This document shows, piece by piece, positions 1 to 64,000 of a stretch of DNA of 64,000 bases (positions are counted from its first letter, which is position 1; each line of letters opens with the position of its first letter). Origin of the DNA: a virus; IMG/VR virus record IMGVR_UViG_3300009523_000001, positions 1 through 64,000 of that record, one strand, 5' to 3'. Below the pieces are notes generated by a model. The model was not told where the DNA came from and ran no database searches. It worked only from the letters and a program-made list of their open reading frames with translations. The position numbers and the translations under genes are program-made.

Positions 1-269
1 AAGGTGTACATTTCGATCTAGATGAGTCGGACCTGTTGGCTGTGTGGGTAGATACATGTCCAGTTTTTGGGATTAAGCTGCAATTCAATAGGAACAGGGC
101 GGATGACTCTATTTCTGTAGATCGTAGAGACAACACAAAAGGTTATATCCGCGGAAACGTGATGGTCATGTCGTGGAAGGCAAATAGGTTGAAAAGTGAC
201 GCGACAATCGAAGACCTTGATAGGTTGGTTCGGTTTATGCGAAGCGAGGAGGTTGACCCACTGTCATGA
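1..269 (+). CDS. HNH-like phage endonuclease, 5' end cut by window
   Basis: The frame is open from the window edge to a TGA at 267-269, so this is the C-terminal part of a longer gene. The visible protein reads ...CPVFGIKL, then SVDRRDNTKGYIRGNV and WKANRLKSDAT. That layout (Cys-Pro, S-x-D-R, KGY-x-x-GNV, AN-x-LKS-D-AT) is a pattern I recall from phage HNH-family and homing-type endonucleases. The usual SLDRID is here SVDRRD. Such proteins nick DNA or serve packaging or homing. The catalytic His pair would lie upstream or be degenerate, so activity is unproven. Confidence 0.6.
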   Translation, partial: GVHFDLDESDLLAVWVDTCPVFGIKLQFNRNRADDSISVDRRDNTKGYIRGNVMVMSWKANRLKSDATIEDLDRLVRFMRSEEVDPLS

Positions 270-370
270 GCATTCAACCGCCGGTGCCACGAGTGCGACC
301 ATGCGCAGCGAGCCACGGCGCAGAACTGGCATCCGGTTCAAGTGGCAACAGCGAACATAGGAGGCTGCAC

Positions 371-943
371 ATGAAGATGTATTGGATCGATTTAGAAACT
401 TCAGGGCTCGTGCCCGAGAGCAACGATCTGCTCGAGATAGCCATCGCCGAGGCCGACCTCGAGCGTCCGTTCGACATCGGCCCCATTCGCAACTCTGTGT
501 TTCGGTTCGTCGACACCTCTCGGCTTAGCACCGACTTCGCGCGACGGTCCCACCGGGAGAGCGGACTGCTCGACGAGTGCGCTCGGTCCACGACGACCGT
601 GGCCGAGATCGAAGAGCATCTGCTGACGATCGTGCCCGAGCCAGAGGTCGCAAGCGGCGAGGACAAGCCGACACTTGCCGGGTCGACCGTGCACTTTGAC
701 CACGGGTTCTTGCGTGTCCACATGCCCCGGCTCGCTGCGCGGCTCTCGTACCGCCACTACGATGTCTCGGCGGTGAAGCTTTTCTGCCGGTCGCTCGGGA
801 TGACGAAGGTCATGAAGGCGGAAGCGCACCGGGCTCGCGCCGACATCCTGGAGTCCATCGAGCACGCGAAGCTGTGCGCGGAGTGGCTGCGAACGAAGCA
901 GCCGTGGGAGCGGCAACCGTGGGAATCGAAAGGAGATCGGTGA
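371..943 (+). CDS. DEDDh 3'-5' exonuclease, oligoribonuclease-like
   Basis: 190 aa. The N-terminus WIDLETSGL carries the D-x-E of exonuclease motif I (D7, E9). GSTVHFDHGF supplies the motif II Asp, and EAHRARADILESI near the C-terminus gives the H-x4-D of motif III. Length and layout match oligoribonuclease (Orn), which degrades 2-5 nt RNAs, possibly to recycle nucleotides during phage growth. The ATG at 371 is chosen because AGGAG at 359-363 lies just upstream; the open frame back to 266 gives a Ser/Pro-rich, unconvincing extension. The stop overlaps the next ATG (TGATG). Confidence 0.8.
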   Translation: MKMYWIDLETSGLVPESNDLLEIAIAEADLERPFDIGPIRNSVFRFVDTSRLSTDFARRSHRESGLLDECARSTTTVAEIEEHLLTIVPEPEVASGEDKPTLAGSTVHFDHGFLRVHMPRLAARLSYRHYDVSAVKLFCRSLGMTKVMKAEAHRARADILESIEHAKLCAEWLRTKQPWERQPWESKGDR

Positions 944-1146
944 TGGCGAGCTCTCCGTGCAAGGCGTGCGACGGCCACGGCTTCGTCATGGTCAACGCGC
1001 ACGGGCCCCAGGAACTGAAGTGCGAGGACTGCGGCGGCACCGGCGAGATTGAAGTCGAACCGGACGCTCACTGCATAACCACGGAGGACGGTGGCTGCGT
1101 CTCTCAGGATCCACGCTGCATGCACCAACCGAAGGATCGAGGATGA
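943..1146 (+). CDS. Small zinc-ribbon protein with DnaJ-type Cys pairs
   Basis: 67 aa. It has two CxxC knuckles, CKACDGHG and CEDCGGTG, spaced as in the DnaJ cysteine-rich repeat, and two more Cys downstream. A single zinc site is likely. AGGAG at 931-935 precedes the ATG, which overlaps the upstream stop, and the C-terminus overlaps the next start by ATGA. Free-standing DnaJ-like knuckles are common in phage small-gene arrays; the partner is unknown. Confidence 0.7.
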   Translation: MASSPCKACDGHGFVMVNAHGPQELKCEDCGGTGEIEVEPDAHCITTEDGGCVSQDPRCMHQPKDRG

Positions 1147-1415
1147 GCGCGAGATCGCTGTCCGCCGGCGAGCGCACCAAACTCGCTGAGATTCTAGGCG
1201 TCACCAACCCTCTTCCGATGGAAGCGATCCGAGAGGTGGGCGTCATGGCGGCATTTCTGGGTCCGGAGGAGCAGTGGAGCGACCTCGATCCGAACGCCCA
1301 GGTCGGGCTGCTGGTGGAGTGGTTTGTCTCGCGTGCAGCGGCCACGTACGGCCCGAGCGCAGCCATCGAACAGTTGACTAAGGAGATCGATTTTCTCCGG
1401 AAGGGAGTGATGTAA
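1143..1415 (+). CDS. Hypothetical protein
   Basis: 90 aa, not recognised. Mixed helical composition with no membrane segment or Cys cluster, and a charged C-terminal helix (IEQLTKEIDFLRK). It starts at the ATGA overlap with the upstream zinc-ribbon gene and ends 2 nt before the next gene, so it is part of a coupled string. Confidence 0.65.
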   Translation: MSARSLSAGERTKLAEILGVTNPLPMEAIREVGVMAAFLGPEEQWSDLDPNAQVGLLVEWFVSRAAATYGPSAAIEQLTKEIDFLRKGVM

Positions 1416-1417
1416 AA

Positions 1418-1780
1418 ATGCCCAGCTTCAACATCAAGGTCTCGAACAACGACGAGGGAGAAAACCTCGGCGTGTACGAGTCCGATTACCTGCCGCGCGT
1501 CGGCGATCCGTTCGTGCTCTGGCATCCGCGCGTTTGCCAGAGGAAGGACGAACCGTTCTGCGCCATCGTGTCCGGAGTGACGCACGAGACAGTCAGCAAG
1601 GAACATCCGTACGGAAAGACCAATCCGGTCAACGCCAACGTGGTCGAGACGGTCGTGTGGTTGATGGAAGAGTATGCGGCCCCGGTCCTCTTCTGCGACT
1701 GCACCGAGGAGGAGCGGGTGAAGTACGAAGTGATCGACGGCACGTGCGAGAACTGCAATCACCCGAGGCACTCGTCGTGA
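1418..1780 (+). CDS. Hypothetical protein with C-terminal CxC and CxxC
   Basis: 120 aa. The middle is beta-rich. The last quarter has CDC and CENC, possibly a metal site. GGGAG lies about 7 nt before the ATG. The stop TGA overlaps the GTG of the next gene. Confidence 0.7.
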   Translation: MPSFNIKVSNNDEGENLGVYESDYLPRVGDPFVLWHPRVCQRKDEPFCAIVSGVTHETVSKEHPYGKTNPVNANVVETVVWLMEEYAAPVLFCDCTEEERVKYEVIDGTCENCNHPRHSS

Positions 1781-1986
1781 CGACGACACCCGTCGCGTCG
1801 TGTCGGGCGTGCATCGTTGCGAACGACAAGGCCCCGCAGAAGAACGACGAGGTGTACGTCTTCTGCCTGGCGGAGTGCTTGACCCGGTCACTCAAGGACG
1901 TGCTGGAGAATCTCTGCATGCTCCACCGCGTCAAGCTCGGGGTTATGAAGGTGGTTGCCGAGCGCAGCAAAGGGAATCCCCAATGA
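1777..1986 (+). CDS. Small Cys-containing protein
   Basis: 69 aa from a GTG overlapping the previous stop. It begins MTTTPVASCRACIVAND, with further Cys at CLAEC and LCMLH; SCRAC plus CLAEC could form a zinc finger, followed by a helix. An in-frame extension upstream is Arg-rich shadow sequence. The stop TGA overlaps the ATG of the nuclease gene. Confidence 0.6.
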   Translation: MTTTPVASCRACIVANDKAPQKNDEVYVFCLAECLTRSLKDVLENLCMLHRVKLGVMKVVAERSKGNPQ

Positions 1987-3263
1987 CCACGACCGCTACT
2001 CACCTCCCGGTCTTCCGCAACGAGCATCTTAGCGTTTCACGTCTCCGCCGTTACGAGGAGTGTCCGCTCGCGTTCTACTACCAGTACGTCGACAAGCCGG
2101 AGCCGGCGCTCGACGCCGCCCGCGGCGAGCCCGCCGAGTTCGGAACGGTGCTGCACGACGCGCTGGAGCGCACCTACCAGTGGATCATGGACGAGGAGCA
2201 CGAGGGGGTCTTCCCCGAGGCGGAGCTCCTCGAGTTCTTCCGGCTCGCGTGGATCGACAGCGGCCTTGTTGGAGTGGGTCTCTACCAGGAGGGGCGGGAA
2301 ATCCTTCGTCGGTACGCGACCGACGTGGGGCGAGTCGACCACATGCGGACGCTCTCCGTCGAACGGGAGTTCAACCTGCTCGTGGGTCCGCCCGCGCATG
2401 GGTTCAAGGGGTGCCGACTGATCGACGCAAGCGAGAAGGCGCGGTGGGCTGAGGACGCCGACCACTTCGTTATCAACGGGTTCATGGATCGGGTCGACAA
2501 GCCCGAGCCGGGCATCGTCGAGATCATCGACTACAAGAGCGGGCGCTTACTTTTCTCCAAGGAGGAGCTCGCGGACGACCTCCAGATGTCCGTCTACGCG
2601 CTCGTCGCGCAGTGCCTCTACCCGTGGGCGACCGAGATCCGGATGTCCTTTCACATGCTCCGGCATGGGCTCCGGCAGATGACGGTGCGTACGGCCGAGG
2701 ACTTGGAGAGCGCTCGCCAGTACGTGCTCGCGCTCGGGACCCGCACCGAGAAGGGACCCTACAAGCCGAAGCTCAACACGCACTGCGGGACCTGTGACCA
2801 TCGCGCACGCTGCGAGGTCTACAAGCTCGCCGTCGAGCGGAAGCTCGAGGTGGTGGCGGTGAGCGCAAACGACCTCGAGACCCTCGCGATGGAGCGCGAG
2901 CGTGTCGCCAAGATCGCCAAGGCGGCCTACGCCCGGAAGGAGCACCTGGACGGCATCCTGAAGAACGCCATCGGCGAGAAGGAGAGTCTCGAGCTCGGGG
3001 GCGTCGTCTACCGGCTCGCGCAGTACTTCAACGCGAGCTACCCGATGCCCGAACTGCTCGCGCTCTTCCGGGAAGTCGGTGTGGACCTCACCCCCGCGCT
3101 GACAGTCGACAACACGGCGCTCGATGCGATAATGGGTAAGGTAGAGAACGACGAACGCATTCCACACAAGGTCCGCGATTTTTTGCGCGTGCGCGTGGCC
3201 GCCAAGTCCATCCAGACCCCGCAGAAACCTCGACTCGACGCCCGTCAGAAGAAGAAGGCATGA
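1983..3263 (+). CDS. PD-(D/E)XK nuclease of the Cas4/RecB-AddB type
   Basis: 426 aa. The core includes FGTVLHDALE (H58), GFMDRVD (D169) and EIIDYKSGR (D183, K185), followed by a QMSVYALV helix: the order typical of PDDEXK_1 (PF12705). One N-terminal Cys (C27 in YEECP) and a C-terminal cluster (C268, C271, C277) match the four-Cys 4Fe-4S pin seen in Cas4 and AddB. Such proteins are DNA end-processing exonucleases used in recombination or replication. No cas genes are nearby, so a CRISPR role is not indicated. Start ATG 1983 overlaps the upstream TGA; the stop overlaps the XRE gene by ATGA. Confidence 0.85.
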   Translation: MTTTATHLPVFRNEHLSVSRLRRYEECPLAFYYQYVDKPEPALDAARGEPAEFGTVLHDALERTYQWIMDEEHEGVFPEAELLEFFRLAWIDSGLVGVGLYQEGREILRRYATDVGRVDHMRTLSVEREFNLLVGPPAHGFKGCRLIDASEKARWAEDADHFVINGFMDRVDKPEPGIVEIIDYKSGRLLFSKEELADDLQMSVYALVAQCLYPWATEIRMSFHMLRHGLRQMTVRTAEDLESARQYVLALGTRTEKGPYKPKLNTHCGTCDHRARCEVYKLAVERKLEVVAVSANDLETLAMERERVAKIAKAAYARKEHLDGILKNAIGEKESLELGGVVYRLAQYFNASYPMPELLALFREVGVDLTPALTVDNTALDAIMGKVENDERIPHKVRDFLRVRVAAKSIQTPQKPRLDARQKKKA

Positions 3264-3538
3264 AACTCTCGACGCTCGTTCGGACCGCCCGCTCCAAGCT
3301 GGGCCTGAACCTGCGCGACCTCGCGGAGGACGTCGGGGTGTCGGCGTCGTTTCTCTCGCGCATCGAGCGCGGCGAGCACGTCCGCATCAGCGCCCGGCGC
3401 CTCCTGCGGCTGGCGGAATCGCTCAAGCTCTCGGTCGATGAGGTCTTTCGGTGCGCCCGGCGACTGCCGCCCGACGTCGAGAAGTACGTGCTCGACAACC
3501 TGCACCGGGTCCGCCGGTCGATGGAGCGGGCAGCCTAG
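3260..3538 (+). CDS. XRE-family transcriptional regulator
   Basis: 92 aa. Residues 4-63 form a Cro/CI-type helix-turn-helix (LRDLAEDVGVSASFLSRIERG). The C-terminal 30 residues look helical and may dimerise. It overlaps the nuclease gene by 4 nt and is probably co-transcribed with it. It could control this early block; no operator was identified. Confidence 0.85.
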   Translation: MKLSTLVRTARSKLGLNLRDLAEDVGVSASFLSRIERGEHVRISARRLLRLAESLKLSVDEVFRCARRLPPDVEKYVLDNLHRVRRSMERAA

Positions 3539-3561
3539 CGCGCGCGATTCACTTGGGTACG

Positions 3562-3945
3562 TTGACCAAGCGACTCATCCTCGACCCGTGCCCCCGGTGC
3601 GGAGTGACCCACTACCGGGCCGCGTGCGTGCTCGGTCGGTGCGAGGATTTGCTAGGATATGGTGCGGAGGGGAGGGGAGCTGCCCGCCGCGTGGCGCCGG
3701 CACCGCCCCGACCCGACCGTCCGCTCAACAGGAGTGAGATCGGTCGCCTCGGCGGTCGTGGGGCGCACGAGAGCGGGTCGGCCCACGAGTGGACGCCCGA
3801 GGAGGCGCGGGTGGCGGGCCGGAAAGGTGGGCTCGCGACGAGTTCTCGGAGCGTCCTCTCCGTCATCCGTCAGCTCGTCCAACGCGAGACTGAATCGCTG
3901 GCCGTGCGGGCACTGATGGCGCGAAAACAGGGGACCTGCGCCTGA
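3562..3945 (+). CDS. Zinc-knuckle protein with KGG-like repeats
   Basis: 127 aa from a TTG at 3562 (another TTG at 3553 is possible). CPRCG with two later Cys suggests a metal site. GRLGGRGAHES and GRKGGLATS resemble the short KGG stress-protein repeat. The start has no clear ribosome site, so the N-terminus is uncertain. Confidence 0.55.
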   Translation: MTKRLILDPCPRCGVTHYRAACVLGRCEDLLGYGAEGRGAARRVAPAPPRPDRPLNRSEIGRLGGRGAHESGSAHEWTPEEARVAGRKGGLATSSRSVLSVIRQLVQRETESLAVRALMARKQGTCA

Positions 3946-3963
3946 TCGTGTACGATTCCCGTT

Positions 3964-4638
3964 GTGCTCGCTCGCTGGACGCTCGCACTCTGCTTGCCGA
4001 TTCTCCTCGGCTGCGGAGCTACGTTCACCGCCTGGGGTCACGAGGCGGCGGTCGGTGCCATCGACGCGCTGACGAGTCCCGACGCGGGGGCGGCGCTCGC
4101 CACGGTGGGTGCCGAAGCGGCAAAGGCGGCAGCAAGCGCGGCGCGCGACGAGGCGCTGGGCCCGGCGACCGACGCGGACGTCCAGCGCATCCTCGCGGGA
4201 GCCGGCGCGACCGCCCGCGAGCAGGCGGATGACCTCGTGACGCTGGATCTCAGGCCGAGGCTCTTGCAAACGGTTCGGTTGGTGATCGACGAAGCGCTCG
4301 ACGAAGTGACGCTGCGGGAGATTTCGGCTCTGCGTGAGCAGATCGCGGGGCAGCCACTCCAGCAAGACCTCAACGCGCTGATCGATGCAGCGGCGCCTCA
4401 CCTGACCAAGGCCGTTCAGCAATCCATTGCCGGTGCGCTGGTGCCGATTCAGGTCGACGTGAACCAGGCCAAGGCGGCGGCGGACGCGGAGGCGGCGAAG
4501 TGGAAGCCTATCGCGATCGGGCTCGCGGTGGGAGCGGCGCTCTTGCTCGCCTGCCTCGCGCTCGCGGTTCGCATCATCGGGCACCACGCGCGAACGATTG
4601 CGGCGATGGCGCGATCGGTCGCTCCGCCCCGAGGCTAG
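3964..4638 (+). CDS. Membrane lipoprotein, Ala-rich, C-terminal TM
   Basis: 224 aa from GTG 3964. An N-terminal hydrophobic signal ends in LLGC, a lipobox, so the protein is probably lipidated. The middle is a long Ala-rich amphipathic helix region with coiled-coil character. Near the C-terminus, residues about 180-202 form a strong transmembrane segment. A lipid anchor plus a distal membrane span resembles a unimolecular spanin, but superinfection exclusion or tail-tape-like roles are not excluded. The following gene is a small membrane protein. Confidence 0.7.
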   Translation: MLARWTLALCLPILLGCGATFTAWGHEAAVGAIDALTSPDAGAALATVGAEAAKAAASAARDEALGPATDADVQRILAGAGATAREQADDLVTLDLRPRLLQTVRLVIDEALDEVTLREISALREQIAGQPLQQDLNALIDAAAPHLTKAVQQSIAGALVPIQVDVNQAKAAADAEAAKWKPIAIGLAVGAALLLACLALAVRIIGHHARTIAAMARSVAPPRG

Positions 4639-4675
4639 AAAAGCTTGCTACGCTACCCAGTGGCGGAGGTGACAC

Positions 4676-4834
4676 ATGGCGACAATGGTCTGGCCGTTGC
4701 TCGTGGCGATCGTGGGCGGTGCAATCTGGGGCTTCTCGAAGCCAGGGAAGGTGATGGAGGTCGGGAAGATCACGTTCACCATCGGTCTCTTCTGGCTCGT
4801 GCACCTCTTGAGCGGTCGGGCGCTGCACATCTAG
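4676..4834 (+). CDS. Small two-segment membrane protein
   Basis: 52 aa. GGAGGT at 4665-4670 precedes the ATG. Two hydrophobic segments (about residues 5-20 and 32-47) are separated by a Lys-containing turn, SKPGKVMEVGK, giving a hairpin-like topology. The position after a lipoprotein gene is consistent with a holin or lysis accessory protein, but size alone does not prove it. Its TAG lies in CTAG, shared with the convergent gene. Confidence 0.65.
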   Translation: MATMVWPLLVAIVGGAIWGFSKPGKVMEVGKITFTIGLFWLVHLLSGRALHI

Positions 4835-5070
4835 GACGGCTCCGGCATCTCGATCGGTTCGTCGGTCTCGATGCTGTCGGTGGTGTCGTGGACGGCCTGC
4901 GCGATGGTCTCCCAGCTCATGCCGCAGTCCTTCTCCAGGTACGCCGAGTGGTGCGCGTTCCAGCCCTTGCCGTCCTCTGTCGGTCGCAGCGAGACGATGA
5001 CGACCGCCTCGGCGCCGAACTCTCGGGCGATTTCGCGAGCCTTGATCGAGATGGGGTCGGGAACAGGCAT
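4831..5070 (-). CDS. Hypothetical protein, convergent end gene
   Basis: 79 aa, acidic at the C-terminus (EPIEMPEPS). Not recognised. Last gene of the long minus directon. Its stop and the stop of the plus-strand membrane gene share the CTAG at 4831-4834. AAGGAG lies just upstream of the ATG. Confidence 0.7.
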   Translation of the reverse strand: MPVPDPISIKAREIAREFGAEAVVIVSLRPTEDGKGWNAHHSAYLEKDCGMSWETIAQAVHDTTDSIETDEPIEMPEPS

Positions 5071-5075
5071 AATCT

Positions 5076-5366
5076 TTACTCCTTGGTGGATTGGGATTTC
5101 ATCGCTCGTGAGAGTGTCGACCTAGTCACTTTGAGTTCGGCTGCGATGCGGTGGACAGACATTCCGTCGCGGCGCATCGCAGTGGCACGCTTCAATAGAT
5201 CCGCTCCGACGGTGCTTGGCCGTCCCCATCGCCGCCCCTGCCGTTCGAGTCTTTCTCGCCACGGCAGGTGCTTGAGCCGATTGTACGCGTCGAGCACGCG
5301 CAAGACGATCTTCCGTTCGACCTCGGCATCGGCTGCCACCATGTTGATGACGTCGCGATGATTCAT
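5076..5366 (-). CDS. Helix-turn-helix DNA-binding protein
   Basis: 96 aa. The C-terminal third reads AMRRDGMSVHRIAAELKVTRSTLSRAM, a resolvase/Hin-type HTH (HTH_7-like). The N-terminal half is basic and helical (RVLDAYNRLKHLPWRERLERQGRRWGR). No recombinase catalytic domain is present, so a regulator or DNA-bridging role is likely. It overlaps the upstream gene by ATGA. Confidence 0.75.
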   Translation of the reverse strand: MNHRDVINMVAADAEVERKIVLRVLDAYNRLKHLPWRERLERQGRRWGRPSTVGADLLKRATAMRRDGMSVHRIAAELKVTRSTLSRAMKSQSTKE

Positions 5367-5923
5367 GACAACGGTTCGACGCCGAGTGCGGCACCGAGCA
5401 GGCGCGGGAGCAAGTGATCGCGCAGTTTGGTGGGTTTCCAGTCGAGCATTCGCGCGAACGCCTCGGTCAGGAGGCCCGGCATCTCCAGCGTCTCGATCGT
5501 CGGCACCTCGGCGCGGTTCGCGCAGCCGTTCGCGTCGGGGGCGACTACGTAGTGCGCGCGGCAGGACATCGGGCGAAGATCGTAGGTCAGGCAGCGGTTA
5601 TCTTCGAGCAGCGGGCACGCGAGGTGGGCTCGGTGGTAGGTGCGCAGGTCCGGCCAGGTGTCGTCGGGGTCCAGACCCGCTGCCCGCATCCCGGCGAGCC
5701 ACTGCCGGGTGCGCTCCAAGACCCGTGCTCGCTTGGCGGTCGGCATGCTCCGCACGCGCTCGGCGATTTCGTCGACCTCGGGCTTGACCGCCCATGCGAC
5801 ATCGAAACAGCATGCGCTGCACCCGTCGGCGCACGGGATACTGACCTCGGTGCGCGCGTGCCGGACGAGGCGAGCGACCGCGACATCGAACTCGCGGTAG
5901 GCGGCGCGGACGGGAGGGTTCAT
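5363..5923 (-). CDS. YkgJ-family cysteine cluster protein
   Basis: 186 aa. CADGCSACCFD near the N-terminus and CPLLEDNRCLTYDLRPMSC in the middle are the two halves of the YkgJ (CxxCxxCC / UPF0153) metal or Fe-S cluster. Family function is unsettled. Start at 5923 (MNPPVRAAY) rather than 5971, because it overlaps the preceding stop (ATGA). Confidence 0.8.
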   Translation of the reverse strand: MNPPVRAAYREFDVAVARLVRHARTEVSIPCADGCSACCFDVAWAVKPEVDEIAERVRSMPTAKRARVLERTRQWLAGMRAAGLDPDDTWPDLRTYHRAHLACPLLEDNRCLTYDLRPMSCRAHYVVAPDANGCANRAEVPTIETLEMPGLLTEAFARMLDWKPTKLRDHLLPRLLGAALGVEPLS

Positions 5924-6390
5924 CGGCAGCGGCTCTTGTATCGGTTCCACGCCTCGACGGCTTGGAGCCACTCGAGTCGGGAACGGCGGTATCGCCGAAC
6001 AAACCAGGCCGAGGCCATAACGGAAACCAGGATGGGAATGGCGAGAGCGGATGACGCAGGCGCCAGGTCAGGGCAGGGCACGGGGGTGTTGCAGCCGACG
6101 ATGAGCGCAAGAAGAGCCGTCAAGCCAGTGCGAGCCCAGAATAGGCGCAAGCGATCGGCGCGACCCGCGCGCCCGTGCTCATGGAACCGTGGCGCGTCCG
6201 GCGACAGCTCGGAGCACTCTACGCACAGGTAGTGTCCGTCGGAGTGGCAGGTCCCTCGGCCGGTGTACCCCTTGCCATCGAAGGATTCGCACACTCCGTC
6301 GGGGTCCCGAATGCCGGGCGTACCGATGAGACCCGACTCCCCGTTCACGCTCCGACGCAGGGTCTCCCAAGCCGTCGGCAAACCGCTCAT
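5920..6390 (-). CDS. Membrane protein with N-terminal Cys motif
   Basis: 156 aa. A Cys/His-containing N-terminal part (GRGTCHSDGHYLCVEC) is followed by two transmembrane segments (about residues 88-103 and 112-130) and a basic tail. Start 6390 overlaps the upstream stop. Not recognised; the topology suggests a cytosolic metal-binding head on a membrane hairpin. Confidence 0.65.
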   Translation of the reverse strand: MSGLPTAWETLRRSVNGESGLIGTPGIRDPDGVCESFDGKGYTGRGTCHSDGHYLCVECSELSPDAPRFHEHGRAGRADRLRLFWARTGLTALLALIVGCNTPVPCPDLAPASSALAIPILVSVMASAWFVRRYRRSRLEWLQAVEAWNRYKSRCR

Positions 6391-7094
6391 GGCTTCCCCG
6401 ACAGCGGCTTGTCTGCGAGGTGGAGCTCCACCATCCGGTCGCACTCCTCGAATCGACCCTCGTACTCATCGCCGAATCGGAAACGCATTTGCTCGTAGGC
6501 GGCGATGAATCGGTGTAGGTCGGCCCGGTACGACTTTGTGTGGTTGTTGACGATGGCGGGGATGGCACTCGTCGTCCCGTCCAGCCGAGCCTTGGTGACG
6601 CGCTCCTCGGCGCGGAGCTTGGCCTGCTCCACGAGCAGCCAGTTGACGAGCGCAACCAGCCCGCTCTTGCTGTGCCGGTGCTGAACCATCTGCATCGCGG
6701 TGATGTACTCGTTATGCGATCCGCTTCGGGTCGGGAACGCCTCCTTGATGGCGTCAGTCCACTCGTCGGCGGCGTCCTCCCAGAGGCTGCGCGCGCGGAG
6801 CTCGTCCAGGACGGACCGCGTGCCGCGCGGCATCCCGAGGAGATCCACGATGGCATCGAGCTGCCGCATGTGTCCGCAGTTCTCGAGCGTGCAGGGGGAT
6901 CGCTCAGGGGTCTTGACTGGAGCAATCGCCGGAGCGACTGCCACGAGGGCGCTAGCAGCGTAGCTGTCCTCGGACCCGAACGTCGACCAGCCCGAATCGC
7001 CTTCGGAGGTTTGCCAGAAGTAAGCTAGCTGCACGTCGGCATCGGAATCATCCTTGGGTCGCACCCAGTATGCGCCAGGCGTGATGTTCGTCAT
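6387..7094 (-). CDS. Hypothetical protein
   Basis: 235 aa. Start ATG 7094 is supported by GGAGAG upstream; the open frame beyond it is Arg-rich shadow. The N-terminal 60 residues look beta-rich (GAYWVRPKDDSDADVQLAYF). The rest is helical. A single pair CTLENC sits near residue 70. No recognised family. Confidence 0.65.
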   Translation of the reverse strand: MTNITPGAYWVRPKDDSDADVQLAYFWQTSEGDSGWSTFGSEDSYAASALVAVAPAIAPVKTPERSPCTLENCGHMRQLDAIVDLLGMPRGTRSVLDELRARSLWEDAADEWTDAIKEAFPTRSGSHNEYITAMQMVQHRHSKSGLVALVNWLLVEQAKLRAEERVTKARLDGTTSAIPAIVNNHTKSYRADLHRFIAAYEQMRFRFGDEYEGRFEECDRMVELHLADKPLSGKP

Positions 7095-7462
7095 TTTTTC
7101 TCTCCTGTCCGCTCGATCAACACCATCCCCACCTCTTCCAGCAATCCGTCTCCTTTGCGCAGATTGCAACGCATGCACGCGATGACGAGGTTCTCCAGGG
7201 TCGTCTGGCCGCCGCGCGATCGGGGGACGACGTGTTCGATCGTTCGGGTGTTGTCTGGCCACGGACCGGTCTTCATGTACGGAGCCAGCACTGGCGCGTC
7301 AACGCAGACAATCCCGCAGTACTGGCAGCGGTAGCCATCGCGTGCGAAGACTGCCGCCCGGACGGTGACACCGAGTCGGACCTTGGCTCTTTTTCGCAGA
7401 TCGAGGGCATCGCCGGCGGGCCAGTCCACCCACACGTCTTCGTTTGCGCGCTTCAAGTCCAC
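7091..7462 (-). CDS. HNH endonuclease
   Basis: 123 aa. FARDGYRCQYCG, then RTIEHVVPRSRGGQTTLENL and CMRCNLRKGD, give the complete HNH core with two zinc CxxC pairs (E-H-V-V-P, N in LENLV, C-x-x-C-N). This is a McrA-type HNH nuclease that cuts or nicks dsDNA. The GTG at 7462 with GGAGG just upstream is chosen; the frame upstream is shadow. It overlaps its upstream neighbour by 10 nt and the downstream gene by 4. Confidence 0.85.
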   Translation of the reverse strand: MDLKRANEDVWVDWPAGDALDLRKRAKVRLGVTVRAAVFARDGYRCQYCGIVCVDAPVLAPYMKTGPWPDNTRTIEHVVPRSRGGQTTLENLVIACMRCNLRKGDGLLEEVGMVLIERTGEKK

Positions 7463-7842
7463 CCTTCCTCCGGGTACCACGGCCACTCGCCGTTGCGCTG
7501 ATATCCCCACTCCTCGGCCGTCACCGGCCGCCACGTCTTGATCGACGGCAGCACTTCGCGGGAGCCAGGCCAGTCTCCCGGCCCGTCGTCCACCCACCCG
7601 AGGTCGCAGACGTAGACGCCGTCCCCGTTCGGGGCGGGGCCCATGTCGTAGCCGTTCTTCTCCGGGTCAAATCCGTCTTTGTCGGCACCATGCCCCGCCA
7701 TGACCTCGGCGAGATGCTTCCCCGCCTGCCACGCGAGCACGTACGGCTTGCCGTGCGCCACGACGACGAGCGCCTTGCCGGTGCGGGCAACCTCTCGCGT
7801 TTCCTTTTGCGCCGCCTCCAGCCTTCTTTTTGTTTCGCTCAT
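7453..7842 (-). CDS. Hypothetical acidic protein
   Basis: 129 aa. A short basic helix (MSETKRRLEAAQKETREV) precedes a Gly/Asp/Trp-rich body. Not recognised. The ATG at 7842 overlaps the stop of the next upstream gene. The C-terminal W-rich tail is odd. Confidence 0.6.
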   Translation of the reverse strand: MSETKRRLEAAQKETREVARTGKALVVVAHGKPYVLAWQAGKHLAEVMAGHGADKDGFDPEKNGYDMGPAPNGDGVYVCDLGWVDDGPGDWPGSREVLPSIKTWRPVTAEEWGYQRNGEWPWYPEEGWT

Positions 7843-8072
7843 GGGATGGCCACCTTGTTCCGCTCGCCCCACGCGCGCAGGTTCTGCCGGAGCGTGACCC
7901 CTAGCCGGCGGATCTCCACCTGCCCGCTCGTCACGAGCCGCGCGAGCTGCTTGAGGGGCAGCACGGCGAGGACGTCGACCGGTCGAACGGGACGCGGTCG
8001 TGCTTCTCGTGCAGGAACGCAAGTGTGCGGCGCAGTTGCTTGCGTTGGCGCATGTGGCGCCGTCTGGACCAT
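7839..8072 (-). CDS. Small basic protein, start uncertain
   Basis: Up to 77 aa. The C-terminal half (QLARLVTSGQVEIRRLGVTL and onward) looks coding and ends in ATGA overlap with the next gene. The N-terminal half is low-complexity and coincides with another plausible gene in a different frame (7931-8077). A GTG at 7964 would give a 41-aa version. A frameshift joining the two frames is an alternative. Confidence 0.4.
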   Translation of the reverse strand: MVQTAPHAPTQATAPHTCVPAREARPRPVRPVDVLAVLPLKQLARLVTSGQVEIRRLGVTLRQNLRAWGERNKVAIP

Positions 8073-8077
8073 CTCAT
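7931..8077 (-). CDS. Small Arg-rich protein overlapping its neighbour
   Basis: 48 aa. AAGGAG sits 6 nt before the ATG at 8077, the best ribosome site in this stretch. The first 34 residues are strongly basic (MRWSRRRHMRQRKQLRRTL), and the rest is Ser/Pro/Cys-rich and poor. It overlaps 7839-8072 over most of its length in another frame. Either it is a short real gene, or the two frames were one gene now broken by a frameshift. Confidence 0.4.
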   Translation of the reverse strand: MRWSRRRHMRQRKQLRRTLAFLHEKHDRVPFDRSTSSPCCPSSSSRGS

Positions 8078-8087
8078 GGGGATCTCC

Positions 8088-8759
8088 TTACTGTGGTGGC
8101 TCTCGTCGGGTGGTGCGTTTCGGAGCGCGTCGGGTCCGCGCGAAGTTCATGGTGGAGCGCAGTTCATTAGCCGTCTCCGGATCGCGTTTGGCGGCCCAGG
8201 CCACCGCAGCGTCAAGCTGCTGCGCCGGCAGGCTCTCGGCAGCTTGCTCGATCGCGGCGACGTCTTTCGGTCGGTCGGCCTTCGTCTTGACGAGCAGGAT
8301 GCCGCCGAGCGGAGCGATCGGGACCTGGACGCCGTAGTGGGTCTGCATGTGCGACAGCTCGATCATCTCCTGCTCGATCGGGTGCTGTGCTGCGAGAAGG
8401 TCCACACCGAGACCGAGCGGGCTGCGCAGTGGGATCATGGACCGCTCCTCGTGGATGTCGAAGAGCACCCCGTCGTCCATGTAGTGGACCGTCGCCCTGT
8501 CGGTCGGCACGTAGTCGTCTGTGCCTGCGTCGTAGAGCAGGGGCGTGTAGCCGAACGTCTCGACGAGCACGTCCGCGAAGTCTTCGAGGTTGGCCGTCGG
8601 CACGAGCGCGTCGGCGTCCTCGGTGTGTTTCGGTACGCCGTAGGCGATGAGGGCCTGACCACCGATGAGCGCCCACGGGACGCGCGCGTTGGTGGCGGCG
8701 CGCCGGATGTCGAGCAGAGCGTTCGTGACTGCGGGGTCGGAGGGGGGGATGTTGCTCAC
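8088..8759 (-). CDS. Nucleotidyltransferase-like protein
   Basis: 223 aa. VPWALIGGQALIAYGVPKHTEDADALV matches the GG-x-A ... T-x-D-x-D start of minimal nucleotidyltransferase folds (AbiEii / DUF6036-like), with D-x-D as the probable metal site. The rest is helical with a beta middle. Families of this type act as antitoxin-regulated toxins (AMPylators or tRNA modifiers) or house-cleaning enzymes. GTG 8759 has GAGGAG upstream and overlaps the upstream stop. No obvious AbiEi antitoxin lies beside it. Confidence 0.6.
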   Translation of the reverse strand: MSNIPPSDPAVTNALLDIRRAATNARVPWALIGGQALIAYGVPKHTEDADALVPTANLEDFADVLVETFGYTPLLYDAGTDDYVPTDRATVHYMDDGVLFDIHEERSMIPLRSPLGLGVDLLAAQHPIEQEMIELSHMQTHYGVQVPIAPLGGILLVKTKADRPKDVAAIEQAAESLPAQQLDAAVAWAAKRDPETANELRSTMNFARTRRAPKRTTRREPPQ

Positions 8760-9166
8760 CGGGATCTCCTCTTCACGGGGGGTGGATTCGCGAGCAGTTT
8801 CTGGACAGCGTCCGTTGCCTGGATCAGGTCCGTGGCCAGCGTCTCGACGATGACGGCGTTGCCGTTCGTCAGGTACACCTCGGTCGGTTCGGCCGCCTGC
8901 TCGACGACGATGACCTCGAGCGCACCGAATCGGAAGTGCGTGCGGCGGCGAGCGGCTGGTCGATGCCGGTTGCCGGTGAGGCGGTCGCCGAACGCGAGCA
9001 TGCGGTCGACGGCGGTGATGGGGCGGACAGCTTGCCTGGACCGGTCCAGCGCGGCGCACGCGTTTGCGAGAGTGCCTCCGGCTGGCGCCGTGGGTCCGAT
9101 CGTCTTCGACCGAACCGTCCACCAGCGCATCGCTTGCGCGATCACTTCATTCTCTTCGGGTGTCAT
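8756..9166 (-). CDS. Hypothetical protein
   Basis: 136 aa, first residues MTPEENEVIAQAM. The middle has a beta region (FRFGALEVIVVEQ) and the end a helix with a basic tail. Unrecognised. It lies directly upstream of the nucleotidyltransferase-like gene with a 4-nt overlap, so a functional pair is possible but unproven. Confidence 0.65.
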   Translation of the reverse strand: MTPEENEVIAQAMRWWTVRSKTIGPTAPAGGTLANACAALDRSRQAVRPITAVDRMLAFGDRLTGNRHRPAARRRTHFRFGALEVIVVEQAAEPTEVYLTNGNAVIVETLATDLIQATDAVQKLLANPPPVKRRSR

Positions 9167-9173
9167 GGGGCAC

Positions 9174-9773
9174 TCATTCGTAGAAGGATCCAGCAGGAAT
9201 GGGGACGTACGGGATTGTGCTGTCTCCCGGGAACCACTGGTAGTTCGAGGGAGACAGCCCGACGAAGACGGCGGCTTCCTGGTCGGGGCGGCCGTTGGTC
9301 ACCCACTGGCTGTACCGGTGATTGCCCTCCAGCAGGAGGGGTGCCCGCACCGTGTGGCCCCAGAAGATCAACCCGTCGAGCGACACCGCATCGCTGGGCT
9401 TCATCGTGGACTCGAAGCCCCACTCGCGGACGATGCGCTGGCTGCTGGAAAAGAGGGCGCGACCCCGGTACCAGATCGTGTCCGGTGGGATCTCAACCCA
9501 GAGCCACCGCCGCATCCCGCAGAGGGCGCGTAGGCGCTTGCGGTTCTGCTCTCGGTCGTGGAGATCGGGCGCGTCGAGCGAGAGGCGGAGGCTCAGGCCG
9601 GTCACCGAGCGGACCGGTTTGCCAACCAGCTCGCGAAGCACTCGACCGAGTCGCCCGATCAGGCTCGGTTGTCTGTGGCTCTGACGCTCAAGAATCGGAA
9701 CTTCGGCCGTCAGCCACGCGCAGACGACTTCGTGGACGCTGCAGGGGACCAAGTCGGAGAAGCCGTTGATCAT
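9174..9773 (-). CDS. Hypothetical protein, Trp-rich
   Basis: 199 aa. Start ATG 9773 overlaps the stop of 9770-10141. Central residues RLRALCGMRRWLWVEIP and later LFEG-type loops (LLLEGNHRYSQWVTNG) suggest a mixed alpha/beta enzyme-like fold; LEGNHR-YS recalls ParB/sulfiredoxin-type loops, but the match is weak. Function unassigned. Confidence 0.6.
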   Translation of the reverse strand: MINGFSDLVPCSVHEVVCAWLTAEVPILERQSHRQPSLIGRLGRVLRELVGKPVRSVTGLSLRLSLDAPDLHDREQNRKRLRALCGMRRWLWVEIPPDTIWYRGRALFSSSQRIVREWGFESTMKPSDAVSLDGLIFWGHTVRAPLLLEGNHRYSQWVTNGRPDQEAAVFVGLSPSNYQWFPGDSTIPYVPIPAGSFYE

Positions 9774-10141
9774 GGGATAACCCTCGGTACGCGGCCGGTT
9801 CCGGCGCACGTCGGGCAGGTGGTCTCTTCGAGCCGATCGCGCATCTTGCGATCAACGACCAGGTGGATCGGGCTCGCGCTGCCTGGAGCTCGCGCGTGCT
9901 GCGCCTCGTTCTCCGCGAGCGCGGCGGTGATGTCCTCCGCAGTCGTGCCCGGCCGGAAAGCCCACCGCTCGTCGCGGGGGCCGTCGGGCGCGAAGTGCGG
10001 GCAGCCTGCGAATGCGCAGAGATTTGGTAGCGCACCGTGGACGCACGGAACGGGATCGCTCACGGGACCGGGGTCGCTCCTTTTCGGAGACGGAGGGTCA
10101 TTGTGGCGCTTGGCGATCATGGTGCGTTGCCGGCGCCTCAT
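9770..10141 (-). CDS. Small protein with C-terminal zinc knuckle
   Basis: 123 aa. An internal CxxxxxxxC-AGC stretch and a C-terminal TTCPTCAGTGRVP (CxxC-x-GxG, DnaJ-like). It starts at ATG 10141, which overlaps the stop of 10138-10311. Unrecognised otherwise. Confidence 0.6.
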   Translation of the reverse strand: MRRRQRTMIAKRHNDPPSPKRSDPGPVSDPVPCVHGALPNLCAFAGCPHFAPDGPRDERWAFRPGTTAEDITAALAENEAQHARAPGSASPIHLVVDRKMRDRLEETTCPTCAGTGRVPRVIP

Positions 10142-10311
10142 CGGGGGATCCATGTGCGCTTCGTGATGAGTCGAATGCACCGCTCGCAGGTCACCCGATC
10201 GCGCGAATCGGTGCGTGAGCTGCGGGCGCCGCACCACGGCTCGCCGACGCACTCTCCCGCCACCTGGCCGTTCTTGATCCAGGGCTTGCGCGCGTGCATG
10301 ACTCTTTTCAT
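10138..10311 (-). CDS. Basic Cys-containing microprotein
   Basis: 57 aa. It begins MKRVMHARKPWIKNGQVAGE, with GECVGEPWCGAR and VTCERC giving a four-Cys pattern (CxxxxxC ... CxxC). A similar small zinc-binding protein is recurrent in tailed phages. GGAGGG precedes the ATG, and both ends overlap neighbours (ATGA). Confidence 0.65.
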   Translation of the reverse strand: MKRVMHARKPWIKNGQVAGECVGEPWCGARSSRTDSRDRVTCERCIRLITKRTWIPR

Positions 10312-10559
10312 GATCCCTCCGGGGGTGGCGGTTCAAAAGCCGCGAGCTTCGCGACGAGTTCTGCCAAGCGGAGCCGCGCGGCATCCGGATCGCCGGCGCG
10401 ACTAGAAGCGATGGACCGTACGTGCGTGAGGGCCGCGCTTGCGACCGCGCGAGCATCGTCGAACGTACGCCCAGCCACACCACACCGAGCGATGTAGCTG
10501 TCGAAGTAGGCTGCCAAGTTCTCGGCCACTTCGATTGGTACTGAAAAGTTGGTCACCAT
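10308..10559 (-). CDS. Hypothetical helical protein
   Basis: 83 aa, start ATG 10559 (GTG 10562 also possible). Almost entirely helical and Ala-rich (DDARAVASAALTHVRSIASS), with a Pro-rich tail. It overlaps its neighbours on both sides. Unrecognised. Confidence 0.6.
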   Translation of the reverse strand: MVTNFSVPIEVAENLAAYFDSYIARCGVAGRTFDDARAVASAALTHVRSIASSRAGDPDAARLRLAELVAKLAAFEPPPPEGS

Positions 10560-10759
10560 CACCCGACCTCCGCCAGCTTGTTCAGCTTCGCGCACTCGGG
10601 GCAGAGTCCGCCGCCCTGTGCGAGGAACTTCTTGAGCCACTTCTCGCCCTCGGCGTTCAGCCGGACGAATCCGCCGGTCGTCGCGCCGCAGAGTCGGGTG
10701 ACGGAGCGACCCCTCGGGAGGAGGTGGATGTTCTGCGGGAGGGCGTGGTGGCGTGTCAT
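10559..10759 (-). CDS. Small protein with CxxC near C-terminus
   Basis: 66 aa. LCGATTGGFVRLNAEGEKWLKKFLAQGG is followed by LCPECAKL, one zinc knuckle plus an earlier Cys. The TGA overlaps the next ATG (TGATG). Unrecognised. Confidence 0.65.
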   Translation of the reverse strand: MTRHHALPQNIHLLPRGRSVTRLCGATTGGFVRLNAEGEKWLKKFLAQGGGLCPECAKLNKLAEVG

Positions 10760-10947
10760 TGCGATGTGCCTTCCGCGAGTTTCGCCATTGCATCCTCGTA
10801 TGCGTGTTCAAAGGCATAACCGACAGAGGACCCATCTCCGCTACCCTCAAATCCGTTGACCTCTACACTGATCCACCACCACGTCAGTGTGCTGTTGCCG
10901 TCGGCGTGTCCCTTTTTCACCTTCGTCAGGAGAGAGAATTTTGTCAT
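10756..10947 (-). CDS. Hypothetical protein
   Basis: 63 aa. The start ATG 10947 overlaps the upstream stop. A Lys-rich start is followed by TLTWWWISVEVNG, a beta segment, and an acidic helix. Unrecognised. Confidence 0.6.
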   Translation of the reverse strand: MTKFSLLTKVKKGHADGNSTLTWWWISVEVNGFEGSGDGSSVGYAFEHAYEDAMAKLAEGTSQ

Positions 10948-11120
10948 GGGCACCTCGTGGCGGTGTCGGGCTTCAGTGGGGCCCCGAGCGGCAAGTGGCC
11001 GACGTCCCAGCCGGCCGCTCGGAGTTGGGTTTCGCGGGCCTCGATGAGCTCGACCGGGACCCGTTCGCGGATCATGCCGTGCTTGCGGTGGCAGTAGGCG
11101 AACATGAGGACGGTGGTCAT
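10944..11120 (-). CDS. Hypothetical protein
   Basis: 58 aa, MTTVLMFAYCHRKHGMIRER at the start. It contains a Cys/His pair (YCHRKH) and ends in RCP. ATGA overlaps on both sides place it in the coupled string. Unrecognised. Confidence 0.55.
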   Translation of the reverse strand: MTTVLMFAYCHRKHGMIRERVPVELIEARETQLRAAGWDVGHLPLGAPLKPDTATRCP

Positions 11121-11296
11121 GGGGAGCTTCTCTCTGGCAGCACGGTCACCGCCCAGCCGGCCTTGCGGTAGACGCGGGTGGCGGCAGCGGCCGCCTGCGG
11201 GGAGGCGCACTCGTGGCGGTGGACGATGCCGGGCTTGGCGACCATCACGAGGTACTTCCGGGTTGCGGGAACCGTGTGGATCTGGATCGCGTTCAT
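11117..11296 (-). CDS. Small hypothetical protein
   Basis: 59 aa. AAGGAG precedes the ATG. Beta-alpha composition, VPATRKYLVMVAKPG, then an Ala-rich helix and AGWAVTVLPE. It overlaps the next gene by ATGA. Unrecognised. Confidence 0.6.
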   Translation of the reverse strand: MNAIQIHTVPATRKYLVMVAKPGIVHRHECASPQAAAAATRVYRKAGWAVTVLPERSSP

Positions 11297-11315
11297 GGTT
11301 TCGGCTCCTTCAACC

Positions 11316-11489
11316 TTAGAGGTAGTCGATCAGAGCACCGCAACCGACGCAGCGATCGACCTCGTCGAACTCCTTGTGCTCGCACGTCTCTTCGATGGTC
11401 CGGTACTCGGCCTTCAAGACATTGAGCTGTCGACGAAGCTGGTTCATCTTCTTCTTGATCTCTCTCAACCGATTGGGTTGCCAGCTCAT
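11316..11489 (-). CDS. Coiled-coil microprotein with zinc motif
   Basis: 57 aa. The first 35 residues form a basic amphipathic helix (LREIKKKMNQLRRQLNVLK). The C-terminus has TCEHKEFDEVDRCVGCG, a possible C-x-H...CxxC zinc site. It is 10 nt from the upstream gene's stop. Unrecognised. Confidence 0.65.
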   Translation of the reverse strand: MSWQPNRLREIKKKMNQLRRQLNVLKAEYRTIEETCEHKEFDEVDRCVGCGALIDYL

Positions 11490-11499
11490 GGGATTTTTC

Positions 11500-11850
11500 T
11501 CAGGCCGCCAGGTGGGCGAGCCCCTCCTTGATGAGTGCCTCGATCGGTTCGCGGCCGACGCGGTCGCCGAGGCCGTCCACGAACCGGCGGACGGCCGGTA
11601 CCTTGAAGCCCATACCCACGAGCGCGGAGACGAGTCGCCCGGTCTCCAGGTCGACGTTCCGGGCGGGCGGGGGGACGACCCGGAGGTTCGGGCGTCCGGG
11701 CGCCGGGGCGGCTTGGGGGCGCGGCCGGACCACGGTAGCAGCTCGCAGGGCCAGGGCCGTGACGAGGCGCACCAAGGCGGCGCCCAGCTCGAGGACGGCG
11801 GAGATCAGAGATACCAGGGCGACGTACAAGCGGACGGTGGCGATTTTCAC
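11500..11850 (-). CDS. RuvA C-terminal-like domain behind a hydrophobic helix
   Basis: 116 aa from GTG 11850 (GGAGG 6 nt upstream). Residues 1-42 are a long amphipathic to hydrophobic helix, possibly membrane-associated. A Pro/Arg linker follows. Residues about 68-116 (TGRLVSALVGMGFKVPAVRR and on) resemble the RuvA domain III / UBA-like three-helix bundle that contacts RuvB-type motors. No RuvA DNA-binding domain is present. Adaptor function is an inference. Confidence 0.55.
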   Translation of the reverse strand: MKIATVRLYVALVSLISAVLELGAALVRLVTALALRAATVVRPRPQAAPAPGRPNLRVVPPPARNVDLETGRLVSALVGMGFKVPAVRRFVDGLGDRVGREPIEALIKEGLAHLAA

Positions 11851-12035
11851 GATGGACCTCCTTCGGAGGCGGCCGGAGGCCCACCGGTCGCACGGCAGTC
11901 CCTGCAAGCCACACGCTCACCGTCCATCCGGCAGCGCTCGCCGTGCGGGCAGTTGTGCGAGTGCAGTCGCTCGGTCCCACGCGCCGAGTGCGTGGCAGTG
12001 GCCGGCAGGCCACAGCGAGGGCAGGACGTCTTCAT
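11847..12035 (-). CDS. Zinc-ribbon microprotein
   Basis: 62 aa. CPRCG at the N-terminus, then HNCPHGERC and CRDC: enough Cys and His for two zinc sites. The start overlaps the previous stop, and the stop overlaps the GTG of 11500-11850. A typical phage small zinc protein of unknown target. Confidence 0.65.
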   Translation of the reverse strand: MKTSCPRCGLPATATHSARGTERLHSHNCPHGERCRMDGERVACRDCRATGGPPAASEGGPS

Positions 12036-12532
12036 CGGACGCGCCCGAAGAGTAGGGGGTACTTCTTGCCCAGATCGCTGGACGGCCCGTCCCAGAAGTG
12101 GGACTCCGCCCGGATGGTCGCCGAAGCGGGAATGGGGAGCTGCTCGATGAGGATCGCTGCCGCCAGGCGGCACTTCTCGACCTCGGCGTGCAGCTTGTCG
12201 AGCTTGTCCTTGAGCGATTCCTCGGCCTCTACGCGCTCCGCGTAGTCGCGCGAGTCGGCGATCTCGAGGGCCTCGGCCATGCCCTCGGCCCACGGCTTGG
12301 AACCGTTCCAGCAGAGGGACACTCCGTTGTCGTAGGGAAGGCCGTTGCCCCAGATCCGGATGGTCCGGAGGCCGTAGTGATCGGGCTCCACGCTGACCGT
12401 GGTGCCGGGCAGTTCGGCCACGATGAAGGGCTTCACGCGGCGGGTGAATTGCGCGTGGTGGCGGAACTTCTCGAAGGCGCGGCGCAGGCCAAGGACGACG
12501 GCGATTTGCTGCTGGAGGAGTGGCTGATTCAT
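12032..12532 (-). CDS. Hypothetical protein, first gene of the minus directon
   Basis: 166 aa. ATG 12532 is chosen because the promoter at 12546-12573 would place the transcript start about 12 nt upstream; an upstream ATG at 12556 lies inside that promoter. The protein has an N-terminal helix, a beta-rich middle and a long coiled coil (RVEAEESLKDKLDKLHAEVE). Unrecognised. It is the promoter-proximal gene of the run that extends leftward to 4831. Confidence 0.65.
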   Translation of the reverse strand: MNQPLLQQQIAVVLGLRRAFEKFRHHAQFTRRVKPFIVAELPGTTVSVEPDHYGLRTIRIWGNGLPYDNGVSLCWNGSKPWAEGMAEALEIADSRDYAERVEAEESLKDKLDKLHAEVEKCRLAAAILIEQLPIPASATIRAESHFWDGPSSDLGKKYPLLFGRVR

Positions 12533-12545
12533 GGGCGTTTCAATG

Positions 12546-12573
12546 AGTATAGCCATTCGGTGGATAAACGCAA
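12546..12573 (-). promoter_or_regulatory. Sigma70-type promoter for the leftward directon
   Basis: On the minus strand: -35 TTGCGT, 16-nt spacer, -10 TATACT. The predicted transcript starts about 12 nt before the ATG at 12532, a very short leader without an obvious Shine-Dalgarno. Confidence 0.6.
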
Positions 12574-12582
12574 CCTTTTTTA

Positions 12583-12610
12583 TTGACAATGACCACCCGT
12601 GTGTTACGTT
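12583..12610 (+). promoter_or_regulatory. Sigma70-type promoter for the rightward directon
   Basis: -35 TTGACA (perfect), 16-nt spacer, -10 TACGTT. It lies back to back with the leftward promoter, 9 nt apart. It drives the helicase gene and probably the long plus run. Confidence 0.6.
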
Positions 12611-12636
12611 CAGTTCATCCCCCAGGGAGGTCCCCA

Positions 12637-14052
12637 ATGTTCACACCGAGCCCATTTCAAGTTGCCATCTTCGAAGACATCGCCAGCGGTACCGGCCACA
12701 CGGCTGTCAATGCGGTCGCCGGCAGCGGCAAGACCACGACGCTGGTCACCGGCCTGGGCCACGTGCCGGCCGGCTGCTCGACCCTCTTCATGGCTTTCAA
12801 CACGAAGATCATCGAGGAGCTGAAGCGTCGGGCGCCGAGGGGTGTCGAGGTTCGCGGGTTGCACTCCTATGGAGTCAACGCGGTCAACCGCGCGCTCGGC
12901 AACTTGCCGCTCAACAAGTTCCGGGTGGACGACTTGGCCTGCAAGTTCAGCGTGGACATCGCCAAGAACCCGGAGCTGCGCAAGGACATCACCGATTGCG
13001 TGTCGATGGCGAAGGCCAAGCTCGCGAGCGACGAGGCGGGTATCGACGCGATCATCGACGAGTTCGGCTACAACGGCGCGCAGAACGGCTCGCGCGACGG
13101 CTTCATCGCCAACGTGCTCCAGCTCCTCATGCAGTGTACGGGCACGGAGGACGGCTGCATCGACTACGACGACATGATCTGGTTGCCCATCGTGCGCAAC
13201 CTCCGGCAACGCCAGTTCGATCGCGTCTTCATCGACGAGACACAGGACCTGAATGCCGCGCAAATCGAGCTGACCCTGCGCGCCATCAAGCCGAACGGCC
13301 GCATCGTCGCGGTCGGCGACCCACGGCAGGCGATCTATCGGTTCCGTGGTGCCGACGAGCATGCGTTCGAGAACGTTGTCTCCAAGCTCAACGCCAAGGT
13401 GCTGCCGTTGTCGGTCTGCTACCGCTGCGCGAAGAGCATCGTGCAGGTGGCGCAGGCGATCGTGCCTGGCATCCAGGCCGCTCCGGACGCCGAAGTGGGG
13501 GAGGTCAAGTCGGTCCTCTACGAGGAGATGCGCAAGGCGGTGCAGCCGGGAGACTTCGTGCTTTCCCGCACGAACGCGCCGCTGGTCTCGCTCTGCCTGG
13601 GTCTGATCGCCGAAGGGCGGTCGGCGATGATCCAGGGCCGCGATGTCGGCCAGCAGCTCGCTGGGCTCGTCAAGAAGGCGAAGGCCACGAACGTGGAGGG
13701 GTTGCGGGATTACATCGAGGCGTGGGGCAAGAAGGAATGCGCCCGGCTTGCGGCGAAGCGACGCGACATCCAGCCGGTCGAGGACAAGGCGGCCTGCATT
13801 CTGGCCATCAGCGAGGGTGCGGCTTCCGTCAAGGACGTCCTCGACCGCATCGGGGCGCTGTTCGCCGATACCAACGAGAGCGGCCGGATCGTCCTCAGTT
13901 CGACGCACCGCGCGAAGGGTCTCGAGCGCGATCGGGTGTGGCTGCTCGAGGACACGTACCGCCGCCGACCGGGCGTGGAAGAGGACAACCTGTGGTATGT
14001 AGCCTGCACTCGCGCCCGCAAGTCGCTCATGCTGGTCGAGGGGCTCAAGTGA
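12637..14052 (+). CDS. SF1 UvrD/Rep-like DNA helicase
   Basis: 471 aa. Walker A is AGSGKTTT (28-35). FMAFNTKIIEEL is motif Ia, FIDETQDL (198-205) is motif II, VGDPRQAIYRFRGA (226-239) is motif III, SSTHRAKGLERD is motif V, and YVACTRARKSL is motif VI. This is a compact UvrD-family 3'-5' ssDNA translocase, shorter than the roughly 700-aa bacterial enzymes and similar to phage and plasmid versions. GGGAGG lies 6-7 nt upstream of ATG 12637. It sits directly behind the divergent promoter, consistent with early replication or repair. The stop overlaps the GTG of the next gene. Confidence 0.9.
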   Translation: MFTPSPFQVAIFEDIASGTGHTAVNAVAGSGKTTTLVTGLGHVPAGCSTLFMAFNTKIIEELKRRAPRGVEVRGLHSYGVNAVNRALGNLPLNKFRVDDLACKFSVDIAKNPELRKDITDCVSMAKAKLASDEAGIDAIIDEFGYNGAQNGSRDGFIANVLQLLMQCTGTEDGCIDYDDMIWLPIVRNLRQRQFDRVFIDETQDLNAAQIELTLRAIKPNGRIVAVGDPRQAIYRFRGADEHAFENVVSKLNAKVLPLSVCYRCAKSIVQVAQAIVPGIQAAPDAEVGEVKSVLYEEMRKAVQPGDFVLSRTNAPLVSLCLGLIAEGRSAMIQGRDVGQQLAGLVKKAKATNVEGLRDYIEAWGKKECARLAAKRRDIQPVEDKAACILAISEGAASVKDVLDRIGALFADTNESGRIVLSSTHRAKGLERDRVWLLEDTYRRRPGVEEDNLWYVACTRARKSLMLVEGLK

Positions 14053-14426
14053 GCCGGGGCTTCGTCCCCGTCCCCGCCTCCGCCATCCGGGAACGGTTGG
14101 CGGCGGCGAGGTTCCGCCTGATCTCCGCGCCACACGGCGAGGAGGTCTACGAGCGGCCGCACGACAAGGATGCTCGGTACACCGTCAAGGTCTACAGCTC
14201 GATCCAGCGCGGAGCTGATGAGGTCCGCGAGTGCGGGGAGGACGCGATCCGGGTCGTGGCCATCTTCCTCGACGGTCGGTTCCACTACCCGGCGCGCGAG
14301 GTCCCCATCTTCAAGGCGACCAGGGTGCACCGGACGGGGAGCGTCGAGGCCGTGCTCGATCGGATGATCGAGAGGGCGCGGGAGGCGTATGCCGCATGCA
14401 ACGGTCACCGAAACGGAGGTACCTAA
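14049..14426 (+). CDS. Hypothetical protein
   Basis: 125 aa from GTG 14049, overlapping the helicase stop. Alpha/beta composition, YTVKVYSSIQRGADEVRECG, then IRVVAIFLDGRFHYP. It may be a helicase partner by position, but no family was recognised. Confidence 0.65.
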   Translation: MSRGFVPVPASAIRERLAAARFRLISAPHGEEVYERPHDKDARYTVKVYSSIQRGADEVRECGEDAIRVVAIFLDGRFHYPAREVPIFKATRVHRTGSVEAVLDRMIERAREAYAACNGHRNGGT

Positions 14427-14843
14427 ATGAATACTGAAACAGTTGTCGATCGGCCGGAACCGTTCAAGCACACATTCTCGCTCACCGTCGCGGTCGACGG
14501 GTTCTGGGTCGAGTACCTCACGCGGTGGCCGGACATCTTCGGACGGCAGTACGCCGGCACCTGGCTGCGCGGCGTCGAGCGGGACCGCACCGGGTGGCTC
14601 TGCTGGGAGGACGACGAGCGGCACCGGCGCGGCGAGGAGCCCGACCGCGAGGAGGCCCTGCGAGCGTGGCGTGACAACTTGCCGCTCCCGAAGGGCTGGT
14701 ACCGGCTGGACCGCGCGGCCGCTCTCCGCGCCTGGGAGGAGGGCGTCAAGCGCTGGGGCGTCGACTGGTACGAAGAGACGGACGCCAACCGCGAGGACGT
14801 CGTGGTGCAGCTCGCGCTGCTCGGGGAGATTCGATATGGCTGA
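14427..14843 (+). CDS. Hypothetical Trp-rich protein
   Basis: 138 aa, unusually rich in Trp and Arg (WLCWEDDERHRR, EEALRAWRDNLPLPKGWYRL). AGGTACC with weak SD before the ATG, immediately after the previous stop. Unrecognised. Confidence 0.65.
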   Translation: MNTETVVDRPEPFKHTFSLTVAVDGFWVEYLTRWPDIFGRQYAGTWLRGVERDRTGWLCWEDDERHRRGEEPDREEALRAWRDNLPLPKGWYRLDRAAALRAWEEGVKRWGVDWYEETDANREDVVVQLALLGEIRYG

Positions 14844-15045
14844 CACGTATCTGCCAGGGGTCGATGAACTGCGCGCGTTTGTCCGCGCGACGGAGGCGTT
14901 GATGCTCGGGTTCAGTGCCGAGGAGGTAGGACATCTCGCCGACTACGTGGGCGAGCACGGGACCGACGGGAACGGCGGTGTGCGCGAGGACGCCGCGGTC
15001 GTCGAGTGCTTGCGCGTCATCGTCGATGCGATGGGGAGGAAGTAG
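14836..15045 (+). CDS. Small acidic helical protein
   Basis: 69 aa. MADTYLPGVDELRAFVRATE and on; it overlaps the previous gene by 8 nt. Mostly helical. Unrecognised. Confidence 0.6.
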   Translation: MADTYLPGVDELRAFVRATEALMLGFSAEEVGHLADYVGEHGTDGNGGVREDAAVVECLRVIVDAMGRK

Positions 15046-15047
15046 TC

Positions 15048-15998
15048 ATGGCGGATCGTGTCCCAGCCGTCACCGTCACCGGTGCGGGTGGTTCGCCGGG
15101 AACGGCGGACGGGGACGGGGCCAACGGGTGGATACGCATCGAGTGGGAGGAGCTAGTCATGCAGGGGAATACGGTTATTGAGTTGAGCTTGAAGCAGATT
15201 GCCAGCCGCGCCTGGCGTGATCGGACGTTAGCAAACGTCTACAAGACGGCGAGGAGACTGACTGGCAAGCAGGCGACCGTTCTGCTGAAGGTGCAGGCCA
15301 TTGTGGACATGGTCCGCAAAAACGCCAGGGGTGTCGATCCGACGGTTCAGGAGTCTTTTCTGCATGTGGACTCGATTCTTCGAGCCGGTCCGGTTGACGC
15401 TGATGACGCGGTGCTAGCCGCAGCGACGCTGTGTCTGTCCGTGGGAATCCGGTGCCGGATCGTTGGCGCACGGCGCGGACAGAGCTGGACTTGCTGGCTC
15501 GAATATCAGGATGGCTATCAGTGGGTCACCGTTGATGTGCTTGGCGGTGTACCTGTCGGTGCAGACGAGCAGCTCGTCGTCGAGTGTCAAGGAGGAGAGA
15601 TGGTCAAGGAGCGAGAGTACGCGGAGATCGAGCAGTACGACGTCGGACGCAGCACGTTCCACGCGTTCGGTCGTCACTGGCCGGTGAGTGATTTCATCGG
15701 CACGATCACAGACGTGGACGTCGGCAAGCGTGTCTACCGAGTGAGCGAGCACGCCGTCGGCGTGGAGAACGCCGAGCAGTTCAAGGCGCGGCGAGAGACG
15801 GAGGTACGGAGCCATACCCATGACAATGTCGCTTGGCTCGCAAACCTCATCTACAAGGCGCTGAATGCCCATCGGGCAGAGTTCGGTGCTCCAGACCTTG
15901 TGCGGCCACCGAATCCGAAGCAAGGCTACGCCATCGCGGTGCTCTTTGCGGACGGCAAGGACGTGGTCATTCGGTTCGAAGAGAGCGGAGGCAAGTGA
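15048..15998 (+). CDS. Degenerate transglutaminase-like protein, two possible starts
   Basis: 316 aa from ATG 15048. Residues 95-165 (VDPTVQESFLHVDSILRAGP, DADDAVLAAATLCLSVGIRC, SWTCWLEYQDGYQWVTVD) follow the transglutaminase-like fold used by phage and peptidase relatives. However, the expected catalytic D-C-D-D is DADD (Ala118), and the usual His before W-x-E is replaced. Residues 205-250 (FGRHWPVSDFIGTITDVDVG and following) look like a second small phage domain. A second ATG at 15159 (residue 38) has an equally good, near-duplicate ribosome site; residues 1-37 are Gly-rich. Confidence 0.65.
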   Translation: MADRVPAVTVTGAGGSPGTADGDGANGWIRIEWEELVMQGNTVIELSLKQIASRAWRDRTLANVYKTARRLTGKQATVLLKVQAIVDMVRKNARGVDPTVQESFLHVDSILRAGPVDADDAVLAAATLCLSVGIRCRIVGARRGQSWTCWLEYQDGYQWVTVDVLGGVPVGADEQLVVECQGGEMVKEREYAEIEQYDVGRSTFHAFGRHWPVSDFIGTITDVDVGKRVYRVSEHAVGVENAEQFKARRETEVRSHTHDNVAWLANLIYKALNAHRAEFGAPDLVRPPNPKQGYAIAVLFADGKDVVIRFEESGGK

Positions 15999-16168
15999 TG
16001 GTCTCCGTGGGCGCGTGTCCGTACTGCAAACTGAAAGTCCGATACGACAACGAGGCTCGGACCCTCGAGCACGAGGTCCCGGTATGCGTCAAGTTCGAGG
16101 CGCGTATCGCGAAGGACTTCCCGAGAGCGCACGCGGCCTGGGTTGCCGAACAAGCGGGAGGCAAGTGA
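15998..16168 (+). CDS. Zinc-knuckle microprotein, paralogue of 25649-25870
   Basis: 56 aa. ACPYCKLKVRYDNEARTLEH then EVPVCVKFEA: CxxC, His and Cys form one zinc site. The pattern C-P-x-C-x-L-x-V-x-x-D...H-E-x-P-V-C-x-x-F-E is shared with the protein at 25649. The start overlaps the previous TGA (GTGATG). Confidence 0.65.
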   Translation: MVSVGACPYCKLKVRYDNEARTLEHEVPVCVKFEARIAKDFPRAHAAWVAEQAGGK

Positions 16169-16386
16169 TGGCGTCCGACCGAGTCATGTACAAGGGCGGT
16201 TTGATCCGACTGATAGGCACGGTTCGGGGGTGCGAGCCGGCAGTCATGAAGGCGTTTGGCTGGCCGTGGCCGTGGCCGTTCGAGGTCCGTGACGGCGCGC
16301 GGCAGGTCATCGCCGTCTGCCTCGATCACGATACGGCCAACCAGGCGCTGCGCGATTTGCGCAAGAGCGAACAAGGAGGTGCGTGA
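16168..16386 (+). CDS. Hypothetical protein
   Basis: 72 aa. MASDRVMYKGGLIRLIGTVRG then FGWPWPWPFEVRDG, a beta-rich small fold with a Pro/Trp strand. The start context GGAGGCAAGTGATGG repeats that of the previous gene, a local duplication of the coupling signal. Unrecognised. Confidence 0.6.
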   Translation: MASDRVMYKGGLIRLIGTVRGCEPAVMKAFGWPWPWPFEVRDGARQVIAVCLDHDTANQALRDLRKSEQGGA

Positions 16387-16652
16387 TGGCTGTCGAAGCG
16401 CGCAGGGGCTGTGGTTTTCGGAAAATAAATGGCCTCTACCTCGTGGGCGGTGGCCTCTCCGCCCCCTGCGATCGGATGCCGTACCGGCTCGACCGCTGCC
16501 CGACGTGCGGCGAGGGAGTGAAGTTCACCCGCGGGCACTCGTGGCTTCAGCCGGACTTCTTTCCGGTGCTCGTCTGCACGAACTTCGGAGAGAACCAGTG
16601 GGTGGTCACACCCAAGGGGCGCCGAGCGCTCAAGGAATGGAGCCGATCATGA
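16386..16652 (+). CDS. Conserved phage-type zinc protein
   Basis: 88 aa. RGCGFRKINGLYLVGGGLSA then CDRMPYRLDRCPTCGEGVKF is a layout I recall from many unrelated phage small proteins of unknown function. C(G), CD, CPTC and a late Cys can bind zinc. ATG 16386 overlaps the previous stop. Confidence 0.7.
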   Translation: MAVEARRGCGFRKINGLYLVGGGLSAPCDRMPYRLDRCPTCGEGVKFTRGHSWLQPDFFPVLVCTNFGENQWVVTPKGRRALKEWSRS

Positions 16653-16936
16653 GCCGGGGTCAGTTCTACAGGCGCACATCAACCAACATCCGCGCGGTGG
16701 ACAATGTCGAGCGCGAGTCGGCGGTCCGGGCTTATTGCGAGCAGATGGGCACCACCTGGGCGCTCCAGGTGCGCGGACCGATGAAGCTGCGCGGCGGTCG
16801 AGAGGGAAAGGACTTCGTCGTCGCGATAGCCCATCTCGATCGCGCCGAGTTGCAGGCGCTCCGCGACTCGATTGACCACTTCCTCGCGGGCGAAGACCTA
16901 CCGAACGAGGCGGACGAGACGAAGGTGTCGCCATGA
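16649..16936 (+). CDS. Hypothetical protein
   Basis: 95 aa. A mixed fold with a central beta pair and a helix (DRAELQALRDSIDHFLAGED). The ATG overlaps the previous stop. Unrecognised. Confidence 0.65.
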   Translation: MSRGQFYRRTSTNIRAVDNVERESAVRAYCEQMGTTWALQVRGPMKLRGGREGKDFVVAIAHLDRAELQALRDSIDHFLAGEDLPNEADETKVSP

Positions 16937-17673
16937 GGGACCGCAAACCGATCGCGGTCGACAAGGTCCAGGCCGGCGGAGCCGAGGTCGAGGTCTTCTA
17001 CGACTTCCGCGAGCACGACTTCTTCTTCGAGGAGCCCGGCACGCGTAGTCGTGTACACGCTGAGACCTTCGTCGAGGTCTGGCGGCGACTGCACGAGGTC
17101 TACGAGAAGGCGGCGCCGCTCTGCTGGACGCCGGTGATCCTGGTCACGCTGCATGCCGCCTACGACGAGCAGGACCACTCGGTCCGCACCAAGCCAGTTG
17201 AGGGAGCGTCTGTCAGCTTCACGTTCCGCCGCTGCGAGCTGTCGCCGCTCCCTGACCGCGCGGAGGTCGTCGAGCGCATCGTCCGCGAGCGCGAGCGCAA
17301 TGGAGGCCGGACGGGTCGTGGCGGCTGGGGGAGCGATCAGGGGGGACCGATCGAGCGCGAGGGCTGCATCGAGCGCGAGCACGCGCTCGACTTCGAGGCG
17401 CGGGGCCCGAGCGAGTACGACCGGGAGGTGAGGGACAAGACGCTCGACCGGCCGCAGACCTACTCGAACGACGCCGACGTGGTGGAGCTGCCCTACGACG
17501 AGGACACCTGGCGCGGCCTGCTCGCGATGAAGGTCGCGGTCGACGAGCTGCACGCGAAGGTCAAGGCGCTGATCGGTCAGGCCGATTTCCGAGATCGGTT
17601 GAGACGATTCGCGCTAGGCACATCCGTTCCGCTACTGGGTGATGGCTCGGACGAGGCGAAGGTGTCGTCGTGA
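16933..17673 (+). CDS. Hypothetical charged protein
   Basis: 246 aa, highly charged. The N-terminal 110 residues look folded (VEVFYDFREHDFFFEEPG, then PVILVTLHAAYD). A Gly/Arg/Glu-rich linker spans about 120-170, followed by a helical end (ELHAKVKALIGQADFRDRLR). Unrecognised. ATGA overlap at the start. Confidence 0.65.
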   Translation: MRDRKPIAVDKVQAGGAEVEVFYDFREHDFFFEEPGTRSRVHAETFVEVWRRLHEVYEKAAPLCWTPVILVTLHAAYDEQDHSVRTKPVEGASVSFTFRRCELSPLPDRAEVVERIVRERERNGGRTGRGGWGSDQGGPIEREGCIEREHALDFEARGPSEYDREVRDKTLDRPQTYSNDADVVELPYDEDTWRGLLAMKVAVDELHAKVKALIGQADFRDRLRRFALGTSVPLLGDGSDEAKVSS

Positions 17674-17900
17674 TCGTTTTCCGCCATACGATGGATGCGC
17701 ACTCGTTCGACGTCGTGCGCGAACACGGTTCGTACGGCAGCATCAACCGTCTCGGTCGATCACCGCAAGGTCTTGTTGCCATGCTCCAGTGGCACCCGGG
17801 CTCTCCGCCACGGGTGGTGGTGGTGCACGACTACTCCAGCTTCACACTGGACGAGCTGGTCGAGATGATGGCGAAACTCAAGGAGATGTCGCGTGGCTGA
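17670..17900 (+). CDS. Hypothetical protein
   Basis: 76 aa from GTG overlapping the previous stop. VRVVVVHDYSSFTLDELVEMMAKLK-type end: a beta strand and an amphipathic helix. Unrecognised. Confidence 0.6.
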   Translation: MIVFRHTMDAHSFDVVREHGSYGSINRLGRSPQGLVAMLQWHPGSPPRVVVVHDYSSFTLDELVEMMAKLKEMSRG

Positions 17901-17928
17901 CATCGCTCCGCTCGTCACGATCGAGAAT

Positions 17929-17957
17929 TTGACAACGATACACAATCGGTGTACACT
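17929..17957 (+). promoter_or_regulatory. Consensus-like internal promoter
   Basis: -35 TTGACA, 17-nt spacer, -10 TACACT. It is one of the best sigma70 matches in the window and sits in the only sizeable gap (17901-17983) of this part of the plus directon. It would start transcription near 17964, just ahead of the RHH and T5orf172/RHH genes, giving them separate expression. Confidence 0.7.
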
Positions 17958-17983
17958 GTATGGACAAGGAAAGGCGACCGAGC

Positions 17984-18175
17984 ATGACTACGAAGGTCAA
18001 AAAGAACTCCAAGCTCCTCAAGGAGAACGTCATCAACGTGCGGTGCACCGATCAGCAGAAAGCTGCGATCGAGGATGCCGCAGGTCGCGACGGTCTCGGC
18101 GCAAGCACCTGGCTGCTCCTGCTCGGCCTCCGCGCATCACGTGCGGCGGAGTCGACTGGGAAGGAGACAAGGTGA
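17984..18175 (+). CDS. Ribbon-helix-helix DNA-binding protein
   Basis: 63 aa. NVINVRCTDQQKAAIEDAAG is the beta strand and first helix of an Arc/CopG-type RHH, followed by a second helix (STWLLLLGLRAS). An ATG at 17960 also exists but would fall before the predicted transcript start; ATG 17984 follows a purine-rich AAGGAAAGG. It overlaps the next gene's GTG. By position it may autoregulate the promoter at 17929-17957. Confidence 0.65.
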   Translation: MTTKVKKNSKLLKENVINVRCTDQQKAAIEDAAGRDGLGASTWLLLLGLRASRAAESTGKETR

Positions 18176-18588
18176 GCGTCTACTTCGCCCAACGACGACG
18201 AGGCGGTCTAATCAAGATCGGCTGGAGTCGCAGCGTACGTGGCCGGTTGACGGCGGTGAAAGCGAAAATGATCGGAGCGATTGCTGGAGATCGGGAGATT
18301 GAGAAAAAGCTCCATAAGCGTTTCGCTCATCTGCGAGTTCGAGGAGAGTGGTTCAAGCCTGGCGACGAGCTTTTGACGTTCATTCGAGTGGCGGCGCAAG
18401 AACATGAGCCAGACACGTCCGACGCGTTTCAGACTGCTTTCCGGATTCCTAATTTGTTGCTGAGTCGGGTTGATAAGATAGCTAATCAAATGAGTACACC
18501 TGGCAAGCGCATCAATCGTTCTGAGGCGATCCGTATGGCGCTCTATCGGGGCGTCGACCAACTCGAATCAGAGGGCAAGAAGCGATGA
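18172..18588 (+). CDS. T5orf172 (GIY-YIG-like) domain fused to RHH domain
   Basis: 138 aa from GTG 18172 (AAGGAG upstream). Residues 1-75 (VYFAQRRRGGLIKIGWSRSV, then REIEKKLHKRFAHLRVRGEW and F) match the T5orf172/MUG113 branch of GIY-YIG nucleases: V-Y-x-A, K-I-G, the E-x-x-L-H-x-R-F helix and G-E-W-F. Residues 86-138 (FRIPNLLLSRVDKIANQM ... RSEAIRMALYRG) form a ribbon-helix-helix DNA-binding domain. The fusion suggests a site-directed nicking enzyme or nuclease-regulator. The directly preceding gene is also RHH. Confidence 0.75.
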   Translation: MSVYFAQRRRGGLIKIGWSRSVRGRLTAVKAKMIGAIAGDREIEKKLHKRFAHLRVRGEWFKPGDELLTFIRVAAQEHEPDTSDAFQTAFRIPNLLLSRVDKIANQMSTPGKRINRSEAIRMALYRGVDQLESEGKKR

Positions 18589-19205
18589 GCCGCCGCCGCG
18601 CCGCCTTGCCCGAGGTCTCTCACCACCACCTACGCAAGCTCGAAATCCTCAACGAGACCGGCTACGACGGCCGGGCGATCCGATCGCTCGTCGTCCGCTG
18701 CCTGCGGTTTTACGGGATGCACGTTCGCGGCGCCGTGCGCGTCGTCTACTCGTCGGTGAGCAGGCACCACGGCTGCGCGGCGCTCGGGAGCAGCCCGGCG
18801 CTGTCGGGGCTCAACATGGCGCTCTCCCTGCCGCGCGACCCGGCCGAGCTCGACGTCGGGCAGTTCGCCCGCGTCGTGCGGCACGAGGTCTTGCACTGGC
18901 GCGGGGCGCAGCACGCCGACATGACGCCGGACATTCTTTATTGCCAGGGTCCGGCTCCGAGCTGGTCGGCCGGCGTCGTTCTCGAGCACGCCGAGGAGGA
19001 GGCCGTCGATCCGTTCGCCGTCCGCACCCAGAAGCTCGCGCACGCGCGCTCGATGCTCAAGCGGGCCGAGACGCGCGTGCGGCGGGCGGAAACGATCGCC
19101 AAGCGGTGGAAGCGGCGCGTGCAGGCGGCCGAGCGGGCGGCTGCGCGGGCGTTCGAAACGGCGGCTCCGTCGGTCGATGTGGCCGCCGACAAGGGGGAGT
19201 CGTGA
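18585..19205 (+). CDS. Putative zincin metallopeptidase
   Basis: 206 aa. RHEVLHWRGAQH (99-110) is an HExxHxxGxxH zinc motif, metzincin-like, preceded by an alpha/beta region. Residues 150-195 form an Arg/Ala-rich coiled coil (ARSMLKRAETRVRRAETIAK). Known zincins of this size include phage SprT-like and toxin-like peptidases; the substrate is unknown. It overlaps its neighbour by ATGA. Confidence 0.7.
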   Translation: MSRRRAALPEVSHHHLRKLEILNETGYDGRAIRSLVVRCLRFYGMHVRGAVRVVYSSVSRHHGCAALGSSPALSGLNMALSLPRDPAELDVGQFARVVRHEVLHWRGAQHADMTPDILYCQGPAPSWSAGVVLEHAEEEAVDPFAVRTQKLAHARSMLKRAETRVRRAETIAKRWKRRVQAAERAAARAFETAAPSVDVAADKGES

Positions 19206-19468
19206 GACGAGCACTCGCTCGATTCCGCGTGGACCCGTCCCGGGTGCGGGTAGCCATCCGCGCGGACGGCTCCGAGTGGCTCGCCACAGTCACCTCGAGA
19301 GAGACCGGTCGACGGGTCGAGGCGCGAGGCAGGCATCCGCGGAACGTCATCATGAAGGCGCTGCGCACAGCCGAGGCGGTAATGCTCGGCGGGGTCGACC
19401 TGGGGATGGAGTGGTCTTACGTGCACCCGTACGGAAGAGGTACGCGGTGTGGAGAGGGCTTGCACTGA
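19202..19468 (+). CDS. Hypothetical protein
   Basis: 88 aa from GTG overlapping the zincin stop. RVRVAIRADGSEWLATVTSR is a beta hairpin, followed by a helix. Unrecognised. Coupling suggests co-expression with the zincin. Confidence 0.6.
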   Translation: MRRALARFRVDPSRVRVAIRADGSEWLATVTSRETGRRVEARGRHPRNVIMKALRTAEAVMLGGVDLGMEWSYVHPYGRGTRCGEGLH

Positions 19469-19857
19469 TGAAGAAGTCAGAGAACATCGACGCGAAGACC
19501 GTGGAATCGTTCGGTCGCTTCGCGGCGTCGGGGTACAAGCGGACGCTCTTCACGAAGGAGCTCTACCGTGATCTCTCTCGGACGTTCGAGTTCATCGCAC
19601 ACTTCGACATCGACGGGTTCTACAACGTGCGATTCAGCGGTCCAGCGGAACGGGTGGACACGTTCGCGATCATGGTCGACGAGGAGCAGCAACGACGGAC
19701 ACTGACTGATTTGGAGCAGCAGCTTCGGTCGGTGGTGGTCACTATGGGTCTGTATGGAGCCGCTGCAAATCAGCTCGCGGACGAGACAGAGCGAACGGAA
19801 CGCGCGGAGCTCGCCAGGCTGAAGGCGAAGTACGAAATGGATGAGAGGTTATCGTGA
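19468..19857 (+). CDS. Hypothetical protein with C-terminal coiled coil
   Basis: 129 aa. A mixed N-terminal domain (FEFIAHFDIDGFYNVRFSG), then a long helix RTERAELARLKAKYEMDERL. Start overlaps the previous stop (TGATG). Unrecognised. Confidence 0.65.
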   Translation: MKKSENIDAKTVESFGRFAASGYKRTLFTKELYRDLSRTFEFIAHFDIDGFYNVRFSGPAERVDTFAIMVDEEQQRRTLTDLEQQLRSVVVTMGLYGAAANQLADETERTERAELARLKAKYEMDERLS

Positions 19858-20339
19858 GCACATCCAACGAAACCAACATTCAGCTCCAAGCCATTCTCGA
19901 TGCTGCAAAGGCGATCGTGCAGTGCAAGCACGACGGCAACGGCCTATGCGATGGTGGCTATAGCCTATGCGGGTCTTGCGGAGCGGTCTCCAAATTCGGA
20001 GATCCCTGGGAGCTCTCTCCATCCGTCAAGCGGCTCGTCGATGCTCTTGAGGTGCTGCCGCCAATGCGAGACGTCCTGCCGGACACCATCGTCTCGTTCG
20101 ATGACGTGAAGGCGTTCACGACCGCAGTGTCCAAGCTCGCGTCGACCCGTGGCCTCGATTGCTTGGTCGCCGTGAGCGCACCACGGATCGGGTGGTACGT
20201 GCAGGGGGTGCCTGGCTTCGCCGCCCTCGGTCTCGCCCACCAAGCCGTGTGCTCCATGCAGAAATTCGTCGATGGGACCGGCAGCGGTCCCGAGTTGGTT
20301 CGCGTCCCAGTGTCGCCTGAGGAGACTCCTCTGCAATGA
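19854..20339 (+). CDS. Hypothetical protein with zinc knuckle
   Basis: 161 aa from GTG. CKHDGNGLCDGGYSLCGSCG gives C-x-H...C...CxxC, a likely zinc site near residue 25-43. The rest is alpha/beta. Unrecognised. Confidence 0.65.
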   Translation: MSTSNETNIQLQAILDAAKAIVQCKHDGNGLCDGGYSLCGSCGAVSKFGDPWELSPSVKRLVDALEVLPPMRDVLPDTIVSFDDVKAFTTAVSKLASTRGLDCLVAVSAPRIGWYVQGVPGFAALGLAHQAVCSMQKFVDGTGSGPELVRVPVSPEETPLQ

Positions 20340-20779
20340 GCACGCACAAGCAGGATCTGCTGGAAGTCGTCGCGATGGCGCGCGAGTCGCTCGGGTCACA
20401 CATGCCAGACGAGGCGAGCGAACTTGACCTGTGGCTCGACCGAGTGAAGAGGCAGATCGAGAGCGGGAGCGTGCACGATCGGCTGCGCCGGCAGGTGAGC
20501 GGTTTTCGCGCCGCGATCGGTCTCGTCCGGGCGACCGCGGCCTCGCTCAAGACCTCACTCGGGATCATCCGCGCGTCCATCCTCACCATCGAAACGACGC
20601 TCGACGCGCTCGACGAGAAGCTGTCGGAGTCGGACGCGCGGCAGGTGGCGATCAACGAGGGGGACGGGGCGAGCGAGAATCCGACTTCAGAGAACGAAGA
20701 CGAACCGCCGGAGTCTGACCCCCGTGCAGAGTACGAAGCCATCGAACATGCAGGCGAGAGGGACCCAAGATCATCATGA
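20336..20779 (+). CDS. Helical protein with acidic tail
   Basis: 147 aa. Long helices (RLRRQVSGFRAAIGLVRATA, then SLGIIRASILTIETTLDALDE) suggest a coiled-coil bundle. The last 40 residues are acidic and disordered. Unrecognised. Confidence 0.65.
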   Translation: MSTHKQDLLEVVAMARESLGSHMPDEASELDLWLDRVKRQIESGSVHDRLRRQVSGFRAAIGLVRATAASLKTSLGIIRASILTIETTLDALDEKLSESDARQVAINEGDGASENPTSENEDEPPESDPRAEYEAIEHAGERDPRSS

Positions 20780-20985
20780 AGACGGTCACGATCGGCGACG
20801 TTCTCACGAACGAACAGCTCGAACTCTGCCGCGCGCTCTATCCCGACCATCAACGCATTCGCGACGAGGTCATCAAGCCGAACATGGAGGCCATCAACCG
20901 CAATCTCGGCCAGGAGAACGACGCCGGCTACCTGGCATACGCGATCATCTACGCCATCGAGAGCGCTGGGAGCGCACCATCATGA
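20776..20985 (+). CDS. Small helical protein
   Basis: 69 aa. GDVLTNEQLELCRALYPDHQ then AYAIIYAIESAGS; helical, no metal motif. ATGA overlaps on both sides. Unrecognised. Confidence 0.65.
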   Translation: MKTVTIGDVLTNEQLELCRALYPDHQRIRDEVIKPNMEAINRNLGQENDAGYLAYAIIYAIESAGSAPS

Positions 20986-21413
20986 CCCCCAACGAGCTCT
21001 ACGCGCGCGACCCGGTGGAGGTCGTGCGGGACAACTTGGACCCGCTCAAGGGCTACAACTACGACCACCTCCCCGAAGTGGATGCGAACGTGGCCGACCT
21101 GGCCCCTATTGTCGAAGGTCTCCTGAAGGGTCGGTTCGAGCTCCGGTTCTACGGCCGGCGCAGTTCCGACGAGCGCCGGATCTGGTGGCTGTACGCGCTC
21201 TGGCTCGATGGCGCCCCCGTCATGATTCTCCAGAACGCGGGGCGGGAAGGTGATGATCACTCCCGGCGCATCGTGACCCACATGGGGCGACTGGCTCGCG
21301 TGGTGTCATTGCTCCGGGCTTACCTCCCCGCCGAGGCGACCGAGGTGGTGGACCCGACGAAGGAAGTGAAGGGGCTCGACGAGTTCTACGGCGACAGCTT
21401 GGGCGGCCCATGA
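20982..21413 (+). CDS. Hypothetical protein
   Basis: 143 aa. FELRFYGRRSSDERRIWWLY then MILQNAGREGDDHSRRIVTH: a beta-rich core with charged loops. Unrecognised. The stop overlaps the ATG of the 760-aa orphan. Confidence 0.65.
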   Translation: MTPNELYARDPVEVVRDNLDPLKGYNYDHLPEVDANVADLAPIVEGLLKGRFELRFYGRRSSDERRIWWLYALWLDGAPVMILQNAGREGDDHSRRIVTHMGRLARVVSLLRAYLPAEATEVVDPTKEVKGLDEFYGDSLGGP

Positions 21414-23692
21414 TCGCCGACATCGTCCACGCTCCGTCACCCGAGTCCGATCGCGCCGAGCAGGTTGGCGGCGAGCAGCCCGACACTCCGAAGGTCGGCC
21501 GCTGGTACTGGGTGAAGGACGAGGGAGGTGCCCCCTCGCTGGCGTGCGTGACCAAGCTCGGCTCGAACTACGTGGAGGTCACGTACATCGAGCACGAGTC
21601 GACGCAGCGACTCCACAACGACATCTTCTGGTCCCTCTGCGAGTTTGTCGAAGATCCGGAGGCGCTCCTGCGCGGCAACGCCGAGCGGTGCCGGCGCGAG
21701 CTCGACGGACTCATGGAGGAGGTCAAGTTCCTCACTGCGAAGCTCGGGGTCGCCCCCAGCCTGTCACTCGGTTCGGGCGAGGTCGCCGCGACGGCGATCA
21801 CGGTCGCGGCCGATCAGCCAGCCGCCGAGTACAAGACCGCGCTCGTGAAGGCCAAGGACGAGATGCTCCCGGAGCTGTTCGAGAAAATCAAGGGAAAGAG
21901 CGAGGAGTACAAGCACTGGCTGTCGGCGCAGGTCATCCCGATGAAGGCCGAGGCGCGTTCGCTCAAGCCGGCCATCCAGCGGGTCGAGGACCGCATCTTC
22001 TCCGTCGAGCTCTACGCGGGGCTCTGCGAGACGGTGAAGTGCGTCAAGGACGGCAAGCCCGCGGCGCTGACGGAGCCCGTGCACCTCTTTCAGCGGCGTC
22101 TGTGCATGGATGAGGAGTGCCTCGCGAACTACGACACGGGAGGCATGGAGTTCAAGGACATCCGCGCATTCGACCGCTGGCTCTGTCGGAAGGACAACCT
22201 CGACCGGGTGCTCCCGTTCCAGCGCACGGTCGTGGCGATGCGGGTCCGCCGGCACGACAAGGAGCGGGAGGCCGGAAGCATTCGCGAGTTCATCCGCTTC
22301 ATGGACTTGAAGCAGCTCGACACGCTGACGTTCCTCTACATCCGCAACGGCGCGCAGGTGCATCGGTTGTCGACCGAGATCGACTTCGGCGAGAAGCTCT
22401 TCCCGGACGCCGACCACCCGACACTCTCGGCTGGCGAGGGGCGGCTCTACGCCAAGGGCAGCGGCAAGGACTTCACGGTCATCGGCGAGAACGAGTACCG
22501 CGCGAGGGTCGAGAGCGACGAGCAGAAGGAGCGCGAGACCAAGCGACGGGTCGCGGAAGAGAACAAGAAACCGAAGGCTGAGCGCGAGTACGTCTCGAGC
22601 TTCTCCTACTTCGATCGGGCGGCCCGCGACTACGTGCCGTTCACCCGGGAGAGCGTCGAGTACGACGACATCGCGCGCCGGATCGCGCGCCAGATGGAGC
22701 AGCACAACCGCGTCGTGCTCGTGCTTCAAGGGCTGCTCGACCGGTCGCCTGCGCTGCACCCGCACCCGCCGTGGAGGCTTTACGACGCGGCAGGCTTCGG
22801 GCAGGCGCTGCGCCTGCATCGCGACTCGGATCGGGTGCTCGTGGCCGGCGACAGGCCCGACTTCGAGGCGTACCGGGCACGCGTCAACGCGCTGCTCGCG
22901 GTCGGCTCGGTGACGGTCGGTCAGGAAGTCGCCTGGGAGCGGCTGGAGGCGAGGAAGGAAAACGCTCGGCGGGACGCTCTCGGCCGCAGGGCTAGCGAAT
23001 GGCGGCCCGATCGCTACCAGCCGAGCGGCGATCCGGGACCGGGCCGATTCGCGCGGGTTGCGCGACTCGCGAAGAAGGACGGCCGCGCGTGGTACCGGTG
23101 GACCAAGGAGCGCAGCCGGGGCGGTGGCCCGCCGGTCGGCCGTACCTACGTCTGCAGGACGAGCCGCGTGCTCAACGTCGACGGCTACCAGGCTGGCGAC
23201 TACAAGCAGTTCTTCGCGGATCCGCGCACCCGCGAGGAGTACCTCGGGTGGGCGCCGCTGCTGCTCTCGGCCGAGGAGTACAAGGCGGGTCGGCACGAAG
23301 AGCCCCCTCCGCTCGCAGCGCCGCCGAAGCCGGTACCCAAGCCACAGTCGGACGGGCGAAGCGAGTACGCCCGGCGCAAGGCGGACAAGGCCTTGCTCGG
23401 CAAGGCTGTGCGGCTGGTCCGGTCCATCACGACCAGGGGCGGAACCAAGTACGCGAAGGGGTTGCTCTGGCGGGTGACGCACTTGTCGCGCGGGACCTTC
23501 ACGATCGACGGCATCCGACCGGACGGGTCCATCGAGCGGCCGAAGGAGCAAGACTACGGCTGCGAGCGGTCGATTCGCTGCGTGTCGCGGCACGACTTCG
23601 AGCTGGCGGTGGGGATTTCGGACGACCTGGAGTATGCGGCCAAGCCGGCGAAGCGGATCAAGGTGCGGGACGAGGAGGACGACGATGGTTGA
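21410..23692 (+). CDS. Large orphan protein
   Basis: 760 aa, by far the largest protein in the left half. Residues about 25-80 form a small beta domain (GRWYWVKDEGG, then NYVEVTYIEH). Residues 90-400 are mostly charged helices with coiled-coil character (EEVKFLTAKLG, EQKERETKRRVAEENKKPKA). Residues 440-620 are Arg/Trp-rich alpha-beta. The C-terminal 150 residues include a Lys/Arg-rich stretch and a second beta domain. No catalytic motif was recognised. Its size and constrained composition argue for a structural, scaffold or host-takeover role. Confidence 0.8.
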   Translation: MIADIVHAPSPESDRAEQVGGEQPDTPKVGRWYWVKDEGGAPSLACVTKLGSNYVEVTYIEHESTQRLHNDIFWSLCEFVEDPEALLRGNAERCRRELDGLMEEVKFLTAKLGVAPSLSLGSGEVAATAITVAADQPAAEYKTALVKAKDEMLPELFEKIKGKSEEYKHWLSAQVIPMKAEARSLKPAIQRVEDRIFSVELYAGLCETVKCVKDGKPAALTEPVHLFQRRLCMDEECLANYDTGGMEFKDIRAFDRWLCRKDNLDRVLPFQRTVVAMRVRRHDKEREAGSIREFIRFMDLKQLDTLTFLYIRNGAQVHRLSTEIDFGEKLFPDADHPTLSAGEGRLYAKGSGKDFTVIGENEYRARVESDEQKERETKRRVAEENKKPKAEREYVSSFSYFDRAARDYVPFTRESVEYDDIARRIARQMEQHNRVVLVLQGLLDRSPALHPHPPWRLYDAAGFGQALRLHRDSDRVLVAGDRPDFEAYRARVNALLAVGSVTVGQEVAWERLEARKENARRDALGRRASEWRPDRYQPSGDPGPGRFARVARLAKKDGRAWYRWTKERSRGGGPPVGRTYVCRTSRVLNVDGYQAGDYKQFFADPRTREEYLGWAPLLLSAEEYKAGRHEEPPPLAAPPKPVPKPQSDGRSEYARRKADKALLGKAVRLVRSITTRGGTKYAKGLLWRVTHLSRGTFTIDGIRPDGSIERPKEQDYGCERSIRCVSRHDFELAVGISDDLEYAAKPAKRIKVRDEEDDDG

Positions 23693-24191
23693 GAAACGCT
23701 GTTTCGAGGGGACGCTCGCCCACGAGGACGAATCGCATGCCCAGGACACGTACGTCGTGCTGAGTGAATCGCCGCCGCGCATCGCGTACTGGCAGGAGTG
23801 GGTGCGGGGGCTGCACGGCCGGCGTATTCGCATCACGGTCGAAGAGGTCGGCAACGCCAGGCGTCGCGTCTACCTCGAGTCGCCGTTCCGCGCCGACACG
23901 CCCGAAGGGTGCGAACGCAACCTCGAATACCTCTGGCGGAGCATGCGCGATTCGATGGATCGGACCGAGGCCCCGTTCGCCAGTCACGCCCTCTACACGC
24001 AGTTTCTGGACGAGGACGTTCCGGCGGAGCGCGAGATCGGGATCGCGTGCGGCCTCGCCTGGGCCGTCCAGGCGGAGGCCACGGTGGTCTACAGGGACCT
24101 CGGAATCACCGAGGGGATGCGGCGGGGGATCGACGCGGCGCAGGCGAGTGGTAGGCCGGTCGAGTACCGGACGATTGGAGAGCGAGCATGA
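23685..24191 (+). CDS. DUF7768-like deoxyribosyltransferase-fold protein
   Basis: 168 aa from ATG 23685. VYLESPFRADTPEGCERNLEY, HALYTQFLDED, ERE-IGIACGLAW and VVYRDLGITEGMRRGIDAAQ follow the pattern (Y-x-x-P-x-R ... H-x-L-Y ... D-x-G-I-x-x-G-M) I associate with DUF7768/DUF4406, relatives of nucleoside 2-deoxyribosyltransferase. Such proteins may act on nucleotides or as anti-defence enzymes. The stop overlaps a 16-codon mini-ORF. Confidence 0.65.
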   Translation: MVEKRCFEGTLAHEDESHAQDTYVVLSESPPRIAYWQEWVRGLHGRRIRITVEEVGNARRRVYLESPFRADTPEGCERNLEYLWRSMRDSMDRTEAPFASHALYTQFLDEDVPAEREIGIACGLAWAVQAEATVVYRDLGITEGMRRGIDAAQASGRPVEYRTIGERA

Positions 24192-24238
24192 TTCGATTGA
24201 TTCGTTGGTGCCTAGCCTTGGTCCGAGGCTGCGGATGA
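24188..24238 (+). CDS. 16-codon coupling mini-ORF
   Basis: A 16-residue ORF beginning MIRLIRWCLALVRG. Its ATG overlaps the stop of the previous gene, and its TGA overlaps the ATG of the phosphoesterase gene. It may only relay ribosomes across a gap that would otherwise break coupling, or encode a tiny hydrophobic-basic peptide. Confidence 0.4.
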   Translation: MIRLIRWCLALVRGCG

Positions 24239-24780
24239 CCACCTGGATCACAGCGGACGAACACTACGGCCACACGAACATCATTCGTTATTGCGAGCGA
24301 CCGTTCTTCGATGCCGAGCACATGAAGCAGGAGCTCGTGGCCAGGCACAACGCCGTCGTCGGCCCGTCCGACCACGTGATCCACGTAGGCGATTTCGCGA
24401 TGAACGAGCAGCTCGTGTCCTCGATCCTGCCACAGCTCCACGGCCGGCACACCCTCGTCTTCGGCAACCACGATCGCTGCCACCCGTGCCGGAAGGATCA
24501 CGTAGCCGCCAAGGGGCGCTACCTCCGTGCAGGCTTTGTGGAGGTGGTCGAGAGCCTCGTCGTGGACGGGATGCTCGTGCACCACATGCCGTACTCGGGC
24601 GATGACCGGGAGAAGTACCACGCGTACCGACCGTATGACTACGGACGAGTGCTCCTGCACGGGCACATCCACGGGTTATGGAAGACGCGCGGCCGGATGA
24701 TCAACGTAGGGGTCGACGTGCGCGATTACGCGCCGGTGGCGCTCGAGGCGATCGTGGAGGAGGTCAAATGCCTCGGATGA
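24235..24780 (+). CDS. Calcineurin-like metallophosphoesterase
   Basis: 181 aa. TADEHYGHTNI (D-x-H), HVGDFAM (GD), VFGNHDR (GNHD), HGHIHG (GHxH) and NVGVD are the five metallophosphoesterase motifs. The size matches small YfcE-like or phage phosphoesterases acting on phosphodiesters or nucleotides. It starts at ATG 24235, coupled through the mini-ORF, and overlaps the following gene by 13 nt. Confidence 0.85.
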   Translation: MTTWITADEHYGHTNIIRYCERPFFDAEHMKQELVARHNAVVGPSDHVIHVGDFAMNEQLVSSILPQLHGRHTLVFGNHDRCHPCRKDHVAAKGRYLRAGFVEVVESLVVDGMLVHHMPYSGDDREKYHAYRPYDYGRVLLHGHIHGLWKTRGRMINVGVDVRDYAPVALEAIVEEVKCLG

Positions 24781-25079
24781 ATCCATTGCTGCACGATTTT
24801 AGCCGCCTGAAGCGCGCACGCAACCGACTGGCCGGTCTCGTGGACGCCGTCGAGTCCACTGAACCCGATTCATATTTCACTCGGGCGCAAGTCGCCTTCC
24901 GGCGTCGTGTCCGCCTGGCGCAGGACGCGGTGCTTGGATCACGCGAATCGCTCCGCGAGAAGCTCGCAGCGGCGGCTGACGCGCTGGAGTGGTACGCGTC
25001 CCAACCCAACGGAGAGCGGGCTAAAGCGGTGCTCGGCTTCATAGAAGGGTCGGACGGAACCAACATGGGCCGTCGATGA
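24768..25079 (+). CDS. Helical hypothetical protein
   Basis: 103 aa, almost all helical (SRLKRARNRLAGLVDAVEST, then SLREKLAAAADALEWYASQP). It overlaps the phosphoesterase gene. Unrecognised. Confidence 0.65.
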   Translation: MPRMNPLLHDFSRLKRARNRLAGLVDAVESTEPDSYFTRAQVAFRRRVRLAQDAVLGSRESLREKLAAAADALEWYASQPNGERAKAVLGFIEGSDGTNMGRR

Positions 25080-25246
25080 AACGCGATTACGACCTCCTGG
25101 CCCGATCGGTACCGTGCCCCCGCTGCGGGGCGGCCAAGGGCGCCCGGTGCTTCGGCAGACCTCCCGGACCGTACCGGATCAAGCACACCTACTGCGCTCG
25201 CCGTGCTCTGGCTACAGAGACCCGCAGGGAGTCGAGGATCCCATGA
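25076..25246 (+). CDS. Phage zinc-finger microprotein
   Basis: 56 aa. CPRCGAAKGARC and later H-x-x-YC form the C-P-x-C-x-A-x-x-G-x-x-C ... H-x-x-R-x-x-A pattern familiar from many phage small zinc proteins. ATGA overlaps on both sides. Confidence 0.7.
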   Translation: MKRDYDLLARSVPCPRCGAAKGARCFGRPPGPYRIKHTYCARRALATETRRESRIP

Positions 25247-25605
25247 CAGAACCATCGCCTGCCAAGTGGCCGATCGCTACCGTGGTAGAAATAAGCGTTA
25301 TCGGCGTTTTCCCCGCGAGCGAGTATCCCGCACTCCAGACCCTCGTTGAGCAGTTCCAGGAGGAGTTGCATGCGCGGTTCGAGACGGCGGGCGGCCGGGA
25401 CGTCCATAACCGTTGGGTCGAGGTCCGGCAGGCCACCCGGGAGGAGGTCTTGCACTTCACGCCGCGCAAGCTGCACTACACCGAGGACGGCCGGCGGCAC
25501 GCCTGCGACACCGCGCACGTAGCCCGCCGCAACCTCACAACGAACCGCGAGGAGGTCACCTGCAAGCTCTGCCGGCGCAAGCTCGCCCTCGTCGAGGCGC
25601 CGTGA
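25243..25605 (+). CDS. Hypothetical protein with C-terminal CxxC
   Basis: 120 aa. The N-terminal half is a beta-alpha region (ATVVEISVIGVFPASEYPAL). The C-terminal half has HACDTAHVARR and TCKLCRRKL, probably one zinc site. It overlaps the previous gene by ATGA. A 43-nt gap follows. Confidence 0.65.
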   Translation: MTEPSPAKWPIATVVEISVIGVFPASEYPALQTLVEQFQEELHARFETAGGRDVHNRWVEVRQATREEVLHFTPRKLHYTEDGRRHACDTAHVARRNLTTNREEVTCKLCRRKLALVEAP

Positions 25606-25648
25606 CCCTTATCCGCGCGCAGCGGCGTGCCGTACCCTCGGAGGGCTC

Positions 25649-25870
25649 ATGGCGACGCAGGTAAGCAAGTGCCCGTTCTGCCGGCTCGAGGTCCAGAAGG
25701 ACGACGCCGCGCAGGCCATCGCCCACGAGGGCCCCGTGTGCCCCGAGTTCGAGAAGCTCGCCACCAGCCAGGGCATCCCGGAGGTGCGCGAGGTCTGGCG
25801 GGAGGCGCTCCCGGCCCACTTCGCGGTACTGGCGAGTCGGGTGCGGAGGCGAAAGGAGAGCGGTCGATGA
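25649..25870 (+). CDS. Zinc-knuckle protein, paralogue of 15998-16168
   Basis: 73 aa. KCPFCRLEVQKDDAAQAIAH then EGPVCPEFEK repeats the C-P-x-C ... H-E-x-P-V-C-x-x-F-E layout of the protein at 15998, with a longer basic C-terminal helix. GGAGGG precedes the ATG. Confidence 0.7.
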   Translation: MATQVSKCPFCRLEVQKDDAAQAIAHEGPVCPEFEKLATSQGIPEVREVWREALPAHFAVLASRVRRRKESGR

Positions 25871-26049
25871 ACAAACAGTGTGGGTGTGGGAGACAGTACG
25901 ACTCGGGTGAGTGGAAACTCTTGCCCTACGTTGGCGAGATAGACGACGAGGTAGAGCGGCTCGAACTTCGTAATTGCTCATGCAAGTCGACTTTGGCGAT
26001 TGTGCTGGGACCGAGCCTGATTGGCATGCAGCCGACGGAGGCGCCGTGA
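25867..26049 (+). CDS. Cys-rich microprotein
   Basis: 60 aa. CGCGRQYDSGEWKLLP near the start and NCSCKS later: two CxC pairs that could bind one metal. ATGA overlap. Unrecognised. Confidence 0.6.
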   Translation: MNKQCGCGRQYDSGEWKLLPYVGEIDDEVERLELRNCSCKSTLAIVLGPSLIGMQPTEAP

Positions 26050-26180
26050 AGCCCTACCGCGTCGTCGCCCCAGACGGTTCCGAGCTCGGTCGGCTGCTCG
26101 CCAGGAGCCAAGACGACGCCGAGGAGCGGGCGGCGAGCATGTGGCCGGGGAAGCAGTTCACCGTGGAGGAGGTACGATGA
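26046..26180 (+). CDS. 44-aa hypothetical protein
   Basis: GTG start overlapping the previous stop. VKPYRVVAPDGSELGRLLAR then a helix and FTVEEVR: a compact beta-alpha-beta unit like nucleotide-binding or LysM-size modules. Its overlaps on both sides with coupled genes are the main support. Confidence 0.55.
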   Translation: MKPYRVVAPDGSELGRLLARSQDDAEERAASMWPGKQFTVEEVR

Positions 26181-26509
26181 AGACCAAGACGGTTACTCGC
26201 GCAGGAGGACGGCCAGTTGGTCACTGCATTTGCCTCTGCGAGCACTGCGAGGCGACGTTCGACCATCCGGCTGTCGAGGAGTGCGAGACCGCCGACGGGC
26301 ACTGTGAGCATTTGATGCACGCCGGCTGGCGGCCGGTGTGGGTGCGAGTCTCGCTGCAGGGGCCGGAAGGGGAACAGGACCGGCACATCTTCAGCAAGGG
26401 CGGGTGGATTTGCGTCCAGTGCGCGAAAACCTTCCTCGGGACGCGTCCGCTCCGGCCAAAGGAACGCCATTTGGATCGGGGGCGCCACCAGGAGGTGCGT
26501 ACCCGATGA
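26177..26509 (+). CDS. Zinc-finger protein
   Basis: 110 aa. CICLCEHCEATFDH, a CEHLMH segment and ICVQCAKTF give several Cys/His pairs, enough for two zinc sites in a treble-clef or rubredoxin-like arrangement. Overlaps both neighbours. Unrecognised function. Confidence 0.65.
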   Translation: MKTKTVTRAGGRPVGHCICLCEHCEATFDHPAVEECETADGHCEHLMHAGWRPVWVRVSLQGPEGEQDRHIFSKGGWICVQCAKTFLGTRPLRPKERHLDRGRHQEVRTR

Positions 26510-26907
26510 CAACCAAGCACCGTTACGGTTCCGTGAAGGGGCGCGTGTACCGGCGGACGCTCGCGCGGATGCGCGCCGGCAAACCGGGCGACTGGACGAC
26601 GGATCGTGCCGATCACGATCGGGTCGTCGTCAGGCGGCTCCTGTCGCGAGTCGGATACGGGGGCCGTAAGGGGCACCGCGCGTTCTTGCGACTTTGGCGG
26701 ATGGGGATTCGTCCTCCCGCGACGCGGATCACCTTGGCCATCAAGGGGTTCGAGTTTCGGAAGTTGGATCACCCCGTCTACTGCGAGAGCGGCGTTACAC
26801 TCGGTCGCAGACAGGGATGCGTGTGCGTCCCAGAGCCTGAACCGTGCGATGACTGCGTGCGGTTCGAGCGTGAGATGGCCGCAAACTGTCCACCGAGCGA
26901 GCCGTGA
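26506..26907 (+). CDS. Basic protein with C-terminal Cys cluster
   Basis: 133 aa. The first 85 residues are Arg-rich and helical (YRRTLARMRAGKPGDWTTDR, RVGYGGRKGHRAFLRLWRMG). The end has CVCVPEPEPCDDC, a probable metal site. Possibly nucleic-acid binding. Confidence 0.65.
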   Translation: MTTKHRYGSVKGRVYRRTLARMRAGKPGDWTTDRADHDRVVVRRLLSRVGYGGRKGHRAFLRLWRMGIRPPATRITLAIKGFEFRKLDHPVYCESGVTLGRRQGCVCVPEPEPCDDCVRFEREMAANCPPSEP

Positions 26908-27119
26908 GCGCGTTCATCGTTGAGGTCAGCGGTCCGTGGCCAGAGTGGAGGCCAGCGGTCACCCCGCCTCCGCGGAACCAAGATGGTACCCTAAGCGCCA
27001 TATCGCCCGAGCGGGCAAGCACGTTCTCACTCCGATCGGATGCCGACCATCTCCTGGCAACGCTTGCAGGAATGAGCGAGAACGCTCCGTTCGCATTTCG
27101 CGTACGGGAGATAGCGTGA
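26904..27119 (+). CDS. Hypothetical protein
   Basis: 71 aa from GTG. Beta start (SAFIVEVSGPWPEW), Ser/Leu helical end. No motif recognised. Overlaps both neighbours by 4 nt. Confidence 0.55.
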   Translation: MSAFIVEVSGPWPEWRPAVTPPPRNQDGTLSAISPERASTFSLRSDADHLLATLAGMSENAPFAFRVREIA

Positions 27120-27262
27120 GCCCCTTCGTTCTCTGGCTGGACCAGACCCTCGGCCCGCCGTGGAGCGGGCTCGTCATGATCGCCCTCGTCGGGTCGCTCT
27201 CGGCGTTCTCCGCGTACGTGGCCATTCAGACCATTCATTACGTTTACCGAGACAAGCCGTGA
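27116..27262 (+). CDS. Single-span membrane microprotein
   Basis: 48 aa from GTG. Residues about 18-40 (SGLVMIALVGSLSAFSAYVA) form one membrane segment, with a short basic tail. Unrecognised. The stop overlaps the next GTG. Confidence 0.6.
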   Translation: MSPFVLWLDQTLGPPWSGLVMIALVGSLSAFSAYVAIQTIHYVYRDKP

Positions 27263-27432
27263 GTGATCTCGCCAAACTGGTGGACTGGTTGCGAAGGCTC
27301 GAGGCCGTCGCCGACGCCGTTCGGTCTTGGAGGTCGAGCTGCCTGCAACCGTTCTCGAACCGACTTGGACTCGGCATCCTCGAGAGCGTCATCGGCCAGA
27401 ACCTCGTCGAGATCCTTGGAAGACCCGAATGA
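27259..27432 (+). CDS. 57-aa hypothetical protein
   Basis: GTG start in the coupled string. SDLAKLVDWLRRLEAVADAV is an amphipathic helix; the end is hydrophobic (LESVIGQNLVEILG). It may associate with the membrane or with the preceding membrane peptide. Confidence 0.5.
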   Translation: MSDLAKLVDWLRRLEAVADAVRSWRSSCLQPFSNRLGLGILESVIGQNLVEILGRPE

Positions 27433-27797
27433 AAGCGTCACACTGCGGCGGCTTCCGACTGGTGAAGGGCAATCCGCCAAGGATCGTGGAGATCCACGGC
27501 AACGCGTGTCGGTCCGCCGAGGGACTCTGCGCGTGTTCGTGCAAGCGGTGCGTGGCAGCGCGCAATTGCAAGCACGAGCACACGTACCTCTCGATGGGGT
27601 CGATGACTCCGATGTTCCCCGAGCTCGGTCCCGTCCTCGCGCTTGGCGCGCCCCTGCCCGAACTCGAACCGCAGACCGTGACGGCGAAACTGCGCCGCGC
27701 GGACGACCCGGTGCCAACGGCGACGTCGTGGCGAGCGGAGGTGTGCATGGACTGCGGGATGCGGGTGGCCGGTACGAAGCAAGAAGGAGTTTTCTGA
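27429..27797 (+). CDS. Cys-rich hypothetical protein
   Basis: 122 aa. ACRSAEGLCACSCKRCVAARNC plus MDCGM near the end: at least seven Cys in a zinc-cluster-like arrangement (one more Cys at the start). A Pro-rich middle. Unrecognised. Confidence 0.65.
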   Translation: MKASHCGGFRLVKGNPPRIVEIHGNACRSAEGLCACSCKRCVAARNCKHEHTYLSMGSMTPMFPELGPVLALGAPLPELEPQTVTAKLRRADDPVPTATSWRAEVCMDCGMRVAGTKQEGVF

Positions 27798-27800
27798 GGC

Positions 27801-28187
27801 ATGCAATTCTGCTCACGGCACTGGGATGCGCTGCGGGATGCTATCCGGCAGCGGGGTCTCTTCGATCTCGTGTCGAAGTCCGGCGAGGAAATCACCGGCA
27901 AGCAATTTGAGGAGCTGCAGTCCGGCCAGGTGACCCGGACAACTTTCGACCCGCTGATGGTGGCGCACAACGCCATCGTCTCGCGAGCGTTGGACATCGC
28001 CGGGCTTAGCCTCCTCGTGACAAACGAGGACGGCACCGACCGGTGTCCACTCTGCTGGCTCAAGACCGGCCACGACGAGCAGTGCAAGATTGAGGGTTGC
28101 ACGCACTCGTTCGAGCCGTGGATCGGTTTCGCGGCCGACGACGTGCGCAAGGAAGCCATCCGTCTCGGGCTGATGGCCGAAGCGTGA
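27801..28187 (+). CDS. Hypothetical protein with Cys/His zinc site
   Basis: 128 aa. The N-terminal helix (CSRHWDALRDAIRQRGLFDL) carries C-x-x-H. RCPLCWLKTGHDEQCKIEGC forms a second zinc site near residue 85. A pair of such sites recalls small phage zinc proteins; no function assigned. Confidence 0.65.
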   Translation: MQFCSRHWDALRDAIRQRGLFDLVSKSGEEITGKQFEELQSGQVTRTTFDPLMVAHNAIVSRALDIAGLSLLVTNEDGTDRCPLCWLKTGHDEQCKIEGCTHSFEPWIGFAADDVRKEAIRLGLMAEA

Positions 28188-28198
28188 GGGAGCACTCC

Positions 28199-28828
28199 AT
28201 GACCCAGCGTGAAGACGACCTCAAGCTGCTCAACGTCCTGCTCAAGGAGCACTCGAGCGAGCTGACCGACGCCGAGACCGAGGTGCTCGTCGGCATGCGG
28301 TTCGACCTGACGGCGTACGACGAGGGGATGTTCCTGCAGCTCACCGACAAGCAGCGCACGATGGTTACGGCGGTCCGCGAGCGGCTGCGAACCATGACCC
28401 AGCGCACGTCCGACCTCACGCTCTTGAACGAATTGCTCAACAGCCACGTCGACGAACTGACCGACGTCGAGATGGAGGCGTTCGCCAGCATGCGGTTCGA
28501 TCTGCAGGCGTACGGTGGCATTCTCGGGCCCGAGTCGGCGAGCGGTCGCCGGTTCCAGCAGTTGACCGCGGACCAGCGCGTGTGGGTGGTGAGCGCCCAC
28601 GAGCGCATTGTGGGCAAACCGTCGACCCGGCTGACGGCCGGGGAGATCCCGCGCGGTCGCGAGGTCCCGTTGCCACCGGTGCTCCAGAACTTGCCCAGGC
28701 GTCCCCCGCCGCTGCCTAAGCCGGTCTCGAACGGGCCGCCGCGCGCGAGCCGCCGGCACTGCGGGCGCACCGACGAGGGGTGCTACGCGTTCGTGAACGG
28801 GGACTGCACGTGCGGGTGCTGCTCGTAG
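28199..28828 (+). CDS. Protein with an internal tandem duplication
   Basis: 209 aa. Residues 1-66 and about 67-140 are two copies of one helical module: both start MTQR, share LLN-LL...ELTD-E-E and MRFDL-AY, and contain a LT-QR motif. The second copy carries an insert (GGILGPESASGRR). A Pro-rich linker and a C-terminal Cys cluster (CYAFVNGDCTCGCC) follow. Duplicated modules suggest binding of a two-fold or repeated partner. ATG 28199 follows GGGAG. Confidence 0.7.
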   Translation: MTQREDDLKLLNVLLKEHSSELTDAETEVLVGMRFDLTAYDEGMFLQLTDKQRTMVTAVRERLRTMTQRTSDLTLLNELLNSHVDELTDVEMEAFASMRFDLQAYGGILGPESASGRRFQQLTADQRVWVVSAHERIVGKPSTRLTAGEIPRGREVPLPPVLQNLPRRPPPLPKPVSNGPPRASRRHCGRTDEGCYAFVNGDCTCGCCS

Positions 28829-28853
28829 CAAGACGAAAACGTCGTATCGCTCC

Positions 28854-28882
28854 TTGATCCCACCACGGGATCGCGCTACAGT
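28854..28882 (+). promoter_or_regulatory. Promoter for the higBA pair
   Basis: -35 TTGATC, 17-nt spacer, -10 TACAGT in the 66-nt gap between 28828 and the toxin ATG. The predicted leader is only a few nucleotides. TA operons typically have their own repressible promoter. Confidence 0.6.
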
Positions 28883-28894
28883 TCTCCGTGGCTG

Positions 28895-29221
28895 ATGCGA
28901 CTGTACGAACGGCGGACAGTCATCCAGTTCGCACGCCGCTACATCGATGCTGCGCAACCGTTATTTGCTTGGCTCAAGGAGATTGAGGATGCCCATTACG
29001 AGAATCCCGCGCAGCTCCGACAACGACACGGATCCGCAGACTTCGTGGGCGACAAAGTCATCTTCGACATCGGTGGCAATAAGTACAGGCTCGTGGTCAG
29101 CGTTCGCTACGCAAACCTAAAACGCCAGCCATCCCTCAACGGCATTGTCTTTATCCTCTTCCTCGGCACGCATGAACAATACGACAAAATCGATGTCGCA
29201 AAACTGACGAGGCCTCAATGA
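28895..29221 (+). CDS. higB: HigB-type mRNA interferase toxin
   Basis: 108 aa. HGSADFVGDKVIFDIGGNKY, RLVVSVRYANLK and FLGTHEQYDKIDV match HigB (RelE superfamily): F-D-I-G-G-N-K-Y-R-L and G-T-H-x-x-Y-D-K-I-D. It cleaves mRNA on ribosomes. The toxin-first order, and a following HigA overlapping by 4 nt, are typical of the HigBA family. Confidence 0.85.
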   Translation: MRLYERRTVIQFARRYIDAAQPLFAWLKEIEDAHYENPAQLRQRHGSADFVGDKVIFDIGGNKYRLVVSVRYANLKRQPSLNGIVFILFLGTHEQYDKIDVAKLTRPQ

Positions 29222-29592
29222 GTGTCCGCCCCATCCGCACGCAAGCCGACTACGAGCGCGGCCTCCGTGAGATCAATCGTCTCTGGGACGCGCGTCCCGG
29301 TTCGGTGGAGGAGGACGAACTGGAAGCGATCGGCGCGCTCGTTGAGGCGTACGAGAAGCGTGTCTACCCCGTACCCGACCCCGATCCCATTGAGGCGATC
29401 AAGTTCAGGATGGAGCAAGGGGGTCTCACGAGTACCGATCTCTTGCCGATCTTCGGCACGCGCGGTCGCCTCTCGGAGGTGCTGAACCGCAGGCGCCCGT
29501 TGACGTTGGACATGATCCGACAGCTCCACTACCGTCTCGGGATCCCGCTGCAGTCCCTCGTGACCAGGCCGAGTCGGGCTGCATCCGTTTGA
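29218..29592 (+). CDS. higA: HigA-type antitoxin
   Basis: 124 aa. DYERGLREINRLWDARPGSV, YPVPDPDPIEAIKFRMEQGG and a C-terminal XRE-type HTH (FGTRGRLSEVLNRRRPLTLD) match HigA. It neutralises HigB and represses the promoter at 28854-28882. Coupled to the toxin by ATGA. Confidence 0.85.
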   Translation: MSVRPIRTQADYERGLREINRLWDARPGSVEEDELEAIGALVEAYEKRVYPVPDPDPIEAIKFRMEQGGLTSTDLLPIFGTRGRLSEVLNRRRPLTLDMIRQLHYRLGIPLQSLVTRPSRAASV

Positions 29593-29629
29593 GCCGCTGG
29601 CGCTGCTGGCTGGATGGGCCTGATCCATA

Positions 29630-30043
29630 ATGGGATCCGATCTGTACGTGAGCGTGGAGTGTCGCCGCCACGGCAACCACTTCGGAGACCTGTTCGAGGG
29701 CCCCTCGACGTGCCTCGCGAGAGGGATCGTCGTCGACGCGTTCGGCGACTGCGACCCAGAGTCGCCGATCGCGCAATTCCCAGGTTACCTCACGCACGCC
29801 GAATGGACGAAGATGCAAAGCCACGAGGAGTGCCCCTGGCGGCTCGACGAGCCGTACTGGGTCCGCAAGGTGACGGGCGCCGAGTTCGTGGGCATCGTCC
29901 GCGAACGGCGGTGGAGGACCCTGCAAGACGGCGATTTCGCCGACACCGAGTGCGATCCCGAGCTGCGGGCGTTCGCGGCGATGGTCGAATCGCTGCTCGC
30001 TGACGGGCTCGACGTGAACGTGTGGTGCTGGCACTCGCAATAA
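29630..30043 (+). CDS. Hypothetical protein
   Basis: 137 aa. The N-terminus SDLYVSVECRRHGNHFGDLF and several Trp and Cys (EECPWRL). Reads like a small globular phage protein. Unrecognised. Sits 38 nt after higA. Confidence 0.65.
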   Translation: MGSDLYVSVECRRHGNHFGDLFEGPSTCLARGIVVDAFGDCDPESPIAQFPGYLTHAEWTKMQSHEECPWRLDEPYWVRKVTGAEFVGIVRERRWRTLQDGDFADTECDPELRAFAAMVESLLADGLDVNVWCWHSQ

Positions 30044-30047
30044 GAGG

Positions 30048-30269
30048 ATGGGCTACAAGAACCCCATCCAGCAACGTGCCGAGCGGCTCGCGAAAAACAA
30101 GCCGCACGAGAAACGCGTGCTCGTCTGCTTAGGGTGTGTGACGTCCACCGACTTCGTGTTCGGCGGCGTGCACAGCGACCGGGCGTGCGGGCGGTGCGGC
30201 AAGGAGCCGCTCGGCGAGGGGGCGGTCGTCGCGTCGTCCCCGTGGGCGGGTGGGATCGCGTTTGGGTAA
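30048..30269 (+). CDS. Zinc-ribbon microprotein
   Basis: 73 aa. VCLGC and ACGRCGKEP give two CxxC pairs 24 residues apart, a classical zinc ribbon, with a basic N-terminal helix. Unrecognised. Confidence 0.65.
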   Translation: MGYKNPIQQRAERLAKNKPHEKRVLVCLGCVTSTDFVFGGVHSDRACGRCGKEPLGEGAVVASSPWAGGIAFG

Positions 30270-30290
30270 GGCTGTGGTATCCTCTGGGGC

Positions 30291-30536
30291 ATGGACCAGA
30301 CCCTCCTCACCAAGGTGCTCGCCGGCGGCTTCGGACTCGTCTGCACGATGATTCTTGCGATGACCGGCAAGATCGACGGACCGACGGCGATGCAGGCCGT
30401 CACCACGATCACCGGCGTCTTCCTCGGGTCGGCGGCCGTGCTCGGCGTCGGTCAGGCGGTCGCGGGCGCGATGAACCGCAAGGCACCGGAAGCCAAGCCG
30501 GAAGTGAAATCGAGCACGTCCGCGGTTCACGCGTGA
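30291..30536 (+). CDS. Holin-like membrane protein
   Basis: 81 aa. Two hydrophobic segments (about 8-25, LAGGFGLVCTMILAM, and 40-60, GVFLGSAAVLGVGQAVAGAM) with a short turn and a Lys/Glu-rich charged C-terminus: class II holin topology. It sits at the end of the plus directon, with another membrane protein after it. Holin is an inference. Confidence 0.6.
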   Translation: MDQTLLTKVLAGGFGLVCTMILAMTGKIDGPTAMQAVTTITGVFLGSAAVLGVGQAVAGAMNRKAPEAKPEVKSSTSAVHA

Positions 30537-30997
30537 GCGAGGACGACCTCCGCGAGGAGATCCGCAAGCTGAGCCGGTCGCTGCACGGTGTCGGCAAACC
30601 GTGGTACGCCAGGTCGCCCTGGAAGGAAATCGTCGCCCACGCGGCGGCCGTGGTGACGGCCGTGGGCATCGGCCTCGTCGTGCACAAATGGACCGGCGCG
30701 CCCGTGGTCATCGAGGCGAAGAATGCGGCGCCGGCGGCCGCCTCGATCGCGGAGATCACCTCGGCAATGGATCGCGTAGAGATCGAGCTGGCGCTGCTGG
30801 ACGCCGCCGCACCGGTGTCCACCGCGGTCGCCGCCGAGCCGATCCTTCGGTCCGTGGTCCGACCCGTTCGGGTCGACAACCGGACGGCTGCGGCGCCGGC
30901 GGCCGCTCCGGCGGCCATCCCTCCGCCCGCGGCTACAACCGCAAAACCGGCCGTCGTTCGGTCGGTCCAGGTCGGTGCGGTGCGGGTGGGGGACTAG
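30533..30997 (+). CDS. Single-span protein with Ala/Pro-rich domain
   Basis: 154 aa from GTG. A basic N-terminus, one membrane segment (about 36-55), and a long Ala/Pro/Val-rich outer domain. Type II topology beside a holin-like gene is consistent with an inner-membrane spanin component, but no partner lipoprotein is adjacent. It ends 1 nt before the convergent GHKL gene's stop. Confidence 0.6.
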   Translation: MSEDDLREEIRKLSRSLHGVGKPWYARSPWKEIVAHAAAVVTAVGIGLVVHKWTGAPVVIEAKNAAPAAASIAEITSAMDRVEIELALLDAAAPVSTAVAAEPILRSVVRPVRVDNRTAAAPAAAPAAIPPPAATTAKPAVVRSVQVGAVRVGD

Positions 30998-30998
30998 T

Positions 30999-32798
30999 TC
31001 ATTCTTCGTCCGCTTCCGGACTCCCACCCCCGCCGCGCGTCCGGATGCCGGCAGCGATCTGCCGGATCTTCCGGTACCCGTCCGCGCACTTGGCCATGTT
31101 GCGCGTGAGCGCCGCTGCGAAGCTCTCGTCGTGGTAACTCATGTTGTCGGCGATGTGCGTCGCCTCGTGGATCGCGGCAGCGTACAGCCACTTCAAGTCC
31201 GAGTCCTGCGCGGGCCGCAGGAGCTCCTGGCGCGTCCGGACGTCCTTGAAGGGGTTCAGCATGATCCAGGACTCGTCGCGCCCCTCCTTGTCCTCGTCGG
31301 TGATGGCTTGCGCGCCGTGGTCGGTCGAGAACACGAATCCGGCGCCGAAGTGCCGGTCGCTGCCGAGCTGCATCATCACGTACCGGCACAGCTCGACCCA
31401 TGTTTTGGCGAGCTTGAGCACGGTGGGCGTCATCGTCGCTGGGAAGAATTTGCGTGGGACCCGGTAGCCCTCGATCTCGTTGACCAGGAAGAAGTCCGGC
31501 TCCCAGACAAGCTGCTTGATGGCCGCTTCGAGGTGGTTGGGTCCCAGGAACTTCTGGTCGAGCAAGATGGTGGAGACGGTCGGCGATGGCATCGACTGCA
31601 GCCGATCCTCCTCGCCCTGCGCGTAGCTGCCCATCGAGGCGATGATGATCTCGGTGCTCCGGGTCGGCAGCTCCCCGGCGCCGTAGGGGCCGATCTGGTC
31701 GAGCGCCCTTGATGCCCGTTCCTTCGCGCGAAACTTCCCGGTCCCCTCGAACTTCTGCCGGATGAGGCCCTGCTTGTTCTTGAGCGCGGAGAGGTTGTCC
31801 TTCGCGATCCGTTCGGCCAGCTTGTCGACGGCGTCGCGCACGTGGTAGTCGCGGAACCCGTCGCGGTTCGCGGTCAATAGCTCGATGGACGGCGCGGTCA
31901 GCTCGGCGACGAGGAAGCCGGGGATGGTGCCGATGTACGACGAGAACATGAAGAGACCGCGGGCGCGCACGTAGAGGTACGACTGCGTCTCGCCGGTCGA
32001 CGGGGTGAAGTAGATGTCGGCCTTGTCCGGCACGCTGTCGACCATTCGGCCGCCGGTGAGGTCGGCTTTGGCCGGTGCGCCGTTGACCGTGAACCGGATG
32101 CCGGGCAAGTTGCACTTCTGGAGGAACCCGAGCGCAACGGGCGCGTCGGTCAGCTTGTCCGGCGGCATCACGACTTCGAGCCGGGTTCCTGTTCGCGCGG
32201 GCCCGCGCACGACCGTGTAGTCGATTCCGGCCCCCTCCACGACCGTGTCGCGGCTGTGGACCTTCCAGGAGATCCACGGCAGGAGCAGCAGCTCCTTGGC
32301 CTTGCCGAACCCACCCGCGGCGCCGCTCGGTCCGGTCTTGGTGGTGGCGCCGAGCACGAGGAACTTCGTGAGGATGGTCTCCTCGTCCATCCCCTTGCCG
32401 TCGTCCTCGCAGGAGACGAGCATTGTGCCGTCGTCCTGCTTGATGGCGCCGAGCGCCACATTCTTTCCGCCGGCGTCGACCGCGTTCTGGACGGCTTCCC
32501 GCCACCACTTGAGCGGCCAATCGTTGTAGTCCTTGAGCGCGGTGATGAAGAACTCGGGACCGATGGTGATGATCCGACGCTCGGACTGCTCGTGCAGCAC
32601 GCGCCGCTCAGGCTCGGTCGTCACCTCGACGGTGACCGTGCGCCCGTGGTCGTCGTAGACCTCGCCGCGGAAGAGGGCGTAGCCACCCTCCACGATCGCC
32701 ATCATCGGGAAGTACGCCTCGCTGCCCGAGTGAACGACGTAGAGTCCCGGCAGCGCGTCCAGCGCGTCCTGAGCGGTCTCGAGGAGGGTGGCCTTCAT
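30999..32798 (-). CDS. GHKL ATPase fused to C-terminal zincin
   Basis: 599 aa. Residues 96-170 hold the Bergerat ATP site: REAVQNAVDAG (E101, N105), EDDGKGM (131-137) and GATTKTGPSGAAGGFGKAKE as the G2 lid. Residues about 540-565 are HEATHIADNMSYHDESF: an HExxH zinc motif (544-548) with a downstream H-D-E-x-F that usually supplies the third ligand. GHKL ATPases (HSP90, MutL, MORC-type) move conformationally on ATP binding; joining one to a peptidase suggests ATP-gated proteolysis. No canonical HSP90 or kinase domains are present. Last gene of the 40395 operon. Confidence 0.8.
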   Translation of the reverse strand: MKATLLETAQDALDALPGLYVVHSGSEAYFPMMAIVEGGYALFRGEVYDDHGRTVTVEVTTEPERRVLHEQSERRIITIGPEFFITALKDYNDWPLKWWREAVQNAVDAGGKNVALGAIKQDDGTMLVSCEDDGKGMDEETILTKFLVLGATTKTGPSGAAGGFGKAKELLLLPWISWKVHSRDTVVEGAGIDYTVVRGPARTGTRLEVVMPPDKLTDAPVALGFLQKCNLPGIRFTVNGAPAKADLTGGRMVDSVPDKADIYFTPSTGETQSYLYVRARGLFMFSSYIGTIPGFLVAELTAPSIELLTANRDGFRDYHVRDAVDKLAERIAKDNLSALKNKQGLIRQKFEGTGKFRAKERASRALDQIGPYGAGELPTRSTEIIIASMGSYAQGEEDRLQSMPSPTVSTILLDQKFLGPNHLEAAIKQLVWEPDFFLVNEIEGYRVPRKFFPATMTPTVLKLAKTWVELCRYVMMQLGSDRHFGAGFVFSTDHGAQAITDEDKEGRDESWIMLNPFKDVRTRQELLRPAQDSDLKWLYAAAIHEATHIADNMSYHDESFAAALTRNMAKCADGYRKIRQIAAGIRTRGGGGSPEADEE

Positions 32799-33736
32799 CG
32801 CGGCCGATGCCGTGGACGCGACACCCGCGCCCGCGACTGCGCCACCCTGTAGTAGCTGGGGGAAGCCTCGCTCATCCTGGACGCGAATCGGACGTACCCG
32901 CGCGCGCGGTCGGCCTCCCTTTTCGCCTCGCTGTAGTCGGTGAAGGGTCCGGCGACGGTGCGGCCCTTGGGGTCAACCGCAATGTAGTCGCGGACGACGG
33001 GGCGGCGGTGTTCGGCGACGGCTTCCACCGGCGCGATCCGGTACCCCTCGTACTGGAGAGCGTGGTCGACGCTGAAGCTGTGGTTTCTGTGCATCCAGGC
33101 CCAGATCGCGTTCTCGGTGCCCCGCAAGACTTCCTTGCCGTCGCGGGTGAGCACGTACTGGCCGATGGGTGACCGCGGGTAGGCTCCGCTCGGTGACTTG
33201 CGCGCGTGGTGGCGTCTCGCTTCGTGCGCGAGTTCGCTCTTCGGCGTGCCGCGCACCTCGTCGAGGTTCTCCAGGATCAGGTCGGCCAGTCCCTGCCGGA
33301 CGTTCGGACTCTTCAGCTCCTCGTCGAAGGCGCCGAAGAAGGCGTCGCTGACCTCTTCGTAGGTGATGCCGTAGTGGTCGCGGACCCAGTCGGCGCTCCC
33401 GCTGCCGAACACGCCCTTCGCCCCGCTGAGCTCGAGAACGGTGCTCGCATCCATGTCGCGCTTCGTGTCCCACTCGAGCTGCTGGAGCATGTTCCGGGCG
33501 ACCTTGCGCGCGTCGGCGGGCGACTCGAGTGGGATGACGCTGTTGGGGTCGCGCTGGCGCATCCGCTCGGCCTCGACCATCTGCTCCCACACCCAGTCGC
33601 GGAAATAGTCGCCGTTCAACTGCTCCTGGGCGTAGTCGGTGCCGGCCTTGGAGGCGTCGACCAGAATCTGTTCACCCTCTTGCTTGGGGGTGGGCTCGCG
33701 GGCGGCGCGGCGCTTGGCTTTCGGTTTGCGGGTCAT
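32795..33736 (-). CDS. Orphan protein upstream of the GHKL/zincin gene
   Basis: 313 aa. A Lys/Arg-rich start, then a helical acidic body (residues 20-160), a basic linker and a beta-rich tail (QYVLTRDGKEVLRGTENAIW, DYIAVDPKGRTVAGPF). Unrecognised. It overlaps both neighbours, and its direct coupling to the GHKL gene suggests a partner. Confidence 0.7.
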   Translation of the reverse strand: MTRKPKAKRRAAREPTPKQEGEQILVDASKAGTDYAQEQLNGDYFRDWVWEQMVEAERMRQRDPNSVIPLESPADARKVARNMLQQLEWDTKRDMDASTVLELSGAKGVFGSGSADWVRDHYGITYEEVSDAFFGAFDEELKSPNVRQGLADLILENLDEVRGTPKSELAHEARRHHARKSPSGAYPRSPIGQYVLTRDGKEVLRGTENAIWAWMHRNHSFSVDHALQYEGYRIAPVEAVAEHRRPVVRDYIAVDPKGRTVAGPFTDYSEAKREADRARGYVRFASRMSEASPSYYRVAQSRARVSRPRHRPR

Positions 33737-35394
33737 CGGCGGCTCCGTATGCGTTCGCGGGTTGTGTGCGTGAAGTTCGGTGGGACCGTCTTGACGATCG
33801 CCGCCAGGTACTCGGAGAGGTGCCGCGCGACCACCTCGGGCGATCCGGTTCGTGCGCGAAATGGAACGGTTCGGCGAAAGACGTTGTTGCTCTGGTCGAC
33901 CTTGACCTTCGCAACGGGAACGGTCGGGTCGTACGCGAAGCCTCGGATGTGGAACGACGCGCGGTTGTTCTCGGCCTCGGCGCCCCCGCCTGCGTCCCCC
34001 ACGCCGGGCGGCAGGTTGATGAAGTTCACGTAGACGCTGCCGCCGCCCCGCTCGCCGGCGAGGCTCGGATCGAAGCGAACGCGTGCCTGCCGATCGAAGC
34101 GCTGCAGCTTCGACGAAAGAAGCTCGATGAAGGCGTCGGCGGACATGGGTTCGAGGCCGATGTGGCGGGCCTCGGCCACTGCAGGCAGTTTCCTCATGCC
34201 TGGCAGCTTCCTGACGAAGTGCTTGCTTCCACGCGAATGTTCGTACTCGTTGGGTCGAGGCGCACGACCCGATTGGTCGATCTCGATCGAACGCAGATCG
34301 AATGCAGCGCCGCCCAGTTCGTCCTCGAGACGACGCTTTGCTTGTCGCTCAGAGGTGGCCCAGATCCACCCGTCGATGGTGCCGTGCGTGGTTGTGAACG
34401 AGACTCGGTAGGGTTGCTCTCGCCGCGCCTCATCCACCTCGCCGCTCTCATCCTCCTGCCAGCTCGCCGCGTACCCGTCCACTGTTTCCCAGACCCACTG
34501 GATGTCCTTGACCATCTCCGGGAGATCGGAGGTGGTCGGGTAGGTGAAGTGTCCGATGTTCTCGTAGCGGGCGGTCTCCGACAGCCCCTCGTCCCCAAAG
34601 AAGTCGACGGCGACCGAGGCATCGTCGAAGAGGGAGACGACGACAACGACCTTCTGGCTGTACTCGGGACTGTGCGTCGTGAACTGCGCCGCCTCGTTGT
34701 GCTCGCTCCAGCGGAAGCCGCCGGGGATGTCCTTCGGCGTCGAGCCGTTCAATTGCTGCGACAGTTCGTTGGCCAGTTGCAGCGATCCGCCGATGCCCGG
34801 CCCTTCCGGCTCGCGGCGGCCGCGTGGGCGCGCCTCACCGACCGTGCGGCCGCTGCGAGCAGCGTCCTTCGCATCGGCCGCGGTGGGGTACCGACCAAGC
34901 TTCCTCGTCTGCACACCGGTCGTCGGGTTGACCGCCCACAGGATCCAGTCGCCGCCTGCAGACGGGTCGACGAGGAAGTGGCTGACCCCGTCGACCGTAC
35001 CGACGAAACTATCGCGGTGGTGATGCCACTCGAGATCACTCGCGGCTCCAGGTATCTTTGGCGGTGCGCGGCGCCGGCCCGCCTCGCTCGCTCGCCCTCC
35101 GACCCGCCGCGTGTGCGACCCGATCGGCTCGGCGCCGGCGGGCAGCCGGGTCACGACGGCGCGGTCGCCTGTGGCTGGAAAGTGCCAATACCCTCGTTCT
35201 TGCCACGGGCTCGCCGACTCGTACCGCCCGTCGGTGCGCGGGAAGAAGAGCGTCATCTGCCGGCCGGCGACGAGGATGTGGCTGGCGCCGTCGACCGTCT
35301 TGGCGTGCTCGATCAATTCGGGGAGCGTGGTGAAGTCGGCGACGCGGTGGTGGGGGGAGCGCAGGGGGCGGCGAGAGGGGCGGCGTCGTGTCAT
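33733..35394 (-). CDS. Large orphan protein of the GHKL operon
   Basis: 553 aa. Several small beta-rich segments (HILVAGRQMTLFFPRTDG, HFLVDPSAGGDWILWAVNPT, SVAVDFFGDEGLSETARYEN, RVSFTTTHGTIDGWIWATSE), an Arg-rich linker near 100-115, and a basic C-terminus. Repeated beta modules suggest a multi-domain binding protein. No catalytic motif recognised. Confidence 0.7.
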   Translation of the reverse strand: MTRRRPSRRPLRSPHHRVADFTTLPELIEHAKTVDGASHILVAGRQMTLFFPRTDGRYESASPWQERGYWHFPATGDRAVVTRLPAGAEPIGSHTRRVGGRASEAGRRRAPPKIPGAASDLEWHHHRDSFVGTVDGVSHFLVDPSAGGDWILWAVNPTTGVQTRKLGRYPTAADAKDAARSGRTVGEARPRGRREPEGPGIGGSLQLANELSQQLNGSTPKDIPGGFRWSEHNEAAQFTTHSPEYSQKVVVVVSLFDDASVAVDFFGDEGLSETARYENIGHFTYPTTSDLPEMVKDIQWVWETVDGYAASWQEDESGEVDEARREQPYRVSFTTTHGTIDGWIWATSERQAKRRLEDELGGAAFDLRSIEIDQSGRAPRPNEYEHSRGSKHFVRKLPGMRKLPAVAEARHIGLEPMSADAFIELLSSKLQRFDRQARVRFDPSLAGERGGGSVYVNFINLPPGVGDAGGGAEAENNRASFHIRGFAYDPTVPVAKVKVDQSNNVFRRTVPFRARTGSPEVVARHLSEYLAAIVKTVPPNFTHTTRERIRSRR

Positions 35395-35897
35395 ACCCAG
35401 CTCCGCACGATCTCGTACGTGACCTTGATGACCCTGCCCTTGTCCTTGACCGAGAGCAGGTCGACGTTGCCGCGCTCGTTCACGTAGAAGACGTTGGGGA
35501 AGTAGTTCGAGTCGTGCATCGCCTGCACGCCGACCTTGAGCGCCTTGTCGAAGTCGTCGAAGGTGCCGAGACTCTTCCCGCTGAAGGTTACCGAATAGCC
35601 GCCTCGCCGCGCACCGATGGTCAGTCCATCATCTATTTCCGACTGGTCGAGCTCCTCGTCCTCTTGTTCCTCGTCATCTTCTTCAGGCTCTTCGTCCTCG
35701 TCGTTTTCTCGTACGGTGCGTCGGCCGCCGGGCTCCCCGTAGACCGCCGACGAGAATCGCTCGACATCGAAGGAAGGATTGTCCTCTCGGAACAGGCGCG
35801 CGAACTCCTCGGCGAGCCGCTGCCGCTCGCGCGGATCGCGGACTCCGTTCAGGATGCGCGCGATCTCGATGTAGTGCCGCTTGGTGAAGGCCGCCAT
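35391..35897 (-). CDS. Acidic-linker phage protein
   Basis: 168 aa, ATG 35897 with AGGAG upstream. Residues 1-50 (FTKRHYIEIARILNGVRDPR and so on, to RFSSAVYG) are a common phage N-terminal module. A run of acidic residues (about 65-85, EDEEPEEDDEEQEDEELD) separates it from a C-terminal beta domain (TFSGKSLGTFDDFDKALKVG). Unrecognised function. Confidence 0.7.
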   Translation of the reverse strand: MAAFTKRHYIEIARILNGVRDPRERQRLAEEFARLFREDNPSFDVERFSSAVYGEPGGRRTVRENDEDEEPEEDDEEQEDEELDQSEIDDGLTIGARRGGYSVTFSGKSLGTFDDFDKALKVGVQAMHDSNYFPNVFYVNERGNVDLLSVKDKGRVIKVTYEIVRSWV

Positions 35898-36985
35898 CAA
35901 CGTCTCCTTTTCTGTCCTGGACGAAGCGCTCCGTGGAACCCACGAGGCATCGGCAACGGCACCCGCTGTCCCCTCGCCCCGGCCTGCGCCATGCTGTCGA
36001 GCGTTCGCTGCGCGACGGCGGCGTCGTGACCGGACCAGTACACGCTCGCCCGGGTGCCGTCCGGCTTCGTCACAACGTAGGAGTGGCCGACGAGCTCGAC
36101 CTTCGAGCCGCGCGGGATGTCACGCCAGTTGATGTTGGTGGTCGGGAGGTCGGCTTCGCCGGCGTAGCGGGGTCGAGGGGGTGAACGTACCTCGCCGGCG
36201 CGCGGAGAGGCACTTCCTGCTGGATAGTCGTGCTCGAGGTAATAGCGGAGACCCGCTACGATGGTACGGAGGTCGCGCGCGTCTTTTTTCGTCCAGCCGT
36301 GCTCCCCGCGTTCGGCCTTCGGGATATAGCTCTCGGCTTGCGCGATGGCACCCTCGACCCACTTGGGATCGGGGTACACGTGGCCGCCGTAGTAGTAGCT
36401 GCCGACCGGGCCGATGCCGCCATCGCCGTCCCCGCCCCAGGGGGACATCATCTCTCCGAGACGCTTGCGATCAATAAACCGCGCCTTGATGGATGCAGAC
36501 CGTGCTTCCAGTCTCGAGCGGATCATCGGCCGGCGAGCCTCGCTGACAGCGGGAGCCGGCTTGCGGTGGCTGCGGTACCAGTCGGGCGGGGGACCGTGGA
36601 TGAAAACCTCCCCGTCGGCGTCGGGGTCGCCGAGGTACAGGTCGAACTCGCCGTACGACTGCGCGGCCTCCTGGAGGGGATCTTGGAACTCCTCGTCGAT
36701 CGTGTCTTCGTCGAAGAAGCCGCTTCCTGCGCCACCGCGACTCAGCCAGAAGTCGTGTCCGGCTCGCGCATCATCGATCCCGCTCTCGGAGAGCAGCTCG
36801 GCGTATCGCTCCTGGAAGTCGGCGCAGTCCTCGATCATCAGCTCCATCGTCTCGGGCGCGATGTCGTCGATGCCGTAGTTCGCGTCGAGCGGTTCACCGC
36901 CCTGCTCGTCGCTGTTGTCTGTCGTGCTCCAGAGTGCGGCTTCGATGTACGCGCGGGTGAAGCTGTCGAGTCGTTGCGGGGGCAT
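35897..36985 (-). CDS. Conserved phage protein with extended C-terminus
   Basis: 362 aa. The first 95 residues (FTRAYIEAALWSTTDNSDEQ, GGEPLDANYGIDDI, APETMELMIEDCADFQE, GHDFWLSRGGAGSGFFD) match a widespread tailed-phage family whose typical end is FWLTRNGHGAGFWD. Here the motif is altered (SRGGAGSGFF). The C-terminal 260 residues are an unusual addition, with a beta part around 290-325. The ancestral family is short and of unknown function. Confidence 0.7.
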   Translation of the reverse strand: MPPQRLDSFTRAYIEAALWSTTDNSDEQGGEPLDANYGIDDIAPETMELMIEDCADFQERYAELLSESGIDDARAGHDFWLSRGGAGSGFFDEDTIDEEFQDPLQEAAQSYGEFDLYLGDPDADGEVFIHGPPPDWYRSHRKPAPAVSEARRPMIRSRLEARSASIKARFIDRKRLGEMMSPWGGDGDGGIGPVGSYYYGGHVYPDPKWVEGAIAQAESYIPKAERGEHGWTKKDARDLRTIVAGLRYYLEHDYPAGSASPRAGEVRSPPRPRYAGEADLPTTNINWRDIPRGSKVELVGHSYVVTKPDGTRASVYWSGHDAAVAQRTLDSMAQAGARGQRVPLPMPRGFHGALRPGQKRRR

Positions 36986-37437
36986 CAGCGTCTCCTCGGT
37001 GGCGGTCGGCGCGCGGATCGTCCGCGCGGTATCGGTCGTCTGGGCGGTTCCTCGCGCACGGTCGGCCGCCTGGGTGGTGGGACGTGCGGCGCTGACCGCA
37101 CGGGGGGCCGCCGGGAAGGGGCTTCCCGCGCCATTGGGTTCCGTCGTCGCGCCTCCTCGACCTCCTCCTCCTCGTCGCCGATGAGCCCCTGGATAAGGTC
37201 TTCGACGTCGCGAGTGTCCTGGATGGCGTTCAGGGTGTCCCCTAACAGTTCGGCTTCTTTCCAGCCGAGGTTGAACGTCTCGTAGCCCATGTCTGCCGCT
37301 TGGTCGCCGCCAGGTAGGCTCGCCAGGATGCGCCAGAACAGAGTCGGGAAGTCCTCCGGACCGTGATCGTAATTGGGAAGCCAGGACTGCAGCTCGCCGA
37401 TGAGGTCGGCGATGGGTTTGCGCGGTTTGCTCGGCAT
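36985..37437 (-). CDS. Hypothetical protein with Arg/Pro-rich tail
   Basis: 150 aa, start 37437 overlapping the upstream stop. A helical acidic core (IADLIGELQSWLPNYDHGPE, DTRDVEDLIQGLIGDEEEEV) followed by a 50-residue Arg/Pro-rich basic tail, likely nucleic-acid binding or disordered. Confidence 0.65.
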   Translation of the reverse strand: MPSKPRKPIADLIGELQSWLPNYDHGPEDFPTLFWRILASLPGGDQAADMGYETFNLGWKEAELLGDTLNAIQDTRDVEDLIQGLIGDEEEEVEEARRRNPMAREAPSRRPPVRSAPHVPPPRRPTVREEPPRRPIPRGRSARRPPPRRR

Positions 37438-38501
37438 TATCTTCTCCTCGTGCGCGTTCGACGTCGCGCTTCCTCGGTCCTGGATTCCTCTTTGCGTTTC
37501 GCCCAGACGTACGTCATGCCCGACGAGCTGCCCGGGATCTCTTCTTGCCATCCGTCGACGGACTTGGCGGCTTCCTCTACCTGCTCGCGCGACCGGTCGA
37601 GCTCCTTGGCGACGGCGTCTACGACGTGCTCGGCGTACGCGTAGCCCTCGGTCGACGGCACGCGGCCGCCCGACTTGTCGAGGTACTCGTAGCCGTTCTT
37701 GTCGAGCCAGTCGGTGAGCTCGTCGGTGCCAACTTCGCTCCAGAGGTCGTTGTGCTTGTACCCGAACACCTCCGCCCAGTGTGGGCCGACGATCAGGTCT
37801 CCGTTGACCGCCACCGCGTCGCCGAAATTCGCCTCGACGACGATCGACTCGGGATCGAACCCTGCGTCCTCCAGGTCACCCGCGAGCTGGTCGCCGGGCG
37901 TGCCCCAGCCCTCCGCCGCACTCTGGTCGACCATTCGCTCGATCGTTTCCTCGAGCGCCACCTTGATCTCGCCGTAGCCGAGCACGTCGTCGCGGAACGC
38001 CTCGTCCTCGTCCGCGAGGTACTCCGACCCCGAGATTTTGCCGCCCCACCACTTCACCTTCTCGGGGATGTTGATGTCACCAGACCATCCAGAGGGCCCA
38101 GGGTCACCGCGTCCGTAGTCGAGCAGTGCCTCCGCGATAGCGATGGCTCGATGCTCTGGTTCCATCTCTTCGAGCGCGTCTCTGGCTAGACCGACGGCCT
38201 GCATGGCGCTCTGGACTTCCTCGCTGCTCGGGTCGAGGTCGCTGAGATCGAAGTACCCCTCCTTCGTCCAGAATGGGAAACCCACATCGGCGGCTTCCCT
38301 GTCGCCGACGTTGTTGCGGACTGGGTCGATCCGAATTAGCTCAATGGCGTTCCCGTCGCCGGTGGCGATCGTACCGCCTGACGCTCCAGGGTCCATGTCC
38401 CCACCGATCTGCTCCCAGTCCATCGTCGGGATGATGATCTCGAGCGGTTCGTCGCCCGGCTCGATGCCGGGGAGGTGTTGCTGCCTTCGTCGGGAAGCCA
38501 T
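37437..38501 (-). CDS. Acidic orphan protein
   Basis: 354 aa from ATG 38501. Strongly acidic helical protein with Trp-rich spots (KVKWWGGKISGSEYLADEDE, DLWSEVGTDELTDWLDKNGY) and a basic tail (RRRTRTRRR). Unrecognised. Composition is like that of its operon neighbours. Confidence 0.7.
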   Translation of the reverse strand: MASRRRQQHLPGIEPGDEPLEIIIPTMDWEQIGGDMDPGASGGTIATGDGNAIELIRIDPVRNNVGDREAADVGFPFWTKEGYFDLSDLDPSSEEVQSAMQAVGLARDALEEMEPEHRAIAIAEALLDYGRGDPGPSGWSGDINIPEKVKWWGGKISGSEYLADEDEAFRDDVLGYGEIKVALEETIERMVDQSAAEGWGTPGDQLAGDLEDAGFDPESIVVEANFGDAVAVNGDLIVGPHWAEVFGYKHNDLWSEVGTDELTDWLDKNGYEYLDKSGGRVPSTEGYAYAEHVVDAVAKELDRSREQVEEAAKSVDGWQEEIPGSSSGMTYVWAKRKEESRTEEARRRTRTRRR

Positions 38502-38920
38502 CAGTCCGACCCTCCCATGTCTTCCACCCCGAAGGCTTCCGCGATCTCCTCGGTGGTCGGCACCGAGACGCGTGCCACGCCGACGTTGACGTGAGCGGCC
38601 CAGAGCCGCTTGCGACCGGTCTTCCACGCCTCCACCTCGCGGTCGGTGGGCGGCACGTTGTCGTCGTCGACCATGAACTCGCAGGTGAGTCGGCCGTCGA
38701 ACGCGGCCCAGTTGTCTCGTTCCTGGGGGAGTCCGTAGGTGCTGGAGAGTTTCTTGATGAGCGCGGCCGGGCTAGTCGCCTTGACGAAGATACTCTCGGA
38801 CAGGACGGTCTGCGAGTTGTCCTGCTCACCGTGTTCGTAGCTGTCCTCGACCGATTCCCACTCGATGTAGGTCGCCGCCCAGTTATTGTCGGTCTCTCGC
38901 ATCCGTCTTCGAGTAGCCAT
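38501..38920 (-). CDS. Hypothetical protein
   Basis: 139 aa. Start 38920 overlaps the upstream stop. A beta-alpha body (SESIFVKATSPAALIKKLSS, RLTCEFMVDDDNVPPTDREV) and an acidic end. Unrecognised. Confidence 0.65.
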   Translation of the reverse strand: MATRRRMRETDNNWAATYIEWESVEDSYEHGEQDNSQTVLSESIFVKATSPAALIKKLSSTYGLPQERDNWAAFDGRLTCEFMVDDDNVPPTDREVEAWKTGRKRLWAAHVNVGVARVSVPTTEEIAEAFGVEDMGGSD

Positions 38921-39621
38921 TAGTTCACCCTCCAGTAAACCAGCCCGCCATCGGTCGTGTACGACTGGCCGTCGTACGACGACAGGAAGTGCGACGCTCC
39001 GTCGGTGTCGACGGCCTCTTCGGCGGCGGCGTCGATGTCGATGCCGGCGATCCGGATGGCCTCTTTGACGGCGTTCTCCTTGCCGTAAATGTTCTCGAGA
39101 TACTCCATCGGGTCTTGGAGTTCGCTCTCGGTCAGCCGCTCGGCCAGTTCTTCGATCTGAGAATCGTCGGGCGATTCGAGCTCTCCGTCCTCGTTCTCCT
39201 CTGGCATGTCGAGCCCCTGCGCTTCCCACTCGCGCCAGAAGTCGCGGTCGCGCTCGTCGCGCAACCTCTCTTCGTTGCTGTCTCGCGTGTCGCCCCATAG
39301 ATCGCGCTTCAATCGGTCCGTGTCGATGTGCGACTCGATGAAGTCCTTGTTGAAGATTTCCGGCTGATCGTCGAGATCTTGCTTGACGATCTCGAGCGCA
39401 AGCTCCCGCTCATCGTCTTCGCTGGCGACGACCTTCCATTCCTTGCCGTGCTTGCCGCCGCGGATGGTGATCTCGTACGCCTGGACGCTGAAGCCGGATC
39501 GATCGTCTTGGATCTTCAGCTCGTCCGGGTCGATGTCGAGTTCCTTCGCCATCTCGGCGAGTACGGCGTCCTCGTCGCCGAAGTCGACCGTGTCGGATTC
39601 GTGGATAAATCGGCGGACCAT
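38920..39621 (-). CDS. Acidic hypothetical protein
   Basis: 233 aa. Dense in Asp and Glu, predicted helical with coiled-coil stretches (SNEERLRDERDRDFWREWEA), ending in a small beta region. AAGGAG precedes ATG 39621. Acidic proteins of this kind may mimic DNA or bind host basic proteins. Confidence 0.65.
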   Translation of the reverse strand: MVRRFIHESDTVDFGDEDAVLAEMAKELDIDPDELKIQDDRSGFSVQAYEITIRGGKHGKEWKVVASEDDERELALEIVKQDLDDQPEIFNKDFIESHIDTDRLKRDLWGDTRDSNEERLRDERDRDFWREWEAQGLDMPEENEDGELESPDDSQIEELAERLTESELQDPMEYLENIYGKENAVKEAIRIAGIDIDAAAEEAVDTDGASHFLSSYDGQSYTTDGGLVYWRVN

Positions 39622-39989
39622 CACTCATCTCCTTCGAGGTCGGCAAACTCCTCTTCGATTTCAGCCCACGCTTCTTCGGCTTCGGCTAGGTCGTCGTACC
39701 ACTCGACCTCGACAATACCGTCCGATCGCTCGAAGAGGATGACCGCCAGACTCTCGTCGAGGAGTTCTTCCTCCTCCTTGGTGAGCCGGTCTTTGGCCTC
39801 GGCCGCATCCTCGAGAATGCGCTCGACCGTGTCTCGATCGAGCGCCATGAAGCCGTACCAGCCGCCCCCCTCGGGGTAGCTCTCTTCGTGGTCGGCGCCG
39901 AAGTCGATCGTCGCACCATGCACGTAGCTGTCGATGATCGTGCTGTACTTGCCGGGGCCGTACGATCGGATTCCTTCCGCTTTCGCCAT
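39621..39989 (-). CDS. Acidic phage-type protein
   Basis: 122 aa. The N-terminus MAKAEGIRSYGPGKYSTIID is Tyr/Gly-rich, then a very acidic C-terminal helix (EEAWAEIEEEFADLEGDE). Unrecognised. TGATG overlap with the next gene. Confidence 0.65.
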   Translation of the reverse strand: MAKAEGIRSYGPGKYSTIIDSYVHGATIDFGADHEESYPEGGGWYGFMALDRDTVERILEDAAEAKDRLTKEEEELLDESLAVILFERSDGIVEVEWYDDLAEAEEAWAEIEEEFADLEGDE

Positions 39990-39990
39990 C

Positions 39991-40395
39991 TCACGCCTCC
40001 CACTTGATCCACTTGGGATCGAATTTCGTCGGGAGCTGCGCGGTCGACACCCCGATCGAGATTAGGATTTTGCGCAGGTCGTTGTATTCTTCGGCCGCGA
40101 CCTCCTCGATGTACACCTTGCCGTCGCTTTCTACGCCCCAGAGACCGCCGCTCGTGAGCGTCTGGAGGACACCCTGGATGTCGACGTCGGTCTCCGCGCG
40201 CACACCGACGAATGAGAAGTCGCCGCGCTCGTACTGTTTCCGGCGGTCCTCGTCTTGGTCCTTGTACTCGGGGTCACCGCTGTCGAAGAACGATGTGTCC
40301 GGGTCCTCGTCGTGCATCACGCGCACACGAATCTCCTGCACCGTCGGTGCGGACTTCTTGCGCGTGGCTTCGACGACTCGCTTGCGCGACGTCAT
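39991..40395 (-). CDS. First gene of the GHKL/zincin operon
   Basis: 134 aa with a strong AAGGAGG site upstream. A basic N-terminus (MTSRKRVVEATRKKSAPTVQ), an acidic middle, and a C-terminal beta region. Its strong initiation signal supports it as the head of the eleven-gene minus operon. Unrecognised. Confidence 0.7.
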   Translation of the reverse strand: MTSRKRVVEATRKKSAPTVQEIRVRVMHDEDPDTSFFDSGDPEYKDQDEDRRKQYERGDFSFVGVRAETDVDIQGVLQTLTSGGLWGVESDGKVYIEEVAAEEYNDLRKILISIGVSTAQLPTKFDPKWIKWEA

Positions 40396-40423
40396 TCGGG
40401 AACCTCCTTATCTTGTCGAGCCC

Positions 40424-40452
40424 ATCCTCTCACGGCACCGAGGTGCGTGCAA
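40424..40452 (-). promoter_or_regulatory. Candidate promoter of the GHKL operon
   Basis: On the minus strand: -35 TTGCAC, 17-nt spacer, -10 GAGGAT. Both hexamers are weak, but spacing and position upstream of the strong ribosome site at 40395 fit. Confidence 0.35.
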
Positions 40453-40455
40453 GGG

Positions 40456-40499
40456 CGACAAAAAACCAAGGCCGCCATGCTGGTCCAGCGCGGCGGCCT
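40456..40499 (-). terminator. Hairpin plus T-run upstream of the GHKL operon
   Basis: AGGCCGCC at 40469-40476 pairs with GGCGGCCT at 40492-40499. An inner GCTG-GTC-CAGC stem continues the hairpin. On the minus strand it is followed by TTTTTT. It would stop leftward transcription entering from the right, insulating the operon. Confidence 0.55.
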
Positions 40500-40575
40500 C
40501 GGCCCCATCCAGGAGGTACCCGTTACATGCCCACGACCAGCGTACGCCTGTGCGCGGCCGTGGCAAGATTATTTC

Positions 40576-40953
40576 GTGAGCGTCCTCGTTTATCGCGCCG
40601 GCAGCCGGCTCGGCGATCTCGCGATCGACGAGTGCACGATCCGCAGCGTACGGGACGCGGAGGGCCGCGCGTGGTGGCAGCTCTGGGCGTACGTCCGCCG
40701 GGCGGACACCGGACAGCCGTTCTACGTGGGGGTGCCCGTCAACCCCCACGGCCCGTACCTGGACGTCGGCCCGAGCGGCCGGCATTCGTGGGGGTTGAAT
40801 CCCGTCTCGGAGCGCGATTGGCAAATCTCGCCGTCGATCGACGTGGTCGGCGACGAGCGGCCGGACGGGACACGCGAGCCGAGCCCCTGGCACGAGACGC
40901 CCACGATCGTGGGAGTACCGGACGGCGAACGGTGGATCACGGAGGCTCCGTGA
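40576..40953 (+). CDS. Hypothetical protein, start uncertain
   Basis: 125 aa from GTG 40576, with no clear ribosome site. AEGRAWWQLWAYVRRADTGQ then PVNPHGPYLDVGPSGRHSWG: a Trp/Gly-rich, beta-type protein. Unrecognised. Divergent from the GHKL operon across a 180-nt gap. Confidence 0.5.
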   Translation: MSVLVYRAGSRLGDLAIDECTIRSVRDAEGRAWWQLWAYVRRADTGQPFYVGVPVNPHGPYLDVGPSGRHSWGLNPVSERDWQISPSIDVVGDERPDGTREPSPWHETPTIVGVPDGERWITEAP

Positions 40954-40989
40954 AGCGGCGCCGCCGTCACGAACCAGGACAGGTTCTGC

Positions 40990-41019
40990 TTGCCAAATTG
41001 ACTGTGCCTGCGTCATAAT
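40990..41019 (+). promoter_or_regulatory. Promoter of the DUF4160/XRE cluster
   Basis: -35 TTGCCA, 18-nt spacer, -10 CATAAT, just before the ATG at 41026. The predicted leader is very short. Confidence 0.5.
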
Positions 41020-41025
41020 TGCAGC

Positions 41026-41205
41026 ATGAGTGCTGAACTCACGCCACATCAGGAACGCGAAGTTGCAGTAGCTGCCGGTTGTGATCCTCGATCGGTGCGC
41101 GCGCATCTTGCGGGTCGACCGCAACGATCAACCATTGCCGCCCGCATCGCGACCGCGCTTGTTCAGTTAGGATACACTCAAGCAAAGAGGCGTTCGCGTG
41201 GCTGA
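41026..41205 (+). CDS. Small HTH-like protein
   Basis: 59 aa. TPHQEREVAVAAGCDPRSVR AHLAGR and then TIAARIATALVQLGY resemble a LacI/Cro-type helix-turn-helix reduced to its DNA-binding unit. First gene behind the promoter at 40990. It overlaps the DUF4160 gene by 8 nt; a plausible regulator of the cluster. Confidence 0.6.
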   Translation: MSAELTPHQEREVAVAAGCDPRSVRAHLAGRPQRSTIAARIATALVQLGYTQAKRRSRG

Positions 41206-41467
41206 ATTGTCGCGCTTTTACGGCATCGTCGTCGCCATCTATTTCCGCGGCGAGATAGGCCGACACAATCGGCCACACGTGCACGTCACCTACAGCGGGG
41301 ATTCGGCGCAGGTGGCGCTCGACGGCGAGATTTTGGCTGGTTGGTTGCCGAAAACGGCACATCGCCTCGTCAAGCAGTGGCTACGGCTGCACGCGGACGA
41401 AGTGGAGACGGAATGGACGCACGCTCGGCAGGGACAACGGGTGCGTGGAATCGAGCCGCTGGAATGA
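41198..41467 (+). CDS. DUF4160 protein
   Basis: 89 aa from GTG. LSRFYGIVVAIYFRGEIGRH then PHVHVTYSGDSAQVALDGEI, LAGWLPKTAHRLVKQWLRLH match DUF4160: R-F-x-G-I, P-H-x-H, a G-x-L-P strand and a W-L-x-L-H helix. DUF4160 is normally paired with DUF2442 and behaves like a toxin-antitoxin unit; the biochemical role is unsettled. Confidence 0.75.
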   Translation: MAELSRFYGIVVAIYFRGEIGRHNRPHVHVTYSGDSAQVALDGEILAGWLPKTAHRLVKQWLRLHADEVETEWTHARQGQRVRGIEPLE

Positions 41468-41721
41468 AGAAGGGCGTACTTCTTCGTTTGGCGGAAGTGA
41501 TCGGACCGACCGAGGTGCGACTCTTTTTTTCGGACGGCACCGTCGTAGAGCGCTCCTTGCCAGGTGTGAGCAAGCTCCGAAGCGTTCGCATCGTTGACGA
41601 CGGGCTCGGTCTCGATCCAGGAGACGGTAAAGGCGAGATGAGCGCTCACATGCTAAATCGCCCGTGCAAGGGGCGTCGCGTTTATCATGTTGGGGAAGCG
41701 AGAAGGCGTCCAGTCCGATGA
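41464..41721 (+). CDS. DUF2442-like partner protein
   Basis: 85 aa. PTEVRLFFSDGTVVERSLPG then VRIVDDGLGLDPGDGKGEMS match the beta-rich DUF2442 layout (V-x-L-x-F-x-D-G ... DDG-L-D-P), though some positions differ. The usual order with DUF4160 is kept, with an ATGA overlap. Confidence 0.65.
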   Translation: MKKGVLLRLAEVIGPTEVRLFFSDGTVVERSLPGVSKLRSVRIVDDGLGLDPGDGKGEMSAHMLNRPCKGRRVYHVGEARRRPVR

Positions 41722-41906
41722 TCCGCAAGCCTTGGCCGAAAGACAGAACGCTTCCGAACTTCGACTCGTACGAGGACGAGCTTGCGTTCTGGAACCGATA
41801 CTATGTTCCGTGGAATGATGATGCGTACTCGGAAGCCGTAGGCGGACCGCCAGCCGGTGTTCAGCCAGTGGAAGAGCAGTCGGTCATTCGACGCCGGAGG
41901 CCGTGA
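41718..41906 (+). CDS. Small CopG/BrnA-like protein
   Basis: 62 aa. LPNFDSYEDELAFWNRYYVP recalls the P-x-F-x-x-E-x-E-x-x-F-W start of antitoxins such as BrnA or CopG-type proteins, but no clear RHH follows. The end is Arg-rich. It joins the DUF4160/2442 pair to the XRE gene. Confidence 0.5.
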   Translation: MIRKPWPKDRTLPNFDSYEDELAFWNRYYVPWNDDAYSEAVGGPPAGVQPVEEQSVIRRRRP

Positions 41907-42157
41907 TGCGGTCCAAGATCCGACGCCGTTACAACCTGCGGTCGTTGCGAATGGCGCTCGGCAAGACGCAGATCGACGTCTCGCGCGCAGCGAGGATGGC
42001 GCAGGGCGACGTGTCACTTCTCGAGTCGCGTCGGGATGTCAAGCTCTCAACGCTCGCGCGCTACGCCGCTGCCATCGGTGGCGCTACCGAGGTAGCGGTT
42101 GTTATCGATGGTCGACGCTACCTGCTCGACTTGTTCGACGGAGGCGCCAGAACATGA
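41906..42157 (+). CDS. XRE-family regulator
   Basis: 83 aa (a GTG three bases upstream is an alternative). RRRYNLRSLRMALGKTQIDV, SRAARMAQGDVSLLESRRDV is an HTH_XRE domain, followed by a beta-rich tail (TEVAVVIDGRRYLLDLF). This is a typical antitoxin or TA-associated regulator arrangement. Confidence 0.75.
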   Translation: MRSKIRRRYNLRSLRMALGKTQIDVSRAARMAQGDVSLLESRRDVKLSTLARYAAAIGGATEVAVVIDGRRYLLDLFDGGART

Positions 42158-42363
42158 GTCGCGTTCCATCTCGCGAGGAGTTGTCGCGGGTGTTGGTGAT
42201 GTACGGCGCGTTCGCTTCAAGCGGTCGGATCATGGACGAAGACGATGATCAGGCAACTCTCGAGCACCTCCAGCGGCTGCGCGCTAAGCTCGACGACGAG
42301 CGCGGAGAAGCGATCGAGCGGGTGATCCGTGGGCTGCGCAGTCTGATGACTACGGCTTCCTGA
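42154..42363 (+). CDS. Small helical protein
   Basis: 69 aa. SREELSRVLVMYGAFASSGR then a helix (TLEHLQRLRAKLDDERGEAI). Overlaps the XRE gene by ATGA. Perhaps the last gene of the TA-like cluster. Unrecognised. A start-less reverse frame (about 42350-42493) overlaps its end; see rejected items. Confidence 0.6.
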   Translation: MSRVPSREELSRVLVMYGAFASSGRIMDEDDDQATLEHLQRLRAKLDDERGEAIERVIRGLRSLMTTAS

Positions 42364-42506
42364 GTGCCCGCCGTGTGCGGAACGCGTGACGCATGGCCCA
42401 CTCGAACACGGCGACGAGGTCCGCCGCCTCGTCCTCGGTAAACGTGACATGGTGTCGATTCTTCCGTCGATCATGCCGAGGCGCTGGCGTGAGCTAATCT
42501 GACAGG

Positions 42507-42773
42507 GTGGAGTGCACGAAGGACCCGATCGAGGGCTGCGGATCCGGGGTCCGGGTCGAACGCCGCTACCTCGACGGAGTTCTCGAGGGCATCGCCTGGT
42601 GGCACCTCTGCCACGGGGTCGAGTGCGAGGACTTCATGGGCACAGAGCCCCCGTGGCAGGACGGGTGGGTCGTAGAGCAGGTCCACCCGCTCACGCTGTC
42701 GCCCTCGATCCTCTGCCGTGCCTGCCAATTCCACGGGCACATCCGCGAAGGGAAGTGGATCCCGGTATCATGA
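42507..42773 (+). CDS. DUF6527-like zinc protein
   Basis: 88 aa from GTG. WWHLCHGVECEDFMGTEPPW then LTLSPSILCRACQFHGHIRE, GKWIPVS matches, by recall, DUF6527-type phage proteins (S-P-S-I-L-C ... C-x-x-H-G-x-I-x-x-G-x-W). Probably zinc-binding; function unknown. An intergenic 140 nt precedes it. Confidence 0.6.
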   Translation: MECTKDPIEGCGSGVRVERRYLDGVLEGIAWWHLCHGVECEDFMGTEPPWQDGWVVEQVHPLTLSPSILCRACQFHGHIREGKWIPVS

Positions 42774-43291
42774 GCACCGATCCGAGCGCCCGCGATTTCG
42801 ACGTCCCAATTCGATTCCTCGTCGAGACGATCGACAAGCATCCGTGCCCGTACCCCGACTGCACGATCGCGGGCTGCACCACGAGCATCCCGACGTACCG
42901 AACGCTGGACGGTACGGTGGTCGACAAAGTCCCGGGCGATGTTTTCTTCCATCGCGCGCACGCGCTCGACGAAGCCGAGGGGGCATGCGCCTGGACCCAC
43001 TGCGACGGACAGCACCTCTTCGTCGTGACCCCTGCGAAGGACGAGTGGGGGATCGGCACACCGGAGTACGGCTGGCTATGGCACATCTGGAATCTCGACG
43101 CACGCGCGGCAAATTGTACCCTGCCGGCCGACACCCTGCATCGGTGCTGGTGCCGGAGCGGGGACCCGCGGGTCCCCGGATCACTGCACGTGGCCAAGGA
43201 CCCCGGACCGACGTGCAGCGCGGGCGGCGGTTCGTTCGGCCACCCCCAGTGGCACGGGGTGCTGCACCAGGGACGGCTCAGGACCGCGTGA
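42770..43291 (+). CDS. Hypothetical protein with several Cys/His
   Basis: 173 aa. CPYPDCTIAGCTTS near residue 28, CAWTHCDGQH in the middle, and a C-terminal FGHPQWHGVLHQGRL that echoes the DUF6527 ending of the previous gene. Possibly a diverged fused relative. Overlaps its neighbour by ATGA. Confidence 0.6.
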   Translation: MSTDPSARDFDVPIRFLVETIDKHPCPYPDCTIAGCTTSIPTYRTLDGTVVDKVPGDVFFHRAHALDEAEGACAWTHCDGQHLFVVTPAKDEWGIGTPEYGWLWHIWNLDARAANCTLPADTLHRCWCRSGDPRVPGSLHVAKDPGPTCSAGGGSFGHPQWHGVLHQGRLRTA

Positions 43292-43523
43292 TGGAACGGT
43301 TGTCGCGGGGACGCAGGCGGCCGGCCAAGGACCGTAGAGGAAACGCAGCCCCAGCCTACGCTCCATCCGGTCGATTTGAAGTGCGCGCACCGCCTACCGT
43401 GCCTCGGGAGAAAGGACCCTCGAGCCCGAATTGGATCGAGGGAGGAAGCCCGAGGGTTCGAGGCGGCGCGCGCGCGACGAAGCGTAGCCGGTCAAGGGTC
43501 TCTTGGGATACCGTAAGGTCTCC
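43292..43523 (+). other. Gap without a convincing gene
   Basis: About 230 nt. A frame from ATG 43288 stays open but is Arg/Ser/Pro-rich with no motif, so no CDS is called. An imperfect dyad ACCCTCG ... CGAGGGT spans 43408-43460. No tRNA was made from the nearby GGTTCGA. Confidence 0.4.
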
Positions 43524-43703
43524 ATGCGAACACTCATTTGCCGCCGCTGCCACCGGCTCCGCCTTGTCAATGCGACACGCACGTGCGCGGCGTGCGAGAA
43601 GGATCTTCGAGCGCAGGAGCGGCCGCGCGCGGCGGCGGCGCCAGCGCAAGTCGATGGCCCTGCGCCGCCCGGCACCGGGGTCGAGGACGCGACGCACGAC
43701 TAG
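43524..43703 (+). CDS. Zinc-ribbon microprotein
   Basis: 59 aa. LICRRCHRLRLVNATRTCAACEK gives two CxxC pairs in a zinc ribbon; the rest is Ala/Pro-rich. Start ATG 43524 preferred to TTG 43503. The TAG is shared, as CTAG, with the convergent phosphatase gene. Confidence 0.6.
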   Translation: MRTLICRRCHRLRLVNATRTCAACEKDLRAQERPRAAAAPAQVDGPAPPGTGVEDATHD

Positions 43704-44260
43704 CGCGTCGCCGCGTCTTCGAAGAAATAAGCTGTCAGGTCCACGTCCACCCAGCGAAACCCGTGGTCGGTCATGTCCTTCTCCATTTGGGACCGAGACC
43801 ACCCGAACATCTTTCTGCCCTCGAGCGCGCTGACGAGGCCCGTCCGATCGCGGCCGTGCGAGCAGTGGAAAGCGACCACGTAGCCTTGCGTCCATGCGTA
43901 GTGGATGACTTGCACTGCGCCCATGACCTGCTCTACGGACGGTTTGATCAGGACGGACCACGGTTTGTCGTCCTCGGGCGGCATCGGGAATTTGAGAACC
44001 TTCCAGCCGAGCGTGGTGGCAGGATCGTCGGATCCCTCCTCGTCGTCGTTGAGCTTGACGATGACGACCCGCTCGCCGCTCGGGGCGATGCGCGCCGCGA
44101 GCTCCTTCCATGCCGCCTCGTTCGGTGGTTGGCCCATCCGCCACATGCGTGGGGCGAAGGAGACGAGGTTCGGGGTGCCTGCCGGCGTCACGGTCTCGTG
44201 AAACCCGAATCCACATCCGAAGAGGGCCAGGACGGACAGCACGAACCGGGGCAGCTTCAT
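43700..44260 (-). CDS. Lipoprotein dual-specificity/tyrosine phosphatase
   Basis: 186 aa. A signal peptide with lipobox (LSVLALFGCG) would lipidate it. The catalytic loop is VVAFHCSHGRDRTGLVSAL: H-C-x5-R (HCSHGRDRTG), the Cys-based DSP/PTP signature. A possible general-acid Asp lies upstream (KLNDDEEGS). Phosphatases of this type dephosphorylate proteins or inositol-type substrates. A lipid-anchored version on a phage is unusual. Coupled upstream to a 19-codon ORF and another phosphatase. Confidence 0.75.
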   Translation of the reverse strand: MKLPRFVLSVLALFGCGFGFHETVTPAGTPNLVSFAPRMWRMGQPPNEAAWKELAARIAPSGERVVIVKLNDDEEGSDDPATTLGWKVLKFPMPPEDDKPWSVLIKPSVEQVMGAVQVIHYAWTQGYVVAFHCSHGRDRTGLVSALEGRKMFGWSRSQMEKDMTDHGFRWVDVDLTAYFFEDAATR

Positions 44261-44316
44261 GGGGTGCACTCCGCGAGGGCGGCCAGCAGCCAGGCCAGCA
44301 ACCGGAGGGGGTTCAC
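44257..44316 (-). CDS. 19-codon hydrophobic mini-ORF between phosphatases
   Basis: From GTG 44316, NPLRLLAWLLAALAECTP, hydrophobic. It overlaps the stop of the upstream phosphatase (GTGA) and the start of the downstream one (ATGA). Like 24188-24238 it may keep ribosomes coupled; it is also a possible tiny membrane peptide. Confidence 0.4.
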   Translation of the reverse strand: MNPLRLLAWLLAALAECTP

Positions 44317-44720
44317 GGCCTGCCCTCGACCATCGCACGGAAGTAAGGGTTCGTCAGGCCATCGCGGAGTTCTCGGATGCGGCGGACGGCGCGGTCCCGC
44401 GGCACCCCGAGCTCGACGAGCGCCAGGCCCGCAATGACCCCGGAACGGTTGCGGCCCTGCCAGCAAGTAACGATCACGCGATGTCCGATCCGCACATGGT
44501 CCGCCACCGTTCGCGCGGCGCTCCGGATGCGCAGGCGAGTCACCTTGTCCGGCGGGGGCCCATCGTCGAGCGGCACGTGCAGCACGCGGTAGCCGGGCAG
44601 ATCCGGCTGGTATTCCTCGGCCGCGAGCACGACGACGTCGAAGGGGATGCGTGCGCGAGGAGGCGGGGCGCTCCCCTGCGCGAGCCGGCCGCCGGAGAGG
44701 AGGTAGTGGTAGCCGCTCAT
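44313..44720 (-). CDS. Small dual-specificity phosphatase
   Basis: 135 aa. VIVTCWQGRNRSGVIAGLAL holds the C-x5-R active loop (CWQGRNRSG). HVPLDDGPPPD upstream may provide the general acid. Length and motif match minimal DSPs or cyclin-like phosphatases. Cytosolic (no signal). Adjacent to a second, lipid-anchored phosphatase. Confidence 0.75.
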   Translation of the reverse strand: MSGYHYLLSGGRLAQGSAPPPRARIPFDVVVLAAEEYQPDLPGYRVLHVPLDDGPPPDKVTRLRIRSAARTVADHVRIGHRVIVTCWQGRNRSGVIAGLALVELGVPRDRAVRRIRELRDGLTNPYFRAMVEGRP

Positions 44721-44740
44721 TCGGGAACTTTACCACCTCT

Positions 44741-46072
44741 TCAAGAATCGGCGTAGAAGACGCAGTTGTTCGGCGCCTCGAAGAGCAGCACCCAGTCGTT
44801 GTCACCAGCGGCGTTGGTGCCTGGAGTGGCGGCGAACGTGTGGCTGCCCGACGTCCCGAGTGTTCCGTTGACGGCCGATTGCACGCTACCGCTTGTGGGG
44901 TCCATCCAAAAGGCGCCGACGCGACGAGTGAACCCGGATAGGGCAACGGTCAACGATTCATTGGTGGGCACGTAGATGGCGCCCCATGAGCCGTCGGAGG
45001 CTTGCGCAGCGCTCGCGAAAGCGGCCCCGCTGTAGCTGCCGCCGTTGGTCAAGAAGGTGAATCCTGTATCGGGCACGAGGAGCCACCAGGCACGCGAAGC
45101 CATGAGGTTGTTGACGACGTTGCTGCCAAGGGCGCCTGTTGTTCCGAGCAACGTCGGCCAGCTCGTGAGAAACTCCCAGAGCGGCTTTGGGGCCACGGAA
45201 CCGCCGCTACCAAAGGTGTATCCCATTCCTCCGTTGAGTAGCGACTCCCAATTTTCCTGACGAATAAGCTGTTCGGTGCCGGAGTTATCGAACTCGTAGC
45301 AGCTTTCGATCATGAACGACGGTCGTGATTGACCGGTATACGACGACTGCATGTTCGTGTGGATCCACGGATGCCCATTTTGGACATCTGTGTACACACT
45401 GTCTACCGTGAGCCAGGATTGGCCACCCCACTCTGTGCTCGCGTTGGTACCGTCTGCGCAGTGGGCCGTCATCAGATGAGTCGAATCGGCCGCGACGATC
45501 GCGGTCGCTATGGCGATCGTCGAGCTCGTGTCGGCTGGATTATAATCACCGCCCATAACGTAAATAATGTTTGGAAAGCTCGTGTATCTTGACCCGAAGA
45601 AGTTGCCATAGGCTGTTCGTTTAGCACCGCTGTTCGCCTGGAGATCAGTGTACCAGCCTTGGTTACCCCCGTTGAACCCGAGGTATGCTGGGAATAGAAG
45701 TACCATCATTCCGTAGGTCGCGCATGTGTTGATTGCCAAGTCCCACTGATCGAAATAGGCTGTATTCCATGTGGAGAAATCGGCCAATTGGGATCGATTG
45801 GTGTACGTGCTCCCGTCGGTGGCTTTCAAAAACGGCTGATCTCCGTTGAGGTTGGCCGCCGTACTCCCGTCCGGTCCAACGGGCGCCATATACAGCAACG
45901 TGGTGTTGAACCCCCGAGCGATCCGATCCTGCACGTACTGTGTGATGCCGGAGCTATTTAGTGAAATGCCGATGTTCCAACCGGAGTCTCCACGCATCTG
46001 AAACGGTACTCCGAATTGATCGACAAGATACCGTTTTCCAGTAGGGATGACGAGTGGAAATCTGCTTGCCAT
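44741..46072 (-). CDS. DUF4038/GH140-like glycoside hydrolase, virion-associated
   Basis: 443 aa. Starting FQMRGDSGWNIGISLNSSGI, with RIARGFNTTLLYMAPVG, NIIYVMGGDYNPAD and RPSFMIESCYEFD, it follows the DUF4038 TIM-barrel of apiosidase-type GH140 enzymes. The C-terminal 100 residues form a beta sandwich like the collagen-binding-like domain that usually follows. No signal peptide. In an appendage operon next to fibre proteins it is probably a tail-associated depolymerase for a surface polysaccharide. It ends NNCVFYADS. Confidence 0.65.
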   Translation of the reverse strand: MASRFPLVIPTGKRYLVDQFGVPFQMRGDSGWNIGISLNSSGITQYVQDRIARGFNTTLLYMAPVGPDGSTAANLNGDQPFLKATDGSTYTNRSQLADFSTWNTAYFDQWDLAINTCATYGMMVLLFPAYLGFNGGNQGWYTDLQANSGAKRTAYGNFFGSRYTSFPNIIYVMGGDYNPADTSSTIAIATAIVAADSTHLMTAHCADGTNASTEWGGQSWLTVDSVYTDVQNGHPWIHTNMQSSYTGQSRPSFMIESCYEFDNSGTEQLIRQENWESLLNGGMGYTFGSGGSVAPKPLWEFLTSWPTLLGTTGALGSNVVNNLMASRAWWLLVPDTGFTFLTNGGSYSGAAFASAAQASDGSWGAIYVPTNESLTVALSGFTRRVGAFWMDPTSGSVQSAVNGTLGTSGSHTFAATPGTNAAGDNDWVLLFEAPNNCVFYADS

Positions 46073-46755
46073 TAGTCGCTACCAAAGAAAATACAATTCG
46101 CGGCTGACGATTGTAGGGCCAACGCCACCATCGCCCAGATGTCCGATGTGTTTTGAGACATCGTCACGGCTTGGGATCCGACGGCAGCTCCTGCCTTGGT
46201 AGCTAGGAATGCACCATTGTTATCGATCCCTGCGCCAGGCACCTTTTGGGTATATCCTGCCTCAGCGGCCGTGATGTGCGATCCGACGATACCTGTCTCA
46301 ATAATCAAGTCGTTACTGGCTACCGGCACGACTGTGGCGCTCATCCCTTGCGCCGTTCCTCCCGACGCAGCCCCGCCAAACCCTACAGCATCGAATATTG
46401 CCGATGTCGTTTCGACGATCCACAGATCAGGGAAGTCGCCGCCGCCAGTGCCCCAGTTGACAGTCACCGTATTGGCGCCGGCCTTTATGTTGGAGGCCAG
46501 GTAGGCGTGTATCGAGCACCCTGACGCCACGTTTACGAAAGTACCAACCAGTGAGTATTTGTTGCTGGCACCCCCGCCGGGTGCGTCACTCACTGAGGTG
46601 TTGGTAAGGTTCGCTCGCGTGTCGAATGATGTGACAATAACCGCGATTGCATTGCCAGTGACGTTGTTGGATCCGAACGCTTGCGCAAGCGTAGCAACTC
46701 CAGTTCCGGCGCCGTCGCTGTTGACCGCCCCCTGAACGAATGTGGGTCCAGCCAC
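46072..46755 (-). CDS. Putative virion appendage protein
   Basis: 227 aa. Gly/Ala/Ser/Thr-rich, alternating beta strands without Cys except the last (ANTVTVNWGTGGGDFPDLWI), like a phage fibre or concanavalin-like beta sandwich. It ends SAANCIFFGSD, echoing the NNCVFYADS end of the glycoside hydrolase. One-base overlap with that gene. Confidence 0.6.
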   Translation of the reverse strand: MAGPTFVQGAVNSDGAGTGVATLAQAFGSNNVTGNAIAVIVTSFDTRANLTNTSVSDAPGGGASNKYSLVGTFVNVASGCSIHAYLASNIKAGANTVTVNWGTGGGDFPDLWIVETTSAIFDAVGFGGAASGGTAQGMSATVVPVASNDLIIETGIVGSHITAAEAGYTQKVPGAGIDNNGAFLATKAGAAVGSQAVTMSQNTSDIWAMVALALQSSAANCIFFGSD

Positions 46756-46758
46756 GAT

Positions 46759-47133
46759 CTATCCGAAGTTGGGGCTTAGGATTCCCCAGTAATTCGTCCC
46801 GTCCCACTTGAAGGTGATGATGTCCACAGCGGCCGCTGTGCTCGTCAGCGTCGGCGCCGCGCTTCCGGTCCACTTGACCGTGCCCGGCCACGTCGCCGTG
46901 AATCCACCGTTCTGGGTGAGGTAGATCGTCAAGTTCTCGTTGGTGACAGGGCCGATGGGGGCGGTGAATACGAACGTGCACGTAGCACTAAGGGTGATCT
47001 TGTGGGTCGCCCCCTTCGTCCAGTCGACTGTGAAGTTCGCACCCGAGTTCCCGTCGGCGACGGGAGCTGCTTGCCCGACGGCCAACGCGTTGGCGAGCGT
47101 GGCGTTGACGATGGGGGTAGCGGGAGCGGCCAT
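46759..47133 (-). CDS. Phage tail-type beta-sandwich protein
   Basis: 124 aa from ATG 47133. GGFTATWPGTVKWTGSAAPT and VDIITFKWDGTNYWG are a tail fibre/baseplate-type repeat (x-T-W-P-x-x-V-K-W-x-G-x-x-P-x-L-T ... D-x-I-x-F). It sits between the collagen-like fibre and the other appendage genes. Confidence 0.7.
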   Translation of the reverse strand: MAAPATPIVNATLANALAVGQAAPVADGNSGANFTVDWTKGATHKITLSATCTFVFTAPIGPVTNENLTIYLTQNGGFTATWPGTVKWTGSAAPTLTSTAAAVDIITFKWDGTNYWGILSPNFG

Positions 47134-47137
47134 ATTT

Positions 47138-49243
<2,106 letters not shown>

Positions 49244-49273
49244 ACGGCTCTGCTAGAGCCTCACGCTGCGCTC

Positions 49274-49308
49274 TTGACGGGTCAATCGAAGCTTTTTTCG
49301 GCTAGAAC
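49274..49308 (-). promoter_or_regulatory. Shared upstream element A of surface-protein genes
   Basis: On the minus strand: GTTCTAGC, 15 nt, then the palindrome TTGACCCGTCAA at 49274-49285, 30 nt before the fibre ATG. The same layout occurs at 55205-55239 upstream of the gene at 55172. TTGACC could be a -35; no convincing -10 follows, so a phage-specific promoter or operator is proposed. Confidence 0.55.
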
Positions 49309-49364
49309 GTCGTCGCAGTGCGCGAGATGGGCATACCGCGGGATGCCCAGCGGAGGCCGCTAAC

Positions 49365-49511
49365 TCATGGAATCGGCGGCTGTGTTCGCGATGCAGCCTT
49401 CGCGAGCCGCTCAAGCTGCGCTTCGTCGAGCGTGGCTCGGAGGGCGACTGCGCGGGGATTGGTTTCGTCCAACGGCTGCATGCGCGGCGGGATGTACGGT
49501 CGGCGGATCAT
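49365..49511 (-). CDS. 48-aa hypothetical protein
   Basis: From ATG 49511, MIRRPYIPPRMQPLDETNPR then ATLDEAQLERLAKAASRTQP: a Pro/Arg-rich start and one amphipathic helix. The GGAAGAG upstream supports the start. Unrecognised. Transcribed toward the fibre gene. Confidence 0.5.
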   Translation of the reverse strand: MIRRPYIPPRMQPLDETNPRAVALRATLDEAQLERLAKAASRTQPPIP

Positions 49512-50076
49512 GGCAGTCTCTTCCACGGAGGAGAACGTACCACCGGTCGCCGGCGGCGGGGTAGCGGTTGCGCGCCTCACGGCCGCTCAGGTAGTCTTCT
49601 CCCATTCGGGGTCGAAAGGATTCGACGGAGGAGAAGAACAGTCGTCTGCGTGCGACCGGCGCTCGACCCGGTCTTGATCAAGCGAGCCGTTTTTATCTGC
49701 GAACGACAACGCGCACCTCATCGCGGCCTAGAAATCCGCGGTGCGTCCCGGCAGCGAGGATCTCGAGTACCTGCCGGGGCGTCAATACACGAGACAGACA
49801 GCGCCCAGCCATCGGGTGGCTGAGGACTTCAGGGTGGCCGAGCGGCGGAATGCTCGCACGCGAAACACCGCGAGGCCGTCGGGAGCCTCAGACCGACTAC
49901 GCACGTGAAGAGGATGATTGCGGCGCTCTTGCGGACCGGGCTCTCGGATGCCCGCGACTCCACCAAGGCTGGTCAGCGCGAACGCATGGAGAAGAGCGAA
50001 TGCAACCCGTGGGAGGCCCCGTAAAGGGGCCGTTACCACCACGGCCGTCGCTCTCATGGGGTAGGGTGGCCAATTC
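49512..50076. other. 565-nt gap without a supported gene
   Basis: No frame here has a start with ribosome site and sensible protein. A tRNA-like GGTGGCCGAGCGG near 49832 lacks a matching acceptor and T arm. A regulatory region or small RNA is possible. Confidence 0.4.
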
Positions 50077-50301
50077 ATGCCTTGGGCGAAGGAGATCACG
50101 CGCAAGCTGTCCTGCATCATCTGCGGGGAACCGATCACGGCTTACTCGACCACCTCGCCGCATCCGGAGGCCCCCGAGATGGTCCAGCTCCTCTCCGACC
50201 AGGCGTGGATCGGCATCGAGGGTCCTGCGTACGAGGGTGAATCGCCGAAGTTGCTCGTCGTGTGCTCGGTAAGGTGCCTAGACGAACTGCTTGAGGAGTG
50301 A
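50077..50301 (+). CDS. Zinc-ribbon-like protein
   Basis: 74 aa. SCIICGEPI and VCSVRC: C-x-x-C and C-x-x-x-C that could form one zinc ribbon. Weak ribosome site. Convergent with the next minus gene, 1 nt apart. Confidence 0.55.
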   Translation: MPWAKEITRKLSCIICGEPITAYSTTSPHPEAPEMVQLLSDQAWIGIEGPAYEGESPKLLVVCSVRCLDELLEE

Positions 50302-50302
50302 C

Positions 50303-50602
50303 TTAGAACTGCTCACGCGGCAAGCCGTGGAATCGCTCGTAGTGTGCCATCCATGACTCGAGCTCCGCCCGCGTCATCGATCCCTGCCCTCGGCAGCCGC
50401 CCCACACGCGGGACGGACACCCTTCGAAGGTGTGCTCCCCGCAGCAGCAGCCGCACCCCGCCATTTCGCAGAGCCGGTCGACGTCGCCGGCCCACATCGC
50501 TTCCTCGAGCTCGCGCGCGAATGCTTGTTCGTCGCCTTCGCGGCCGGCGAGCCGCACGGCCTCTTCGAACGCCCACGGGTGATCGCGCAGCAGTGAGTTC
50601 AC
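50303..50602 (-). CDS. Cys-rich hypothetical protein
   Basis: 99 aa from GTG 50602. A helical N-terminal half (RDHPWAFEEAVRLAGREGDE) and a Cys-rich centre (CEMAGCGCCCGEHTFEGC) ending in a helix. Unrecognised; the Cys block may bind a metal cluster. Confidence 0.6.
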   Translation of the reverse strand: MNSLLRDHPWAFEEAVRLAGREGDEQAFARELEEAMWAGDVDRLCEMAGCGCCCGEHTFEGCPSRVWGGCRGQGSMTRAELESWMAHYERFHGLPREQF

Positions 50603-50603
50603 C

Positions 50604-50783
50604 CTAGACCTCGCACGTGCAGACATACCCGCACGACCAGCACTCGAACCACCACCAGACTTCCGAGTCCATCGCGTCCACTGCCTCTCTTCGTGCGTGT
50701 GCGAGCTCCACGAAGGACACGGGGGACGGCCGATCGCAGCAGCATCGGATGCGGCAGCGGCGCCCACCGCGTGAACGGCTCAT
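50604..50783 (-). CDS. Trp/Cys-rich microprotein
   Basis: 59 aa. MSRSRGGRRCRIRCCCDRPS at the start and WWWFECWSCGYVCTCEV at the end: nine Cys and four Trp. ATGA overlap with the next gene upstream. Probably metal-binding. Unrecognised. Confidence 0.55.
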   Translation of the reverse strand: MSRSRGGRRCRIRCCCDRPSPVSFVELAHARREAVDAMDSEVWWWFECWSCGYVCTCEV

Positions 50784-50938
50784 GGCAGTGGGATCTCCCG
50801 AACGCGACTCGCGACCGCCGCGAGGGTTTGCGCCAGATTGCGCATCTCGTCGCCGGTTAGCCGGCGCTCGGTGAAGAGGCGTTTGGCTGCGCGCTCCACG
50901 ATGGCGACGTCGGTTTCTTCGACAAGGTACTGCCTCAC
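50780..50938 (-). CDS. Small helical protein
   Basis: 52 aa from GTG 50938 (or 50941), VRQYLVEETDVAIVERAAKR then a helix to the end. Overlaps the stop of the next upstream gene. Unrecognised. Confidence 0.5.
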   Translation of the reverse strand: MRQYLVEETDVAIVERAAKRLFTERRLTGDEMRNLAQTLAAVASRVREIPLP

Positions 50939-51177
50939 CACGACAGCTCCCGCGTGTACGCCTGGAGCTGCGGCTCGAACCGTCCGAGCAGGATGCGCGC
51001 AGGCGTCGTCGTCGTTCGCCCGCACCACGGGCAGGTGCCGGCGCGCGCGAGCTCTGCGGCGCGCTCGCGACCCATGAGGTTGTCCCACCCGCGCGCCGTT
51101 CGGTTGCAGAGCAGGCCGAGTGCGGTCTCCGTTTGCTTGCGACAGCAAGGGCACCGTCCATTTCCCCATTCGCTCAT
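50935..51177 (-). CDS. Double zinc-knuckle protein
   Basis: 80 aa. CPCCRKQTETALGLLC and CPWCGRTTTTPARILL provide two CxxC knuckles around a basic helix (WDNLMGRERAAELARA). Unrecognised. 105 nt of untranslated sequence precede it. Confidence 0.65.
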   Translation of the reverse strand: MSEWGNGRCPCCRKQTETALGLLCNRTARGWDNLMGRERAAELARAGTCPWCGRTTTTPARILLGRFEPQLQAYTRELSW

Positions 51178-51282
51178 GGCGGGCAGCTATCGCAAGAGCG
51201 CGGCCAACAGGAAGATCGCGGAGTTGCGAGCGGTTTCGGGTCGTGTGAGGAGAAGAACCGTTACGGATCGGAAGATTCCTTC

Positions 51283-51933
51283 TCATGCCGCCTGGGTGAA
51301 GTAGGGCGTCTCTCCGAGCAGATCCGGGGCCACGTCGTTCGGATCGAACGGCAGACCGAGGATCCTGATCGTCGCGCGCTGGACGATCGCCGTCCCGCGT
51401 TTGGCCACTTTGCGTTTGGCGAGGTCGGACCAGTACGCATCTGCATCGTGCAGGTCGTAGAGATCGACGGCGGTCAGCGCGTCGTCGTACCCGGCGTAGC
51501 CGCCGGCTCGGAAACCTTCCTCGACGAGCACGTGGCAGTACGGGTTGTAGTAGGCGATGGCTTCCGCTTCCGTCACGGGGCTCGCCATCCCCTCGGCATC
51601 GAACCATCCGTGCGTTCCGGGCGCGTAGCCCGCGGCCTTGGCCCACCCCACGGAGGTCAGCGCATCCGCCTCGGGGTTGCACGCCGCCGGATGCCAGCCT
51701 GGGTCGCGCGGATGTTGGATGAACCCAGCGAGGAAGCGCGCCGGGTGCGTGAGGATCCGTTCGAGCTCATCCGGGTCGATGTCGTCCTTGGGGTTGTTGC
51801 CCGGCAGCGGCGTGTAGCGGAGGATCCCTCCGTAGCCCTGGTTGGCGATGGCGTCGAGGATCGATCCGTTCGTGATCTTTGTGTCGGTGTCGACCATCGT
51901 GCAGGTCGGTGCGCGCACAGCGATAAATGTCAT
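51283..51933 (-). CDS. DUF1906 glycoside-hydrolase-like (endolysin-type) protein
   Basis: 216 aa from ATG 51933. ILDAIANQGYGGILRYTPLP, IDPDELERILTHPARFLAGF, IQHPRDPGWHP, GTHGWFDAEG and EGFRAGGYAGYDDAL match DUF1906, a GH25-like TIM barrel of Rv2525c and phage lysins that acts on peptidoglycan. Acidic residues in GWFDAEG and YDDAL are candidate catalysts. No signal peptide, so release would need a holin. It has an unusual short-leader promoter. Confidence 0.75.
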   Translation of the reverse strand: MTFIAVRAPTCTMVDTDTKITNGSILDAIANQGYGGILRYTPLPGNNPKDDIDPDELERILTHPARFLAGFIQHPRDPGWHPAACNPEADALTSVGWAKAAGYAPGTHGWFDAEGMASPVTEAEAIAYYNPYCHVLVEEGFRAGGYAGYDDALTAVDLYDLHDADAYWSDLAKRKVAKRGTAIVQRATIRILGLPFDPNDVAPDLLGETPYFTQAA

Positions 51934-51939
51934 GGGGTC

Positions 51940-51945
51940 AGTGTA
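51940..51945 (-). promoter_or_regulatory. -10 element giving a near-leaderless DUF1906 transcript
   Basis: Minus-strand TACACT with TGGGA just upstream (extended -10-like) and no good -35. The predicted start falls on or within 1-2 nt of the ATG at 51933. Confidence 0.4.
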
Positions 51946-52017
51946 TCCCAAAGCAGGACGTCGATGGTCGCCACACCGGTTCTGACGATCATCGCGACGG
52001 TGAGGAAGAGAGCACGA

Positions 52018-52398
52018 TCACCAATCCGGTGTGCGGCGGATTAGGTCGACCAACGAGTCCAGGCCAATCGGCTTGCCGAGCATGATGTGGTGCAGCCCCT
52101 CGAAGGCGTTCTCTCTCGCCTTGGAACGGACGTCCTCGGGAGGCATGGCGCTCGTGATGATGATCGGGATCTCCTTCCATTTGTCGTCGTTTCGCATCAG
52201 CCGCGCGACGTCGATCCCGGAGAGCTCCATCTCTCCGGGGTCGATGTCGAGCAAGACCAACTCCGGCGATTCGCCGGCGAGCAGGCGCACGGCTCCGGCG
52301 CAGGTGGACGTGGAGGACACGTCGTGGCCGCATCCACGGAGAAACGTGGCGAGCGCCTGACGGGTGGATGGATCGTCTTCGACGATGAGGATCCTCAT
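52018..52398 (-). CDS. Single-domain response regulator receiver
   Basis: 126 aa. ILIVEDDPSTRQALATFLRG (D8, D9), LVLLDIDPGEMEL (phosphoacceptor D51), T82 in IIITSAM and K109 in LGKPIG are all present, so a functional REC fold is likely. No output domain. Free-standing receivers act as phosphate sinks or bind partner kinases. AAGGAG directly abuts the ATG, which is unusual spacing. A terminator lies between it and its upstream gene. Confidence 0.8.
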   Translation of the reverse strand: MRILIVEDDPSTRQALATFLRGCGHDVSSTSTCAGAVRLLAGESPELVLLDIDPGEMELSGIDVARLMRNDDKWKEIPIIITSAMPPEDVRSKARENAFEGLHHIMLGKPIGLDSLVDLIRRTPDW

Positions 52399-52415
52399 CT
52401 CCTTGATTCTGTCAG

Positions 52416-52450
52416 AAAAAAGCCCACCCGGACACCATGTCCAGGCGGGC
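52416..52450 (-). terminator. Intrinsic terminator after the lysozyme-like gene
   Basis: Minus strand: GCCCGCCTGGACA ... TGTCCGGGTGGGC, an 11-13 bp imperfect stem with a short loop, then TTTTTT. It sits in the leader of the receiver gene. Confidence 0.75.
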
Positions 52451-52474
52451 TCCAGGCTGCGAAGATCCGGAAAG

Positions 52475-53161
52475 CTAAGGCGCGGTAGCGCCCGCAGCAA
52501 TCCCCGGCGCCGGATGCGCTGCGAGCCACTTTGCGCAATCGGGGTACCCGGTCCACGGATGGTTCTTCGGCAACGACCACGACGAAGTCGGCTCGTGGAC
52601 GAGCATGTCAAGCGCGGTTGCCGCGCTGAACCGATCGGCATGGTCTCGTCGTTCCCAAATCTGCCAGTATCCAGCGGCTTTTCCGTTGTCTTGGTCGCCG
52701 AGTTTCGACGGGTTGCTCGAGATTCGTGTCTCCTTGTGTGCGATGCATGCGAGCGTCACCGCGTACTTCCATGCCGCATCCGGTCCGAACTGCGCCAGCT
52801 CCCCGGCCCGCGCCCGCACGGCGCCGAGCACGTCGTGGGTGAAGGCGTCGAGCCGCACCGTGCGTGTCGCCGTTGGCTCTCCACCCACCCGAATCCCGCG
52901 ACTGACATGCGGCGTGTCCATGTAGGCGTCGCTCAGTTGCTCGACCCGCCCGCGCAGCGGCGCGAACCACGGGTCGTCCTCTGGTTGTGACGGTTGTGCA
53001 ACGGGCGGTTCGACCGTCGGCGGCGTGTCGATGGTGGCGGTTTGGGCTGCTGGTTCGGCTGTGGGTGGCGGCGATCCCGCGTGAACCGAGGGGGTCGCGA
53101 GCGGGATCGTGAGACCCGCCAAACAGAGTGTGAGACCGAGTAGCAGGGTTGTTTTCAGCAT
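52475..53161 (-). CDS. Secreted lysozyme-like protein
   Basis: 228 aa from ATG 53161. A signal peptide (LKTTLLLGLTLCLAGLTIPL, cut near VHA) precedes a Pro/Thr-rich linker. The C-terminal domain has CIAHKETRISSNPSK with a candidate catalytic Glu, then GDQDNGKAAGYWQIWE, like the S-L-T/lysozyme E...G-Y-W-Q-I pattern. A peptidoglycan transglycosylase exported by Sec is suggested. Terminated by the hairpin at 52416-52450. Confidence 0.7.
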   Translation of the reverse strand: MLKTTLLLGLTLCLAGLTIPLATPSVHAGSPPPTAEPAAQTATIDTPPTVEPPVAQPSQPEDDPWFAPLRGRVEQLSDAYMDTPHVSRGIRVGGEPTATRTVRLDAFTHDVLGAVRARAGELAQFGPDAAWKYAVTLACIAHKETRISSNPSKLGDQDNGKAAGYWQIWERRDHADRFSAATALDMLVHEPTSSWSLPKNHPWTGYPDCAKWLAAHPAPGIAAGATAP

Positions 53162-53232
53162 CCGGCGAGCCTGCCCTGGGTCCGCGCGCAAGGTCAAGCT
53201 GTCTCTGCTGGATGCGGTAAGGTTCCAAGGTC

Positions 53233-53532
53233 ATGCCCGACGTCCCGCTCGCCGACACGTGCGTGTGCGGGTCGTCGTATTGGCACCGGCCCGCCGGCAG
53301 TGTGGAGGCAACCGTCCGGACGGGCACGAGCAGCGGGAGTCTCGAAGCATCGCGGTTTCTCTGGTGCCGCAAGTGCGGGGCGATCCGTGCCGTCTTCGAA
53401 TCGCACTGGCAGATTCCGCTCGACCGCGCTGGCGACGTCCCGCACTCGGTGCCGCTCGAAACCGATGAGGTGCCGACCCGGCCAGGCACGCCGGGCGCGA
53501 AGAAGACCCCCGTGGGTACCAAGAAGGAGTAG
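53233..53532 (+). CDS. Zinc-binding hypothetical protein
   Basis: 99 aa. DTCVCGSSYWHRP and FLWCRKCGAI: C-x-C...H and CxxC form a zinc ribbon. A Pro/Lys-rich tail follows. Alone on the plus strand between minus genes. Unrecognised. Confidence 0.55.
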   Translation: MPDVPLADTCVCGSSYWHRPAGSVEATVRTGTSSGSLEASRFLWCRKCGAIRAVFESHWQIPLDRAGDVPHSVPLETDEVPTRPGTPGAKKTPVGTKKE

Positions 53533-53558
53533 CTACGGTTGCTGCTCTCGTACAACGC

Positions 53559-55172
53559 TCAATGGGAGAGAATGTAACCCGATCCGGTGTTCGGATCGAG
53601 CAGCGATCCGGCATCGACCAGGGCCGCGATCGTGATCGGCTGACCTAGCCCGAACGTCCCGGTCGTCTGGTTGAAGCTATTTCCGGTACCGGTCGAACCA
53701 CCGCCGAACGACAGGGGACCGTTCGTGAGAAGCGTGGACGCCCACGCGGCGGCGCCGAATGAGTTGTAGAAGTTGCCACCTGAGTTGGCGTTCATGGAGT
53801 AAAGGCCCCACTCGGAGTTGCTATTCAGGACAACCGTTCCGTTCTCCTCCACATTGAATTGGCCCGCTCCCATGTATACGCCGGCGTAGGATGCGACACA
53901 CCCCAACGTACTGGCGGACACGGAAGAACTCGGCAGTAGGATCGTCTGGCCATTGACGGCAGTTGTGCCGGATGTGCAGACAAACTCCGACCGAGAGGCC
54001 CCTGCGACGAATCCTGTATTGCCGGAGACCGCGGTGACTATCCCGGTCACGTCTGTACCTTCGGCCTGCGCGATGCCCGTTCCGCCCCGAATGTTCAATG
54101 TGCCGCTTACATTGGACAGGACAAGCAGAGATGAGAGCGCATAGTTCGTGAAGCTGTAGTTGCCACTGATCTGGGCCATCGCGACGGCCGAGACTCCAAC
54201 GTTGCCATGACCGGACCACTCTCCGACGTTGGCCAAGGACGGGTTCTCCAGTACGATCGTATCGCCTTGCGCCCACGAGCTGTTGGTGCTCACGCCTAGA
54301 GACGGCGGAACGAAGTTCAGTGGCTGCTCCACGGTCGCCGATCCAGCGTCGACGGACAGAATGTACGCGTAGGATTGGCGGCCGGCGGCGGTCGTGTTCT
54401 CGAGGAGCTGGCCAGGTGCCGCGCCATCCGGCATACCGGCAACCGTGAGCAGAGTTCCGCCCTCGACGATGACTGGCTGCGTGACCACCCCTGCCTCGAA
54501 TGTCGTGACCGTCTGCGGCGTCACGAAGAGAGCGGATCCACCTAGGGTGGAGGCATCTTGGCTCGTTGCGTAATTTGGCGTGAAGAAGATGACGTCGGTG
54601 TTCGGGATCTGGGGCGTCAGGAGGTAGAATGCCGTGAACTGCAGCAACGTCGGCGACTGCGTACCCAGTCTATGGGTAATGATTTCGCCGAACGTCGCGC
54701 ACGGCAGCGCGATCGTCGTGCATGGGTTGGTGTCCGACCCGGTGGAGGCAACGTACCACGCGGAGATTCCCCAGGCGGGCGGGAAGATCGGATTGAAGGC
54801 GCCAGCAGATCGCGGGCGCAGCGGCTTGGGCTTCTTGCATCTCCATTTCCCGTCAAATGCAATGCACGCGTCGTAGTCGATGACCGTCTGCGGGCGTTGG
54901 TCGACGTACGGTGCGGCCTCGGATTCGACCAACGCCCCCTGCGAGAGTCGGTAGATCCTAGCAAACACCGCATTCGGCGCGTCGGCCAGGATTCCGGCGT
55001 CGGACACCTGTGCTTCCGCCGATTTCTGAGCGTCGGACGACTCAGTGACTGGACTGCACGCGAGGAGCGCGAGGGACACGAGCGCAACAAAAGTGCGGGA
55101 CATCAACCGATTTTCTTCCATCGCCCGAATGTACTCTCGCGCGTACCGTCTGCGATCGATGACGTAGCTCAT
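53559..55172 (-). CDS. Surface or virion protein with internal lipoprotein signal
   Basis: 537 aa from ATG 55172; MSYVIDRRRYAREYIRAMEE matches the start of the collagen-like protein, and the upstream element is shared. A second Met at residue 24 (55103) begins a perfect lipoprotein signal (SRTFVALVSLALLACSPV). The remaining 500 residues are beta-rich, Gly/Ser/Thr/Ala-heavy with repeated strand patterns (VVTQPVIVEGGTLLTVAG, SGTLNIRGGTGIAQ) resembling a pectate-lyase-like or fibre-type beta helix. Either start may be used. Confidence 0.7.
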   Translation of the reverse strand: MSYVIDRRRYAREYIRAMEENRLMSRTFVALVSLALLACSPVTESSDAQKSAEAQVSDAGILADAPNAVFARIYRLSQGALVESEAAPYVDQRPQTVIDYDACIAFDGKWRCKKPKPLRPRSAGAFNPIFPPAWGISAWYVASTGSDTNPCTTIALPCATFGEIITHRLGTQSPTLLQFTAFYLLTPQIPNTDVIFFTPNYATSQDASTLGGSALFVTPQTVTTFEAGVVTQPVIVEGGTLLTVAGMPDGAAPGQLLENTTAAGRQSYAYILSVDAGSATVEQPLNFVPPSLGVSTNSSWAQGDTIVLENPSLANVGEWSGHGNVGVSAVAMAQISGNYSFTNYALSSLLVLSNVSGTLNIRGGTGIAQAEGTDVTGIVTAVSGNTGFVAGASRSEFVCTSGTTAVNGQTILLPSSSVSASTLGCVASYAGVYMGAGQFNVEENGTVVLNSNSEWGLYSMNANSGGNFYNSFGAAAWASTLLTNGPLSFGGGSTGTGNSFNQTTGTFGLGQPITIAALVDAGSLLDPNTGSGYILSH

Positions 55173-55204
55173 CCGGCTCCGTCTGGTAGTTTCGCAGTGC
55201 GCCC

Positions 55205-55239
55205 TTGACGGGTCAAGTGCGAGTTTTCCCAGCTAGAAC
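55205..55239 (-). promoter_or_regulatory. Shared upstream element B of surface-protein genes
   Basis: Minus strand: GTTCTAGC, 15 nt, TTGACCCGTCAA at 55205-55216, 32 nt before ATG 55172. Both elements and the ATGAGCTAC-TCATCG start region match the copy at 49274-49308. Confidence 0.55.
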
Positions 55240-55286
55240 ACTGTTGCCGCGCAAGGCACGGAGCATCCGACAGTCTAGCGGATGCT

Positions 55287-55491
55287 TCAGTGCGCGTGCT
55301 GCGAACAGTCTCCGCACCGTCCGCATACGACGCAGACGAGCACCTGCAGGCCGTTCGCTTGGTTCTGGCAGTCATCGCCCGAGCACGCCGCGACGATGGG
55401 GTCGACGAGCCCCTGGGGTCGTGCACGCAACCAACGGTGAGAACTCCGTAAGGAGCACCAGTACAAACCATCTCACAAAATGACTGCCCAT
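55287..55491 (-). pseudogene. Small lipoprotein gene probably broken by a frameshift
   Basis: ATG 55491 with GGAGG 5 nt upstream begins a lipoprotein signal (MGSHFVRWFVLVLLTEFSPL then VAC), but this frame ends after 39 codons in Arg-rich sequence. The +1 frame from about 55430 to TGA 55287 looks coding: VDPIVAACSGDDCQNQANGL then VLVCVVCGRCGDCSQ. One inserted or lost base would join them into a Cys-rich lipoprotein. Confidence 0.45.
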
Positions 55492-55657
55492 CCGACACCT
55501 CCCGCATTCACGGTTCCTGTTGCCACACGTGCGGTCCGTCCTCGGTCCATGATGCGGCTCATGGTGCGGTACTCAGGCTACCACTAGGATCCGTGACCGG
55601 ACTAAGTAATACCTGAGACATACTTAGGTATGTCGGTTACGGTCTGGATTGCCAGCG
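55492..55657. other. Intergenic region with dyad
   Basis: No gene seen. It holds the inverted repeat at 55617-55634 between the converged ends of the sugar cluster and the lipoprotein-like gene. Confidence 0.4.
55617..55634. repeat. Inverted repeat downstream of the glycan megagene
   Basis: GACATAC-TTAG-GTATGTC, a perfect 7-bp stem with a 4-nt loop, no T-run. CTAAGTAT in its centre recurs near 63787-63794. An operator or weak terminator. Confidence 0.45.
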
Positions 55658-58600
55658 TCAAGTCTGGGTCGAGATGAGGCGATCGACGGCGGCTGAATCG
55701 AAGAACGCCAGGTGCGCCGAGGCGTCGTTCACCCCGAAGCTGACCACCAACCGATCGCCGTCGCGAGCCAACCCGGCGGCGAATTCGATGCCCTTGCGCT
55801 CGAAGTAAAACGGCTCGGAGATGCTCCGGATCTCGAGCTTCTCGGTCAGCCGGACGAACCGGTGAAGGTAGATCCGTCCAGGGGTGTGGACGACCTCGTG
55901 CACGAGGCAGAGGAAACTGTCTCCGTGCGGGATGACCTGCGATCCGCCGCGCAGCTCAGTCAGATTTTCGTCAAGATCGGTGATGCGGAACCGCTCGGTG
56001 GTTTTCTCCGGCGCGCAGTCGATCACGATCGTTGGGTCGCACAGGTAGAGGAAACTGCCGGGTTGCCCGAGGATCGGCATCCAGTTCTTCTGCGCGCGGT
56101 CGTGCTCGTAGTCGCGAATGACGCGGACGTCCGTGATCTTCCACTCGTGGTCGATCGTGAGAATGCACTGTTCGCATCGTCCATCGCCTAGATCGCGGAC
56201 GACGGCCGACGCGCGAAACTTGTCGCCGTCGAGCCAGAGCCGGCAGTCCTCGAACCCTTCGACCGGGTAGCTCGTACGCGGGAGGCCTGTCGCGTCGGTC
56301 AGGAGTGTGGGCGATCCGGTCGGCTTCCACGTCTTGTTCATCTCGAGGATCCAGTTTTTGGTGCGGATGATGCCGCTGCCGTCGATCGTGGGGTACTGCC
56401 CCTCGGCGACCGTGTAGTTCACGGTGCGGACCAGCACGAGCCGCCGGTCGCCCACGACGAGCACCGACGGGTTCATCGGCGCGTACCCATCGTCCGATTT
56501 CCAGTCGATCGCGCGCAGCTCGGCGCCGCAGAGCTCGCGCGCGGTCTTGACGTAGTGAACGAAATTCCCTCGGGCCTCGCCGCGCACGTTGGCGTCCCGG
56601 TCGATGGTCAGTCGGGCGCACGCGTCGTAGCCGGCCTGCCGGCGCGCGGGGAGCTTGCTGTAGAACCCGCTGATGGCGACATCGGGCGCGTTTTTGCGTT
56701 CGTAGACATCCTTCTCGACGAAGAGGATTTCGTCCGGGCAGGGCATCCGTGCGACCTGTTCGGCGAGGAGGATCGCCGCATCGCTCTTGCCGTGCTCGCG
56801 CCACCACCGCGCGAGCAGCGCCAGCGGTTCCGCGCGGGTGGGTCGGAAGTTGTAGGCGTCGAAGCAGGCGAGGACGAGCGCCGGCTCGTCGTTCAACGCG
56901 GCATGGCTGCGCGCGATGCCGTAGTGCGATGCCCAGACTTCTTCGTCCCACCCGCCGGCGGCAATCCGGCGCGTGTACCACTGGATGGCCTCCTGCTGCC
57001 GTCCCATCTCGCGGTAGGTGTTCGCGAGGTAGAACATATAACGGGCGTTGTCCGGCTCCCGGGTGAGGCCGTCCATGAGCAGGCGGATGTCCCGATCGCC
57101 CTTGTCGCCCTTCGACCCGCCGTCGTTGCGGTCGTCGATGGAGCACGAGTCGAGGTTCGGCGGGGTGTCGCCGGGAACAGAGAGAAACTCGTGAGTGACG
57201 CCGACGTACTGCGCGACCACGTCGCGCCGAACGAGCCGCGTATTCCAGTAGTGAAGGGCTCCGGTCAACTGCTGGAGCCGGTACGCGGGCGCGGTGAGCG
57301 CCCGCTTGTCCAGCGACCCCCGGAGCACCATGTCGGCGTCGATAAGCAGGGCGTAGTCCCATCCGTCGTACGCTCGTGCTGCCTCGAGCGACTCGTTTCT
57401 GGCCTGGGCGAAGTTCTTGAACGTGGTGCGGACCAATTTGCCGGGGACTTGGTGCTCTTTGAAAAACCGCTGGATCGTCTCGAATGTCCCGTCGGTCGAT
57501 CCGGTGTCGGTGATGACCCACTTGTCGATGAAGGGCAGCGCGGCCGAGAGGCACCGCTCGATGATGGCGCTCTCGTTCTTGACGATCATCACGAGGCAGA
57601 TCCGGGTGACCGTCGATTTCTCCTCCTTGTGCTTGCCGCGGGCGGCGGTGGCACGGCGTTCAAGCCGATTCATGGGGGTGTCTCCGTCACGTGGAATATC
57701 GATGATGCTGTCGTCGTGGTCGGCCTGGTACCAGTCGAACCGCTGGCCCTCTCGTTCCATCTCAGCCCAGGTGTTGACCTCCCAGGTGATCTGCTGCATC
57801 CGCCGGAAAACGGCGTGGTAGCGCTCGACGAGCTCGGGGATCGATTCGCGGTCGACGAGCAGAAAGCCACCGCAGAATCGCCAGTTCACGTCGTCGTCGG
57901 TCGCGCGCGCTGCGGCGGTCTCCTTATTCCAGCAGCCCGGTGCAAGTACGCATACAGACGGGGGATGGAGCGCACGCAGTCGGTCGAGGAAGCTCGCCGG
58001 ATTCTTGACGACCTTCATCACCGCGAAGTCGATCCAGGCGAAATGCGAAGAGGAGTCGTCGAGCTCGCGGGCGAGCGCAAGGAGATCGAGCTTGGCGTTG
58101 ATGAGCAAGAGGGAACCGCGCGCGTCCTTTTCTGACGAGCGGGTGCCCGGAAGCGTTCGGGTGCCGTCGTCGTGCTGGAACGGCCACAACGATTCGAGGT
58201 CGGTCAGTTCCACTTGAACGTTCGGGTGCTTGGGCGCTCGCTCGGCGAGCTGCCGGTCGAGAAAGAGGAGGATCGGCAGGCCGCTCGCGGCGAGCTCGGA
58301 GAACCATCGAAAATACGCGTCTTCGTCCACGGTTCGATCCCGCAGCCGGAAGAACGCTGAGACAAAACGGGTGCTGGAGATCGGACGTTTCAGCAGGGTG
58401 AGCACATCATCCATCCGGGTCGGTCTTTCGGGACGTTTCTTCTGAGACGATCCGCGCTCTCTGGCGAGTGCGTGGAGCCGCTCGTTCCACTCAACGCCCT
58501 CGCGGGTCACCATCTCCGCGAGCTCCGGCAGCCGACTCGAGCTGACCTTTTCCGCGTGCCATGCGACGACGTCGCGCAACGTGACCGATTGGAAGCCCGC

Positions 58601-60358
58601 TTCGGCGAGCACGGTTTGGATCCACGTGTCGCCGTACCAGAGGCGCAGCTCCGGCGGGATCGGGAACGCGATCGTGACCGCTTCCCGTGTCAGGGCGAAA
58701 AACGCTCCGGCCGTGTGCTTTGGGTCGTTGGTCGATTCTCCGGACGGCCGCACGGCGCCGGCGGCTTCGGCTTCGGTGCCGACCCGTCGACCCACCCAGA
58801 CCTCTCGCCGGCCGCGCGCGCGGTCGAACCGCTGGAGCAGCGATGAAGACCATCCTGGACTGACGACGAGGTCGGCGTTCGCAATGACGAGGATCTCGGC
58901 GTTCGACTCGAGAAACCGTGCGGCAAGCTGATTCCAGGCGGGGTTGACGTAGACGTTCTCCGGATTGCGCAGGACCGTAATGGTGGCCCCCATTTCGTCG
59001 AGCGCCGATTTGACAGCCGGCGCGCCGCCGTTGTCGATCGCCACGACGTCGACCCCCGGCTCGCAGAACGACCGGAGCGCGCGCACGAGGAGATCGTGAT
59101 CCTCCGCGAAGCACGGTACGCCGAGTACGATGCGGGTGCGCTGGGTGCGCGTCAGCACCGTGAGGCCGTTGTTGTTGTGCAGGCGGACCTCGATCCCCCA
59201 TTCCGGATGCGCCGCAATGAATTCTTCGACCGCGGGCCAGAGGCCGGGACCGACGTCGCCCTCGTCGCGGGTGCCGTAGGTCTCCGTGTCGTGCAGCACG
59301 ATGTGCTTGCGTACTTTCGGTCCGTGCAGGGCGAGCTCCTGCCGGAGCTGCGCGTAGGTGTGGATCGTGTCGATGAACAGAAGATCGGTCTCGTCGATGC
59401 CGACCGACAGCGAGCTCACTCGCTGGAAATCAAAATCGATCCCCGCTTCTGTGGCCACCTTCTTCTGAAGATTCACCTTGTCCCGGATGTCGTAACAGCG
59501 CATCCGCTTCGGCCGGCCGTGGAGCAGACCCCATGTCGACAGACCGACCCCCAACTCCGTCACGCGTTCGCAGTCTTTGGCGTACATCGAGAGCATCGGG
59601 ATGTGCTCGTGGATGTCCGACGGGGTGTCCCGGGCAGCGACGTACTGGCGTTCGATCTCTCCAAGACTTCTGCAGGCTTTGCTGAGCCGAGACCACGCAA
59701 CCCGGTCGTGCGCCGTCATGGAATGAAACTCGGGCACGTGGCCGCCGCTGACGAATCCCTCGTGCCACACGGCCATGCCGTAAAGCGTTCGCTGCCGAAA
59801 GCCAGCCTCCGAGAGCAGCGAATGGATCCAGTCATCGCCGCAGTGGATGAGCAGCTCCGGCGGGATCGGGAACGCGATGGACACCGCCTCCCGCGTCATT
59901 GCAAAGAAGGCGCCGCTGACCGATCGGCCCGACGAACCATCGACCGTATCGATGGATGCGGTCTGCGCGCGCGAGGCTTCGTTCACGCTCGAGAGGGCTC
60001 GTCCGAACCAGAACTCTCGGTCGCCCTTGGACCGCGAGTGGTCGCGGCGCAGCAGCAGGGAGGCGGACCAGTGAGGGGCTGCGATGAGGTCCGCGTTCGC
60101 GAGGACGAGGATCTCCGAGTCGGATGCGAGGAAATGCGCGGCAAGCTGGTTCCACGCCGGGTTCACGTAGATGTTCGTTGGGTTGCGGAGGATTTCGATG
60201 GACGGTTCCATTTCGGCCAGCACGGCCTTCACGTCGGTCGCCGCACCGTTGTCCACGGCCACGACGGCGACCTCGTCCTCCAGGAAGGATCGAAGGGCGC
60301 GCGTCAGCAGCTCGCGAGGCTCCGCGAAGCAGGGGACACCCAGCAAGATGCGCGGCAT
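55658..60358 (-). CDS. 1566-aa multi-domain glycan-building megaprotein
   Basis: From ATG 60358. Domains in order: GT-A glycosyltransferase 1 (3-200; RILLGVPCFAEPRELL, NADLIAAP); a Methyltransf_24-like segment (250-405; DLLFIDTIHTYAQL, HIVLHDTETYG); GT-A copy 2 (409-610), closely similar to copy 1; an HtrL/YibB-like glycosyltransferase (650-895; LLLINAKLDLLALARELDDS, HFAWIDFAV); GT2 copy 3 (919-1060; VMIVKNESAIIERCLSA, DTGSTDGT, LIDADMVL); TPR-like helices (1090-1200); and a C-terminal GH130-like propeller (1285-1566; GYAPMNPSVLVVGDRR, VEGFEDCRLW). No membrane segments. It may assemble or decorate a surface glycan. Confidence 0.8.
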   Translation of the reverse strand: MPRILLGVPCFAEPRELLTRALRSFLEDEVAVVAVDNGAATDVKAVLAEMEPSIEILRNPTNIYVNPAWNQLAAHFLASDSEILVLANADLIAAPHWSASLLLRRDHSRSKGDREFWFGRALSSVNEASRAQTASIDTVDGSSGRSVSGAFFAMTREAVSIAFPIPPELLIHCGDDWIHSLLSEAGFRQRTLYGMAVWHEGFVSGGHVPEFHSMTAHDRVAWSRLSKACRSLGEIERQYVAARDTPSDIHEHIPMLSMYAKDCERVTELGVGLSTWGLLHGRPKRMRCYDIRDKVNLQKKVATEAGIDFDFQRVSSLSVGIDETDLLFIDTIHTYAQLRQELALHGPKVRKHIVLHDTETYGTRDEGDVGPGLWPAVEEFIAAHPEWGIEVRLHNNNGLTVLTRTQRTRIVLGVPCFAEDHDLLVRALRSFCEPGVDVVAIDNGGAPAVKSALDEMGATITVLRNPENVYVNPAWNQLAARFLESNAEILVIANADLVVSPGWSSSLLQRFDRARGRREVWVGRRVGTEAEAAGAVRPSGESTNDPKHTAGAFFALTREAVTIAFPIPPELRLWYGDTWIQTVLAEAGFQSVTLRDVVAWHAEKVSSSRLPELAEMVTREGVEWNERLHALARERGSSQKKRPERPTRMDDVLTLLKRPISSTRFVSAFFRLRDRTVDEDAYFRWFSELAASGLPILLFLDRQLAERAPKHPNVQVELTDLESLWPFQHDDGTRTLPGTRSSEKDARGSLLLINAKLDLLALARELDDSSSHFAWIDFAVMKVVKNPASFLDRLRALHPPSVCVLAPGCWNKETAAARATDDDVNWRFCGGFLLVDRESIPELVERYHAVFRRMQQITWEVNTWAEMEREGQRFDWYQADHDDSIIDIPRDGDTPMNRLERRATAARGKHKEEKSTVTRICLVMIVKNESAIIERCLSAALPFIDKWVITDTGSTDGTFETIQRFFKEHQVPGKLVRTTFKNFAQARNESLEAARAYDGWDYALLIDADMVLRGSLDKRALTAPAYRLQQLTGALHYWNTRLVRRDVVAQYVGVTHEFLSVPGDTPPNLDSCSIDDRNDGGSKGDKGDRDIRLLMDGLTREPDNARYMFYLANTYREMGRQQEAIQWYTRRIAAGGWDEEVWASHYGIARSHAALNDEPALVLACFDAYNFRPTRAEPLALLARWWREHGKSDAAILLAEQVARMPCPDEILFVEKDVYERKNAPDVAISGFYSKLPARRQAGYDACARLTIDRDANVRGEARGNFVHYVKTARELCGAELRAIDWKSDDGYAPMNPSVLVVGDRRLVLVRTVNYTVAEGQYPTIDGSGIIRTKNWILEMNKTWKPTGSPTLLTDATGLPRTSYPVEGFEDCRLWLDGDKFRASAVVRDLGDGRCEQCILTIDHEWKITDVRVIRDYEHDRAQKNWMPILGQPGSFLYLCDPTIVIDCAPEKTTERFRITDLDENLTELRGGSQVIPHGDSFLCLVHEVVHTPGRIYLHRFVRLTEKLEIRSISEPFYFERKGIEFAAGLARDGDRLVVSFGVNDASAHLAFFDSAAVDRLISTQT

Positions 60359-61611
60359 CACGAAGCTCGGAAAATGAGGACGTTGTCCCCGTACCACGGC
60401 ATTCGAGTGAGTTTCGTCCACTCGGCTTTCACGGCGGCAGTCCTCGTTTCGTCAACCGAGAAGCCCTCCGCGCCGAACTTCGTGATCCAGTACGTCGGCG
60501 GTTGGCAATTGATATGATCGTGGCCCCCTTGGCCGATCGGTGCGGCTGTCAGCAGGATCGAACCACCCGGCGCGCATGCCCTGCAGAGCTTGCACACGAG
60601 CGTGTCTGCGTCCTCTACCGGCAGGTGCTCGGCCACCTCCATGCACGTCACGAGGTCGTAGGGAGGCGACGCCCCAAAGGCCGCATCGCCCGCCGTGATG
60701 TCCTCCTGCCATAGGTAAAGTCGGACGGCGGCGTCTGCCCGGTCGAAGGCGGCCGTGGAGCCTTCTAGCCCCCACGCATCCACGCCCAGTTCGCGCAATC
60801 GGCCCACGAATTGCCCCGGACCGGCCCCCACGTCGAGGACCCTCTGGGGCGAGAGCAGACGAAAGACCATCTCTGCGGCGGTTCGGATGTCCGCTTTCTG
60901 GAGACCCTGGTATGCGTCGAAGAAGTGGGCGTCGTAGATGCCGTCCAGGTTGCGGCGCGAACGGTGGTAACTCGCCAGGCGCGGGTACCTGCGCTTGCTC
61001 CGGAAGAACCGATCCGCCGCCAAGGTGGGCGCTCCTCCGGAAGGGTCGGTTCCGGATTCCCCGTACATGACCAAGACGTCCTCGACCCACCGCGTGCGGT
61101 CCCATCCCGCCATCTCGACCATCGGGAACATCGTGGCGTGATCGACCGCGCGTCCTGTCCATGTGCCGTCCGGGAGCTTCAGGTCGGAGGGGTCGATGCG
61201 CTGGAAGAGGCCTGCCCGGAACGTCTTCAGGTGCGAGCACCGCCACGGGGCCGTACGCACGTCTTCGTCCGGTGCGTAGGGGGCGTTCGTCGCGTGGGTG
61301 CGACCGTCCTCGGTCGCGAAGGACCCGTAGGTGAGCCACACGGCCGGGTCCTCATAGAGGCGGGCGATTCGCGCCGCAACGGTCGTGTGCGCAAACCAGT
61401 CGTCCCCGTCAAGCTGCAAGACAACGGCATCCGGATCGAGGTCAGAAACCGAGTCGACGAGGTTCTCCGAGTGCGTCTTCGGAGTCGGCTGCGACGCGGC
61501 TTCGATGAAGATGTGCCGCACCGGGACCGTCTGGGCTGCGACCGAGTGGCGGCATCGGTCGGTGGGCGACGCGCGAAAGCAAGTCGAGACGACAACAAGT
61601 TGCGCGCTCAT
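60358..61611 (-). CDS. Glycosyltransferase/methyltransferase fusion
   Basis: 417 aa from ATG 61611. Residues 1-195: GT2 (LVVVSTCFRAS start, LQLDGDDWFAHTT with the D-G-D-D acid cluster). Residues about 235-400: class I SAM methyltransferase (QRVLDVGAGPGQFVGRLREL, DLVTCMEVAEHLP). Likely adds and methylates a sugar. Overlaps both neighbours by 1-4 nt. Confidence 0.8.
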   Translation of the reverse strand: MSAQLVVVSTCFRASPTDRCRHSVAAQTVPVRHIFIEAASQPTPKTHSENLVDSVSDLDPDAVVLQLDGDDWFAHTTVAARIARLYEDPAVWLTYGSFATEDGRTHATNAPYAPDEDVRTAPWRCSHLKTFRAGLFQRIDPSDLKLPDGTWTGRAVDHATMFPMVEMAGWDRTRWVEDVLVMYGESGTDPSGGAPTLAADRFFRSKRRYPRLASYHRSRRNLDGIYDAHFFDAYQGLQKADIRTAAEMVFRLLSPQRVLDVGAGPGQFVGRLRELGVDAWGLEGSTAAFDRADAAVRLYLWQEDITAGDAAFGASPPYDLVTCMEVAEHLPVEDADTLVCKLCRACAPGGSILLTAAPIGQGGHDHINCQPPTYWITKFGAEGFSVDETRTAAVKAEWTKLTRMPWYGDNVLIFRAS

Positions 61612-62159
61612 GGCACCTCGACGTACCACACCGGGTAATAGAGCCCGTTTGTGAATTGGCTTCCGCGCCAGATGTTGAAATGATCAAACGCTTCGATAAC
61701 GGCTCGAACCAGGCCGGGATACTCCCAGGTGAAATCGTGCCCCGCGAGGACCCCGCCCGATTTGATCTTCGGACCCCAGGCAACGATGTCATTCTGGACA
61801 TCCGAATGTTCATGGCCGGCGTCGAGGAACACGAAGTCGAGAGACTTATCGGCGTAGAAGCTGGCCGCTTCCCAGGATGCGCCGAGATGCACCTGATCGA
61901 TTGCATGCGCGATCGGATCGAGCGCGCGGCGGATTCCGTCCGTGCCCAGGTCGTTGAACCCCTGATCCACGAGATCGAGCGTGGCGCCCTTGTCGGCGCG
62001 AGAGAGCTCCACACCGAGAAACGCCGCGCTCCGACCGGCAAAGACCCCCACCTCGACGCAGCGTGCCTTCTCTGGCACTCGCTTGGCAATCCAGGCGTAG
62101 AAGTCTTCGAACGTAAAGTACCCAGGCAGGGTTTTGTAGAAGTGCTCGATCGTTTTCAT
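61608..62159 (-). CDS. Class I SAM methyltransferase, copy 2
   Basis: 183 aa. VEVGVFAGRSAAFLGVEL (SAM loop), LDLVDQGFNDLG, LDFVFLDAGHEHSDVQ and GGVLAGHDFTW match Methyltransf_24 (MacP/CmcI-type sugar O-methyltransferases). About half identical to the neighbouring 62156-62725 protein, so a tandem duplication. Confidence 0.75.
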   Translation of the reverse strand: MKTIEHFYKTLPGYFTFEDFYAWIAKRVPEKARCVEVGVFAGRSAAFLGVELSRADKGATLDLVDQGFNDLGTDGIRRALDPIAHAIDQVHLGASWEAASFYADKSLDFVFLDAGHEHSDVQNDIVAWGPKIKSGGVLAGHDFTWEYPGLVRAVIEAFDHFNIWRGSQFTNGLYYPVWYVEVP

Positions 62160-62725
62160 AACCGAACGCACCAGCAGGGGAAGAAGTGCCCCTGCATCTG
62201 CGCATCTCCACCGTCGGTGATCCCGGGCCAGACCTCGAAGCGGGCGAACCGCTCGTTGACGGCACGGACGACGCCGAACTCTGGATTCTGCCAGTGGATG
62301 TAGTCGTGTCCGGCGAGCAGGCCACCCTTTTTGACCTTGGGTCGCCATGCGTCAATGTCTCTGGAGATGCTATCGCGGTCGTGGTTCGCGTCGAGGAAGA
62401 CGAAGTCGAGCGACTCATCGGGATAACGGGCTGCGACATTCCACGAGCAACCCTTTTGGATTCTCCACGCCACGGGAATCTTGGCGAGCCGGCCCATCAC
62501 GGTTTCTGGAGGGCTGTCGTGAAACTGGTCGACGAGATCCACCTGAGCCGAGACGCCTCGGTTGACCAGCTCCACCCCCAAGAAGGCGGCGGATTGCCCG
62601 TGGTAGATGCCGACCTCCACGAGGTGCGGCGACGGCTTGCCGATCATCTCTCCGGCCACCCACGCGTAGAAGTCCGGGAACGTGAAGAAGCCCGGGATCT
62701 CTTTGAAATAGTGCTCCATGCCCAT
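62156..62725 (-). CDS. Class I SAM methyltransferase, copy 1
   Basis: 189 aa (or 187 from ATG 62719, better spaced from GGAGG). VEVGIYHGQSAAFLGVELVN, VDLVDQFHDS, LDFVFLDANHDRDSISRDID and GGLLAGHDYI show the same Methyltransf_24 fold as its neighbour. The two copies probably methylate different positions. Confidence 0.75.
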   Translation of the reverse strand: MGMEHYFKEIPGFFTFPDFYAWVAGEMIGKPSPHLVEVGIYHGQSAAFLGVELVNRGVSAQVDLVDQFHDSPPETVMGRLAKIPVAWRIQKGCSWNVAARYPDESLDFVFLDANHDRDSISRDIDAWRPKVKKGGLLAGHDYIHWQNPEFGVVRAVNERFARFEVWPGITDGGDAQMQGHFFPCWCVRL

Positions 62726-63687
62726 CAGCCTCCGAACACTTCGCGGGCGATCTCGGTTACGGCGAGCTGCACCGCTTCATCGGACGAGCGAGTCACGCGA
62801 AACCCGAGCGCCGCCAACTTGTCCGGCTTCAGGCACGAGTGGGGGACGTCCCCTCGCCACCCTTGCACGTCCGTGCCGAACGCGATGCGCGCGGACGGGT
62901 TCGGCGAGGCCGCAACGCACAGCTCGGCAATCCGCGCCACGCTCGTCGAGTTGGGCGGCGCAATGTTGTAGATTGCCGGCCGTAGCGCTCCACCCTGTGT
63001 GTGATCGAGCACGAAGAGCAAGCCCGCCACGCAGTCGCGGACGTGCAGGTACGGCTTGGACTGGTGGCCGTCGCCGAGCACGTCGAGATGGTCTGGATGA
63101 TCCTTGAGCTTCTTGCAGAAATCGAGAAGGACGCCGTGCGTGCCACGCGAGCCCACGACGTTGCCAAACCGACAGATAACCCCTTCGAGGGCGAAGCACT
63201 CCACGAAGGCGGCGAGCATCGCCTCGCTCGCGAGCTTGCTGGCGCCGTAGAGCGAGATGGGCAGGTGCCCGAGATCCCGTTCTCCGCACGGAACAGAGAC
63301 GTTGCCGTACACGGTTCCGCTCGACGCGAGCACGAATCGCTTCACGCAGCCGAGGCGGGCGGCCTCGAGCGCGTTGTACGTGGCGATCGTCCCCTGTTCG
63401 AGGTCGAGCCGGGTGTTCGTGAGGCCGTGGCGCGCTTCGGGGTTGGCGGCGAGATGGAAGACGACGTCGTGACCCTGCATGGCCACAGCGAGCGCAGGCA
63501 AGTCGAGTGCATCCCCGCACACAAGGGTCGCCCGGCCGGAAGCGATCGGTTCGGCGAGAAACGCCGACTTGCCGACGCTCAGGTTGTCGAACACGGTGAC
63601 GGGACCGCGCTCGACGAGCTGGTCCACCAGGTGGCTTCCGATGAAGCCGGCGCCGCCGATGACGAACGAATGCACTCTTTTACCCAT
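62725..63687 (-). CDS. NAD-dependent sugar epimerase/dehydratase
   Basis: 320 aa. VIGGAGFIGSHLVDQL (GxxGxxG), VFHLAANPEA, LASSGTVYGN and SLYGASKLASE (Y-x3-K) are SDR motifs of UDP-hexose 4-epimerase-like enzymes. It would make the nucleotide sugar for the cluster's glycosyltransferases. First gene behind the promoter at 63750-63779. Confidence 0.85.
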   Translation of the reverse strand: MGKRVHSFVIGGAGFIGSHLVDQLVERGPVTVFDNLSVGKSAFLAEPIASGRATLVCGDALDLPALAVAMQGHDVVFHLAANPEARHGLTNTRLDLEQGTIATYNALEAARLGCVKRFVLASSGTVYGNVSVPCGERDLGHLPISLYGASKLASEAMLAAFVECFALEGVICRFGNVVGSRGTHGVLLDFCKKLKDHPDHLDVLGDGHQSKPYLHVRDCVAGLLFVLDHTQGGALRPAIYNIAPPNSTSVARIAELCVAASPNPSARIAFGTDVQGWRGDVPHSCLKPDKLAALGFRVTRSSDEAVQLAVTEIAREVFGG

Positions 63688-63749
63688 CGCCGGCCGCGTA
63701 CGGCGGCTGCATGGCCATCCTCTCGAGGTCCGAACGGCGCATTCCGGCT

Positions 63750-63779
63750 ACCGTAAACCGGACTGTCACCCACCGTCAA
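63750..63779 (-). promoter_or_regulatory. Promoter of the sugar cluster
   Basis: Minus strand: -35 TTGACG, 18-nt spacer, -10 TACGGT, 60 nt before the epimerase ATG. CGATTGAC at the -35 is shared with element A. Confidence 0.55.
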
Positions 63780-63790
63780 TCGGGAGATAC

Positions 63791-63817
63791 TTAGCTGCGA
63801 CCGACGATGAAACTCAC
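63791..63817 (-). other. 8-codon relic of the MSY-I-R start module
   Basis: GTG ATT-type frame MSFIVGRS then TAA. The DNA matches about two thirds of the ATGAGCTAC...GGTCGC start of the fibre gene. Upstream is the end of another virion-type gene, so this is probably a truncated copy of the start module. Confidence 0.4.
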
Positions 63818-63847
63818 CCGATTCCCCAGAGGTGGATAATCACCCGA

Positions 63848-64000
63848 TCACCAGAGGATGTAGGCTTGCTCGGCGCCGGTTTGGCCCGAGTTGGCGGTGT
63901 ACTTCCACCGCGCCACTTCGCCGCTCGTGGACAAGGAAACGCTGGTGGCGCTGAAGTCGCCCGGAGCAGCCGGGTTCTCGATCGTGATCGGCGGGCTCGG
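63848..64000 (-). CDS. C-terminal end of a virion-type gene, cut by window
   Basis: Last 50 residues only: SATSVSLSTSGEVARWKYTA, NSGQTGAEQAYILW, Ser/Thr/Gly-rich beta sequence like a phage appendage. The rest lies beyond 64000. Confidence 0.55.
   Translation of the reverse strand, partial: PSPPITIENPAAPGDFSATSVSLSTSGEVARWKYTANSGQTGAEQAYILW

Follow-up and report, generated by a model that had tools for sequence, protein, structure and literature searches.

Phages are known to carry kinases and phosphatases, among them the T7 kinase and the lambda phosphatase. To our knowledge, the targets of phage dual-specificity phosphatases (DSPs) are largely unassigned. In enzymes of this type a Cys forms a phosphocysteine intermediate, an Arg binds the phosphate and an Asp first gives up a proton and later takes one back. 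One of the two proteins described below has TpbA of Pseudomonas aeruginosa as its nearest exported relative, in sequence, among characterised enzymes. TpbA is periplasmic and is reported to dephosphorylate TpbB at tyrosines in its periplasmic portion, thereby lowering c-di-GMP (PMC2691606, PMC4409338). A signal peptide is also described for Pho16B, an atypical lipid phosphatase from a soil metagenome (PMC6409689), and the phosphoinositide phosphatase signature of the atypical lipid phosphatases (ALPs) is given as HCXXGKDR[TA]G, in which Lys and Asp are strictly required, in another report (PMC3091653). In the portion of a jumbo-phage overview that was available, no tyrosine or dual-specificity phosphatase term occurs (PMC7824862). 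Neither a lipid-anchored phage DSP nor the family of gene B, defined below, was found described in the titles and opening abstracts of the open-licence literature, and no described function was linked to that family by the searches made.

The stretch of DNA analysed here (the window) comprises 64,000 nucleotides and comes from an IMG/VR virus record (IMGVR_UViG_3300009523_000001, designated G000) that is 117,665 bases long. PHROGs for a baseplate hub, an integrase, a helicase, an exonuclease and a DNA methyltransferase were matched among 77 called proteins of the record, and the record thus fits a tailed, possibly temperate phage. The original prediction was that the window contains two adjacent genes for Cys-based phosphatases with full active-site loops, one with a lipobox and one without. 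Both ORFs, genes A and B, were confirmed on the minus strand as homologues of Cys-based DSPs, and a lipobox is present in gene A and absent from gene B. The order in the minus-strand run is collagen-like fibre gene, apiosidase-like gene, gene B, gene A, with gaps of 20 nt between the apiosidase-like gene and gene B and of 52 nt between gene B and gene A. Promoter-like and terminator-like sequences were not above chance at the A/B run (1 against 1.2 expected and 3 against 4.4 expected, respectively). The features in window coordinates are as follows.

47138..49243, minus strand: collagen-like fibre gene with which the same-strand run begins (ORF; fibre families among the neighbours of relatives)
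44741..46072, minus strand: glycoside hydrolase of apiosidase-like type, immediately preceding gene B (PF13204, 8.5e-47)
44313..44720, minus strand: gene B, predicted cytosolic minimal DSP of 135 aa (ORF; DSPc in the family; AF2 model; Tk-PTP at Z 17.1)
44562..44564, minus strand: D53 of gene B, candidate general acid by its conservation (Asp in all aligned rows but one, 26 of 27)
44439..44468, minus strand: P-loop of gene B, T85-CWQGRNRS-G94, with C86 as nucleophile and R92 (alignment of 27 rows)
44269..44272, minus strand: GGAG, 8 nt ahead of the ATG of gene A and likely its ribosome-binding site
43700..44260, minus strand: gene A, predicted exported, lipid-anchored DSP-type Cys phosphatase of 186 aa (ORF, PF13350, TpbA, phage relatives)
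44216..44260, minus strand: predicted signal peptide of gene A, residues 1-15, MKLPRFVLSVLALFG (sequence; prediction by rule only)
44213..44224, minus strand: putative lipobox of gene A, L13-F14-G15-C16 (sequence; rule against shuffles)
43967..43972, minus strand: D97/D98 of gene A, candidate general acid by alignment position
43838..43867, minus strand: P-loop of gene A, H132-CSHGRDRT-G141, with C133 as nucleophile and R139 (sequence; alignments with relatives)
52018..52398, minus strand: stand-alone receiver domain (PF00072, 1e-13; D8/D9, D51 and K109 present)

The loop motif [HTVS]CxxGxxR[STA] is little proof of a phosphatase by itself, because it occurs in 14 of the 1145 six-frame stretches of at least 60 aa. 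Among the 145 called genes it was found in A and B only, and shuffled proteins contained it 0.10 times per genome. Pfam searches of the whole 117,665-base record placed DSPc or Y_phosphatase3 solely at these two genes. The family matches of both proteins, together with the structure model of B, support the reading of A and B as two real phosphatases.

Gene B has the CX5R(S/T) P-loop, the upstream Asp and, in its model, the fold of a Cys-based DSP. By itself it matched Pfam DSPc at 21.6 bits, under the 33.5-bit cut-off, and its PDB sequence matches were Tk-PTP-type and PRL phosphatases. Profile scans identified 29 loci; the viral contigs that carry them measure 16,565 to 528,957 bases. L003, which belongs to the same population as the window, and the duplicates L006, L015, L031 and L035 (of L005, L014, L030 and L034) were left out, and 24 distinct relatives remained in addition to the window. 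All 25 family members match DSPc. C86, N91, R92 and S93 are invariant in the 27 aligned rows, which still include the duplicates L031 and L035, and so is a family-specific E-x-Q-P motif. No cellular relatives were found in two scans of cellular contigs, which were limited to stretches matching short peptide patterns. The AF2 model, computed from the alignment of the family, has a pLDDT of 96.0 and a pTM of 0.91. The best Foldseek match of this model was DUSP23 (E 1.3e-7), and VIA gave Z 17.1 for Tk-PTP (2.3 A over 130 residues), Z 16.9 for DUSP28 and about 16-17 for several human DUSPs. Values of dN/dS (NG86) were 0.17-0.32 in five of six pairs, and for the remaining pair dS was undefined; YN00 values were obtained in one of the six. 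From the family matches, the invariant catalytic residues, the confident DSP model and dN/dS, all of them readings of sequence or model, gene B is a conserved minimal DSP under selection that has no export signal and is very probably active.

Several known enzymes resemble gene B. Tk-PTP (an archaeal PTP/DSP, 5z5a/5z5b), DUSP23/VHZ and DUSP28 share its minimal fold (Z 15.5-17.1) and catalytic residues; gene B differs from Tk-PTP and the small atypical DUSPs in being viral, in its identity of 21-24% and in its loop TCWQGRNRSG. The family as a whole is similar to phage DSPs, since phrog_10650 ('dual specificity phosphatase') is matched by 20 of the 25 members and phrog_32716 by nine, and the relative L014 matches five annotated phage records (Gordonia/Rhodococcus phage 'PTPc tyrosine phosphatase'). 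Gene B itself, in contrast, matches PHROGs only at E 0.14 or worse and matched no record of INPHARED, and the family differs from the annotated phage DSPs by its added ExQP motif.

A PROSITE-type rule for lipoproteins comprises a lipobox, a Cys at position 15-35 and a basic n-region. Gene A complies with it through C16, K2, R5 and a hydrophobic core, as do two of the 145 called genes in all, against 0.17 per genome in shuffles. By the lipobox rule, possible lipoproteins were also noted in the window at 3964-4638 and at 53559-55172, the latter only from an internal Met. The match of gene A to PF13350 (5.8e-5; 23.6 bits, over the 22.2 cut-off) covers residues 125-146 only, that to TpbA in the PDB (E 7e-4) covers residues 111-171, and both lie mainly in the P-loop region. 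Single-sequence AF2 of gene A gave a pLDDT of 42, and this model was discarded. Gene A resembles TpbA in an export signal by motif rule, in the HCxHGxxRTG loop and in a similar C-terminal half. It differs in that the N-terminal secretion signal of TpbA (PMC2691606) is represented in gene A by a lipobox, in an Asp of the loop where TpbA has Asn, and in the sequence KLNxxxEGxD, which is common to the phage enzymes. D97/D98 lie near the place of TpbA D105; an Asp is present there in one of two phage relatives, D98 facing Asp in L053 and not in L042. The above-cut-off match to PF13350 and the P-loop Asp are also features of the ALPs (MptpB / LipA type). However, HCSHGRDRTG keeps the Asp and replaces by Arg the Lys of the ALP signature (PMC3091653), and for this reason we have not placed gene A among them.

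The nearest relatives of gene A that we found are phage proteins, with 33% identity over residues 22-168 (four contigs) and 30% (one more). These relatives, L052-L056, lie on the contigs of L062-L066; L053 and the protein of record G012 (L042, the same as L056) were read and the other three left out. Gene A and these phage relatives have KLNxxxEGxD and HCxxGxDRTGL in common. The L053 protein matches plant DSP1, yeast SIW14 and TpbA, and its gene is near a gene that appears portal-like by eye. More distant matches are plasmid-borne DSPs. Some of these have a hydrophobic stretch at the N-terminus, and some lie in arsenic-resistance operons. Since L053 and L042, read by eye, have no signal peptide, gene A looks like a phage DSP carrying an exported, lipidated N-terminus. 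Gene B belongs to a family carried by many large phages, and gene A appears to be an unusual and rare exported version of a phage DSP.

It had also been proposed that the two enzymes could work together, one on each side of the membrane. This idea is weakened by the comparison of records, none of the 24 other gene-B records having A adjacent. The A-type profile matched four of 26 records: G000; G027, which is the record of L053 and is outside the gene-B-bearing set; G023, where the weak match is to its B gene; and G012. The last is the only one of the 24 other gene-B-bearing records, which may be fragments, with an A-type gene, located about 62 kb from B and unexported. A search for gene A in the records of L004-L007 gave a match only in a near-identical contig (99.98% DNA identity over 11,478 bases). 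The A/B pairing and the lipobox were observed only in the phage of the window and in this contig of the same population. A fixed A/B pair as a general rule is ruled out by its absence from the other gene-B records. Recent tandem duplication was likewise rejected: the BLASTP match of A to B, 28% over 82 residues, corresponds to the shared fold core only. Genes A and B look like separately acquired accessory genes and not a fixed pair, and a two-sided system is not supported outside a single phage population.

A receiver domain, which the original prediction had noted elsewhere in the window and tied to the phosphatases, is indeed present as listed above, with its acidic pair, but no link to the phosphatases was found. 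Receivers carry phospho-aspartate, on which, as far as we know, Cys-based DSPs are not known to act, and the connection is accordingly weak. A relative of this receiver with 29.5% identity was seen at L004 10371-10715. Nor was a kinase partner for A and B seen by the Pfam protein-kinase search: Pkinase is absent from the 117,665-base record, and weak matches below the cut-off were present in two of 25 records. Beside the gene-B relative of L017, two adjacent genes (7139-8658) have loops that look kinase-like by eye (LGCGYYGCVY and LGCGSYGCVY); these genes had no Pfam match.

Several further observations were made on the record. An N-terminal peptide, MS[YF][IV]IGRGR..xETYPTAP, is common to otherwise unlike proteins encoded in the window (47138-49243 and 63848-64255, the latter extending past its end), elsewhere in G000 (64260-68234 and 68248-69429), and in L005 and L012. 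Two more N-terminal tags, GRPVxGFxLG and MRRKLxxLKxKxG, recur at 69-98 kb of G000, and the former is also present in L005 and L018. Such peptides may be docking or assembly tags of virion proteins. A protein of 599 aa with a match to GHKL-type ATPases (HATPase_c_3, 1.4e-6) is encoded at 30999-32798. The cluster at 55658-63687 contains a family-2 glycosyltransferase with TPR, methyltransferases and an NAD-dependent epimerase, a gene set as expected of surface glycan or virion decoration.

The reading we prefer, with a probability of about 55%, is that both proteins are active DSP-type enzymes encoded by separately acquired accessory genes, B cytosolic and directed at host phosphoproteins, and A an exported lipoprotein. 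In both, the Cys would attack the phosphate, the P-loop Arg would hold it and an Asp would serve as acid/base (D53 in B; D97/98 or D138 in A). Gene B would be produced in the host cytoplasm, and its location in the same-strand fibre gene run in the window's clade suggests that it is probably expressed late. Most likely it would dephosphorylate host phosphoproteins (Tyr/Ser/Thr) and so could relieve kinase-based control, e.g. of surface-polysaccharide synthesis or by a defence kinase. Gene A, as a relative of cytosolic phage DSPs, would be exported, lipidated at C16 and, by analogy with periplasmic TpbA, act outside the cytoplasm, most likely on extracytoplasmic phosphoproteins. Homology, the fold of B, the catalytic residues and selection on B are shown by sequence or model, and from these comparisons we infer activity, export, timing, substrates and effects; as regards substrates, the nearest characterised relatives suggest phosphoproteins, with RNA, nucleotide or lipid phosphates as less likely candidates. 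Several points count against this reading: the narrow coverage and poor model of gene A, its possible GTG start at V24, the lack of a visible kinase partner and the sub-threshold DSPc score of gene B.

One or both enzymes might instead act on non-protein phosphates, B on RNA ends or ADP-ribose-type substrates in counter-defence and A on phospholipid, inositol-phosphate or glycolipid; we regard this as rather unlikely. TpbA and DSP-type RNA triphosphatases also have the Asn of the CxxGxNR loop seen in gene B, the Foldseek matches of B include PIR1, PTPMT1 with PI(5)P is among its VIA rows, and Tc-R-P matches eight of the 25 family members. However, B is matched best, in fold and in sequence, by protein DSPs and by enzymes of PRL or Tk-PTP type. 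Among the neighbours of the gene-B family are one NADAR and three of 139 that match a PHROG named RNA ligase; these cases amount to a few each. Rhodanese and phosphatase domains in conflict systems nevertheless provide a precedent for RNA or ADP-ribose roles, and phosphatases of such a kind have been proposed in ADP-ribose conflict systems (PMC9503650). As for gene A, its loop keeps the Asp of the phosphoinositide phosphatases and its cytosolic relative matches plant DSP1 and yeast SIW14, but Arg occupies the position of the lipid-phosphatase signature Lys. It is less probable still that gene A is not exported, its hydrophobic N-terminus being fortuitous or translation starting at the in-frame GTG at V24, a possible start of an unexported form, so that both enzymes would be cytosolic. 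GTG codons are present at V7 and V24, and the A-type relatives L053 and L042 appear to lack a signal peptide. The GGAG upstream of the ATG, the combination of K2/R5, hydrophobic core and lipobox, expected by chance at the frequency given above, and the existence of exported bacterial relatives such as TpbA all argue for export.

A role in virion structure only had been named in advance as the outcome that would speak against the original prediction. By sequence it is disfavoured, the catalytic residues being conserved, yet B does lie in a tail-fibre cluster in the window and in some close relatives. We consider it highly improbable that gene B serves mainly as a protein of the virion or the tail-fibre cluster, borne inside or on the particle, with an enzyme role that is minor or directed at virion parts. 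It lies close behind the apiosidase-like gene in a run with the collagen-like fibre, and tail-fibre PHROGs lead among its 139 neighbours (up to three genes on each side at 24 loci), each with at most five members and with overlapping families. A collagen-like ORF is, however, within 4 kb of the gene-B relative in four of the 24 cases and in the other 20 is not; a general association of gene B with collagen-like fibre genes is thus ruled out, and the fibre setting is a trait of the window's clade and not of the gene-B family. Some relatives adjoin unrelated genes, e.g. thymidine kinase, the catalytic residues are kept throughout the family, and the N-terminal tag patterns of the fibre neighbours were not found in gene B. 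At L016, L025 and L033 a NinI/lambda-type metallophosphatase (PF00149, phrog_246) lies no more than three genes from the gene-B relative; these loci have further neighbours in common and are not independent.

Gene B defines a compact family present on 24 further distinct contigs of up to 529 kb, and this family is testable, since its catalytic and family-specific residues are listed. The more ordinary lesson is that adjacent phosphatase loops are no evidence for a conserved two-sided system. If it is lipidated, gene A would show a phage sending a Cys phosphatase out to the envelope. A bolder and very doubtful extension is that a cytosolic phage DSP has become lipid-anchored at the outer side of a host membrane, where it would dephosphorylate envelope proteins or glycolipids, and that its cytosolic neighbour resets phosphorylation inside, so that one virus would work on either side; if true, surface properties would be reset after infection or in lysogeny, e.g. 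in superinfection exclusion.
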